Shown in pieces: positions 1-64,000 of a stretch of DNA of 64,000 nt (the stretch's first letter is position 1; every line of letters starts with the position of its first letter). Origin of the DNA: Tamarix chinensis (Eukaryota; Streptophyta; Magnoliopsida; Caryophyllales; Tamaricaceae); contig CM060177.1 in assembly GCA_030549775.1 (NCBI GenBank), positions 49,192,244 through 49,256,243 on the forward strand. Reading direction: 5' to 3'. The position numbers were made by a program, and so were the translations under genes. The notes beneath the pieces were generated by a model. It was given only the letters and a program-made list of their open reading frames with translations, searched no databases and had not been told where the DNA came from.

Positions 1-564
1 TCAAACAAAGAATTGTTAGGGGGAGAGGGAATTAATTTTAATAAAGTATAAGCTAACTTATCAGATATTTTTGAACTTATCAAACACACTAATTTTAATT
101 TTATATATCAATTTTATTATTATTAATTATTTTTTTTTAATTATAATAAACATTATTTGTAATGATCAATTTAATTATAATTATGATATATATATACATA
201 TATGTTTTACATTAAGATTTTTATTAATTATTAATTTATAAATATAATTAGTATTGAGAAATATGATTAATTATTAATTTGTGGATATTAATTTATAGAT
301 AGTTGGTGGTGGTTTGAAACAATTATTACATGCCATATCTAATCGGTTCAAGCTCGGAATATATAGTATCTGATATTCAAGTATATTTGCGCCTGAATTT
401 CGCCTGTGTGCATGCATGGTCAGATTTTTCATGCACCTACAGTGTAAATTTAAAGACCGTAATAATGGAATGTAAAGGTCCTGATTCCTGACTTGTACAG
501 GTAGCTACTTATACGATTGATTAGGCCAAGGCTGCAGGCATTATAGCCGGCCGCCCAGAGATCA

Positions 565-735
565 AAGAAACACACCATCCGACCCGGCCGGTCGCCGTTG
601 ACTACCGAGGAAAGTTAATATCGATCTTATCCAGAATGAATCCTGATGATAAGCAGTCATTAAATAGCCGCCGTGTATGTATCTGATTCGGAAGAATATA
701 TGCCTGCGCCCTATTAATCTGACAAATCAACCGCT
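565..735 (+). repeat. Diverged direct copy of 47545-47720
   Basis: Several ordered blocks are shared with 47545-47720 on the same strand: CCGTTGAC, AGGAAAG, ATCTTATCC, ATCCT, AGTCATT, GCCGCCGTGTAT, ATATATGC, CCTATTA and CTGACAAA(A)TCAACC. Order and spacing are kept with small indels, so this is homology and not chance. The segment is GC-richer than its surroundings and matches no transposon end that I recognise. It could be an old duplication of host promoter or leader DNA, or an unrecognised repeat. Confidence 0.7.
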
Positions 736-1184
736 GCTGCATGTTCTTGAAGTCATGTTGCATCAGAAAGGTAGAATGCCAGCTCAAAAGTCCCTTTTGA
801 TCACCGCTGCTGGCTCCAAAATCCCCTCTTTTATCTTATACAACCTATCTGATTTTGATCATTCCCTGCCGACTTTGAGAGGCCAGATATTGACTATTTT
901 TTTAGTTTATTCTATTATCTATAACATTTCTCTATACAAAAAGAAGTATTAGGCAACGAACGGGATTCGTTCTCCTCTTATTCTGCAACAATTGCGATAG
1001 TCAAATGGTGACAATAATAAAATTACAATAATAATAAATATATAAATGGGTGAAATTAGAGCATATCAAATCAAATTAACATAAATCAGGCGTATAAAGC
1101 ACATCATTAGTCTGTTTAGCAGTTAAGGCTTATTTAACTTGTGTTCGGTGAGTCAAAACATTACACCCTTTTGAACACAGTTTA

Positions 1185-1187
1185 CAT

Positions 1188-1218
<31 letters not shown>

Positions 1219-1220
1219 TT
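1185..1220. repeat. (TTTA)n microsatellite
   Basis: About nine tandem TTTA/ATTT units are directly visible. Confidence 0.95.
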
Positions 1221-1325
1221 GGATTTCTTTAAAGCTTTTTACATTGGTAACATTTATTTTTCAAACAGAATTTATCAAATAGGTAAATATGTAGAGTCAT
1301 TATAATGTGTGTCCGCGTGTGTATG

Positions 1326-1395
1326 TGTCTTGGCTCAGTAGTTGAAGGCTACGTGCTATATTATACACGTCACATATATATTTGAATCCCCATAT
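1326..1395 (+). mobile_element. tRNA-derived SINE-like remnant
   Basis: TGGCTCAGTAGTTG at 1331 fits the RNA polymerase III A-box consensus. TTTGAATCCCC at 1381 resembles a B box, about 50 bp downstream, as in tRNA-derived SINE heads. No tRNA cloverleaf can be folded by eye, so it is not a tRNA gene. A SINE tail and target duplication were not identified. It could be a chance pair of boxes. Confidence 0.4.
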
Positions 1396-1669
1396 TCACT
1401 CCTCTTAGCTATTAGACTTTGTATACTACTATGCTCATCTTAAAAGGGCTTCATATAAATAATAATAATAATAATATAACAAGTCAAACTTATCATTTTC
1501 CAAAAATAACAAACAACTAAAACTTGTGATACAAATAGTAGTAGTTTGCTATCTTAATAATTTATCATTTTCCTGATTAATTTCAAATACTTAAAGTAGT
1601 ATTTCTTTCACTCCCTCCCCAATAATTAAAGAATTTCAATTTCAATTTTCCCAATCTCAAATATTGGGG
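1396..1669. other. AT-rich spacer
   Basis: Contains an (AAT)n tract near 1456-1480 and a pyrimidine-rich stretch near 1610 that may already be LINE 5' leader. Nothing else is recognised. Confidence 0.5.
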
Positions 1670-1749
1670 AACAGAGAATTAATAGAGAATCAGTTCTTCC
1701 TCTAATCATAAGCGTTGTAGCTTCGTCGAAAACTACGTAACGTACCCAA

Positions 1750-3755
1750 GTGATGTACCATAGTATGTTAAGAATCAGCACACTCCCATCCATGGCCACC
1801 GATACAAACTACCGTAACAACCGCATCACCACCACAAGCCACCAAACCAAAAGAGTGGAGTACACTGTGTTTATTGATAACCTGGGGAAGGAAGTTAGAA
1901 GGAAAGATCTGCTGGAAATTTATGAAGGGTTTGGAACAATCACAGGCATATATATTAGTCGGAAAGAAAGGCAAAGCACAAACTTGCATTTTGCTTTTGT
2001 TAGGTTCGCAAAAGAAGAAGAGGCCATAAAAGCTGTCAGGAGTACAAACTACATGCTCCTGCATGGGCTAAAGTTATTCGTGAAGAGAGCAAGGTTCAGT
2101 GAAGCGAGAAGGAGAAGCACAGGAGGAAGTGGAAACAAATGGAGGATCGAGCACGTCAAGTTAACCAAGCAAAATCAGGAAAGCAAGTGGAGGCTAGAAT
2201 AGGCCAAGTAAAACAAGCAAGACCATGGGACGAACATTAGACGAGATGGAAGATCTTACAGGGAAGTACTCACGGGACAGAACCAGAACAGAAGAGATGG
2301 CTATAGGGAAGAAGTCTTAGGTGGGCAAATGGAGGATCGGGAGGTATTACCAGGAGACAGACAGAAGCAAGGATCAAGCAAGAGAAGAATCATGGGAATA
2401 AGAAATGAGGAAAATGCCAGTTGGCTTTATAAAAGCCTAATCAGGGTGACGAGCAGAGCGAGGGAGATCGATAGTCTAAAGGAAGCCATTCTACCCATTT
2501 GGAGAAGCTTGTCAAGCATTAGAAGTATGGACAAATACACGTTCCTCCTCACGTTCGATTCGGTGGAAGATGCTGAGGAAGCGCTGGATCATGAAGGAGA
2601 CCTGCTAAGCATGCACTTCCGTGAGCTGCGGTTCTGGAAAAAAGAAGACACATGCAGTGTGAGGCGAACATGGATCGAAATGTATGGGATTCCGCCGATA
2701 GCATGGTTACGGGAAAACATGCTCTGCATGGCCAGTCTTTGGGGGTTTTGGGTGTGCATGGACTCAAACACTGAGAAAGGGCTGGAGATGGATTGTGCCC
2801 GCGTCTTGATCGATACCGAAGAATTCAGCCCCATCCTCGATGATGTCCTGCTGCAGATTGATGAAGAGGAGTATGAGGTTACGATAAAAGAAACAACATG
2901 CTTCTTCTACTCGGGGAAGCCTACGGGTGACAACAATGAGGCTGATAGTTTCAGCTGGAAGATGGGAATCGCAGGGAAGGAACATAGCAGTTCGAGCAAT
3001 GGAGGGCACGAAAGGGAGGTGGAAGGTGGAACGTCAAGAACCAGCGTGGGGTGCCAATCGAGAAACAGAAGCATCGGGAAGAGACAAAGTCAAGTGGCGG
3101 CTGAGGAAGTCTGGAGTAAACAACGTTCGACACTCCAGAAAAATAAAAACGAAGCGTTGGGGCGTGAAGGGGTACCACAGGACGAGGGAGAGGTACAGTT
3201 TCCCAACAAAAACAATAATGAATGGACAGTAGATATCGACGGGCAGAGGAAGGAAAATCAAACGAACCATCTCGGGACACGAAACTCACAGGTGCTCTAT
3301 ACAGTATGGTCGAGGAGGAGCAAATAATAAACCAACGAAGGATGCAGCGAAGGTCAGGCCCGGAAAAGGGATCAAATGAAGGTGAAAAAAATTGGCCTGA
3401 ACCCAATTGCCCGCCTGGCTTCGAGAAGGGATTATGTGGATGGGAAAACCGGAACAAGAGGGGAGAGGAGCTAAAGCAGCAATCAACAAATGTAATGGAA
3501 GCTCTTGAGTATAATTATGAGGAGGGACAAAGTAGTCGAAGCCAAAAAACAGATAATCCGCCTACCTCAGATAGTAAAGGTGGAGAGGAAGGCATGGGAA
3601 AATGCAAGGAGTATGACAAGGAAGATATAATTGAATCTGTTGAAACATGGGAGATCGGGAAAAGATTGGGCTTATCAGGAGAGAACGAAGAAGAATGTGT
3701 AAATGCGATCTATAGCTTAAGGCGTAGTCGTCGGTTGGCACAGAAAAAGTGCTAA
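1750..3755 (+). pseudogene. LINE ORF1 (RRM + DUF4283-like), broken
   Basis: The ORF1 product is the RNA-binding chaperone of the LINE ribonucleoprotein. The first frame (1750-2202) carries an RRM with RNP2-like VFIDNL and RNP1-like LHFAFVRF. It ends at TAG 2200, and another in-frame stop follows at 2209. The same frame resumes through a RSYREVLTG-like motif and an ATG at 2329 into a DUF4283-like domain (about 2420-2900; FLLTFDSVEDAEEAL, then a W-x-E-x-x-G-I-P-x-x-A-W motif). The tail shifts to another frame at about 3222-3327; that frame runs to 3755 and holds NCPPGFE and a basic RRSRRLAQKK end. No CCHC zinc knuckle is visible. The start at 1750 is the first ATG before the RRM; 1792 is an alternative. 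Confidence 0.85.
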
Positions 3756-3789
3756 GGATGAATGTCCACCCAAAGGTGTTAATTAATGT

Positions 3790-6700
3790 TTGGACATGAA
3801 TTTTGTGTGTTGGAATATAAGAGGTATAGGCAGTGGCGGAAAGGTGGCTGCTATTAAGGGCTTAATTCAGGAGATCAAACCAGGTGTGGTGGGTATTGTT
3901 GAGTCAAAGCATAGCAAGTTGGACGAGAAGTGGGTGATGTCTGTATGGAATGAGGATGAAGTTGAGTTTTGTGATGTGGCAGCAGTGAACGGGAGCGGAG
4001 GATTAATCCTTAGTTGGAGAAATTCTGTGTTTAGGCCAAGGAGTGTAAAAAAGGAGCAGAGATGGTTAGGCGTTACAGGGTGTTTAAAAAGCAAACAGCT
4101 TGATTGTGCCATCGTCCTAGTGTACAATTATAATCACATACAAAGAGGCGAAAAGATGTGGAGATGAGATAGGAGTGGATGAGATGTTCCCTATCCCATG
4201 TTGATAATGGGTGATTTCAACGAAATTCGGGCCCCAAGTGAGAGGAAAGGTATGAGTAGGATGAATCTGGGCATGACGGAGTTTAATAATTGGATTGCCA
4301 ATATGGGGCGGGTGGAGGTGAACATGGTTGGGAGGCAGTTTACGTGGTACAGAAAGAATGCAGCTAGTAGGATTGACAGGATTTTGTTGAGGGGGAATGG
4401 TGTAGAGCTTTCCCGCAAATGGTGGCTAATTGTATCCATTGTTCAGTATCCGATCATCTCCCCGTCCAGGTGAGATGCAAGGAGATTAACTGGGGTCCCA
4501 AACCCTTTAGATATATTGATGCATGGCTCAACCATAGGGGTTTCTCCAAGTTAGTAAAGGAGGAATGGGCTAAGCTCGGCTGTATTCCTATCCAGCAAAA
4601 GCTTAAGCTCCTCAAGATCCTAATTAAGAGGTGGAATAAAGAGGTCTTTGGCAACATAGACTATAAGATACGCAAGATCAAAATTGCTCTAGAGGAGGTA
4701 AATAACGCAATAGATGGTGATAGAGAGGATGAAGTAGCAGTGGCCAGAAAAGGAGCTCTCATTACTCAGCTATGGTCTTGGCTCAAGAGGAAGGAGTTGT
4801 TATGGATTCAGTACGCAAGAGAGAGAAATCTTAAAGAAAAAGATCGCAATACAAAATACTTCCACGTCAAGGCGTCAATCAGAAGAAAGAAGAATTTTAT
4901 TAGAGAGATCAGGAAGGGGAATCAGATGATTACTGATAGAGATAGCATCCGAAGACTGGCGGAAGAGTTCTTTCAGAATCTTTACAGAGATCTGAGGTAC
5001 CCAACTATCAAAATTAATCCAGAGGGCTTCAGCAAATTGTCTGATGAACAGAGATTGGCGTTGGAGGTGATGCCAACATACAAAGAAATAAGGAAGGCTG
5101 TATAGGAGTGTGATTCATCCAAGGCACCGGGATATGATGGGTATAATTTTAAGTTTATTAAGAAGTTGTGGGATACAGTGGGGGATGATATATGTCAGCA
5201 GGTGGTGGGATTTTTCGAGAGAGGTTCCATGCCGTAAGTGTTAAAAACTACATGGGTGACCTTGATCCGGAAAGAAGAGGGAGCTAAGGATTTTAGTAAT
5301 TTCCGACCGATAAGTGTGGTGGGGAGTATATACAAGATAGTAGCAAAACTGCTCACGACAAGGCTGTCAAGGGTCCTGCATGCCATAGTGGGGGAAACTC
5401 AAACTGCTTTCGTACAAGGAAGACAGAGTATTGATGGCATCTTAGTGGCAAATGAGGCAGTCTTTTGGATGAAGAGATCCAAGAAAAGAGGATTTATGTT
5501 AAAGTTAGATTTCCAGAAAGCATATGACCCTATAAGATGAGACTTCTTGGAGCAAATGATGATGGTGATGGGTTTTGGAGATAGATGTAGAAGCTGGATC
5601 GGGATGTGTATCAGATATCCGAAGATGTCTATTCTGATCAATGGGTCTCCTACAAAACCTTTTGTAATGGAAAGAGGGTTGTGTCAAGGTGATCCTCTCT
5701 CTCCATTTTTATTCATCATTGTGACTAAAGCCTTTAACCGTATCATGATGAGAGGAATGGATAATGGGGTGTTTGAAGGCTTAAAGATAGGTAGGGGTGG
5801 GGTGACGTTGTCCCATCTCCAGTTTGCGGATGACACCATGGTGTTTGGTAAGGTCAGTGAAAGAAACGTGGTGGATTTGAGGCGTATGTTGGATTGCTTT
5901 ACGGTTATGTCAGGACTAAACATTAATTACTCTAAATCCTCTCTGGTGACGTTTGGTACTAATGATAATGAGAGTCAACGGTTAGCAGAGATTCTAGGAT
6001 GTAAGCTGGGGACGCTACCTATTATCTACCTGGGCCTGCCACTTGGTGATGATCCGCGAAAGGAGAGAATGTGGACGCCGGTGATCAATAAAATAAAGAC
6101 AAATTTGGGGATGTGGAAAGCAAAGATGATCTCCAGAGCGGGTCGGTTGGTGTTGATCAAGGCTGTGATGTCAACAATTCCTGTGTTCTATCTCAGCTTG
6201 TTTAAAGCCCCTAAAAGAGTGCTGAAAAAGATCTACAGATTGCAGAGGGAGTTCTTCTGGGGAGGTGATGGATCAAAAAAAGGGATACCTCTTATTAAAT
6301 GGCAGGATATCCAGAAACCTACGGAGTTCGGAGGCCTGAGTACAGGTGATTTGGAACTCAAGAATATTGCTCTTCTGGCGAAGTGGTGGTGGAGATTTAG
6401 TGATGACAGAAATACTTTATGGCATAAGTTGATTTCTTCTATTTATGATATCAAGGCTGGAGATTCTTTAAGGGAGTGTAATCAGAGAGGTGGCTCGGGT
6501 CCGTGGAAGAATATTGTGAGCAGCATATACAACAACCAAATGGCGTATGAGATTGTAGAAGAGGGAGTCAGCATCAAGGTAGGAAATGGACGGAGAACTA
6601 GGTTCTGGCTTGATAAATGGGTCGGCGGAGATAACCTGAAGTCTCAATTCCCTAGATTATTTTCCTTGTCTCTCCAGCAAGATAAGCACATTGGTGATAT

Positions 6701-7469
6701 GGACATCTGGGACGGAGCAAGGTGGAATTGGACCTTAACATGGCGTCGGCGGTTCTTCAGATGGGAGGAGGTGGAGCTTGAAAGGATGCTGGATAGACTT
6801 GATACTATTCAGCTCAATGAAAATGAAGACACCCTGTTGTGGCATCATGAAGCTAGTCAGAGATATACGGTACAATCCTTCCAAAAAATCATGGCTCGCT
6901 CAAATTATGGGGGTTCTATCAGCACCATGCAAGCTAATGAAAAGTGGTGGAGAGAGGCTATTCCCCCGAGGGAAGAGTTGCTCGCATGGTTTGTGATCCA
7001 GGAAAAGATGAAGACCAGAGACAAGCTGTTGAGGCTATCTATCCTAGTAGAGGATGATAGTAAATGTCCGCTTTGCAAAACAGATATTGAAACGGTGAAC
7101 CATGTTTTCTTGCATTGCCCTATCACGTCCAAAGTTTGGTATGAGGTGCATGCTTGGTGGGGGCGGAGCTGGTGTATGCCAAAAAATACTAAGGAGGTAT
7201 GGGAAGAGTGGAAGAGACTCGGAGGCAGGACATTAAAGTAGAAACTTTGGCGGGCTGGCTTCTATGCCATCCTATCCGCTATCTGGGAGGCTCGGAATAG
7301 AGTAATTTTTGAAGAAAAAGAGATACAGTGGAATAAAATATTCTGGAGTGCCAAATGGAAGGTTGCTTACTGGAGTAAGGGATGGAAGGAGAATACCAAT
7401 CTTAGTACTTATGATATTGCCTTTAGTATTGTCAGACCTGCGCAGTTTATGCTAGGGGTGGGTGTTTAA
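3790..7469 (+). pseudogene. LINE ORF2 (endonuclease-reverse transcriptase), broken
   Basis: Nicks target DNA and copies the LINE RNA at the nick. Endonuclease motifs are WNIRG (about 3811), VESKH, MGDFNEI (about 4205) and SDHLPV (about 4449). The RT has SSKAPGYDG (about 5120), FRPISVV, LKLDFQKAYD, GDPLSPFLF and the catalytic box FADD at 5823-5834. A zf-RVT-type C-x2-C...H-x4-C lies at about 7066-7110, and the frame ends at TAA 7467. Lesions: TGA 4165, TGA 4180, a frameshift at about 4425 inside the endonuclease, TAG 5103, TAA 5235, TGA 5538 (at a position where the family has Trp) and TAG 7239. No RNase H domain is seen. It starts 35 bp after ORF1 ends. Confidence 0.93.
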
Positions 7470-7628
7470 ACGGTTTGAAGGTAGGTGCTGCAAATGGGTG
7501 CTTCATATATGGTGTTGTTATCTTGTTATGTTTAGGTGAGGTGGATCCTAGGTGATGTTGTAGTCTTAGCCTATGGATCTGCCAGCCTCTTTTGTATCCT
7601 TTGTTTTATCTAAACTTATCAAAAAAAA

Positions 7629-7915
7629 TTAATGCATCTTATTTATTTTGGTAATGATTTTAGATGCATAGTAGCAATTCCTGTATTGTACAACCACAAG
7701 TATTACACTGTGCAAACGATACCTTGTCAGATAAATCAAGAGAAACTCGTGCGTCGACACATCACCATCTTCCTTACTTGTGTTCCAACTTCGTCATCAT
7801 TGAGTTCATCGCCATTATTGCACCACCCAAATCTTGTCGTGTAACAAGCTAAAATTTCGTAGCCATTATTTTCGGGTGCTACCTTTTATTCAAAACCAAC
7901 CCTTAAACATTGGCT
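7629..7915. other. Intergenic spacer, no gene
   Basis: Moderately AT-rich DNA between the LINE A-tail and the next inverted-repeat element. A short frame (7632-7844) has no recognisable feature. Confidence 0.5.
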
Positions 7916-9280
7916 TAGGTGCCGTTTGGCATAACTTATTATTAATAATTACTTTTAGATAAAAATTACTTTTATAAATCTACTTTTTAAAAAGCACTTT
8001 AGTAAGTAAAATATATGTTTGTTTTTACTTTTGTTGTATAAGTGATTAATACCAAAAAATTATTATTGTACCTAATTAGTATTTGGTTTTCATTTTTCTA
8101 CAAATTTACTTTTTTATTTTTCATCTTTAATTTTTAACTTTCTATATATATCTTTTGGTAATAATTATTATATAAATTATGTAATAGTAAATATTAAAAA
8201 TTATATGAGACATAAAAAAAATATAAAAATATATATAAAAAGTATATATATATATATATTATAAAGTACTAAAAATTGTAAAATAAAAATTATAAAATTA
8301 TTTTAAAAATTATGAAGAGAGAGACTTGTCTGCGCTTTATTATTCTGTTCAAATGCTTCGCTAATTTCGACCTTGTTTGGGGCAAAAATTGTGCTTCTTT
8401 CTTCTCCTTTCTTTCTTCTTCTTCTTCTTCTCTCTCTCTCTCTATGAATCGAGCAGATTTTTCCTCCATTTTTATCGGAGCATTTGTCCTCTGACTAATA
8501 GTCATCACAGACAAGAATCTCTGGTCTCACTCCCACGCATTAAAGTGCTGCTCTTCCTCCGATCTTAAATCTTAATGGTCGTTGTGCATTAATTCTTTTT
8601 CCATGGGACCTCAATCTTTCTACGTCTTCTTCTTCTTTCTACTGTTATTACTCTAAAAGAGGCGGATCGCACGCGGGCACACAAACATATATGCGGCATT
8701 AGAAGCAGATACACGGCTTTTTTTGATGAGAAGTTAGAGCTTAATCGGAACCTGTTTGTTTATGGTCTCTACTAATTGTTTGGGTTATTCCAGCGCTTAA
8801 TCGGAAAATTTTAGAGCTCAATTGTCTGCTCCTATATTCTTTGTTTCTATGACAGAAACCCAGAAATTGGAAACTGAATTCATCAGTTATATGTAGTTTA
8901 TTGAGCAAAGGGAATGATTATTACCCTTTGATTATAGAATTGACGGCGACGGCGGCACCGCGCCCGGCCAAAATTTCTTTATTTCAGAGAGAAAGAACGG
9001 AGGAGAACGAGCGAACATAAGCCGTTTAGGGATGAGGATAGAAAACAACATAAACGACTTTTTTTTTAGCAGGTACCGTGCCGCTTGGTGCGGAAGTAAT
9101 TTTAGAAAGTTGGTAATATTTACTTTTGATTAATTACTTATAGGAAGTTACTTTTATTAATTACTTTTGTATAATAATTTTTTATAAGTAAAACCAAACA
9201 CCTATTTTAATCTAAAATTACTTTTTATAATTACTTCTATAAAAAACTACTTATCAAAAGTTAAAACAAACAGACTCTTA
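7916..9280. mobile_element. Non-autonomous TIR element, hAT-like ends
   Basis: The left end reads TAGGTGCCGTTTGGC; the right end reversed reads TAAGAGTCTGTTTGTT. About 150-185 bp inward of each end is an imperfect inverted repeat built of AATTACTTTT-like runs, including a second TTTG(T/G)TTTTACTT block on both sides. No transposase frame is present. Ends of this TAGG..GTTTG type are common in plant hAT MITEs. A matching 8-bp target duplication was not found, so the exact borders and superfamily are tentative. Confidence 0.6.
8290..9060. other. Pyrimidine/GC-rich insert inside TIR element
   Basis: Between AT-rich arms lies about 770 bp of different composition: a (TTC)n(CT)n tract at about 8400-8445, then GC-rich GGCGACGGCGGCACCGCG near 8945. 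Composition and the polypyrimidine tract resemble a plant 5' UTR. No protein domain was recognised. It may be a host gene fragment captured by the element. Confidence 0.4.
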
Positions 9281-10031
9281 ATTATTTTATAAATAACATT
9301 TGACCTATAACCTAAATAAATTTCGAAACATTTTTTCTAATTATTTTACCTCCTTTCTTTTTGCTAGACCTATTCTAAACCTAATTATTTTTACCCTATA
9401 TATTTCTATGCGATACCCTAATCTATCCAAACTAAACCTAAAACTAAAATAATAAAATATTTCAAAAACTACCCTACCATAATTACTCCCCAAATTACCC
9501 TTGTGTGTATTGTTATTCTCTACTACCTCGACCACCTTTCCTAGTATTTTATTTCTCTCATGCAAGACCGATATCCCTAGTATGTCAAACCATCCCTCAC
9601 CCTTTGCTGAACCATACCCCTTTTCCCCATCTATGTGAAACATATCCCTAGCATGCCTTCTCCTTTCCTGTCCGAGAAAAAAAATCCTCGCCGGTACATA
9701 TATGCATATAAACTCACGTATCCAGCCTTCTCCCCTTTCATTTTCATTAGACTAAACACTCCTACCCCTTATGCATTTTCCCCTACGTACACACACCACC
9801 ACCAACGGCCTCCCCTCCTCCTCCTCCTCCTCCTCCTCCTCTCCTCCTCCTCCTCCTCCTCCTTCTTCTTCTTCTTCTTCTTCTTCTTCTTCTTCTGCAA
9901 CCCCTTTAGACAACGATAATTATTACTATCACTACTCCCTCTATTTTAGAACCTCCTGTCATAGCCAACCTACACAACACCCAATAGCCACAACCAACCT
10001 GACTATGTCCCCAGCTCCCCAGCCCTCGACC
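9281..10031. other. C/T-rich DNA, left part of a split block
   Basis: Becomes strongly C/T-rich after about 9600. It is contiguous in composition with 10722-10827 and 18348-18530 once the insertions between are removed. It resembles the C-rich arm at 48.3-49.7 kb, so it may be an older TGTAACACC-family member in reverse orientation. Proline/serine-rich frames here are translations of low-complexity DNA, not genes. Confidence 0.45.
9814..9896. repeat. (CTC)n(TTC)n microsatellite
   Basis: About 13 CTC units followed by about 13 TTC units are directly visible. Confidence 0.95.
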
Positions 10032-10039
10032 ACCAGCCA

Positions 10040-10713
10040 GTAAGGTTGTTCACGATTCAAATATCTAATATTTTACATATCTGATTGTCGGATATCTAAA
10101 ATTTTAGATATCTGAAAATGATATTTGATATTTGATTTAAAACTTCAGATATCCGAAAGATCGAATATCTATTTTTTTGGATTGAATATCAAATATAACC
10201 GATATTATCCGAATAAAATTTTAAATATAAAAAAACTACTAAATCACAACTATATTTTATATTATCCGATTTGCTGAGTAAATATCCAATCCCCTCAGCA
10301 AATATCTAACTTGCTCAATAAATATCAGATGTTAAAACTAAAATTAAAGTTGCTACATCACAAGATTTAATTGAATTCTATGAGATCTAAAATGGATTTA
10401 TATCAAAAATATAATATCAACTAAATTAAATTTTGGCCCAAATACTAAATCAAGTAAATAAAAATTATACACACACACATCTAAATTTATTTATATATAG
10501 TTATACATAAAATACAAAATTATATAAATATTTTTCTTCAGATCGGATATTATTTGTATTTTTAGATAGGATATCTAGTTTGTTTGACTTTTTATTGACC
10601 GGATCTGATATTTGATTTAAAAAAAAATTCAAGATCGGTTATTTACTTTTTCCTATTGAATTGCTTCGGATATCGGATCGGATAATTAGATATCGGATAA
10701 TATGAACAGTCCT
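10040..10713. mobile_element. hAT-type MITE with 8-bp target duplication
   Basis: The host octamer ACCAGCCA flanks it at 10032-10039 and 10714-10721. Inner ends are (GTA)AGGTTGTTCACGATTC and, reversed, AGGACTGTTCATATTATC. The interior is AT-rich and full of GATATC/GGATAT words (about 10060-10200 and 10530-10700) that can pair across the element. There is no coding capacity. An 8-bp duplication with short inverted ends is the hAT signature. Removing it rejoins the C-rich flanks. Confidence 0.85.
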
Positions 10714-11604
10714 ACCAGCCACTCACCAACCCTCACCCTCGACCTTACAGCCTTGCAGCTCACCATTTCCGGCCACAACCATCACCATCACCATCACTAC
10801 CTGTCGCCTGCCCTTATTGAACACAGCTGTAACACCCCAATTTTTACTACTGAAATTTTTTTTACAGCAGAATTAATTAAATAAAATATTGAGGGTCTAA
10901 CTTATGCAACCATCCTTACATCAATCACAAGGCTAAACCACTTAAAGTAACATAAGGAAATTATAAAAAAAAAAAAAGAACATTTATAGTACAACAATGA
11001 AATTAGAGCCTAACTCCGAGTTAACAATACAAAATACAAAAGAAGGGATACCATGGATCAAGAGTTCAATAAGGGTATCAAGTTAAATACATCGACCAGA
11101 TAACAATTACTCTTCACCCAACCCCTAATATAGATGAAGTCATTCATCCCCGCATAGGGCATCATAGGAAGCATAATCATTTGGCTGATCTTCTAAGACT
11201 TGCACATAAGATTCAAGGCCTCCTGCTTGTGGGAATGAGCAGCACCCACAAAACAAGTAATCAATACGCTACGTACTAAGTAAGGAAACAATATTATTGA
11301 AATAGGGATACAAATAGCACATGCTTTCACATTAGATAATAAGTGAATAACCCAATAAATGAAACATCTCATAAGATAGAAAATAATCCAGATTCATTTA
11401 TTAAGTATAACTCATTTTCATTCTTTTATATATGTTGAGTGCAAGAACCCTACTATTCTTAAACTGGTAGAACAGTCTAAAAAATATTCTTAGGAATAAC
11501 ACACCTAAGCCACTATTATCATCCAGTGGAATGGATCCGAAAACATCACCTTCTTGGGGCAACACACTCCCGAGACACTATTCTCCCCGATGGAACGGGA
11601 ATAC

Positions 11605-11639
<35 letters not shown>

Positions 11640-14131
11640 GATCAACTTGGTCTAGACTTACGTATTCGTCCACTTTAAATCATTAGTATCTTTTATATAG
11701 ATTATGTTGTTATATTTTTCAATTCACAATGAGTAGGGGCCCCACTATTCTTAATCCGGTGGAACGGACTAAAGTGCCTTCTCAGGACAAAATGCTTTCG
11801 AGCCACTATTCTTTCCAGTGGAATGGAGATTTAAAACATCATCTTCTAGAGGCAAAACGCTTCTGAGCCACTATTCTCTCCGGTGGAACGGGAATACATA
11901 CATACATATATAATAGATCACCTTGGCCCTACTCGCGTGCTATTTCACTTTAAGTTATTAGTATCTTATTCAAGATTGGTTGTTAGGCATATAACACATT
12001 AAAATAGATATACATATAGCATAGGTCCAAATTCTTAAGTCCTTTCAAATTCTAATTGCACTCCCTTTAGCAATCATCTCCCATATTGATTATTCATCCA
12101 TCTTATAATGAGTCACTCTTGAATATCATCATTATTATCATGCCCATAATGCACGATCTAGTTCCTATAAACATACATTAATAAACCTATGCCAATATAT
12201 TACTCACAGTATTCTTCAAAACCCCAAATTCCACAATTTAGCCAATTCTAATAAACCTCCCATGAAATTTACTTGATTACCAATTATAATAGATAACCTC
12301 ATAAGGCCAATCATTAATGACGTATTCAGAATCTAAATAATCTCTAGATTTTACACATGGAATAATAATATTATCATTATAAGATATTTGTCCCCAAATT
12401 ATCCATTAAATCATTTAAGGACCCTAAACAATGATAATACATCCAAGAATTCCTCATGCTATTATTATCATATTTTAATCCACCTAACACATAAAATACC
12501 AAAATTTTCTTATTACCCCATAATGACCAAATTACCCTTAAGCAAAAGTAATAATCTTTATTTTATAAAATATTGTACGTTCCACACAAATTATTTTCCA
12601 AGTCTACGATTTATCATCATACCTCATGAGAATTCTTAAGTCCATTTATCAAAACTTATTTAACATATATTTCATACCATAAGATGTATTTTCACAAATG
12701 TGACATTATCACAGCAAAATCATAACATAATGGTGCCTCTCACCCATTCTTACTTCCTTTCAACATAATATTCATATCATCACAAAATATCATGATCAAC
12801 ACATGTTATATCATAGATCAACAATATCATGAAATACACATATAACCATATAAGCAAATAACACCAAAAACCCTAAACATCGTATAGTATCCTTACCAAC
12901 TAGGACACCAGCCTCTAAGCACGCATATCCTAGAGTTCCTTTGTAACACCCCCAAATTTACACAAATTTTTTTTAAAAAAACAAAACACTACTTATAAAT
13001 TAAAACCGTAAATTCTAGGGATGTTACCGCCACACTTAGTACCAGACCGGTTCACTTCTACCGTTCCACTACCAAGTGCTAAAGCTAAGAAAATAGCTCA
13101 TAACATTAATAAGAATTCAAATTCATAAATACGAGAATCTTGTACGCATAAGTTTTTATTCAATCCAAAATACGAGGGTAGTTTCTCAGGGAAAAGAAAT
13201 AACTACAATCATAAAATTGTTTATGAAGCGTTCAACATAATTAGAAGAACTAAGAATAAAATGTCGATGGAAAACCGGCAACGCCACTCTGAAACTGATT
13301 CGGCCCAATCATCACTCGGCCCCATTCGATGTCCCATAGACATCAATCTCATCAAAGTAAACATCTCCCATTTGCAACAAGTCATATGGGCCTTCTACTC
13401 GTGGGAATGAGCAGCACCCATGAAAGGGGTGATCAATACGCTACGTACTGAGTAAGGTAACCGAGCACTAAGGCCAACACATAAGCACATAATCCATGCA
13501 GAATAATAATAATAATAATAGGGCATAATCATAAACACTTTAACATAAAGGCAAATGAACGATTAGATGAAAATGCCAAGATCTAATATAGCTCGGATTA
13601 TTTATTTTATCAAGTCTTTATCAAATTCATTTCCACACCATATTATTTATCATGTCCATACGAGTACGGGAACCCCACTATTGTTGCCGGTAGATCGGTC
13701 TCCAGGGCACTTTTGGCTCCTGGCCACTATTCTAGCTGGTGGATCAGTCACTAGAGTAACATACCCTACCACTATTATGCCGGTGGATCGGTCTGGCCCT
13801 TTCTCGCACGGTGTTCCACTGTAAGTAATTAGTGTCTTCCCAATTCTTAAAAACATATATAGTTTGATTCGTTGAGTTTGGGATCCCCCACTATTTTAAC
13901 CGGTGGATCGGTCACTAGGGTAACATACCCTACCACTATTATGCCAGTGGATCGGTCTAGGCCCGGCTCAACATCTTTCACTTTACGTATTTAATATTTT
14001 AAGTATCTTATTTAGATGTTCATTTCCAGACATGCAAATCAAACCCTTACCATGCTTACTCCTCGACTCAGGTTAACCACTTCAACCCTAGATAACCATC
14101 CCACCATAGTTAACCATGACATACCCTGACA

Positions 14132-14460
14132 CCCATGCGACCCTAGCTCCCATGCAAACCCTAACTCCGCGTAGACCGCACTCCCATGCAAACCCTAACT
14201 CCACATAGACCACACTTCCATGCAACCCTAACTCCCATGCAAACCCTAGCTCCACGTACCACACTTCCATGCAACCCTAATACTACCATGCAACGTATCA
14301 CATTTTCATGCAACCCTAATACTACCATGCAACGTATCACATTTCCATGCAAACCCTAATTCCCATGCAATGTACCACACTTCCATGCAACCCTAATACC
14401 ATGCAATGTACCGCACTTCCATGCAAACCCTAATACCATGCAAACCCTAGCTTCACATAC
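14132..14460. repeat. CCATGCAAACCCTAA minisatellite
   Basis: Around ten variants of (C)CATGCAA(A)CCCTAA(T/C) are interspersed with AC(C/A)ACACTTCC and CGTATCACATT words. The array is irregular, with higher-order units of about 35-60 bp. It lies in element B. Confidence 0.85.
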
Positions 14461-14925
14461 AAATAAAACACATGCCATATAACAACCCAGGATCATACGT
14501 GAACTCCACATCATATCATATACGACATAATTAATAATGATAACATAGAATACATGGCATATGAAGCACATAATGCATATAAACACACAAATGGCCTTAG
14601 TAACACCCTTACCTAAAAGGTCACCGGTCTTGGTGCACGCTCCTATTCCACTTGAGGGATTTGACTGGACTCACCTATTATGGGAGAAAAATGCTAGAAT
14701 TAGGTTCCCTCCTAAAATGCTATTAGTTTCTAACTTATCCTAAGTCTTGGTTCTTAATTAACTACACCAATTACTACTAAAATGCTAATAAAATACTATT
14801 ATAATTTAAAGTAAAGGTGATATAAGGGTTTCTACCCTTCAACAAAATAAAGTTAGCAAAGGTAATAATAATAATAATAATTTTAATAATAACAAACTAT
14901 TACTAATAATATTAATATTAATAGA

Positions 14926-14991
<66 letters not shown>

Positions 14992-15213
14992 CTAAGCCTT
15001 AAAATTACAAAGTAGGGTTTCGACCCTACCCCTAAATAATGAAATACTATTCAATAATATTAATAACATATATTATTTATAATAATATTAAAATAATAAA
15101 GATAATAATAATATCATTATTAATAATATTAATAATATTAATAATAATACTATAAAGCATATGTGCGAATAATAATAAAATAATTTCAGTCTCTTCCCTT
15201 CCAGAATAATTAA

Positions 15214-15301
<88 letters not shown>
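14926..15301. repeat. Two long (AAT)n microsatellites
   Basis: Nearly perfect AAT/TAA runs at 14926-14991 and 15215-15301, with degenerate AAT-rich DNA between. They lie between the minisatellite and the purine-rich arm of element B. Confidence 0.95.
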
Positions 15302-15302
<1 letters not shown>

Positions 15303-17430
15303 GTAATAAAACATATAATAATTCAAATAATACCTAAACTTCGAAACTAATAACCCTAATTATTTTATTCCTACTCTCTACCCTGCAAAGAAAATTTAGC
15401 ATTAATATTCCATCTAATAATAATACTAATAATAATAACAATAATTATAATAATCGAATAACCATAAAATTTTGAATAAAAATAGAATAAATGTAAATAA
15501 ATATAAAGGAAGGTCTAAGAAGGTCTAGGGTTTCACCTTGAGTCGGCAGGGATGGGCGGCACCGGTGGTGGTGCACGGCGGTGGCCGAAAAAAGAGTCTA
15601 AGAGGGCAAAAGATGAAGAAAAAGAGGGAAGGAGGAGGGGAAAAGAGAAAATAAAGTTATGGTTCGGTGGAGGAGAATTAGAGGGAGTTTTTGGGTGGTG
15701 CAAGGGGCAATAGAAGTGGCGGCAGTGGTGGCGGAAGGCGGCTTAAAGGTTGCGGGGTACAGATTTTTACGAGATGGGCAGGAGATTTCGCATGGCTATG
15801 GCAGCTCGTGCAAGAAGAATCGAAGGATGTGGAGGGTTTAGTTAGCTAGAGGGAATTGCAAGGAAGAATTTGGAGTGCGGAGGTGGGGTTGAGGTTGGCT
15901 ATCGGCGGTGGAAGATACGTCTGAAGTCGCAGTGGCGGGTGGTTCTCACTTAGGGTTTCGGGAAAGAAGAAGCTTCAAAAACAACCACAACTAGGCTATT
16001 TATAGAGTTTAGATGGGTTATTAGGGTTTTGGAGGTCGGCGGGATGGTATTGGATGCTAGGGTTTGGGTGGACGGTGGCAGAAATTAGTCGGCGATTGTT
16101 TGGGTCGGGGTCGAAATTTCGCGAAGCAAAAGAGAGGGAACGAGTGAGAGTTGAGGATAATCGATCATGCTAAGATAATGTGTGAGTCAAGAGAGAGAAA
16201 AAGAGGGGTGAATCGGTTGGTCAAAGTCCTCGTGGCCGGCGCCGCCATTTTTGGGGGCGGAAGTTGCAGGCTGCGTCAACGGAGGAGAAGGGAGGAGGGA
16301 GGGGGTGAACCGATCGGCCGGGAAAGAAAAGAAAAGGGAGAGAACCGGGCTGGTCAGTGCCTGTTAATTTGGTCATTAAATGAGACGCAGCGTCTCAACC
16401 GGAAGCGAGTCAAAACGCGGTGTCGGGATGCCGCATGAAGAGGCAACGGCACTAGGCCGCAGAGGAAGGAGAAGGAGAGGTGGGTTGGGCCGCGTCAGGC
16501 CCAACCGGCGGGAGAAAAGAAGAAGAAAGAAGGAAAAGAAAGAAAAAGGAGGAAAGAAAAAAGAAAAAGGAAAAGGGGAAAGGAAAATTTAAGGTTTTGG
16601 GTTTAAATAAATTAATTTGAATAATTTAGTTATCTAAAATAAAACATTTATTTAAAATAATATTAAATTTTCTTTTTAAGCTAATTTAAGGTTTTTAAAA
16701 TATTTTTCCTAAATTCCCTTTTTAATTAACAAAAAGCCTAGTTTTTCCTTTATAAAAATATTCATAAGTTCCTATTAATTTTCCCTAAATAAATTCCTAT
16801 TATTCCAAATAAAAAAAATAAATTAATTTCCCAATAAATCCTTATTTAATAATATATCTTAAAAATAAATAATTTTGGGGCATTTCATCCTCCTCCGAAG
16901 CTATAAGAATATCACCTATAAAAAATAATAAAATTCATGGTTAGGATGAAGGAGTTAAATCGAAGGAGAAATCAAGGTAAAGAGGGTAAAAATAGAAATA
17001 AACATAGTCAAATAGGAGCTTGAGATATGTGGAAGTGTAGAGGAATGTATGGTAGAGCTATGGTAAAATTTTGGTGGTGTTTGGATAAGGTTTGGGGGTG
17101 AAAATAAGGTTGTACCGCCGAAAATGGGAAGTTGCACGCCTGTGCTGCAGGAAGTGCAGCCTTAGTCAAGGGAAAAGATCATACATGGCCAGGCGATGCT
17201 GAGTTGCATGATTGTGCGATAGAAAATTTTTAGTGTTGCACAGTCGTACATGAGGCCATGCACTTTGTAAAAATGTGACAAACGAGAGAAAGAAGAATAT
17301 AAAAGAAACGGTGGTTGAAGGCAATGGCCGACGACGGTGTTGGAGAAGGTTGGGGTGAATTTGGTGATCATTCCACCAACCAATGGGTGGCGAATGGTGG
17401 CCGAGGCAGTGCATGGTGGTAGCATGGGTG

Positions 17431-17545
17431 GTGAAGAAGAAGAAGAAGAAGAAGAAGAAGAAGAAGAAGAAGAAGAAGAAGAGAAGAAGAAGAAGAAGAA
17501 GAAGAAGAAGAAGAAGAAGAAGAAGAAGAAGAAGAAGAAGAAGAA
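17431..17545. repeat. (GAA)n microsatellite
   Basis: About 38 GAA/AAG units with one GAG interruption, in the purine-rich arm of element A. (GT)n tracts follow at 17655-17690 and about 17827-17845. Poly-Glu, Lys and Arg frames across it are artefacts of the repeat. Confidence 0.95.
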
Positions 17546-17648
17546 AAGAGAAGGAAGAAAGGAGAAGGAAGAGGGAGCTCGGGCAGTGCCCTTTTGACAC
17601 ATAAATGATAGAGTAGAGGTCAAACAAAGAGGGAGAAGGAGAGTATGG

Positions 17649-17679
<31 letters not shown>

Positions 17680-18347
17680 TTGTGTGTGTGCGTATGGCAT
17701 GTGTGTGTGTGGAGTGAATCGGGAAAAGAAAAGTGACAAATGAGGGAGGAGTGCGATCAATGGTGCAGGGTGGTGTAGAAGAAAAGATGGTTGAGTGTTG
17801 GGAGCAATGGAAGGTGATGGGTATGGTTGTGTGTGTGTGTGTGTATTGAATAAGGATAAGAGGAATGAGAAGAAGAAGAAGCAGAGTGGTAGGGGGAGGT
17901 GATGGTCGTGTGCAAATCGGGTAGAGATGGAAGAAGAAGAAAGGTGATGGATGATGGATGACTGCAGAAGAGATGATGAGAGATGGTGCAAGTGGGGAGG
18001 GATGCAAGTTGCTAGAAAATCAAACATTGCGGCTTAAGGTTGACTGAAAGAAGAGAATAAAGAAAAGAAAAGAAGGAGAGAAAGAAAAGGGAAAAGAGAA
18101 AGTTTGGGAATTAGTTTAGATGATTTTGGATTAGCCATAAGTAATTAGGATTAGTATAAATTTTAGCAGGTTTTTATTTTAGTTTACGAATTACGATTTA
18201 TCCGAGTCAAGGTTTTAGATTTCAGTTAAAGTTTCGGTATTAAGAAATTAGGTTAAGGCTAAAATAATATTTCTTGATATTAGAATCAAATAAGAGCATT
18301 AATGATGCGGGATTAGGCTAAGAAAATTTTGGTGGTATTACAACGGC

Positions 18348-18934
18348 TTCAACCATTCACAGCCTCTACACCAGCACCACACACACACCTCTTCCACCCT
18401 TTGTCTTCCTCTTCTTCTTCCTTCCCCTCCATTTTCTTGCAACACCAACCACCGCCACCGAGCCTTTCTCTTCTTCTTCTTCTTCTTCTTCTTCTTTTCT
18501 TTTCGTCTTTTCCTCCCCTACAATCTTATTATATATTTAAAGCTGTTAAAAACATTTTATTATTTAAATTTTACTTATTTTTCTTACTTTTATTGTGAAC
18601 TTACTTGTTTACCAATAATATTCTAATTTTACTTATTTTTTCACATAAAAACACAACATTAAAATTTTATAATAATAAACAAATATCAATTAGTAACATA
18701 ATAATAATCACATGCTAACATGAAGTTAAGCTTAATGTTTGTCTATGAGGTTAATGAGTTAGATTAATTTTGATGGTCATTGTCCGATTTGACCCATATA
18801 TAAAGTTATTTGATCTAGGATTAGCTTAGTTCGAACCCAACTCGACCCATTAAAATCTAAAAAAACTACCAGTTAAATTATCTCAAACACAAAATTATCT
18901 GACTACGACATTGTTCGGCTCAAACTAGAGCCAA
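18348..18934. other. C/T-rich remnant, then AT-rich spacer
   Basis: 18348-18530 continues the C/T-rich DNA interrupted at 10827 and includes a (TTC)n tract at about 18466-18496. The rest is AT-rich, with degenerate AACTCGACCC-type words near 18830. No gene is seen. Confidence 0.5.
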
Positions 18935-19216
18935 TAGGGATGTAAATGAGGCGGGTTCAGGGCAAGTATGCCTATACCCATACCTAAGTCAAATGATAGT
19001 TTTAACCTTAATTTATACTATATTTATTTTAAAATTAAGGATAAAAGGTTAATTATATATCTAGTAAACGGGTACGGATATCCTATACCCGTATTAATAC
19101 TCGAACCCGACGGATATTTTTCTTTCATCCTCCATATTCATTTATTCATATATATTTAAGTATATAACGGATAAAACCTATTGGATTTTGGATAAAATCC
19201 TCTTCGTTTGCATCTC
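18935..19216. mobile_element. hAT-like MITE, about 280 bp
   Basis: The left end reads TAGGGATGTAAATGAGG; the right end reversed reads GAGATGCAAACGAAGAGG. The left flank AGAGCCAA matches the AGAACCAA that follows the same MITE end in the second locus copy (about 26000), which supports an 8-bp duplication. The interior has GGGTA(C)GG/CCCGTAT words typical of these MITEs. No coding capacity. Confidence 0.7.
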
Positions 19217-19676
19217 GAAACCCCACCCAACAAGCTAATCAGAAATAATTTAAATTCGACCCAACTTGAATCCGAATTATCTCAATCCAAATTCAACCCA
19301 ACCCAATCTAATAAATTAATCTGATACAATCCAGATCTACAATAACTCGAACTTAATCCGAGCCAAATAATAAGACGATTCGAATGACCCAATTGGACTC
19401 ACAACTGACTCTCAAATAACTCAATCCATAAATAATCCAATTCGAATCCAACCTGTCCAATACGATTGCCACCAATAATGAAGACACATATATCAAATAA
19501 CATGGGATCGTGCCCAAAAGCTTTTTTCCAAATTCAGGCAGACCGTGCATGTGCCTCCTATCACTCGGGATCTGGTCATCATTTCCCACAAAAAGTTGAT
19601 ATCAAAGTCAGCTCTTACGCACAGTGTTACATGGGATGCGAACGAAGCCGAAATTCAAAAACAAGAGAAATAGAAT

Positions 19677-19725
<49 letters not shown>

Positions 19726-21311
19726 CACATTCATATTCACTTTGAATAAATAGGGATGTAGAAACGTTTTTAGGAACCGATACCTCGGATCAAATAAAAT
19801 GTTCGTTCATCAATATCTATGCAACATTATAGATGCCCATTCTTATCATAGCCATAAAAATCTACTTGTATCAAGGAAAAGCCTTTCGAGGACAATATAT
19901 ATTGTCCATTATCTTCCCGATAAATACAATGGGTAACCGTTTAATCTAATATAATCACTTCTTATAATAAATAGTAAATAAAAAAAACATAAATACACGT
20001 AAAGTTATTGAAGCTTTGAAGTTGTGGAGATACTTTGTTATATTTAACAAATATTCTTGAATACTACTATATCATGCATTTAAACTTCAACAGAATGGAG
20101 GCGTAAACGTTTACTATCACCTAGTTAATTAAGTCATTTATATTTGACGGGAAAAAAATTGCAGAATTAGATAATTTAATGCTTCCAGAAAAGACGGACG
20201 ACTAATAGAGTAGTTAAATTTGTTGATCTTCAGATCATCACTAAACACAATCACCCTTGCTAGTGGCGTATGAGAGGTAGACCTTACGACAAAGATTAAT
20301 ACGTATAGTACTACTAGCTAATACTACCAGCGCCTCTTGGGCACCGACATGAGACGTACCTAAGCTGTCATGAAAAAGAAATGGATTGGCACCTGACCTC
20401 AGACCAGATAGGAAAAGAGGAGAGAGACGTATCCGGATAAGCAAGTGGTCACTCGCCACTAATACACGGTCATAAAATTTAATCAATCCGACCGACATGG
20501 AAGATGATGCAATAGAACCTTTAATTAATTGAATGGTAATTACACGACGAATCAATCAACTACTACTATTATGATGACTTCTTCTGGCCGGTATACTTTA
20601 TGCCTTCTTTTCTTTACTACTACAAATTTGAGGGGGGGGGGTATACTACGTAAAAAAGGTTTGGAATTTAATTTAGTCTTTGTTTTATTAGCATCACAAT
20701 AAAGGCGAGCACGAGACGTACGCCCAGTTTTGTCAAATATGAATTCCTCAGGTACAGCGAACAATGAGCACAATAAAACATGCTAATAGGATATTCATGG
20801 TCAAATCCACTTGAAAAAACTATTCACCCTATGTATATTGTGCATACATATTATTCATATATGCCATTCATGTCAAACCCTAAAATCGCATGAAACATTT
20901 AGAGAGCCACTAAACTCTTAGAATCTAATATTGAGTACATAGAAAAATAAAATGCATGCATGTGCGATATCATCTCATTCTTGGGTGCTAATACATTATC
21001 GTGCCTATGTATGATATTCTACATGATATAAACCAAGAAATGCATAACTACCATAACATGTTCATATAATACCAACCAGGATGCTCATGAGGTATGAATA
21101 AGGTAACCTAAGATAAACCAATAAGTAAAACCTAAATCACCACGATAACCAACAAAAGATAATAAGTCATTAAGGCATGGAGTAACCAAGACAATAATAA
21201 GCTAGGATACTCAAGCCATGGAATACTAAACAAGATATTCAACAAAAGAGAATAAGTCATAAAAGGCACCAAGAAATCAAGATACAACAATAAGCTAATA
21301 AACACACCAAA
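19126..21311 (+). repeat. Direct duplication, copy 1
   Basis: Closely matches 25908-28040 along its length (for example from the MITE end through ATGGGATCGTGC, GGCAGACCGTGCATGTGCC and the poly-G tract near 20630). Differences include a (TA)n expansion at 19682-19724 and about 30 extra bases near 20793-20825. It starts within the MITE at 18935 and ends exactly where the CACTA terminus begins. Minus-strand frames 20241-20555 and 20552-20773 recur in copy 2, but the second one diverges in frame, so I do not call genes. Confidence 0.9.
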
Positions 21312-22075
21312 CACTACAAGAAAACCCATTTTTAACGATGACAATTTTCGTTGCTAAAAATAGTAAGTCGTTGCAAAAAATATATATCGCAATGATAATT
21401 TTTGTTGCGGGTCGTTGCATGTCATGCCGTTGGAAAAAAATAAAGTAACGACAATGAACATTGCAAAAGTAATTAAATGCAACAAAAACATAATTAAATG
21501 CAACAAAAAATATCGTTGCTAAATATATGTCGTTGCAATACATCACTTCAACTAACTACGTGTGTTTATATATTGCAACGACTTTTGTCATTACAAAATA
21601 TTAATCCTACTTTGGCAACATTTTATGTCATTGTAAAAACCTATAATTAGCAACGACTTTTGTCATTGAAAAAAATTGGTCTTACGTTGGCAACAAATTA
21701 CGTCGTTGCAAAAACCTATAATTAGCAACGAATTTTATTATTGTAAAATATTAATCTATTTCAGTAACCCTTTTTCGACAACAATTGATGTCATTACTAA
21801 AGCTAGTTATTGACAACGATAGAAGTCATTGCAAAATAAATAGCAACAATATTTGTCGTTATAAAATCACATTAATTGTAACGGCTTATGTTGTTGTAAA
21901 AAGTTGAATGTGCTTTAGCAACGATCTTTATCTTTGCGAAAAATACATATTGCAATGACAAATTCATTGCCAAAAATTGAACTTATTTATTTTCAACAAC
22001 CATCTTTGTCATTACAAAAACTTACAATTTCAACGACACAATAATCTATTTAAACACCGTTGCAATAAATGACCT
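21312..22075. repeat. CACTA subterminal repeat region
   Basis: More than a dozen CAACGAC, TCGTTGC or close variants occur in both orientations, usually joined by TTTTGTCATTGCAAAA-like text. Arrays like this bind the CACTA TnpA-type protein in characterised elements (family knowledge). Confidence 0.85.
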
Positions 22076-23439
22076 ATGAAACCTGTAATCGATATCCATA
22101 AATCATGCCATATACACATGTACTACGTAAATCAATACAAACAAAATATATAACAACAATTATTAACATATATATCTTAAAATAATGTCAACAAGGAACC
22201 AATCGTCAATTTCTATTCCGTAAATACACACATGTTCAATTTGAATAAAAATTACATTGTTCGTCAATAACTATTTGCATATTAATCCTCAAAATAACAA
22301 TTAGAACAGTTCTTCCAAATGTTAACCACAAGTTCAATATTCCATATTGGCAATCATGCATCCTACATAGAAGAATATATAGAAAAGAAATTAATCATAT
22401 AAAAAAAAGTAATAAAAATGATTTATATCTAACTGCTTAATACCTTCTATGTTTGCTAATGCTACCCAATAGATTTTTCTTTAATGACATTATTTATGAT
22501 AACGCTAACTGGAATTAGGGTTTAACTGGAATGAAATAGCTAAGGTAGTGGAATGAAAAAGTAATAAAACTATTGAGTGATGAAGAAAAAATGTGATGGG
22601 TTTTGTGGTATTAGGGTCTAACTGGAATGAAATAGCTAGGGTAATGAAAATTAGCCAGGCACTACAATTTTATTTTGTTGAGGATAGGCTGTGAGTTGAT
22701 TAATCAACCATGGTCTTCTTTGCATATTAATAATGATATCGAGTAGCTTGCTTGTATATATATGTTTTCTTTTAGATTCTATATTGCTTTGTGCGGCTTC
22801 TTTTGCATGCTTGTTTTGGAGAAAGAGATAATAGCAAAAAGAGGAAAGAAAGGAGGAGATTATTTTGAATATCTTTGAAAAATGTGTCATAAATCCAGAG
22901 GTAAAAGGTTTTTATCACTTTTTGTATAAGAAAACCTATATTTATTTCTTGTTCTCTACTGCTACTTCCTACTATTATATTTGAAAAAAACACCAATATC
23001 TATTCACATTAATTTGCAATATTCAAGTTATAGAGGAAGTTAGTTAAGAAGATCTCCATATAAGTCCAGTGTTAATATGTTTTTGTAATTTGTTCTATTT
23101 AGTTTATCACCATATTTGGATTAGTTCTTGTATTTCAATATTCTAAATTGATGAAACTGAGTAACATACAGTTTCAATATAGTGCACCTGGTATTTAGTA
23201 CTTCACAATGATAACTAGTTTATCACCATATTTGGATTAGTTGCTATATTTCAATACTCTAATATAAACACCACCTCTAGTGCAATGAACACATGATTTT
23301 CAACAAGACTTGTAACAAAACCAAAATCTGTAATGATTGCACATTTCAATAACTAGGGTATCCAAATTCTATATTGAAGGTATAAGAAGACATAGTTTTG
23401 TAAGAAGACTTTACCTCCACTAAAGAGAAGGGACATTTC

Positions 23440-25062
23440 TCAAATTGGCAAATTACTCCAACATATGTTGTTTAAAAGCCTCCATCTCACGTTGTTGCTG
23501 CTCTTTATAGCTTTCAAATTGATTCTGTTGGTTTTCTTAGCTTTCCTCAATTACTTTCTCCAATTCCTTGATTCTTTGATCTTGTTGTTTAATTTTCTCT
23601 TATTGCTTGTCCATTATTTATTGTTGGTGTATTTGTTGTCTTCCTTTGGTAAAGGGACGTATTGTAGCCCCTTTTCCACTAAAATATCTAGATCTAGTAG
23701 GTAACACCTCCAAAAGTATCTCCTTTTGTGACTTGGTGTCACCCGATGTAGCAGCTACATCCTTCAATTTTTTCTATAAATAAAATATGAAAATAAATCA
23801 ACCATTTATACACTAACTAGATAAATACAAGCATTTTGTACCATACATGTATCTCCTTTTATTGGTTGTCTGCCCATTCAAACACTCCATCTTGACTCTT
23901 GTGTGTGTGTTGGGCAAGCTAAATTATATCAGCCGAAGGCTTCACATTATTATTTTCTTTTGTCTAAAACAATCAAAAACATCATTATTAATATGCATTT
24001 CACAATACTAGCTAAGATGAACTTAAGGTGTCAACCCTTACCAATATATCTTCTGATTCTGCAAATGACAAGTTACGAATTGTGTGTGTAGACCTTTTGT
24101 TAGATTTACAACTCTTTGAATTTCTTTCGCTCATTGTCTACATGTTAAAAAAGTTCAATGTTAATATATTGAATCAAGATAAAAGCTAATTACGTGCCTT
24201 AAATAAAGATACTAGCTTAAATTCATCAGAACTAAACTGTTTTACACAATACTTCCATTAATCCAGTGGTAAATCAGGAGGTGGATTCTTCAAGCGTTCT
24301 TCATCGGTTTAGCCACATTTATCACTCTTGTAATAGTAGCACAAATGAGCTCTCCACAATCTATATAGATGCTATATAGTATCGACAACGAAATCTTGCA
24401 ACTTCAAATAACTCCCACCTTCTTGGATGTCAAATTTATCCTAATACAACACAATTAATTTATCATGATAATTAGACTTACACAAAAAACATTTACAAAA
24501 CTTGAATTATATATCTTCTTACCTATATCTCTTTCCACATGCTATCACCAGCCAGCATGAATGATGCCTGCCAGTTGTTAACATTTAGCAGAGCCTTTGT
24601 TCTCACTATACGACCACACTCATTTACCAAATTTCAAGCATTCTCTCCAATTGCTCCATCAATTTCATGAGGAATGTAAATGTTCAACTTTGATCATTTT
24701 TCTTTTATCTTTATGTCAACCACATAGGATTTATATTTTCCTCTTTGACCTTTAGTTTTCTTACTTGTAACTTATGCCAAATGAAAATAAGAAACAAATG
24801 GTTAATTAAATATTTGAAATATAATTACATAGCATACTAATAGTCTCACATCTACTAAATTAATACAAAAGAGTAATTTGTGTAAGAATATATTATTAAA
24901 AATACATACATTCACTATTTTCAATAGTTGCATTAATTGTGGAGGGTGCTGAAATATGCCCACTTCCCCTTCTTTATTGCTCATCATTTTTAATTTCAGC
25001 ATTCGTAAAGTTGTTTTGAGGTCTTTCCTCAATCTCACATTGATCGACAACTTCATTGACAT
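23440..25062 (-). pseudogene. CACTA accessory protein (Transposase_24-like), broken
   Basis: Read right to left. An N-terminal frame lies near 25062-24900. At about 24440-24240 come KFDIQEGG, then RLWRAHLCYYYKSDKCG and ERLKNPPPDLP, which match the conserved core of plant CACTA ORF2 proteins. Near 24134-24045 is MSERNSKSCKSNKRSTH, matching the MS(x)KN(x)NR stretch of that family. Near 23940-23870 is a LAQHTHKSQDG-like piece. At about 23705-23465 is a Q/E-rich coiled coil. Stops and shifts separate the pieces. The order supports a gene on the minus strand. A large catalytic TnpD-type transposase was not seen, so this is a non-autonomous or deleted copy. Confidence 0.7.
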
Positions 25063-25907
25063 TTAATGCCATATAAACTCTCCCAGTAAAGTTTTTCCAC
25101 TATCTTCCTCTTAGCAATTTAGAGATTCGATCTATCTTAGCAATATAACTTTACTAATAATATTCAATAAATATAAATCATATAATATCAAATATATCAT
25201 ACAAATGATCGATATATAAATATAAGATTATTATAAATATCTCATTATGTGATCAAGTGATCCATGCATATTGGGGAACCAGTTTCAATCGAATTTGATG
25301 CTCATATGCTGCATCTATTCCCCAAAGCTCCTTGTCCAACTATATGGTTATATTATAATTAGAAGATAAATTGAAAAAGTAAACAATAGAGTACGAAAAA
25401 TATTCTATTACGGAATGTGTTGCACTGAATGCACTGATATATGATTGTAATAGAGTACCCGATTATATGAATGTAATGACAAAGGTGAGGATTAATGTAT
25501 GCACTGAATGTTATTAGTGTCAATGAGTTCCTTGGACAATTGGAATAATTTCATTTATGATGTTGATTAAACACGAAAATGAGCCTAAAATTAACTAATC
25601 AAACAAGCAACCATTTAGCTAAGATATATCACTATCAAAATGAGCATAAAATTATATACCTATTTACCTCTTTCATTTGTATGAAGACTGCTTCCACTAT
25701 TTTGTCGCGCTCTTATCATACCCAAATCCTCTGGTCCTTTTCATTATTAAACATAATTAAATTTAATTACCTTCATTAAATAATTAATAATACTAGATTG
25801 TAGAATAAATTTAATTACCTTCATCAACCCTCATATTAGCATCTTCTACATATTGAGGTTAAAATGTATTAGATCAGGGAACCTGTTGAACAAAATCTAA
25901 AGTTCTC

Positions 25908-28040
25908 CATCCTCCATATCCATTTATTTATATATGTTTAAGTATCCGATAGATAAAACCTATCAGATTTTGGATAAAATCTGCTACGTTTGCATCTCTA
26001 GAACCAATCCAACAATCTAATCTTAAATAATTCAAATCCGACCCAACTCGAATCCAAACTATCTCAACCATAACTCAACCCGACCCTACCCGACCAAATA
26101 AGTTAATATAATACAACCCGGATCTACAACAACTCGAAATCAATCTAACTCAAATAATAAGACGACTCAAATGATTCGGCCCGACTCACAACTGACCCTC
26201 AAATAACTCGACCTAAAAATAATCTGATTCAAACACGACCCAAAAATACTCTGATCTGAACACGATCGGCTTGCCACTTATAATTAAGACACATATCAAA
26301 TAACATGGGATCGTGCGCAAAAGCTTTTTTCCAAATTCAGGCAGACCGTGCATGTGCCTCCTATTACTCGGGATCTGGTCATCCTTTCCCACAAAAAGTT
26401 GATCTCAAAATCAGCTCTTACGCACAGTGTTACATGGGATGGGAACGAAGCCGAAATTCAAAAACAAGAGAAATAGTATTTATAAGATATATATAACACA
26501 TTCATATGCACTTTGAATAAATAGGGATGTAGAAACGTTTTTAGGAACCGATACCTCGGATCAAATAAAATTACATCAATCAACATTATCGATTCCCATT
26601 CTTATCATAGCCATAAAAATCTACTTGTACCAAGGAAAAGCCTTTCGAGGACAATATATATTATCCATTATCTTCCCAATAAATACAATGGGTAACCGAT
26701 TAATCTAATATAATCCCTTCTTATAATAAACAGTAAATAAATAAATAAATAACATAAAAACATGTAAAGTTGTTGAAGCTTTGAAGTTGTGGATATATTT
26801 TGTTATATTTAACAAATATTCTTAATTACTACTATATCATGCATTTAAACTTCAACAGAATGGAGGCGTAAACGTTTACTATTACCTAGTTAATTAATGA
26901 ATTTATATTTAACGGGAAAAAATTGCAGAAATAGATAATTTAATGCTTTCAGAAAAGACGGACGACCAATAGAGTAGTTAAATTTGTTGATCTTCGGATC
27001 ACCACTAAACACAATCACCCTTGCTAGGGGCGTATGAGAGGCAGACCTTACAGCAAAGGATAATACGTATATTGCTACTACTAGCTAATACTACCAGCGC
27101 CTCTTGGGCACCGACATGAGAGGTACGTAAGCTGTCATGAAAAAGAAATGGATTGGCACCTGACCTCAGAGCAGATAGGAAAAGGGGAGAGACACGGATC
27201 CGGTTAAGCAAGTGGTCGCTTGCCGCTAATACACGGTCATAAAGGTTAATCAATCGTGCCGACATGGAAGATGATGCAATAGCACCTTTAATTAATTGTA
27301 TGGTTATTATACGACGAATCAATCAACTACTACTATTATGATGACTTCTTCTGGCCGGTATACTTTATTGCCTTCTTTCCTTTACTACTACAATTTGGGG
27401 GGGGGGGAATAAGACGTAAAAAAGGTTTGGAATTTAATTTAGTCTTTGTTTTATTAGCATCACAATAAAGGCGAGCACGACACGTACGCCCATTTTTGTC
27501 AAATATGAATTCCTCAGGTACAGCAAACAATGAGCACAATAAAACATGCTATTCACCCTATGTATATTATGCATACATATTATTCATATATGCCAATCAT
27601 GTCAAACCCTAAAATCGCATGAAACGTTTAGAGAGCCACTAAACTCTTAGAATCTAACATTGAATACATAGAAAAATAAAATACTTGCACGTGCGATATC
27701 ATGTCATTCTTGGGTGCTAACACATTATTGTGCTCATGTACACTATCCTACATGATATAAACCAAGAAATACATATTCATATAATACCAATTCATATAAT
27801 ACCAACCAGGATGCTCATAAGGTATGAATAAGGTAACTTAAGATAAACTAATAAGTAAGACCCAAATCACCACGATAGCCAACAAAAGATAATAAGTCAT
27901 TAAGACATGGAGCAACCAAGACAATAATAAGCTAGGATACTCAATCCATGGAATACTAAACAAGATACCCAACAAAATATAATAAGTCATAAACACTAAG
28001 AAATCAGGATTCAACAATAAGCCAATAAACGCACCAAACA
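25908..28040 (+). repeat. Direct duplication, copy 2
   Basis: Partner of 19126-21311. It starts inside the right half of the same MITE (end CATCTC at 25993-25998) and continues beyond 28040 into DNA absent after copy 1, where the CACTA starts instead. Copy 2 lacks the long TA tract and the small insertion present in copy 1. Confidence 0.9.
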
Positions 28041-31000
28041 ATTATGGTACAACAATAAGTCTATAAAGACACCTAATAATTAGAATACAAACGGCGACCT
28101 TAGATCTCCACTATATGTATAGGTCATAGCAGTAACTACCAAGAGGACATAACAAGTCCATGGACAATAAAGTTTACACCCATCTACAACAAACAATGGG
28201 GAAAAGATATATACAATGGATATTCAGATCAAAAGATGCCAGAATAGACAGTAGATAGTTCTAACTTTCAACCCCTACCAAATCCATCAAGTTGCACCCT
28301 CAAAGTACTCTTGCAAATTAAAGACTACCCATTGAATAGGCATGAGGCCATAAAATAGAACCCATCAGTACAACAGTATTGATTAAACCATTGCATAATA
28401 CTAAGCATGCAAGTAACACATAGACCACATAGAAAGTAACATAAAGTATCATGACACAACATGTTAAATAGTACATACCATAGCTAAGTATTACTTTCAT
28501 ACCATATTCCACATGTCCATCACATTAAATTTAACCATAGTATGACTATTTCATTAATCCAACTATACCAAGGGTGTCCCCTCAAAGGGAAAAACCAAAC
28601 CATAATTAAGGCATTTTACAAAAACCATCTTTAATACCACTTATAACATGATAAGAAAAGCACTGAGACAATTACCAACCAATATACCAAATATAAATAA
28701 TGTACAGATGCAACTTTCTAACCAACATACCAAAATCAAGTAGTATGCGGAGGCAACTACCAAATCGACAAACCAAAACCATCCATTTAAATCCTTATAC
28801 GATAATTATTTCTATTTTTAATTACTCAAAGGGATACAATAATAATAATCCAGAGACATATAAAGTACAGCAATCATTATGGTGCATGAAAGCAACACAA
28901 TATCTTTTTAACTTATAACCCATAGACATACAAGTACTCCGAGCATACTTGTGCAACAAGGCAGCATAATATCTTCCCATCCTAGGACACCTAATTTTTA
29001 AGTATCAATACCCTCTATAGGGTCCATAGATCACCTATAGAGTAGACTGGGGCCTTAGCTAAAATGTTGAGGCATCCAATGAAACCAACAAACCAAATCG
29101 ATGGCTCTTACTTCGTCTTTAGAGTAGCTAAACCTAAAGAACAATCATTTCCAAATCTCAAGGCCTTTCACTTTAAAAAGTAATATCTTAATAAGGTGAT
29201 CATAAAATATCACATAATGCATAATGACTCCAATTCCATACTTAACTATTTTTGCTTTATTTGTAATTATTCAAATCAACCATAAGGTCAGCAATCCAAG
29301 CCAAAGTAAAAGTGAATAATAAGGCCAATCTAGGAATCCATTAAGGTCATCCTAGTACAATTATTCACACTTTTAGGCATAATTAGCCATAAATGACCAA
29401 AAAGCCTTTATATGTTATTTACTTAATAATTACCCACTTTAATACCAATTGTTATTAGAATTAAGTAAAATTCATGGTATGAATAAATAACATTAAAGTA
29501 GGTACATTAATATAAAATTACAATTATGGAAAATTTCATAAGTGACAAAATTACCATTTTTCCCCAAAATAAATTAAACCCATTTAGCTTATGAAACTCA
29601 AATCTTGCATAATGATTTTATCACAAATAACCATATTTTATCATTCTATAATACATATATTAAAATACATAAATTTAACATGATATTGCACAAAAATACA
29701 CAACAACATGCTTAGAGAAATTAATAACAGTACATGGTGCATACATATTTTTCATAAAATTATAAGGAAGCATAAATTATAATTAAGCATAACATAGGAA
29801 ACCCCCACGTATGCTATCACATGATTTTTACATATTTAGTAGGAGTATATGGGTTACCTCTTTTCAAGTACAAATATCAAAATAAAGACGAAAAACCTCC
29901 AAAAAGAACTTTAATACCTTCGAATAATGGAGACATAAGAGGAGGAGACAAAAAATGACAACTTCACAATTTAACAAAAAATCTAACATTGTTTACTTAT
30001 TTAAAAACAAATAAAGACTATATATAAGGAAATATAGAAGTGAAAAGAATATAATAAGGAGAAAGAGAGGATGATGGATGTCATTTATAGGCTCAACAAA
30101 ACTTAAGAAACTTAGCAAAATAACCAAAATAAAGAAAGAGGGGGGAGCAACTAAGAAGAGAAAATAATAGAAAGGCTAAATGAAAATAAATCAAGACAAA
30201 TGGGGTATAAATATGGTATGAAGGAACCAAAATCTGCAGGCACATGAGTATGAGAGGTAGCTTGTTCAAATTTTGAATGACAAATTACAAGTCAATTAAA
30301 TGTATAAGGTGGTGGAGTTTATTTAGGCTAAATGAAGTTATGAAAACCAAGAAATAAACCGAGGGATGGTATAGGTGATGGTGTGCAGGTAAAAGTTTAG
30401 ATTTAAGCATGGGGAAAGTAAGTGGAGAAGTTTGGGTGCAATAAAAGCAAAAATGACACAACTAACATAAGTAGAAAGTATATGAAAGTGACTTTGGCTA
30501 ATTTTTGGTTGAATGAATAAGAAAATGGTTAAATTGATATAAAATATGATCATGGAAGTCTATAGAAGGAATTTTGTGTGATAACAATAATTTTAGGATT
30601 TATAGATTATTTTTAGTGATAGAAAGATCAATAAAGATAATAAAATTAATAAAAGTAGCAAAAAAGCTCATAAAATTACAAAAATTTGTGAAAAATTAAA
30701 ATAATATTATAAACTCACATGTAAATTTTAATTATTTTAAAGCAAGTTTTGATACATAAAATATTGATCTAGCGGTGAATTAAGAAGCTTACAAGGTAAT
30801 TACAAAAATAAATACCAAAAATATTTATAAAATCATAAAAAAAATCGTATCCTCCTATTTAATCATTTCCAACCCACATATAAATTTAAATAAGTTTTAA
30901 CACAAAATTGATATGATTTTTAGCTATCATGCCTTAATTATATATTTTGTGTATTAAATTCAAAAGGGATAACAAAAAAAATTAAACCAAATTTTACTGA

Positions 31001-32404
31001 TTTACATTTCAACTCATTTAGAACCCAAATAAAATTTTATGAGAATACCGTTCAAGGTTTAAATCAAAAGTTTGCATATATCAATATTATTTTTAAACAA
31101 AGTACGTCTAGTCGTAAAATCATAATTACTACTGAATCACCCAAAAAAATCTATAATTCATAAAACATCCTACAACCATTTATGTAATTAATTACACATA
31201 ATTAGAACTAGTGAAAAATGGGTAATTACAAAATTCATCAAGGCAAAATCAAGGCATTAAACCTAAGATAAATGAAGGCATTAGATCCACAAAACTTAAT
31301 AAAGGTATAAGATCCCACCAAAACAAATCCTCATTTTTAGGTATGGTGCTTATTGTGATATATTTAAAGGTTGTGTTCAATTTAGTGATTTGTTGAGTCT
31401 CATGGATGGAGTTACACATTGATTATGAATTAAAGTTTTGTGAGAGCATTTTCGTATTTTCACTAGTGTAACGTCACCTATTATGCTTGTTGCCTTTCCT
31501 TATACCTTATAATTACTTTATGTGGTTATAACATAATTTATTTGTTTAATGTTGATGCATTTATAAGTGTTTTAAATAATGACAATAGTTGGTATGAATT
31601 TGGTGATAAGTGTCATTCTATGTACCTATGATAAGTGATATCTCATGAGATAAGTCCATGATAAGATACATGGAGGTGTTATGATAAATAAATGAAGCGG
31701 TATTTGTTAAGTGTGAAGTGTGAAGTTATGTTGTTCATGTTGGTTAATAAAATAATAATAACTAAAGTGGAAGACCGTGTAAGTCAGAAACCTTGTACCA
31801 ATTATATTATTTCTTTTTAGGTTGTTATAGTACCCATGTTTCATTGCTATGTTGGAACCAGATTGGCCCTATATATACTCTATATTGATCATTCCACCAG
31901 CTTATAGGAGGTGTGAATACTTTAGGATTAGGAGCCTAGTTTTGTGGTTCTTATGAGCATTTTTCCTTAAGAGGAGCTATATGCTATAATTTATTCCACC
32001 GAATAATAATAGTAGCAAAGAATACTCTACCCTAAAAAGTTTATATCTTGATATTATTACATCAGTTAAGAATAAAGGGGTCCCTGATCTCAACATGATT
32101 AAGTAAATTAATTATGGTGATCGCCCAATGTTAAACCCTAATAAAAATTTTCTCCTTAGTTATTTAGTGTCATGAGCATATATGCATGAATAGTATCTAT
32201 CTTGTATTATGATTCCTATGTATTAGGCATGCATTATTTCTATTGATTTGTATTGTTACCTTACCCAGTATATAGCACACTAACCATTCTTTTTAGTGGT
32301 GCTGTTTATTTTCACAAGCATAACACCCAACGTTTTTGTTTTTAGCTTTCACAAAACTCATTTTAAAGGATAAACAATGGGTTCGTGAAAATGAGGTTAT
32401 CACA
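28041..32404 (+). mobile_element. TGTAACACC-family DNA with inverted 5' end
   Basis: The forward part carries family blocks ACTACCCATTGAATAGG (28324; compare 51774), CCTTTCACTTTAAAAAG (29163) and a purine-rich arm at about 29900-30600. The right part runs in the opposite direction: it ends GGTTATCACA at 32404, and reversed it contains CTATATACTGGGTAAGG, the counterpart of CTACGTACTGAGTAAGG, and GGTGGAAT(A/G)A blocks. So a reverse-oriented 5' end closes a forward body. The left border is not defined. No coding sequence. Confidence 0.5.
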
Positions 32405-32849
32405 TATACCCTTAAAAAAGGGAGTAGAACAACAGGAAAAGAAAATATAATTATAATCTTCATAAATTTTAAAAAAAAAATATCTAGCATTATTTATTTG
32501 ATTAAAAATAAATAAAGGATGGATAGAAGAAGAAAATATAGAAGAATCAAAAAGAACAAGAGGAATGAGACGAGGGAGTGTCTTAGTTTTCTTGCTCAAG
32601 AGCAAAGGGAACACTTAGCAAAAATGCAAACAAAGGAGGAGAGAGGAAATAGCAACCAGTTAAGAGAGCTAATTGATAGAAAGTCTTAATGAAAGGAAAT
32701 GAAACAAGGAGGGAGAGGGTTGATAATCAGATTAGTCCAAGGAGAGAGGGGAGTTAATTTACATAACACTTGAATGAAGGAGAGGGATGATGGTAAGGTG
32801 TGTGTAAGGTTTATGATAGGGTATTGTTATATAGAAAACTAATATTTAC
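32405..32849. other. Purine-rich spacer before the MULE
   Basis: A/G-rich sequence (AAGAAGAAAATATAGAAG, GGAGGGAGAGGG) like the purine arm of the TGTAACACC family. No gene is seen. Confidence 0.4.
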
Positions 32850-32853
32850 TCGG

Positions 32854-33697
32854 CGGAAAACAATTTACGAAACTAACCTTAATATCGGTAATTTTTGTCG
32901 AAGCGAGTACCGTTGCATCTGTAAAATTTACTGAAGCCAAACCTCATGATCGACAGTTTTAGCCGAAACCGCCCTCGAGATTCGGCAATTACAGCCGAAT
33001 GCTACCAAGGTCATCGGCAATAATTGCTGATGCCTCTAACCTTTCTTTTCTTTTTTCGACAATTTCGGCCAAACACCCCTATTTATTTTGCATTGGATAC
33101 AAAAAAATTTAAATAATTTTTATTTATAATTAAAAAATTCATAATCTATATAAATATTTTATACAAAAATTTAAATTAATATTTTTACAATTAAAAAAAT
33201 CAATAAATAAATGTAATTAAACTTATAAATTTATTAAGGATCGGCAATTTCAGCTGAATATTACCAAGGTCATCGGCAATAATTGCCAATGCCTCCAACA
33301 ATTTTTTTTTGGCAATTTCGGCCGAACACCCCTATTTTTTTTTTTTTTTGCATTTGATACAAAAATTTTGAAATAATTTTTATTTATAATTAAAAAAAAT
33401 TCATAATCTAGATGTATAATATAAATATTTTGTACAAAAAATTAAATTAATATATTTACAATGAAATAAAAAATTTCAATAAATAACCTTAATTAAACTT
33501 ATAAATTTATGCATATTATAGGAAGAGAAAAAAATATTAAAATAAAAAAAGTAATTACCCCACATCTTCGGCATTCTTCGCCGAACATAACATCAATCGG
33601 CAATAATTGCCGACCCTCCCTCACCTCTTTGTTTCATCTCCATCATGAATGGTTGCCTCCATTCTCAATAATTACCTATATCGGCAATAATTGCCGA
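32854..33697. promoter_or_regulatory. Left-end array of 17-bp dyads (MULE)
   Basis: The 17-bp imperfect palindrome, consensus TCGGCAAtttTnGCCGA, starts at 32885, 32918, 32950, 32982 and 33014, that is, every 32-33 bp; a degenerate one is at 32854. Further copies are at 33056, 33241, 33273, 33309, 33568, 33597 and 33681, the last two with TCGGCAATAATTGCCGA intact. Spacers between sites are not conserved, so the dyad is the conserved unit. Likely binding sites for the element's own transposase (inference). Part of the region (about 32980 and 33240 onward) is also a tandem duplication of roughly 260 bp. Confidence 0.8.
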
Positions 33698-34712
33698 ACT
33701 ACTCCTTTTTTTAAATTATAAATGATGTAATAAAATTTTATAATATAATTTTTATCTATAATTGAAAAAAATATCATGATCTATATCTATATTATATATA
33801 AATTTTATGTTAAAAATTTTGAGTTTTTCAAAAGTAGCCTTTAAATGAAATTGTATCAATAAAATTTGCTACTTTCCCATCGATTAAAAATACCGATGCT
33901 AAATCTTAACTAATTTAAATTATTTGTAAATAAAAATAATTTTAATCAATATCTATTATAAATATATCTAAAATATATAAATTATATATACTAATGAATA
34001 TTTTTAAATCAGTAATATATGATTTATTATGAAACAAAAAAGTTTTTGTCAAAAGTAGCCATTATTTTGAGTATTTCAAATCTTATTGAATTAAATTTAT
34101 ACAAAAATATATCGATAGAAAACATATGTATGGAGGTTAGGACAAAATTTATTTTCCATCGAGTAAAAATTTATTTTTTCAAATAACAAAAACTGTATAC
34201 TATCATCTGATTCGAAAAGATTTGAAATAGTAAAATAATGCCTACTTCTGAAAAAAAAAATATTTGCTTGACAATGAATCATATATTATTGATCTCGTTG
34301 GTGTTTCGGCATGTTTAGCTGATAGTAGTGGAATCATATACAATGAATCATATGCTGGTGGGGATAGAAAATTGTTGTGGCGTCGGCAAGACTGATAGTA
34401 TTGTAAGATGGTACGTAGAATAAATATACTATTGCAAATCTTTGTAAATCAAATTATTGTAGGATGGTATGTGGTTCTTGTGAAGTTGGGAACTGAAAAT
34501 TTTTTTGTCAAAAGCGTAGGCATGTGTATATTTATTGTAGTTTATATGCGATTCAGATGCGTGTATAATTATTGTAGTTTCTATTCGAATCCTTATATAT
34601 AAATGAACAACTTATCATTTGTATTCTTTAACTCATTATTTCTATTATGTAGAATAGGAATTGTTAGTTGAATGTTGAGATAAAAATTTTTAATATTTGT
34701 TAAACACTCAGA

Positions 34713-37700
34713 ATGAATAATGAATTTAGAAGTTCTTCAAACTACGATGAGTTTGAAACTTTGATAGGGGTACGATGAGTTTGGAAGTCCGATGAACTAC
34801 GAAGATGGGGTCAGAACCCCATCATATTACGATGATAGATTTACAATACCAACAAGCTATGGATACGCAGAAGATATACAAATGCATTCTCCCAATATTA
34901 ATTATAACTTCGACGAAGAGGTAAAATATTTTTTTTTTAGTATTGTAAATTGTGGCGACAAAAGTAGTTAGGTGAAATTAATAGTTTTTTTATTATATTA
35001 TTTTGGTAAACTCTTTTTTTTAGGATATGGAGAATATATCTTTTACGACTCAAAATTATCAGAGATTTTTTGTAACGGATCAAATATTTTTGGATAAAGA
35101 TGAACTTGTGACATGGGTTAATAAAATGGGTAGAACTCATAAGATGATTTTGATTATCAAAGGTTCTAGAAAAGGAAATGGTATAGGGGCGGGTAGAGTC
35201 TCGATAAGATGTGAACAAAGTGGAACGTACGTCCGTACTAGACCAACAGATACCGAAGGTGCACGTAATACATGTTCTAAAAAAATGATTGTCCTTTTTT
35301 TATTATTGGTGTTGAAAATAATAACAGTGGATGGCAAGTGATAGTTAGGAACGGGACACACAATCATGAATTGGCTAATTATGACCAAGGACATGCTGTT
35401 CTTGGTAAGTTGACAGAAAATGAAGTTCAATTTGTTGATAAACTTATCACAGCTAATGTAAAGCCATGGCAAATCATACCGCTTCTTCAAAAATAATTTG
35501 AAGGTAATGTAAGTATGAGAAGGCATATTTATAATGCTCGACAAAAGCTTAGGTCCGAAGAAATGGACGATCAAACAATGTTACAGCATGTTATGAGTAT
35601 GTTGGTTGAGAATCATTATTTTCAGTGGCATCGAAGTGAGCCGCAATCAAACGTAATAAGTGAACATCTGTTCGCACATCCCGTATCTGTTAACATTTTA
35701 CGTGCATTTCCTTTTTTTTGCAAATGGATTGCACATATAAGACAAATAGATATGGAATGCCCTTACTTGAAGTTGTCGAACTAACATCAACACAATTGAA
35801 TTTCAACGTTGCATGTGCATACATGTCATCTGAGAAGGAGGAAAATTATTTTTGGGTACTTGAGAGATTGAAGAGCTTAATGGATCCATATATGCTTCCA
35901 ACCACCATTATTACCGACCGAGAACTTGCTCTTATTTCAGCTGTGGAACATATTTTTTCTACTTCAAAACATATATTATGTAGGTTTCATGTGAATAAGA
36001 ATGTGGAGGAAAAGTGTAAGAAACTCTATGGTCGTTCATCGTTCACACGTGGTTTTATGTCACGATGGAAAAGTTTGATAGATGCCACGGACGAACAAAC
36101 ATATGAGGAACGACTGTTGTCAATGGAGGAAGATTACAGAAGCATGCCGAGCCTAATTTCATATCTAAAGACGAATTGGCTACAACCATACAAACATAAA
36201 ATTGTTGTTGCATTCTTTGGTGACGTGTTTCATATCCATCAGCTTACAACGAATAGGTATGATTTATATTTTATCACTTAGTATAGCTGATTTAGCTTCT
36301 TTTATGTTGATAAAGTCAAGTACTGAAATTTTTTTAATGAACAGGGTTGAAGGTGCTCATGGATCTTTAAAAAGATTTCTAGAGATATCATGGGGCAGCT
36401 TTAATATAGTGCACAAACAAATGCACCCATTCCTTGAATTACAACATGATAAGATAAAAGCATCGCTGGAGAGGTCTCGGTTCAATACTCCTCATTTTGC
36501 TACAAGTGATCTTTATGACAATTTGAGGGGCCATGTTTCTTTATATGCAATGGAGTTGGTGAACAACGAGTGTCAGAGACTTGATCATGTACATACGGAG
36601 GATGATTTATGTGGATGTTACATGCGTCGTAAGCACGGGATACCATGTACGCATGAGATTAAAACATACATTCATAACTACATGTCAATCCCCCTGTCAG
36701 CTATTCATCCGTTTTGGAAGAAACTCGACATAGATGGGCCGATTACTCCACCGATACCCCAAGAACCATTAGAGGTTGCATCTCATTTACTCCATATTTC
36801 CATGGAATCTATTATGAACCAGCCACCGAAAATACAGAATCAGTTGGCCAGAGAGATATTTAATATTGCATTTTCCCAGAGAACACCTCTCCACGAGCCA
36901 CCAGTACAGTAGCACAAGGGTCGCCCAAGGAACTCCGCCAAAAGGGAACAATCTAGTTGAGAGTATACAGAACAACAATTTTCTAGTCGTCCCAGATCAA
37001 CTCATCATCGGGGTCGAGGTCGGGGTCAGGGTCGAGGACTACAATCGGTATTTCTATAATCAGGCCAATTTCAATTTCCATACGTGACTCAGATGAATCG
37101 ACATATAATTCCTTATATTAGTAGCTGGTGTAATGTTTTAGGAGATGGGAATTGTGGTTTTAGAGCATTGGCTTCTATTATACTAGGAGATGAAGAACGG
37201 TGGGTTCAGATTCGTACCGACTTATATCACGAGATATTGGAGAGACGACAGTTGTACGAGAATGTGTTCGTATATGAAAGCATTGATCAAGTTCTTAATA
37301 CTATTGCTTACTGAGAAGGGCCAGCTCCGATAGCACACTGGATGGAAATGCCTGATATTGGCCATGTCATTGCAACATGTTACTGTGTGTTGTTTACATA
37401 TTACTCATTGAATGCATGCAGCTCATTCCTACCTTTAGTGGCTATGAACGGAATTCAAGGTCCTGAAAATGAAGTCACTATATTTTTCTTGCAAGACATG
37501 AGTCACTACATATCAGTGAGCACTAAGTTTAATGAAGATTTTTTCCATTTCAATATTATATGAATGGCTAACATAATTTTTTTTTTCGACAAGTATATCT
37601 TTTAGAAAATTTTTCACTCCCACCAGTACATACAAATTGGAATAGATATCATAATAGTAGCGTTTCAACATGGAATACCCAATATTCTTCAAGATTCGAA

Positions 37701-37772
37701 CAATGGCGTGCATTGGTACATGATGACACACAAGACCCTCATCCTTTATCTTCAGACTCAACTTTAATGTAA
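34713..37772 (+). pseudogene. MULE transposase fused to OTU protease, broken
   Basis: DDE transposase of the MULE type. Exon 1 is 34713-34920 and intron 1 is 34921-35023; exon 2 runs to 36256 and intron 2 is 36257-36344 (phase 2, splitting an Arg codon). DDE residues: D at 35727 (MDCTYKTNRYG), D at 35916 (TDRELAL), E at 36349 (NRVEGAHGSLKR). A SWIM finger C-x-C..C-x-H lies at about 36610-36653. The same frame continues through an RGRGRGQGRG stretch into an OTU cysteine protease: GDGNCGF with Cys at 37153, SHYISV with His at 37504. A last exon starts at about 37606. Lesions: frameshifts near 34770 (within a 28-bp repeat of TACGATGAGTTTG), 35285 and 35718 (poly-T); stops at 35494, 36910, 36958, 37057 and 37312. 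Confidence 0.88.
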
Positions 37773-38841
37773 AATTGTTGTAATTTTTTCTTTATTTATT
37801 TGTGTTTACATCCTTTGTAACATGTACGTGCTAAATTTAATAAATATATCCTAATTTCTATCACGAAGATCTAAACTATGAATATATAATAAAACACTTG
37901 AATCATGTAATTAATGAATAAGGATAGGAAGATATTGATTGATTAATAAAATACTTTATTCGTGTTGGAAAATACTGGACCTCCTTATTTTTCCTTGAAT
38001 TTTCAGCCAAATGCTGACTTTTGAAAACTTAGATTTTGTGAGCTGACATAATAACATGGTTGCCATCATTATATCTATTCCTCCCGTGTCTCTTATTCCT
38101 TCGTTATCTCTTGATGAAATTTGAACACAAATAGTCTAACTTAACATATAAATCTCATACATTAATGGTAAAATAAAAACGACACCTGACATTAATTCTA
38201 ACAAACATATTTTAATGTCTTTACATAACAATACGGTAATACATCAAGTTCAATACAAATGGCCACGTCAAGGTGGAGTAACTCCTAAATCACGCACAAG
38301 GGTTTTGATACATGTAACTAACTGCTCATAATTTGGAGCTGGCTCTCCCCTCCAATACAATTGACGGATAGTTTTACGTGCTTTGTTCAAACGTTTTTCG
38401 GCTGGTATATGATGATCATCGTTTGCATGTTCAGCCAAATATTCTTCCGTCGTAGCCAATATATATCTATGAGTTCTCGGAACATACGAATCCATATAAT
38501 CATCAGTCACATCCCATGGGTATTCAATCGCTGGTCCAAAAACATTCGAGCCCAATATATGTTCATACCTCAAGAACCATTGGCCGAGCATGTGTGCATA
38601 GTACACTTTGTACTTCTTAAGGGAAGGACCTCTGTATGAGTTTCTAGTTGGCTTGATGGGCTCCTCAAGGATGACTTGTGCATAACCGAATTGCTGTATC
38701 ACTCTATATGGCAGATGTGGTTCAACTTTCTCCAAATAATGTATACAACCATGATAGAATACCATACGGCAGTATCTATATGGATCAGCTACCCCGTACG
38801 GATCCTAATTGACCTTTAACCAAAATATTAAAGTAAATATG

Positions 38842-41800
38842 TGTAACACCCCAAAATCACGACTCAAAATTTTCGTTTAAATTATGCTTTGCGGAAGCGA
38901 AAATTAAAGAACGGTGGGTGTTACCGCCACACTTGACATAAGTCTGGTCTCCTCACCATCCTTACATCAAGTGCTAAGGCTTAAAACAAATCAAACCATC
39001 CAAAGTTAAGAGAAGTATAATACGAAATCAAGAGTTTTGCAAAAGACATATTATCCAAGATAAATGATTGTTCAGGAAATTAAATAACTTAACCATTTAG
39101 AAAATAACAACAGAGTACGTAAAAGTCATTTATGGTCTGCCTTACACTCTTACGGTCCAACAAATTACAAGGAAAAGGGGAAAAAGGGGCGGGGTCCACT
39201 CACTCCCTAAATCTACCTATTCGCCGGGGTGACGCTCCTCGTAGTCTTTTAGCCAATGCATGCCCTGGACGTACTCCTCTGAAAAGTGATAGCATCAGTA
39301 CGACTTCCTCGTACTGAGTAAAACACAACGCCTCCGGAGAGGTAGCATACCCACGTAGCAAACATCATGCAAGTACGGAATTCAAAGAGAATATATGCTC
39401 ACATGCAAGGCCACGATTTGAAACACACAACCACATCACATTTAACATTACGAGCTAGGTCAAAATCTCCATCAAAGGCATTTAAGGCATGCTTATAATT
39501 TCATAATCAATTTAACTAACCAACGGCCATACATTATGGCCTAATAAGACGAATTTGTGATAATCCAAGCAATCTCACCAAGGTCAAGTCATTCCTATTC
39601 CGATTATTATAGAAGTATTATGGTGGGTGTCTAATCCGGTTATAAAATTCATAGCAATTCTCAAGTGGAATACAATCCCATATCCATGACAAAGATCGTC
39701 GAGGAGGGTGGTACCAAAATAAATCACTCGATTCCAGGTCAAAGCTCGCCAAGGAAGCCACACGACATAACAGTCACCCATACTAAACCTCAGAACTCAA
39801 GACCTTAAGTACGTGTACTCCCTATAGGGTGTATGGAATACCTATAGAGCAGAAGTGAGCCCCTTGACCCGAAGGCCCAAAACTATGCACTCGGCGGCCA
39901 AGTCCGAGGTACGAGATTCCTTTCCAACTCGAGTCTTTCTCTTTAAGTAATTATTGGCTTATGAAATTCCGGGTTATTATTTCCTTTTAGAATGCCGAGA
40001 TTCACAACGTTCAACTTAGGCAACCATCAACAAACAATATCACATTCAAATACCACAAGGTCACAACCATTCCAAGCCAACACGGCCTAGGGTTAGGCAT
40101 TATGCCATAGCCCGAATAATTATTCGATTCAATGTTCAAACCAATTATCCAATTATTCCCAACATTTATTTTAAGGCCAACACTTAATTTAATTAATCCA
40201 TTTATCCACTTTGGAACACCTTTTTACCTTAATGACCAAAATACCCCTCAACCTATAACTACCACATTTCCTTCACTTTTATTACCGAGTTTACTTACAT
40301 AAGACATTTGTCATGAAATGCTAGCATAAAATAATTATTGATACTTTACATCCGACAATCTATTCGGTATTACAAAGGACTATATTATCCCTAACCATTT
40401 ATCATACATAGTACATGTAAACACTATTAGCATGCATTTTTAATATTTCATAGGCTCCTACAATTTTCAAAAATAAATTTCAACAAAATCATGGTATATA
40501 AAATTACATTTTACCATAAACATACCCGTCTCATTTTACTAGCATAAATCCAAGTTTGTTACCATTAGCATACACTTTTTCACATTAAAGAATATCACTT
40601 CAGTATATAAAAAGATTACATGATAACACATATTAATTTACATTTCATTATATTCATGTATGAATGAACTACAATGTGCTCCCATATAAACTACATTTTA
40701 CCTTAGACATATTCATCTTATTTTACTAGCATAATTCAAGTTCGTTAACGTTAACATAAACTTCGTCAAATCTTTAGAATATCACTTAGGCACATGAAAA
40801 GATTGCACGATAACACATGTTAATTTGCAAATCATGATATTCATGTAGAAAATAAATACATCATGCTCCCATTTCCCACAAACATACAATAATTTGATAC
40901 CTTCATCCTATCATGATTTAATCCTAGAAAACTAGCCTATCATTTTGACATAAAAATTATACCGTCTACGGATTAGTTGGATTTACCTTGAGCTTCCTCC
41001 ACAAATACTCTAAGCGAGATCGAGGTTACCTAGAAGTGCATTCACCACCCAAACTACAAGCATTAGTATTTATGCAAAAAATTAAATAATCAAAATACAA
41101 CCTACATAGGCTAATACTTGAAAATGATTAGGAAAATAAAAGAAGCGGCCGGTGCATGAATTTAAGCACCGAACCCACCGAAGATAGAATGCTTACTTGG
41201 GGAAGAAAAATGGCTGCTTGGAGAAGGTAGAACACAAGGTAAAAGTTGGAAAAGTTTTGCAACAAAACTCGGTGAAGGGGAGAGGGGAGTTTTGGGCTGC
41301 ACTTACCTTTGTTTTCTTGCTGGAATTTAGGGAAGGGAAGAGGGGGCTGCAAGGAGCAACTTAGAGGGCTTAAAAGGAGGGGGAAAGGGGGTGATATCTG
41401 CAGGTTGAGACTCAAATAAAAAGGGGAAAATAGAGAGGAAATGGGCTGCTGTAAGGGTGAGTGGGGAAGGGTGTTGCAGGTTGGTTTTTGGGGGGAGAGT
41501 TTCGAAGCTTTTGAGGAGGGAAGAGGGGCTGGTTGAATACATGGGAAAAGAGGAAAAAGGAGGGATAGGTGGCTGGAATAATGGGATAGGGGTGCAGGTT
41601 GAGAAGGGGGGAGATACAGGCTGTATCTCGATGGAGGGGCTGGGGTTACGTGGGGTTTTTGGGCTGCATAAGGCTGGTGACGTGATGGCTATGGCTGGCC
41701 TGATTTGCTTGTATTTTCGCAGGGAAGAAGGGCATGGGAAAGGAGGAAAATAGGTGGGTAGATGGAGGAAGGATAGGGTAGGGGTGCAAGTTGGAGGAAG

Positions 41801-42616
41801 GAAGGATGAGGCTGCAAGTTAGGGGATGGGAGGTTGAGTGTCGAAGGGTAGAGGCTGCAGGTGGTGAGTGATGTGAGGGAAGATGGTTGAGTGATGGCTG
41901 CCAAAATTTGCAGGCTGGGGTGGCGTGAGAGAGAGTGAGGTTGGGGGAGGAGAAGGGCTGTGTTTGGGGAAGAGGAAAGGCTGCAAAAGAGGGGGATAAT
42001 GCTGGCTGGAAATGACTCATGCATGGGGAGAGAGGGAAGGTGACGGGTGCATGGCTGGGAGCTGCAGGTCGTGCGACCTGCTGGGGGTGGTTTGGCTGGG
42101 TTTAGGTGGGGAAGAAGGTGGGAAAAAGGTGCAGGTTTATTAGAGAAAATATTAGGAAGAAAAGAGAAAAAACTCCTAAGGTAGTAGCTAACAAGAAGGT
42201 TATTAGGAAAAAGAATTACCACTTAAACAAGGATTAATCTCCTCCAAAAATAAATCATGATACTACTATTATTATGACCAATATTATTATTATTATTATC
42301 ATTATTTTATCACTTCCCCCATTCTATTTTATTTGAAATTATTTCTAACATTATTATTATTCTTACAATCCCTTCTATTTTAATTACTCGCCTCTTGTGA
42401 TCGGTATTATTAACGACATCAATTAACTTCCTCTACCCTTTCTTACATTTAATCCAGGTTATTTTTATAACTCAATATTTATGGACCTACTCGAGACGAC
42501 AAGGCAATTGTTAAAAAAAATAGAAATAATAATAATCTTATAGTTTACTTTGACCACTAATCAAACTTTAAGCCTTACGAGTCTAATTTAAAGATTAATT
42601 TATACGGGGTATTACA
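38842..42616 (+). mobile_element. TGTAACACC-family element C, in a PMD intron
   Basis: Begins TGTAACACCCC and ends GGGGTATTACA, with a perfect 5-bp duplication ATATG at 38837-38841 and 42617-42621. It has ACCGCCACACTTGACATAAG (38921), CAAGTGCTAAGGC, CGTACTGAGTAA (about 39310), TCTTTAAGTAATTATTGG (about 39950), a purine-rich arm (41100-42150) and a TTATTA-rich 3' part. It is 3775 bp with no coding frame of known type. Only about 11 bp at the ends are inverted repeats, so taken alone it looks like a solo LTR of unusual length. Confidence 0.9.
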
Positions 42617-42878
42617 ATATGGATATCACAAACATAATATAGTAACAATATAATATTTTTAGAATACCTTTGATGCGGACATAACATCAATCTTTGCGCG
42701 AAAGTACTCGAGCATCTCCAATTTATTTTTGAATTTCTGGCCACAAGACCACCTCATACAACGAGGATGGTTTGGATCATACCTAAATCTTTCCACTCCA
42801 AACCCTGGAAAGTATTCATATATCCACGTCTGTTATAATATTCGATTGTTAGAATCATAACGAATATAGAGTATGTAA

Positions 42879-42919
<41 letters not shown>

Positions 42920-43857
42920 ATTATAAAATTACCTGTAATAGAGTGATACATCCTGAAATTTGAGCAGTGTTGGCTCTAGAAGCCATACCAAGTTGTTAAT
43001 ATAAAAAAGAAAGTGTGGCTACACCCCATGCATAACCTTCAACCCGGCTAAGATCTTGAAGAAAAATGATAAAGTATGGATTAACTTTATCAACTGTCTT
43101 ATCGACAAACAACGATAAGCTGATCAACCATAATATATACCCGATCGTTTTTTCCTCATCCCCTAACCAGTATGATTCACATACTTCTTGTAGCTATTTA
43201 AATGGAAGCCCGCCCTTTCGAGTGACTTCATTCACTTGCATTTCCTCCATCCCAAATAAGGCACCCATTGCACCAATCATTTGCCCACGCTTGTCCGTTG
43301 TCATGTCCAAATGTAATAGATGACCATCAACTCGTAGCCCTAATATACGATGTACATCTAAAAGAGTGATTGTCATCTCCCCCCATGGCATATGAAAGCT
43401 ATTAGTGTATGGTTTCCATCACTCAATAAATGCTGAAATAAGCAGCACGTTCACATGCTCAAATGTGCAGGATGGAAGGTGTGATAATTATGTTTGTCGT
43501 ATCAGATCGAACATCCTATCATTAACGCTTCCTAGAAAACTTCTTAAAACCTCCTGCCTCGTGTGGATCTTGGGACAACCCCGATCCTGATCAATACAAT
43601 AAACAAATGTAATGCATATATATGATTGATTACATATAAAATAATAATAAACATTCATAATGAATATGATAAACTTACCTTTCCTAACCATAAATCTAAA
43701 GTTGCGTGACCGTCAAAGCTAGGAATCAAATCAGGAATTGTTGGACCTCTAGGACATGGCCCAAGCAAGTAACATTCATCCTTTAATTGTATACTCTCTT
43801 CATCTTCACTAGCGTCACCAGCATCACCAGCATCCCTATCATGATGATCTCTATCCT

Positions 43858-43940
43858 CCTCCTCCTCTCCTCCTCCTCCTCCTCCTCCTCCTCCTCCTCC
43901 TCCTCATCCTCATCATCATCATCATCATCACCATCATCAT
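43858..43940. repeat. (TCC)n(ATC)n tract encoding acidic run
   Basis: Trinucleotide repeat within exon 1 of the PMD pseudogene. On the minus strand it encodes an Asp run followed by a Glu run. Confidence 0.9.
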
Positions 43941-44599
43941 CATTATGCATATAAGTCGATGACGATGCTCCACTAGTAATGTAGGGTAATGATGCTGGCA
44001 AATCTAATGATGATCTAGATCCACCAACAACAGTTGGGTAAACTGAGGATGATGTAACTCCCATAGCAGGCTGTGCCGGTGAGGTAAGAAAATCTATATA
44101 TTCTATAGATAATGGAAAACCTCCTAACTCGGAAACTCTGACCCCTGAACCTCCCACCCCCAAACTTCCAAACCCAGAGCCTCTGTACCCCGAACCTCCA
44201 ACCGCAGAACCTCCATACCTAGAACCTCCAACCCCCACCTCCGAACCCCGGACCTCCTGCCCCCAAACCTACGTACCCTCCAAACCCCGCAGTGCCAACA
44301 TCAACCACAAATGATGGACGACCTGCATAGTCTGTAAATGATGGAAATTTAGGACCTTGTTGACTAGACCTTGGTTCTGCGGGAACTTCTGCATATTCTT
44401 GTTGTTATGATGCTTCTTCTGGTTCTTATTCTCCAAATTTCTTACCTCGTTGTAATCCTTTGGTAATACTCCTTCCAAAATTTCTCAAACGAGCCATCGG
44501 CGCAAGTAGCTCAGTAGCAGTTCTGTTACGTCGTGAAGAAGCAGTAACATGACGACCATCGGTTCTATCTACTACTTTGCCTTGTCTGCGACTCATCTA

Positions 44600-45239
44600 A
44601 ATTTCAATAATAAATGCCTAAAGTCAATTATAATTACGTATAAGAATTGAAGGTAATACGTGATAACATAAATAAAACCTAATTACATAAATGAAATTAA
44701 TATAATTAATAAATATCAACCCATATTATGATTGCGAAATAGATATGTATACCCAACCATATAACTAAAATACAATCTCTTAAATTAATCCTCTACTTTA
44801 TTAATTAAATATATCAACAATATTTGTATTACTTACTAGTAGGAGTTTAGTATAATATAACAACTAAAGTACACTTAATTATGGTATGTCCCGATATATT
44901 TTTTCAATAATCCAACCAAATTTATCCAAATATATTCCATAAAAATTAGCAAACTAATTAAATATAATACAAATATAAACATATTTAATCTATTATAAAT
45001 AGATTTAACAAAAATATTAAACAAATCTAACCTATTATCCTATCAATATAATTAAAAACATTCACCAATAATCCCCATCACATAACAATATTTAACATAT
45101 TTAATGAAAATATAAATAAATCTAATAAATATCTAATCATATATAAATAATGCAATAACATAATTAACAAAGTATTAACAAATCTATAAACATAATAAAC
45201 AAATTTAATCAACTTAACCATAATTAAAATATATCATTA
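44600..45239. other. AT-rich upstream region of the PMD gene
   Basis: Very AT-rich, with repeated ATAATTAA, AAATATAA and ATCTAAC words and no reading frame of note. It lies upstream of the PMD start and so would contain its promoter if one exists. No clear TATA box stands out in such sequence. Confidence 0.5.
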
Positions 45240-45850
45240 CAAAATATCATTAATAAACCTTAATTAATATATACAAATTACATATCCTAACAAATTGCCA
45301 AAACTCTACAATAGAGAGTTAATTTACCGAACCTATCTTTAATTAAATTATGAGAGCATAATTAATATTATTAATAAACCATAATTAATATATATAATTA
45401 CACATCAAAGAAATAGCCAAAGCCCTAGAATAGAGAGAAAATTTACCGAACCTATATTTAATTAAATTATGAGAGCATAATTATTATAATTAATAAAACA
45501 TAATTAATATATATAATTACACATCCAAAAAATAGCCAATACCCTAGAATAGAGAGATAATTTACCGAACCTATATTTAGTTAAAATATTAGTGCATAAT
45601 CAATATAATTAATAAACCATAATTAATATATATAATTATATATCCTACAAATAACCAAAACTATAGAATAGAGATATAATTTACTAAACCTATATTTAAT
45701 TAGAATATTAGAGTACAATTAATATTATTAATAAACTATAATTAATATATATAATTTTACATCCTAAAAATAACCAAAATCCTATAATAGAAACATAATT
45801 TACTAAAACCTAGATTTAATTAAAATATTAGAGTATAATTAACAAAGTAT
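45240..45850. repeat. Tandem repeat, about 118 bp, five units
   Basis: Units marked by TTTAC(C/T)(G/A)AA at 45325, 45444, 45563, 45682 and 45800, each preceded by CTA(G)AATAGAGA and by CATAATTAATATATATAATTA. The period is 118-119 bp. Located inside the MULE right end next to the dyad array. Confidence 0.88.
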
Positions 45851-46008
45851 AATAAATCTAAAAATATATTTTCTAAAATTAATCAATTAACCATAATCAA
45901 AATATATTAGTAAGATAAATTATAATTAACAAATTATTATTAATAAATATAATTATAATTATAATTAAGATCATTAAACTAAAACCCTAGTGACAATACA
46001 AGCGAGCA

Positions 46009-46220
46009 TCGGTAGATAAGGCCAAAACGGATGCATAGGCATCGATATTTTTGGCCGAAGTCCTCCCCCGGGCATCGGCACAATTTGCCGAACCCAGCCT
46101 TCCACATCGGCAAATTTAGCCGATCTTACCCCCTTCCCTTCGGTCAATTTTGTCGAAACCCAGCTAAGACATCGGCAGATTTTGCCGAATCTCATGAGAT
46201 CCATCGGTTGATTTCGTCGA
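46009..46220. promoter_or_regulatory. Right-end array of 17-bp dyads (MULE)
   Basis: Seven 17-bp imperfect palindromes start at 46009 (degenerate), 46042, 46075, 46107, 46140, 46172 and 46204. Spacings are 33, 33, 32, 33, 32 and 32 bp. Examples: TCGGCACAATTTGCCGA (46075), TCGGCAAATTTAGCCGA (46107), TCGGCAGATTTTGCCGA (46172). Spacers differ in sequence. Same dyad and spacing as the left array. Confidence 0.88.
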
Positions 46221-46230
46221 TCTCGCCCTA

Positions 46231-47544
46231 CCAGATTTTTTTACATCTACAATCTAATTAATAAAAAAATAAAATTTATACTTACACATTTATAGATTTA
46301 AAATATTAAACTCAGATAGTTATACATTATAAATTATAAATTAAAAAACCTGATGCTGAGAAAAAAATTCAGCTGAAATTATGAGGTGTTTCTCGTAGCA
46401 GGAATGAAAGAAGAGAGAAGAGAGTAACAGGAGAAGAGGCAGAGAAAGAAAGTGTCCGCAGCTCGATCTTAAATAAAGGCAGAAGGATATTATCGTCATT
46501 TATTGTATAAATATTTTCTGTACAGTAAAAAAATTATTTTCCAAATAAGAGCTACCTTATGATAAACCAAAAATCAAGCCAGATGTGAGAGGGGAGGTCT
46601 GCAGACCTGACAAGGGAAAGGGAAGATTTGGTTGCAGAGCATGGGGGAAGGAAGAAAAATAGTCTTCGATGCAGGAAATACAAAAAAGGACACAAAGTAG
46701 CGTACTTAGATCATCAATAGAATCAAGAAAAGGCAACGCAAGAGCCTCAGTTTTCTTGCTCGTGACTACGATATTTGACTGTCGGAGGGAAGGATGCAAT
46801 TACATGTTTAATCTATGTATTCAGCCTCTGCATTGTAATAAAATCTACGAACTCTGCATTGTGATAAAATCAACAGCCCCCCTTTTTATCAATATAGCAC
46901 CACTCCCTTAGCGTGCAAGATTTTCTGTTTCAATGATGTGACCAATTCTTTTTCGAACAAAATTGTCTAGGTCTAGCCCTTTAAAACAACTCTTTCCATT
47001 GTTTTCTTCTTCTTCTTTTAACAGGTGGAAAGACCTCCAACACGGTAAATGATGTGGAAATGGCCTTCTTTTTTCCACTAAATCTCTCCCGTTAGTATGA
47101 TTGGCCAGCTTGCCGATGCAAAAGGGAAATACGGGCGGATCAAAATGCGTTCAGCTGCGACATTTATATATAATTAATTAAATGAAGGAGGTCTACAACT
47201 GGCAGTCATCACTCAGCCTGGTTTGCTTTTTATATATGGAAAGGAAGATCTTGTAAAGCTATAAGAAAGATCACGAAGTCGGTTTTACAAAAAATATTGA
47301 AGATGAAAGGACACGATATATATTTGGTAGCATTTGCTAGGTATTATGACTTACGTCTATCAATCAGTAAGTCGCTGACTAGTTTCATATATGGAAAGGA
47401 AGATATTATATTGGTGCCCGGGCTGGCTAGGTAAAGATGCAGGGTTCGATTACACAAACCGAAATTGATGGTCCTGGCTCGTAAAGCTAGCTAGGCTGGT
47501 GATTAATTAATTAGGCAAAAGGAGAGATTATAGTTTCTGAGATC
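46231..47544. other. Unassigned DNA, no gene recognised
   Basis: A purine-rich patch at 46395-46460 may still be MULE end. 46557-46920 is of mixed composition with short frames lacking known features. A direct repeat of ATATATGGAAAGGAAGAT occurs near 47234 and 47388. GCTAGCTAGGCT-type words lie near 47485. Composition is closer to host intergenic DNA than to the flanking elements. Confidence 0.45.
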
Positions 47545-47720
47545 AAAGCCGTTGACCAGCACAAAGGAAAGATATGTATGGATCTTATCCCGAAGATATC
47601 CTAATCGGCATGTAGTCATTTTTCAGTCGGCCGCCGTGTATCCGATATGGAAGATAAGATAATATATATGCTTATTAGGATCCTATTATAACTCCTCTGA
47701 CAAAATCAACCCATACATGT
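47545..47720 (+). repeat. Diverged direct copy of 565-735
   Basis: Shares ordered blocks CCGTTGAC, AGGAAAG, ATCTTATCC, AGTCATT, GCCGCCGTGTAT and CTGACAAAATCAACC with 565-735 in the same orientation, 47 kb away. Confidence 0.7.
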
Positions 47721-48001
47721 AACATGCATGCATATTTTCTGACCATGCGGTGGCCCCATACCAGCTGAGGAAAGGATTCTGTTTATATATTTTAGTTTTA
47801 TAAAATGATTATTATTATTTTATAAATAAATTGTTTTAAATTATATATATAGATATTAACTATAAGTGCGGTTTATATTGAATTAGATATAAATACTTTG
47901 GCCATTAAAATTATTAAATATATGTCTTAAGTTATTATATTAATCTAATTATCTTTTTTACTATTTTTTTACGGTAGAAATAGTTATACGAAGTATATGA
48001 G

Positions 48002-51000
48002 TGTAACATTCTAATTTTTTATAACCTAAAATTTGAACGCTAATATTTTATCCGAAAAAAATTAATTTTAATTATTTATTTAATTATCTTTTGGAACAAT
48101 TGACTTACAAACATAGATAAATTATTTAATAAATTAATATAATTATTTTAATTATTTTATCTGACCCCTTTTAGTTAAATAAACCCTAAACCCATACTTT
48201 TACCAAAATTATTTTCTTAAATTAATACCCTAACTTTTTATAAATTAATATAATATTTCTCCAATAGCCAAAATTTAATATAATTTCTAATCCTAACCAT
48301 AAATCTATTTTCCTCTTCTTCTTTTTCTTTTTTCCTTTTTCTTCCTTTTCCTTTTTTCCCTTTTCTTTTTTCTTCTCCCTTCCTTTTTTCCTTGGGCCAG
48401 CCCATCTTCTTCCCCCTTTCTCTTTCTTTTCTTCCCGCGCGACCTAACCTCTTCTCATTTCTTTTTCTTTTTTTCTCCTATGCAACCGGCCTAAGACCTT
48501 TCTTCTTCTTCTCCCAGGCAGGCAAGCCCACTCCCTTCTCCCTTTTTTACCCCACGCTCTCCAGCCTCCCTTCTCTCCTTCTTTCCCCCATCTATGCCCC
48601 GACGAAATACTCCCCAAGTCCCCCTACACACGCCTTCTCTTTCTCCTGCATGCAGCATGCCTACACTTTTGCATGTCTGCAGTGCCACCTCCCCCTCCCA
48701 ACCAAACACCCTTGCAACACCACCCTCTTGACCATCCCTTTCTTTCCTTTTCCAACCCTACAACCCCCTAATCTCCTCCCTCGCATGCTCTTCCCTTCCA
48801 ATTTTCCCCCTACCACCTCTACCCTGCCTACCATACCTTGCACCACCCACCTACCCGACACACGACAAATCATCCCCCTTCTCCTCTTCTTCTCCTTCTC
48901 TTCTTCCCTTCCTCTCTTCTCCTCCGTGCTCTACTATATCCCCTAACCTTCCTTTCATTCTTTCTTCTTCTCCCCGCCCTTGTTTTTCCTTATCACCCTC
49001 TTCTACAGCAACCCGCAGCACCTCTACCACCAACCCAGCCTCCATTGTAGCCCACCACCCTTTTTCCTTCCTTCCCTCCTTCTTCCTCCTCCTCTACCAT
49101 CTTGTCTCTCCTTCATTCTCCCCTATGGTTATTATTACTAATTCTCTCCTCTACCTCCATCCATTCTTCTTGCAACATCCACCTCCTCCATCGCACCCAC
49201 CGCCAGCTCCTCTACCTTGCAGCTCCCTGCACGACCCTGAGCAACCAATGCCCCAGCCTCTCCCTACAACCCTTCCTCCTTTTCTATTCCCTTCGACATT
49301 TCACCATTCTTCCACCTCCACTTGGCCCCCATCCCCCTCCATTTCCTCTACCATCGTAGCTCCTCCTAGCTGCCTACAGCTAGCCACAACCACTTCAACC
49401 TTCGCTCTTGCACCATCACCCGTAGCCACCCTAGCACCACATACCCTTTTATTCTTCTCCTCCTCTTCTTCTCCTTTTCTTCTTCTCATTTCCCTTCTCT
49501 ACACCACCTCTCCCTGCAGCATACGCTACCACCTCCTCCGCCTTCAAACCACCTACACCACACCCTTCAACCATCAGCCATCTCCATCCCCAAATCCTTC
49601 ACTTAACAGCCAAACCAACACCTTCCACCATCACCTCCAAACCCTCACTCGAGCCATCCCCCTTCCATTTCATGCATGCATGTGTGTGTTGTGCCTTGTA
49701 CTTGTCTTTATTTTGGATAATATTTAAGGTATAAAGGTAGTTTGGTAATTTTACATGTAATAAATATTTTTAATAAAAATATATTATTTCATTTTTCAAA
49801 TTTTAATATGGTATTTGTGACATTATTTTTAGGTATAAAATTGTATTAATGGAACCTAATTATTTTTAGCCAGTTACTGATAAGGTTTATTTTTATTGGA
49901 AATCGAGTAATCTTTATACTCCACTAAAATGTTTGGGTATTGTATGTTGGCACATTAGGGTTTTGACATGTGGTTTGTGTTAGATATGGTTTGTTATAAA
50001 TATTTCTATGATTATTAATGTTATCTTGAAAAATGAAAAAAAGAATGCATGTTATCCTGTGTAAGATGTTATGTGTATGAAAATGTGATTAAGAAGGGGT
50101 ATAATATTGGAAAGTGATGTTCTATGTTATGTGTGTATATAAATGTTAGGTTGAGTATGTAAATACACATCTGTAGCAAAATTATTACTACCATGTACCC
50201 TAGGGGCAATTTGGTCATTTAACAATATCATGATAATCAACCCTAACGAGGATGCTTGATATGTTATAAATATTGCTCAGAATGGAGAATAAGGGTTGAT
50301 GTCTTACAAACACATGATTTAGCATGAATATCAATATTTTATGGTCTAGGGATATTTCGGTAATTTAAATGTAGGATGGTGATCATTCTAATAAATATGC
50401 ATGCTAAGTGTTATGTGATGCTAAAAATGAGAATATGGGTTTGTGGCATTAGAAATACATGTTTCAACATGATTATCAACATTATATGACCTAGGGGCAT
50501 TTTGGTAATTTTGCATATACTATGGGGATCATCATAATAAACATGCTTGATGAGTATTATTTGAAGTTAAATATGAGAATAGGGGGTTGTCATCCTAGTA
50601 TCACCTATTTCAACATGGTAATCAATATTACATGGTCTAAGGGTATTTTGGTAATTTTGCATGTACTATGGCGATTGTTCTAATAAACGTGCATGATAAG
50701 TATTGTTTGATGTTAAATATGAAAATAGAGGTTTATTATCTTAGTATCACCTATTTCAGCATAGTTATCAATATGACATAGTCTTGGGGCATTTTGGTAA
50801 TTTTGAATGTATAATGGTGGTTATCCTAATAAATATGCATGATAAGTATTAAATGATGTTAAATAAGAGAATAGGGACTTATTGTCTTAGTATCACCTAT
50901 TGTGGCGTGGTTATCAATATTACATGGTGTAGGGGCATTTAGTAATTTTGCATGTACTATGGTGATTTCCCAATAAACATGCATGATAAATATTAGTTGA

Positions 51001-51354
51001 TGCTAATTATGAGAATTGGGATTTGTTGTATTAGTAATATATGTTTAAGCATGAATATCAACATTATATGATGTAGGGCCATTTTGGTAATTTTAAACAT
51101 ACGATGGTGATTAATCTGATAAATATGCATGATAAGTGTCTTTTGAAGTTAAATATGATAATAGGAATTTGTTGTCTTAGTATCACCTATTTCAGCATAA
51201 ATATCAATAATATATGGTTTAGGGGCATTTTGAAAATTTTGTATACACTATGGTGATTATCCTAATAAACTTCCATAATAAGTATTATTTAATTCTAAGT
51301 ATGTGTTAGGTTTGTTGTGAAATTAGGGTTTCCAAGGGAACAGGGTTGTCGTAG
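48002..51354 (-). mobile_element. TGTAACACC-family member, reverse orientation, partial
   Basis: Starts TGTAACATTC at 48002, followed by AT-rich DNA, a strongly C/T-rich arm (48300-49730) and a tandem array (50209-51240). This is the mirror of 53090-56110. Its 5' half is missing at 51354, where the forward member begins. A reverse-oriented 5' end at 56120-56710 may be the missing piece. Pro/Ser-rich frames on the C-rich arm (for example 48392-48946 and 49125-49727) come from low-complexity DNA. Confidence 0.65.
50209..51240 (-). repeat. Tandem array, ~145-bp units, eight copies
   Basis: TTTGGTAATTT or a variant recurs at 50209, 50356, 50501, 50645, 50792, 50938, 51082 and 51228 (spacing 144-147 bp). 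Each is followed by CTATGGTGAT, AATAAACATGCATGATAAG and TATCACCTATTTCAGCAT. Confidence 0.92.
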
Positions 51355-52168
51355 TGTAATACCCCCAAAATTTAATACTGAAAATTTTTATTTTTAAAAG
51401 TTACAAGCAGAAGCTAAGATGATAAATTTTGGAGTGCTACCGCCACACTTAGTACCAGATCGATTTCCTTTACCATTCTGATACCAAGTGCTAAGGCTAA
51501 ATAATACTTTATTTAAATTCAAGAATACAATTATAAATCATAATAGTGCATAGAGGAGGTTAATTCACCTTCCATATAAATTATAAACCAAAAAGAAAAA
51601 ATATAATGGTTACAAAAAATGTTAGTGAAATTGAAATATAAAAAGATTATAAGGAAAATATAGAAACTTTTAGTTTAAATTACCATATATAATTTCGGAT
51701 AACCCTACTCTCTTAAGCAGATGAATAATCCTTGAATAGAGCTTGTGAGCTAACCTACAAATGACACTACCCATTGAATAAGTAAGGGCCTAAGAAATCA
51801 ACCATTTAATATAATGGTACTGAATAACCCATTATACAAGACTAATATGTAATGCTCGCATGCAACATATCAGATACATCACATCAATCATATAAACATT
51901 GAATTATGCATAAAGTAATTGAAATACAATAATCATTCATATAACTACATGCTTTAAGATAATATTCTATCAATACTCATTCACCTGAAAATAATTGAAA
52001 CTTACAAATGGAACATCCAAATAATGCTCTTTGTAGTATAATTAGAAAGCCACATCATCTTCAATAATATGCATAACTCTCTTAACTTACCCATGATCTC
52101 TCTTAACTTACCCATGATTTCTTAATTCACATGTAGGCCCGTCCACATAATCCAATACACACATTACC

Positions 52169-52348
52169 ACAAGTAGGCACAAAAGCTGCTACCAAATCAC
52201 AGGTAGGTACAACGGCTACTACCAACTCACAGATAGGCACAAATGCTACTAGCGAATCATAGGTAGACACAAAGGCTACTACTAGTTCACAAGTAGGCAC
52301 AAAAGCTGCTACCAAATAGTAGGTAGGCACAAAGGTTGCTACCGAAAC
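52169..52348. repeat. 30-bp tandem repeat, six units
   Basis: Six consecutive 30-bp units of the type ACA(A/G)GTAGGCACAAA(A/G)GC followed by TGCTACCAAATC, in the forward family member. It occupies the place where other members carry CCACTATT..GGTGGATCGG arrays. Confidence 0.93.
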
Positions 52349-53091
52349 ATCCCAATAATCACTTCCATTCAATAATCCAACAATTCCATTTTTATTTACT
52401 CGAGGGGAGATCAATGAACTTGGAGACACTAAGGTACCCTGTTCATACTGGCACATAAAGGAAGCATAATATCCTACCAAAAATCAACCCAATGACACAA
52501 AGGTACCCGAGTCGCACTAGTACACAAAGGTTCATAGTACCCTACCAATAAGGATACATAATCCATAGGTATGCATACCTCCTACTTAGGTCTATAGAGC
52601 TAAATAAAGAAAGATATAGGGTTTGGTTGCGGTACCAAGGCACACCAGTAAAATCTATAATAATCATGGGCTAAACCACATCTTTAGGGTAGCGACCCCT
52701 AAAGAGCCATCATTTCCTATCTCAAGGTCTTTCACTTTAATTATTAGTATTTTATGAGGGTGACCACGAAAAGCACACATTAATCACATATAATCCATCC
52801 ATCATACTCAACCATTTTTATTGGTTCCCAACATTATGAGGTAACTAGAATCAAGATCATTATCAATGTCAACATAAGTAGTCCTTTAAGGCCATCTTAG
52901 ACTCAAATGCTCACACTTAGGCACTTTAAGTCAACATGACCAAAATACCCCTATGTCTAAGGCTACCTTTTTACCTTCCATTCCCATCATAAATTTCATT
53001 TTATTTTATCAACTTACCATAAAAAGGATAACACACCATAATTAAATAATTGATCATAAAGTTAAGTTACCCGATAAACCAAATGATCATT

Positions 53092-54975
53092 TTGCCCCTA
53101 TAAACCATTCTACATGTGAAACCCTAACATTCGCTTCTAGAACAACCAAACACACATTCTCATGCTTAATCAACAATTAATGTACTTCCTGCATGTTTAT
53201 GAGAATAACATCATGACATAATCCAATTTACCAACATACCCCAAAACCATACAATAGTAATATTTATGTTGAAACATGCATATATAATACAGTAAGAGCC
53301 CTATACTTCTGCTTAATAACGAGCATCACATATCATGCATATTTATTATGGTACACTCTAAAGTACCAAAATACCCCTAGACCCTATAATATTCATAATC
53401 ATTCTAGAACATGTGGTTCTAAGACAGCAAAGCCCCCATTCTCATACTGATCATCAAATATTACTCATTATGCATGTTTATTAGAACAATCACCTTAGTA
53501 CATGCAAGATTACCAAAATACCCCTAAACCATGTAATATTGATTTTCATGCTGAAATAGGAAATAATAAGATAATAAACCCCTATTCTCACATTTAACAT
53601 CAATTAATAGTTATCATACATGTTTATTAGACTAATTGCTATAGTACATACAAAATTACCAAAATGCCCCTAGACCATTTAATAGTGATTATCATGTTGA
53701 CTAAGACAATAAACCCCTATTATTATATTTAATACCAAATAATACTTACCATGCATGTTTATTAGACTAATCACCATAGTACATGTAAAATTACAAAAAT
53801 GTCCCTAGACCATGTAATAGTGAGTATCATACTGAGATAGGTGATATTAAGATAATAAACCTCTATTATCATGCTTAACACTAAATAATACTTATTATAC
53901 ATGTTTATTAGACTAATTACCGTAGTACATGTAAAATTATTAAAATGCACCTAAACTATGTAATAGTGATTATCATGCTGAAATAGGTAATTCTAAGACA
54001 ATAAATCCCTATTCTCATATTTAACACCAAATAATATTTACCATGCATGTTTTTTAGACTAATCAACATAGTACATGTAAAATTACCAAAATACCCCTAG
54101 ACCATATAATAGTGATTATCATGATTAAATAAGTGATACTAAGACAATAAACCCATATTCTTATATTTAACATTAGTTAATACTTATCATGCATCTTTAT
54201 TAGACTAATCACCATAGTACATGCACAATTGCCAAAATACCCCTAGAACATGTAATATTAATATTCATGCTGAAATAGGTGACACTAAGATAATAAACCC
54301 CTATTATCATATTTAATACCAATTAATATTTATCATGCATGTTTATTAGAATAATCACCATTATATTTTTAAAATTACCAAAATGACCCTGGGTTATATA
54401 ATATTAATATTCATGTCCAAACATGTGTTACTAATACCAGAAACACCTATTTCATACTTAGCACCAATTGTTATTTATCATGCATAATCATTAGAATAAC
54501 CACCACTATTGCACATTCAAAATTTCTCTAAATGCCCCTAGGTCATATAATATTGGTATTCATACCCATAAATGTGTTACTAATACCACAAACTCCTATT
54601 TTTATACTTAGCACTAATCATTACTTATCATGCATAATTATTAGGATAACTACCATTGCACATTCAAATTTACCAAAATGCCCCTAGGCTATATAATATT
54701 AATATTCATGATGGAATATGTATTTCTAATGCCACAAACTCCTACTCTCATTCTCAACCTCACATAACACTTAACTTGCACATTCATTGAAATGATCGCC
54801 AACATACATTAAAAATAACCAAAATATCCCTAGACCATAAAATATTGACATTCAAGTTAAATCATGTGTTTATGATACGCCAAATCCTATCTCCATTCCT
54901 AGAAATATTTGTAACGCATTAGGTGTCTCAGTTAGGGGTTAAACATCATGATATGTCTAAATTACTAAATTTCCC
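53092..54975 (+). repeat. Tandem array, ~145-bp units, about 13 copies
   Basis: The motif ACCAAAATACCCCTAGACC recurs about every 145 bp (for example 53364, 53512, 53658, 53803, 54084, 54231, 54377). Units share ATCATGCTGAAATAGGT, ACTAAGACAATAAACCCC and CATGCATGTTTATTAGACTA. It is the reverse complement of the 50209-51240 array. Confidence 0.92.
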
Positions 54976-56111
54976 CTAGGGCTTATAGTAGTAATATTTT
55001 TACTCCGAGTGTCCATACATACTTACCCTAACATTTTAAATACACATAAGATACATCATCACTTCCCAACATTGGACCCCTTCTTGATCACCCTTTCACA
55101 CACATAACATTTTATACAAGATAACATACATTCTTCTTCCATTTTTCAAGATAACATTAATAATCATGGGATTATTTGTAACACCCCATAACTACATAAC
55201 TCACATGTCAAAAACTTTAATGTGCTAACATACGATATCCAAACATTTTAGTGGGATATAAAGATTACCTGATTTCCAACAAAACAAACTTTATGAGTAA
55301 CCAACTAAAAACACTTAGGCTCCGTTTAATAAAATTTTATACCTAAAAATAACATCACAAAACTATATTAATATTAGATAAATAAAATAATGATGTTTAT
55401 TTAAAATATTTATTAAATAAAAAATTACCAAACTACCCTTATAACTTAAATATTATCCAAAATACATAACAAATACACATTATAACTCAGGTAGCATATG
55501 CAGCATGAGCCATGTAGAATTGTATGAAATGGAATGGGGGAGAAAGGTGGCTCAGGTAAGGGTTTGTAGGTGGTAGTGGAAGGTGCTGGTTTTGGTTGTT
55601 GGGTGCAAGGGTGAGGCAAGAGACAACTGGTGGTTGGAGGGTGTTGTGTAGGTGGTTCAAAGGTGGTAGAGGTGGCGGTGCAAGCTGGAGGAAGAGTGGT
55701 ATAGAGAAGGAAAAGGAGAGAAATAAAAGGGGGAAAAGGAAGGAGAGAAGGGCAGGTGGTGTTAGGTGGATTCAAGGTGATGGTGTAGGAGGTAGGTGAC
55801 GGTTTTGGCTAGCAGCAAGCAGTTGGGAGGAGTTGTGGTGGTGGAGGAAATTCAAGGGAGAGAGGTGACCAAAGGAAGGTGGTGGTTGTAGGGATTGTCA
55901 AAGAGGAGAGAAGGAGAGGAGGCAACGTTGTAAGGGAGGCTGGGGCGTTAGCTTCTTGGGGTCGTGTAGGGAGCTATGAGGTGGAGGCAATGGCAGTGGA
56001 TGCGATGGAAGGGGCTATGTAGGGATAATGTAGGGGCATTTGGCAGGTAGGGGAGAAAGAAAGAGAGATAGGGCAGCAAAGGAGGAGGAGAAAGGAGGGG
56101 GGAGGAGAAAC

Positions 56112-56710
56112 ATTAGACCCCTTCTTGATGCATGTGGTTATATAAATAATTATCACATTTCAGTTAATATATGCATAATTAAATGTTCACGTGATTTTTG
56201 TGATGCATCTAATGTGTTGCATGTGGGTCTTGCATATTAGTCTTGTATAACGGGTTACTCGATACCCTTGTACTAAAGGGTTCATTTATTGGGGCCCTAT
56301 TTATTTAATGGGCAATGAACTTTGTAGGTTAGCTCGCATGCTCTATTCAAGGCTATCCTTAGGGTTAAAAGTATAGTGTTATCCAGGATTCTATCTGGTA
56401 CTTGAACCGGAAGTTTCTATATTTTCTTATAATCTTGTTGTACTTTCCCTTCCACTGACATTTTTGTAACCACAGTCAGTGGGTTTTATTTAGAAGGTGA
56501 TTTAATCTCCTTAACTATTATGCTACTCTAATTTATAAATGTATTTTTGAATTTAAGTAACCTTTTAGCCTTAGCACTTAGTATCGTAATGGTAGAGGAA
56601 ACTGGTCTGGTACTAAGTGTGGCGGAAGCACCCCAAAATTTACTACCTTATCTTCCACTTGAAACTTTTAAAAATAAAAATTTTTAATGGTAAATTTTGG
56701 GGGTATTACG
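56112..56710 (-). repeat. Inverted 5' end of the family
   Basis: Read on the minus strand it follows the 51355-51960 sequence: TACCCCCAAAATTTACC, CCGCCACACTTAGTACCAG, TAGCCTTGAATAGAGCATG, AACCCGTTATACAAGACTAA. It starts next to a duplicated ACATT(A/G)GACCCCTTCTTGAT word that also occurs at 55067, marking the junction. Confidence 0.8.
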
Positions 56711-56716
56711 GTGTAG

Positions 56717-56747
<31 letters not shown>

Positions 56748-56806
56748 TATAAGGAAAAGAAGAGAAAAATAAAGATGTATTAGTTTTTAATGTGTATTAG
56801 TGTAGT
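56711..56806. repeat. (TA)n(CA)n microsatellite and spacer
   Basis: Short dinucleotide tract at 56717-56748, then AT-rich DNA up to the copia LTR. Confidence 0.85.
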
Positions 56807-57300
56807 TGTTGGGCCAAGCTCATTAATAAGTTATTTACAACAATAATCCCATTCTAATTTGAAGTGCACTTTCATTTAGTTTTTTTCCGAGTCAATGATT
56901 CTTCTCCCTTCTTCTACTTTTCCTCCCACAACATAGACATTAAAGATTAAAGAGAAAATTAAGATTAATTCTCTTCTTAAAATCAAACATAATTTAAGAA
57001 GATTACATAAAGTATATGTTCTTGATCCCACTAAAGAGACAATTACCATCGAGTCATGGATTGAGGGAATAGTACCGATAGTTGCATTTCGTTCATAGTT
57101 ATTTTTAATTTTGTTGTAGTTAATTCTATCAATAGTTGGAGATACGTTTCTAATGATCTTTAATAAATATTTTTTAGTTAAATTCTGCATATTTAATATG
57201 TGTATAGTGTGTTAGGGTTTTGCACTTAAATCAGTGAATAGTTAATGAATTGTATATATTAATGTTGATTATAATTCATGCCATTATATTAAGTCTAACA
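56807..57300 (+). repeat. Probable 5' LTR of the copia element
   Basis: Ends AAGTCTAACA immediately before the primer site; TGTTGGGCC at 56807 would give matching TGTT..AACA ends and a 494-bp LTR. The right border is well supported and the left border is inferred. The 3' copy is outside the window, so direct comparison is not possible. Confidence 0.6.
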
Positions 57301-57318
57301 TTTAGCATCAAAGCCTTA
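57301..57318 (+). other. Primer binding site, initiator tRNA-Met type
   Basis: TAGCATCAAAGC at 57303-57314 matches the plant copia consensus TGGTATCAGAGC at 9 of 12 bases. All three differences are transitions. It lies directly after the LTR end. Confidence 0.75.
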
Positions 57319-58060
57319 ATGGCCTCTGTTTTAATGGATTTGACTTAGTGTAATCATCATTTCTTAAATTTGTATGTTTGTTTAGTTGAGTTTCAAAAAA
57401 TAGAGAAACTAATCTTTGCTGAGAGGAAACGCATTCCGTGTTTCTTAACATACAAGAGCAGTGTTTTTTCTCTGACTCTCGGCAATCTTTGGACCTAAAG
57501 GAAGATACGAAGGCCCCGTGTTTTTGACTTTCCATTTGATTGTTATTCTTACTCTTATGGTTGTATTCCCATCCATATTAAATCCATGTTTGGAGAAGTT
57601 TTGATTAAATAAAGCATATATCATGTGTGATTAGCATTATTAAAAAGATTTTAACTTAGCCACAACAATTCTAATCATGGGCAACCATGTATTTATTTGT
57701 TGGCTTGATCACATCCAGATTATATGATACTAGTTGCAATGTATTATGCATATATAATGGGTGTAGTTCCACATGACCATTCATTAACATATGCAAAGTA
57801 CATTGGATTAGAATATTAAGTTATTATACTCAATATGTCTATAGGGATTGAGAGTTATGGGATGACTTAATAGTCTTAATATTGAGATGCGTAAGTCTAT
57901 TTGAATTAAATACTTAGCTCACAAGCAGTTTTAATGTATTTTGATTCATGCTAGTTGAGTTTTCACATGTTATATATTTTTAGAGCATGCATATAAGTGT
58001 TTTTGGCTTCAAATTGATCATGAGAATGTGTGTATATTTAAGTTTTGCAGTAAACTATCA
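57319..58060. other. Copia leader between primer site and gag
   Basis: About 740 bp with no conserved frame. Minus-strand frame 57308-57535 has no known features. The leader is longer than in many copia elements, so part may be an unrecognised insertion. Confidence 0.45.
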
Positions 58061-58061
58061 T

Positions 58062-58800
58062 ACTATGTTCTCAAAATCTAATATTCACATTGAGGTCCCT
58101 TAGTTGAAAGGGAAAAACTATGAGGTTTGGAAGGAGAAAATTCTTCTAAATCTTAATTTTAGTGACATAGATAAGGTTATTGAGTATCCTAAGCCTATGA
58201 AGACTGAAGAAAGAACTGAAGAGGAAAAAGTTACACATAATCAATAAGTAAAAGCAATTACATAAGTTGCATATACATAAATAATAAGATATCTTCTTCC
58301 ATCATATGCTCAGTTGATCATCATCAATATTTCAATCACTTTATAAGGGCTATCAATGAACAATTCATCCATTTGTAATTTTGATAATGAAGTTTTCATC
58401 CATGAAGCTCACTACTATCAAGGTTGTGCGTGAGTACATCATGAGAGATTTAGCAATAAAACTAAAGCCTCTAGAGGTTGAAATGTATGATGCTTTCCCA
58501 TTTTACTTCATCTTGAATACACTACAAAAGGAATGTACACCATTAAAAGTCACATACCACACAAAAAGGGAGAAATGGCCAACCAATAAATTAATGACCA
58601 TGTGTGTGTAAGAGGATGAACGAATTTTGATGGATCATGAAGAGACTATTTTGATGCTAACTAAGGATAAGAAACACAAGAAGAAAACATGACAAAAGGA
58701 TAAATAAAAATTACCACCTCAAGGTGAGATAAAGAAGCAATCTAAGTGTATTTTCTATAAAAATAAGGGACACATGAAGAAGGATTGTGTAAGTACAAAG
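58062..58800 (+). pseudogene. Copia gag, broken
   Basis: Capsid-like gag of the UBN2 type. After MFSKSNIHIEVP come a stop and then LKGKNYEVWKEKILLNL, the family's N-terminal (L)xGxNYxxWK motif. More frames follow through about 58610 (KLKPLEVEMYDAFPFYFILN). A CCHC knuckle at about 58746-58788 reads C-I-F-Y-K-N-K-G-H-M-K-K-D-C: the second Cys is Tyr. Stops near 58098, 58245 and 58608 and frame changes break it. Confidence 0.8.
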
Positions 58801-61133
58801 CCAAGCTTGTTAAGAAATGTAATGTAACCTCTTTGGTATGTTTTAAAGCTCATATAGTAGATAAAAATCATAACATTTGGTGGATTTATTTTGTTTATAC
58901 AATCCATGTTTGTAATTCCTTACAAATTATGGCAAGGATAAGGGAACCTGTGGGTAATGAACAAAGTGTCTTTACCGATAGTAAGATATGTTTAGCTACT
59001 TATAGAATAGGATAATATAGGCTAGTTCTCTCTTGTGATCATGTATTAATGTTATAAAAGACCTTTTATGTTCCAATTTTCAGTAGAAACTTGATTTCTA
59101 TTTCAAGACTTGTACTATTTGGATACTCATTTGTTTGTAAAGACAATTTAATTACTTTATTTTATGAAACAAAACATGTTTGGTATGGTGCATTGTCTAA
59201 AGGACTTTACTATATTGGTTTAATGCATGATGATTCAAATGTTGTAATGAATTTAGATAATGGTTCAAAAATATGTGTTATGAATGAGGACTCATCAATG
59301 GTTTGGCACAAAAGATTAGGTCACATGTCTATTGAAAGAATAAGGAGATTGGTAAATGATTGAGTACTTAGCACTCTAAATTTTAATGACTTTAGCACTT
59401 GAATAAATTGTATAAAAGGAAAACAAACAAACAAGTCTAACAAAGGTGCCAATAGGAATTCTCAAATACTTTATATTATGCATACTAACATATCCTAAAA
59501 TGGACTCACACAGTCAGGAATACTTCATCTCATTCATTGATTACTACTCATGACACATGTATCTCTATTTGCTTAACAATAAGCATGAAGCGTTAGATGC
59601 TTTCAAAGTATTTAAAGATGAAGCAGAGAAACAATGTGATAAGAAAACTCAAACTTTGAGGTCTTATAGAGATGGAGAGTACTATAGGAGTTACACTGTA
59701 GATGTACAAGCACTTGGTCCATTAGTAAAATTTCTTCATGAGAATGGGATAGTTGCCCAATATAGTATGGCTAGTTTACCAAACTAGAATGGAGTAGTTG
59801 AAAAAAGAAACTAGACTTTGTTAGACATGGTGGGGAGTATGATTAGCAACTCTAATCTTCCTAAGTCTTTGTAGAATGAAGCATTGGTATATATTTTAAA
59901 CCGAATTCTAAATAAAGCGGTGTCCAAGACACCATTTGAGCTTTTTTAAAGGTTGGAAGCCAAGTTTAAAACATATGTGAGTTTTGGGATACCCAGTTAA
60001 AGTAAAAGTTTATAATCCACAAGAAAAGAAGCTTGACCCAAGGACCATTAGTGGGTTTTTCTTTGGATATATTCAACAGTCTAAGGGTTATAGGTTCTAT
60101 TGTCCATCACATTTCACTAAATTTCTAGATTCAAGAAATGCTAAATTTCTTAAACATGACTTAATTAGCAGGAGTAATTAGATCAAGAATCTAGTTCCTG
60201 AACTTGCTCATTCGGTAGAAGAACCTTCCACTTCATGTGATAGAGTGGCTTTTATTCATCGTGCACTTTCAATTCCAATCATAGTTGAATAACAAATCAA
60301 TGAGGCTCCATAGGATGCGGACATAAATTGGTAGATTAGGTTGTTCAAGAAATTCTTGAAATTATTGAGCAAGCTCCTCTAGAGGATGTTGGGATAGTTT
60401 TAAGAAGATCTAATACGGAAAGAATGTCAACTATACCTAGTGGATATTATGTATAATTACAAGATTTTGACTATAACATTTGTGTTTTTAATGATCCCGA
60501 AACCTTTTCACGTGCCATGAGTAGTTTTAAATATAAGTTATGGTATGATTCCATGAAGGAAGTGATGAATTCCATGAAGGTCAATGAAGTTTAGGACCTT
60601 ATATCATTACCTAATGGAGATAAGCCTATTGGTTGTAAGTGAGTTTTTAAGACCAAGAGAAACTTAGAAAAATTGATAGGTATAAGGCTAGACTAATTAC
60701 TAAGGAATTTGCCTAGAGAGAGGGAGAAGACTACAAGGATAGTTTCTATCCTGTGTCCACTAAGGATTCCCTGCAAATAGTTACGGCATTAATAGGTAAT
60801 TTTGATTTTTAGCTACAACAAATGGATGTGAAAATATCATTTTTATATGGTGATCTTGAGGGGGAGATATACATGAAACAACCTGAAGGGTTATCCTGTC
60901 ATAAAGACAACAATATTGCATGCAAGCTTAAGAAAGCCATATATAGGTTGAATAAGCTTCCTGATAATGGTATCTAAAGTTCCATGGTGTCATTTCTTCA
61001 TTTATATTTGAAAAGAATACCATGGATCAATGTACATACATCAAGGTCAGTAGGAGTAAGGTTTGTTTCTTGGTTCTATATGTAGATGGCATTCTACTTG
61101 CATGCAATGATAAAGGGATGTTATATAGGTGAA

Positions 61134-62160
61134 TGATGTGGATGGGAATATGGAATTTTCAATTATGTAAAACTAATGCTCACTTATGTTGGAATTAGGA
61201 AGATGAAGGCTCAAAGGTGATGAATTATAGAGGAAGATATTTGAATAAGGTAAAATAATGAAGATGATGGTGATGATGATGATGATTCGATGGTGATGAA
61301 TGATTCAATGATGATGATTCAAATTTGATGGATGAATGATAAATATGATTCGACAATAATGAGATGATGATGAGGATTATTCAATTATTAGTGTTTGATG
61401 ATGGATGGTTTCATGGGTTTGGGCTAGGGTTAGGGTTTGGGTTTGGTTCAAAACTTAGGGTTGGGGTTTCGAGTTAGGGTTTTAATTTTGGAAAGTGTTG
61501 ATGATGAATATAGATAGAAAAGATAGTACTTAATCTCTAATTCACACAGATGAAGAGATTAAGGGTTTCAAGATTAATCGTTCACACAGATTAGATTAAA
61601 CTTGAGATGAACTCACACAGAATTCAATACTTGTAATTTGCATTCAACTTGAATTCAATATTGATGTCTCCAATCGTGGGTTCTATGGATTTATATAGCT
61701 AAGCTACCGATTATAAGATACTAGCTAAAAAGAATAATTCTTCAAAAGATACCTAGCTAAAAGATACTAGAATATAGAATATTCTTTAAAAAGGTAGATT
61801 TATGCTACTTTATTCTCTAGCTAATCTCTAACTCTACTAATTAATTAATTAACTAACTAACTAAATCAACTAATATGCACGTCCAAGCTACATTTTACTC
61901 CTCCCATGCACATAGCCATGCACTCCACGTATGCCATAAATGCCATGCACTCCATGCATACCATAAATGCCATGCACATGTACGTCATACATGTCATGCA
62001 CATGCATGTGTATGTCTAGTAGCTTGTATGGTATGTTTCATCTATTACTAGCAACATAATCATCCGTTTGTCTTTAATTTTATGGGATATCCTTTTTAAA
62101 TGAAGAATAATTGGTTCTATAATGATGAATGTCAAATCTTGAGTGTTTACTTCTGCATCA
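61134..62160 (+). mobile_element. Solo-LTR-like element in copia RT
   Basis: Starts TGATG and ends CATCA, flanked by a perfect GTGAA duplication (61129-61133 and 62161-62165). It sits in the codons before FLSNKLDIKDMG of the host copia. It is 1027 bp, with a (GAT)n-rich left part, a patch of TTAGGG-like variants (about 61410-61480), and CATGCACTCCATG-type repeats (61905-62010). No coding capacity. TG..CA with a 5-bp duplication fits a solo LTR or a TRIM. Confidence 0.88.
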
Positions 62161-62582
62161 GTGAAATAATTTCTTTCTAACAAATTAGATATAAAGGATA
62201 TGGGCGGTGTATCTTATGTTATTAGCACTAAGATTCATTGAGATAGATCCCAAGGGATATTTGGACTATCTCAAGAAACATATATCAATAAGGTGTTAGA
62301 AATATATAGAATGGTATATTGTACTCCAAGTGTGGCTCCTATTATCAAGGGTGACAAATTACAGTTAATTTAATGTCCCAAGAATCATTGAGAGAGAGAT
62401 GGGATGAAGAACATCTCATATTCGTCTACAGTTGGAAGCCTTATGTATGCTCAGGTTTGCACAAGACTTGATATTAAATATGTTGTTGGGGTATTAGGAC
62501 ATTACCAGAGTAATCTAGGAGTTGACCATTGGAAAACTACAAAGAAAGTTATGAGGTATCTAAAGGGAACTAAGGACTACAT

Positions 62583-63879
62583 TGTAACACCCCAAAATTC
62601 ACTACTTTTTTTTTGGAAAGCGAAAGTAATCAAATTTGAAATACATAAATTAAAACCCGTGAATTCTGAGGATATTACCACCACCACTTAGTATCAAACC
62701 GGTTCACTCCGACCGTTTCAATACCAAGTGCCAAGGCTAAGGAAAGATTCACGATCAATTATAATATTAAGACAAACTAAACTTCAAATAAGCATTAAAC
62801 GGTTGTAAAACAAAATCAGAGTACGCCTAAAGAATTATAATTCATTTCCAAAAGAGAAATAGGCTTAAAACCGATAAAATATTCATTTAAAATACTCGAT
62901 CGAGTAATAAATCATAAGAGAGTAAATCTGATACAAAAGAAATAGCAGAAGAAGATAAAATAACAAGAAGAGAGAATACGTCCACAACACTCTCGAACTT
63001 TGAGCCAACCACAAGCTCAACACATAGCCCCGACTGATGTCTCGCTCACCTGTACAAAGTCAGAAGGGCATACTACTCGTGGGAATGAGCAGCACCCATG
63101 AAAAGGGTGATCAGTACACTACGTACTGAGTAAGATAACCGAGCACTAAGGCCCAACACATAAGCACATAAGTCATGCAGAAGAATAGAAGATCACAATC
63201 ATAAATGCATATGATCAACCAAGTAAAAGTACAAAGGCCCATATACAATCTGGATTAATTATTTAATTAATCTTTCATCAAAAATCGATACACACCATGC
63301 CTTTTATCAAATCCATGTAAGTACAGGAACACCCCACTATTATAACTGATGGGTCGGTCACACATAGAGCATTATGCCCTAACCACTATTATTACCGATG
63401 GATCGGTCACATATAGGGTAAAACCCTAACCACTATTCCTAACTGGTGGATCGGCTGGTTCCTGCTCGCATGGTGTTCCACTATAAGTAATTAGTATCTT
63501 TTAGGTGCCTTAACAAACTCTGGGTTGTTGTGATTAACTAGGGTTGGAGTGGCTAATTGTGATTTGTTATGGTTAATTAAGGTTTGGAATGGCTAATTAT
63601 GGTTGTTATGGTTAAATAGGATTTGGAGTGGTTAACTATGGTTTGTTGTGGTTGATTAGGGTTGTTGTGGCTACTTAGAGTTTTTGTGTTATCATGTGTA
63701 TTTGGTGATTGAAGTATAATTATGATTGTGGAATTTATGATTTGTGATGTGTGAAGTGTAAAGATAATGATTCATGCATGGCAGTAATATTCCCAGAATT
63801 CACGGGTTTTAATTTATGTATTTCAAATTTGATTACTTCCACTTTCCAAAAAAAAAGTAGTGAATTTTAGGGTGTTACA
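62583..63879 (+). mobile_element. TGTAACACC-family member with ~100-bp inverted ends
   Basis: Perfect TACAT duplication (62578-62582 and 63880-63884) between the copia codons for GTKDY and the following Met. The 5' end TGTAACACCCCAAAATTCAC and about 100 bp after it recur inverted at 63778-63879 with few differences. The interior has GGGAATGAGCAGCACCCA (63081), CTACGTACTGAGTAAG (63119), CCACTATT..GATGGATCGGTC units (63335-63455) and a GGTTAATTAAGGTTTGGA-type short repeat (63520-63680). It is 1297 bp with no coding frame. Confidence 0.93.
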
Positions 63880-64000
63880 TACATGCTCATGTATCATCAT
63901 GTTGAGGATTTAGAGGTAGTAAGCTATTTGGATGCATACTTTATTGGATGTGTAGATTCATGCAAATCTACTTCTAGATTTATATTCCTATTGGACGGTG

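Follow-up and report, generated by a model that had tools for sequence, protein, structure and literature searches.

A 17-bp palindrome repeated at a 32-bp step in both ends of a Mutator-like element family of Tamarix chinensis

A 17-bp palindrome (hereafter dyad), repeated at a 32-bp step in two subterminal arrays, is a trait of a family of Mutator-like elements (MULEs) in Tamarix chinensis. The family is described here from a decayed copy within a 64,000-nucleotide stretch of DNA, called the window (assembly GCA_030549775.1, contig CM060177.1, positions 49,192,244-49,256,243, forward strand), and from relatives elsewhere in the genome. The arrays are probably docking sites for a protein needed to move or to escape silencing; judged from sequence comparison, we give an even chance to the narrower reading, in which each array would be a series of sites bound by a symmetric dimeric protein, most likely the element's own transposase.

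The element is a decayed MULE (Table 1). It is bounded by imperfect terminal inverted repeats (TIRs) of ~70-80 bp, carries the MULE transposase domain PF10551 (E 1.7e-24 in the window, 1.4e-26 in the related copy L008), and has a target-site duplication (TSD) in the MULE range of about 8-11 bp. Among 18 copies with both ends and flanks, 13 have exact 8-bp TSDs (the window, L006, L007, L009, L011, L019, L022, L024, L025, L032/L070, L034, L063 and L065); the others are imperfect (a 9-bp TA-rich match in L029, 7/8 in L010 and L067, 5/8 in L008, 2/8 in L066). Scored without the TSD, the TIRs of the window reach 26, a value attained by 6 of 1000 letter shuffles. Subterminal repeats are known from En/Spm, Ac and CACTA elements, and a match to TGCTACGAGAAAC at 46388-46400, which we took to be a possible CACTA tip motif, raised the question of CACTA membership; this was rejected because the 8-bp TSD with its TIR lies outside the match and the left side yielded no partner end.

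Table 1. Features of the element, in window coordinates
Feature	Position	Strand	Remarks
Whole MULE copy, decayed, 13,738 bp	32819..46556	+	TSD plus TIR; left end alignable with 22 other copies
Left TSD, TTATGATA	32811..32818		Exact 8-bp match to 46557-46564
Left TIR, imperfect	32819..32886	+	
Left array, five 17-bp dyads	32885..33030		At 32885, 32918 (weak), 32950, 32982, 33014
Further degenerate dyad	33056..33072		
Dyads 33241, 33273, 33309	33241..33325		Within ~260-bp tandem duplication of inner left array
Dyads 33568 and 33597	33568..33613		29-bp step, seen again in other copies
Perfect dyad	33681..33697		84-bp step, seen again in other copies
Isolated dyad, transposase leader	34306..34322		Comparable single dyad in L006 and L008
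Transposase gene remnants, broken frames	35024..36912	+	MULE domain PF10551 in 35694-36281, E 1.7e-24
OTU-like C-terminal part of transposase, two adjoining ORFs	37060..37563	+	BLASTP similarity of L008 counterpart
PMD gene, C-terminal part, convergent to transposase	38268..38804	-	PF10536 1.7e-5, under Pfam cut-off
Later insertion, TGTAACACCCC...GGGGTATTACA	38842..42616		ATATG at each side; missing in copy L006; no part of the MULE
PMD gene, N-terminal Gly-rich/acidic part	43655..44268	-	ORFs resembling L008:6632-7696
Right array, seven dyads	46009..46220		At 46009, 46042, 46075, 46107, 46140, 46172, 46204
Right TIR, imperfect	46486..46556	-	Family right end at 40 scored places (best 40 of 246 candidates)
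Right TSD, TTATGATA	46557..46564		Exact 8-bp match to 32811-32818

The transposase of L008 also shows a weak match to the FAR1 DNA-binding domain (2.5e-4, under the Pfam cut-off). For its C-terminal part, which is 28% identical over 405 aa to a UniRef "OTU domain-containing" protein, a search for an OTU domain in Pfam stayed empty at a threshold as loose as E<=10, PDB gave two weak hits (E 0.16, 0.33), and the label "OTU-like" is kept because of BLASTP similarity alone. The presence of PF10536 within the element, in the window and more clearly in the L008 counterparts (3.1e-9 and 8.6e-42), places it among the MULEs that carry a plant mobile domain (PMD), and some relatives of its PMD go under the names MAIN-LIKE or PP7 long form homolog. 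The N-terminal part of the PMD gene had no Pfam family of its own above the cut-off in searches of the window and L008.

Dyads were scored over ten arm bases, TCGGC/GCCGA, the half-site reading TCGGCAA; a 17-bp site and a 15-bp spacer make up the 32-bp unit. A scan of the window allowing three mismatches or fewer returned 36 strand-matches against 5.2 expected and a maximum of 10 in 100 shuffles. Arm matches of ten are 8, 6 (weak), 9, 10 and 9 along the left array and 8, 8, 10, 10, 8, 10 and 8 along the right, and the tandem duplication on the left, a copy of 32982-33234, holds part of the extra dyads. An earlier note on this DNA had listed 13 dyad places at steps of 32 or 33 bp; 12 carry a dyad and the measured steps are 31-33 bp, while the place at 32854 scores 4/10 and holds two half-sites set wider apart, TCGGCGG...TTACGA, which belong to the TIR. 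The span given there, 32854-46220, encloses the outer dyads, not the element, whose ends are 32819 and 46556; these ends and the dyads at 33056, 33241, 33273, 33309, 33568, 33597, 33681 and 34306 had been overlooked.

Exact dyads number 1318 genome-wide, with 0 and 2 in reversed controls, and form 532 close pairs against 0 in the control; of the 50 distinct pair places listed, 43 have a step of 32, five of 33 and two of 29 (steps of 20-50 being allowed). As a dyad search alone would be circular for testing retention, right ends were chosen by TIR sequence alone, and the best 40 of 246 candidates, those most like L006, were scored; a left-end query (best 40 of 365 candidates scored) was left out as a retention test because it overlaps the first dyad. 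Dyads lie inside all 40 of these right ends, five of which (L006, L008, L009, L011, L024) were already known. Counting dyads with arms of at least 8/10, 34 of the 35 newly fetched stretches hold 6-12, against a mean of 0.04 and a maximum of 1 in shuffled stretches; L069, with its 338 bp, is too short and holds none, the overlapping L033 showing its dyads from 303 bp inside. Within the 35 stretches 184 of 275 steps are exactly 32 bp, counts that take in copies related by descent, so that the steps are not independent. The dyads recur in relatives of this MULE at a 32-33-bp step, a check that the earlier note had asked for. Of the 22 dyads in L008, 21 lie clear of the ORFs of both genes; the remaining one, at 6102 inside the PMD ORF, is probably a chance match.

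Strict spacing resides in the 32-bp step only. When perfect dyads in nine element copies are projected, arms matching at least 8/10 are found at 43% of places at offset 32, 24% at 64 and 14% at 96, over a background of 0.8%. The argument from helical phase, by which all dyads would face one side of the DNA, fails: steps other than 32 or 33 bp (n=43) give R=0.25 (p about 0.07 at 10.5 bp), and helical position shifts by about 206 degrees over the window's seven right-hand dyads. At 10.2 bp p is 0.17, and at an assumed 10.8 bp it is 0.015, uncorrected for three tries.

The two ends differ in layout. The first left dyad begins 66 bp inside the element in the window and 65-66 bp inside in four other full copies, and the last dyad of the right array stops 336 bp before the end in the window. 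The corresponding distance is 304-338 bp in the majority of full-type copies and about 100 bp in the short ones (exceptions are L057, 102; L064, 88 then 298; and L007, 46, likely a chance match, then 390). The spacers of the left and right arrays read in one direction, unlike the inverted TIRs (right arrays: 34 forward, 3 reverse, 6 ties; left arrays: 51 forward, 21 reverse, 43 ties). Both the unlike construction of the ends and the single direction of the spacers count against a docking role.

Across copies, variation is about as low in the dyad arms as in the TIRs, and more than twice as high in the spacers. Pairwise difference at the left ends of 23 copies is 12.5% in the arms, 14.4% in the TIR, 18.7% in the dyad centre and 29.8% in the spacer, with a smaller contrast among 19 closer left copies (0.093, 0.112, 0.095 and 0.139, respectively). 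At the right ends it is 0.074 in the arms, 0.091 in the TIR, 0.133 in the gap between array and TIR, 0.191 in the spacer and 0.215 in the centre, over 29 TIR-selected copies plus the window, six of the 35 stretches being omitted (L069 as too short; L057, L063 and L065-L067 as of the short type). When the arm mask is shifted at the right ends, the minimum extends over shifts -3 to 0 (0.068 at -3, 0.074 at 0) and is not sharp; bases ahead of TCGG seem to be conserved as well. This conservation of arms beyond spacers, seen at left and right ends, fits protein binding, as the earlier note had suggested, and sets the arrays apart from a simple satellite. Spacers are not free to vary, given a weak spacer consensus (between-unit identity 0.39 versus 0.28 shuffled) and the gain or loss of whole 32-bp units between copies.

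Such unit turnover and consensus, together with local duplications of ~260 and ~410 bp, are what one would expect of a neutral minisatellite, its 32-bp repeats growing by slippage and its palindrome incidental or folding as a strand. We disfavour this origin and consider it very doubtful: between units the arms are 85% alike and the spacers 39%, and at both ends divergence is lower in the arms, despite their mutable CG sites, than in the spacers and adjoining sequence. Variability along the dyad is symmetric about its centre (r=0.84, permutation p 0.005). Among 202 unique dyads, 13 are changed at position 5 in both half-sites, where 12.8 would be expected, a weak test of covariation in that the filter of at least 8/10 drops a large share of double changes and the palindrome survives in 10 of the 13; half-sites that change independently in this way resemble two protein half-sites, unlike a pairing stem. 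With no excess of compensatory change between arms on this weak test, a hairpin function was rejected. Palindrome-keeping doubles are also the outcome expected of C>T in each arm.

Seven copies of 554-1140 bp (L011, L019, L024, L025, L034, L063, L065) hold 7-15 dyads between their TIRs, have exact 8-bp TSDs and contain no stop-free stretch of more than 142 codons; they are hardly more than TIRs plus array. Being gene-less and flanked by exact TSDs, these copies have moved, and their dyads must act in cis, if they act. Array and TIR may have been retained jointly through mere co-travel, since the copies derive by internal deletion. The short copies bear on the proposal that the dyads are host transcription factor sites driving both convergent genes. 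Each array does lie upstream of a gene, like the promoters in MuDR TIRs (PMC3310237), but a pure promoter role leaves unexplained why copies without room for genes keep their dyads, unless these hitch-hike with the ends; we regard it as improbable.

It is possible, if on balance unlikely, that the dyads are bound by the PMD protein of the convergent gene, rather than by the transposase, and that this protein keeps the noncoding ends active and free of methylation, in which case autonomous and short copies alike would stay accessible. The model for this is VANC of the Arabidopsis VANDAL MULEs, whose proteins bind a tandem-repeated short motif in noncoding regions and remove methylation (PMC5735166, PMC10398659); an anti-silencing role has been speculated for MULE-captured PMDs by Ikeda et al. 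(PMC5418596). As in VANDAL, where a short motif is amassed in noncoding tandem repeats in the same orientation with gain and loss of units (PMC5735166), the dyads stand in noncoding arrays and their units come and go whole. The arrays, moreover, sit upstream of both convergent genes in the window and L008, and the arms contain CG and CCG methylation sites, 52 of 83 arm deviations being C>T/G>A. In contrast, the VANDAL motif is the 9-bp YAGTATTAY and VANC targets occur in introns too (PMC5735166), whereas L008 1593-9339 has no dyad of at least 8/10 except the one in the PMD ORF. The VANDAL binder is a DUF1985 protein (PMC5735166), and the present element carries a PMD instead: no DUF1985 was found in five scanned L008 ORFs, which match MULE, ZSWIM, FAR1, AFT, PMD or nothing, nor at E<=0.01 in the three on the PMD strand, of which two match PF10536 and one nothing. 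The literature cited here does not establish that a PMD binds DNA, the DOWN motif at MAIN/MAIL1 targets being an enrichment only (PMC7156037). MULEs with a MAIN/MAIL-like PMD are reported from grasses and Amborella as transposase fusions (PMC5418596), whereas the present PMD is on the strand opposite the transposase; the available text of that report makes no mention of terminal arrays.

We infer that a protein binds the dyads, that it does so as a dimer, probably an element-encoded one, and that this is most likely the transposase, with a VANC-like PMD-based factor next; transposase docking is plausible, and the same arrays would also suit the PMD product or a host factor. The transposase would contact the dyads through its FAR1-type zinc-finger region, and many dimers could load side by side on each element end, where they may mark the ends as 'self' and help to pair them ahead of cleavage at the TIR tips. 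The large and variable number of dyads suits a chromatin or anti-silencing target as well.

Among known systems, Muta1 and related animal MULEs of Aedes aegypti, with 8-9 bp TSDs and a terminal motif followed by many short repeats, share with the present family a MULE transposase, short repeats with short spacers, and many nonautonomous derivatives that keep ends and repeats (PMC5225508). In the mosquito element the repeats are 12 bp long, separated by linkers of 3-4 bp, and lie within the TIR (PMC5225508), whereas the plant element has 17-bp dyads at 32 bp, in one direction at both ends, mostly inward of the TIR and partly far from the tip. Maize MuDR/Mu likewise has two convergent genes read from promoters in its ends, and its transposase MURA binds a conserved ~32-bp TIR motif (PMC3310237 and work cited there); the common number 32 may be coincidence, and the available text does not mention a phased dyad array. 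The foldback-type plant MULEs FARE1 and MuTAnT also have palindromic or modular ends, which the available text describes as long palindromes or fold-back TIRs and not as 17-bp dyads lined up at a constant step (PMC4486113). Galileo has several transposase (THAP) sites, the first about 70 bp from the tip and more in internal tandem repeats of its long TIRs; it belongs, however, to the P superfamily, and the three sites identified are not phased palindromes (PMC3688188).

The earlier note knew of no such phased repeats described for plant MULEs. Subterminal repeats in MULEs (Muta1, PMC5225508) and motif arrays (VANDAL/VANC, PMC5735166) are already known and come close; what is new is the phased palindromic form, of which we recognised no plant MULE example in the open-access literature as available to us, subscription papers lying outside the scope. 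It is a tentative and rather unlikely suggestion that PMD-MULEs evolved, independently of VANDAL, sequence-specific anti-silencing or end-marking, with a dimeric protein encoded by the element polymerising on 32-bp-phased palindromes at both ends, and that the copies of 554-1140 bp are parasites of this system. The family bears on two questions: by what features other than the tips a MULE transposase knows its ends, and what role PMD proteins have in MULEs that carry them. With its clean 17-bp dyad, its candidate end copies in the hundreds, its natural mini-elements and its variants in array length, it makes both directly testable, and motif arrays in plant MULEs are not limited to VANDAL.

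The arrays lie in a Mutator-like element (MULE), delimited by a search for paired ends and a target-site duplication (TSD). Its imperfect terminal inverted repeats (TIRs), about 70-80 bp long, have a score that, without the TSD, was equaled in 6 of 1000 letter shuffles; a MULE domain was found in its transposase remnants. Its reading frames are broken, and a 3.8-kb insert within it resembles an LTR-type element or a solo LTR. A related copy in L008 (L handles denote stretches fetched from the same genome that hold related MULE copies) has long open frames. They match the MULE domain (1.4e-26) and, weakly, the FAR1 DNA-binding domain (2.5e-4); the strand opposite the transposase matches the plant mobile domain (PMD) at 8.6e-42 and 3.1e-9. 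The C-terminal transposase ORF resembles a protein labeled OTU domain-containing (28% over 405 aa); no Pfam match was found for this ORF. The transposase relatives that score best are about 40% identical, and those with names come from plants (e.g. Rhododendron, Cannabis, Camellia).

Near each end of the element runs a row of 17-bp palindromes (arms TCGGC/GCCGA), counted here as dyads when at least eight of the ten arm bases agree. At up to three mismatches the window holds 36 matches against 5.2 expected (maximum of 100 shuffles, 10). Twelve of the 13 places where the earlier note had put dyads do hold one, although that at 32918 is weak (6/10 arm bases); 32854, with 4/10, is instead a wider half-site pair inside the TIR. 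The dyads of a CACTA-like end in the window are irregularly spaced, unlike the MULE's 32-bp array, with which they offer a natural comparison.

The genome (1.32 Gb, 28 contigs) contains 1318 exact matches to the dyad pattern, against 0 and 2 to its reversal, and exact dyads lie 20-50 bp apart in 532 pairs (control, 0); among the 50 distinct pair places listed, the step is 32 bp in 43, 33 in five and 29 in two. Full copies (L006-L010) measure about 8.5-10 kb, their coding sequence about 90-92% identical to the window's. Where both ends and flanks were seen, 13 of 18 copies have an exact 8-bp TSD, the others showing one 9-bp TA-rich match, two 7/8 matches and, in L008 and L066, no convincing TSD.

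Because copies found via dyads cannot prove dyads universal, a right-TIR query was run as a dyad-independent test, and the best 40 of 246 candidate places were scored. Five were already in hand, all with dyads; 34 of the 35 newly fetched stretches show 6-12 dyads in a span of about 1.2 kb, where after shuffling the mean is 0.04 and the highest count 1. The 35th, L069 (338 bp), has none, but overlapping L033 is the same element, with dyads from 303 bp inside the end; thus all 40 sampled right ends carry dyads, and no copy without them appeared in this sample. The 32-33-bp step proposed earlier is likewise kept: the 35 stretches contain 275 consecutive steps of at most 110 bp, of which 184 measure 32 bp, 19 measure 33 and 12 measure 31. 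Measured from the right tip, the array's final dyad ends at 304-338 bp in 28 of 34 stretches and at about 100 bp in five (L057, L063, L065-L067); in L064, dyads end 88 and then 298 bp from the tip.

When 23 left ends are aligned, copies differ pairwise by 12.5% in arms, 14.4% in TIRs, 18.7% in dyad centers, 29.8% in spacers and 25.4% elsewhere, and C/G sites depart from the majority in 7.7% of arm cells versus 18.1% of spacer cells. The 19 closer copies (without the window, L012, L013 and L021) keep this order with weaker contrast (arms 0.093, center 0.095, TIR 0.112, spacer 0.139). At right ends (29 TIR-selected plus the window; six of 35 stretches excluded for insufficient length or as short-type ends), the values are arms 0.074, TIR 0.091, gap 0.133, spacer 0.191 and center 0.215. 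Between left units of the majority sequence, likeness is 85% in arms, 69% in centers and 39% in spacers (28% when shuffled, p 0.0115); the earlier claim that dyads but not spacers are conserved thus stands for the arms, but spacers are not free. Position by position, variability along the 17-bp dyad mirrors itself about the center (r 0.84, p 0.005). The two half-sites seem to deviate independently of each other, judging from 202 unique dyads out of 376 in the loci fetched to that point, although the 8/10 filter weakens this test. Some copies lack whole units (about 32 bp in L006, L008, L009 and L032; about double in L019 and L031). A neutral-repeat reading of the dyads fits less well.

A 32-bp step is 3.05 helical turns, tolerable between neighboring dyads; phasing on one DNA face, as the earlier note had it, was not borne out, the window's right array summing to about 206 degrees and 43 other steps having no firm phase. 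Inverted arrays were rejected: spacer bases run mostly in the same direction at both ends, so the two arrays are equivalent by the dyad's own symmetry and not by that of the TIRs.

Seven short copies each have two TIRs, an exact 8-bp TSD and stop-free stretches of at most 142 codons; L011 is nearly all TIRs, dyads and linkers. Five were first detected by dyads and L063 and L065 by TIR, which also recovered L011 and L024. L029, L066 and L067 resemble them (11 dyads apiece, no exact 8-bp TSD), and the L022 copy is intermediate between full copies and mini-elements. A promoter-only role of the dyads fits less well. Several copies contain right-TIR-like sequence some 630-740 bp inward of their left end, a spacing that approximates the size of most short copies; such sequence also lies at about 1060 bp in L008 and about 1590 bp in L010. 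This would suit a mini-element having fused with the left arm or given rise to it.

Features of the window and of related copies
Feature	Position	Length (bp)	Dyads	Description
MULE copy	32819-46556			target duplication TTATGATA
Additional dyads	33056-34306			
Insert in MULE	38842-42616			ends TGTAACACCCC...GGGGTATTACA; ATATG flanking both sides
Tandem repeat	45170-45883			AT-rich, 119-bp period; adjoins inner side of right array; repeat-like matches at equivalent place in other copies
LTR retrotransposon-like pair	19126-28040			repeats 19126-21313 and 25908-28040, 86% identical
CACTA-like end	21312			CACTACAAGAAAA, at inner edge of repeat 19126-21313
Dyads in CACTA-like end	21336-21919		10	18 bp, CAACGA-N6-TCGTTG; 10-11 of 12 arm bases
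Large inverted repeat	49187-56009			arms 49187-51303 and 53870-56009, 76% identical; tandem repeats within
4.8-kb copy	L022:538-5315			exact TSD TTATTTAA; dyads at both ends
Short copy	L011	640	11	
Short copy	L019	1140	15	
Short copy	L024	696	11	
Short copy	L025	554	7	
Short copy	L034	652	11	
Short copy	L063	572	8	
Short copy	L065	645	11	
Internal right-TIR-like site	L006:1166			
Internal right-TIR-like sites	L008:1054 and 1464			
Internal right-TIR-like site	L020:5515			
Internal right-TIR-like site	L023:5374			
Internal right-TIR-like site	L028:1239			
Internal right-TIR-like site	L032:1356			
Internal right-TIR-like site	L035:1557			

Among MULEs, subterminal repeats are already known, as are motif arrays among those of plants; the earlier remark that phased iterons are not known to be described for plant MULEs has to be set beside these. 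No palindromic array repeating at 32 bp in plant MULEs that carry a PMD was recognized in the portions of the open-access literature searched. That the site is symmetric, iterated and constrained, and is present at every one of the 40 right ends sampled as well as in short copies that moved, argues for a dimeric protein acting in cis. The transposase, already suggested as the docking protein, would be the first candidate, by likeness to Muta1 (PMC5225508) and Galileo (PMC3688188) as excerpts of those papers describe them. The PMD product, the second candidate, may bind the dyads by analogy with VANC (PMC5735166 and PMC10398659, in part), and a role of MULE-borne PMDs in anti-silencing has been the subject of published speculation (PMC5418596, in extract); the present evidence does not separate the two candidates. 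Seated on the dyads, such a dimer would act in cis, on mobility or accessibility.
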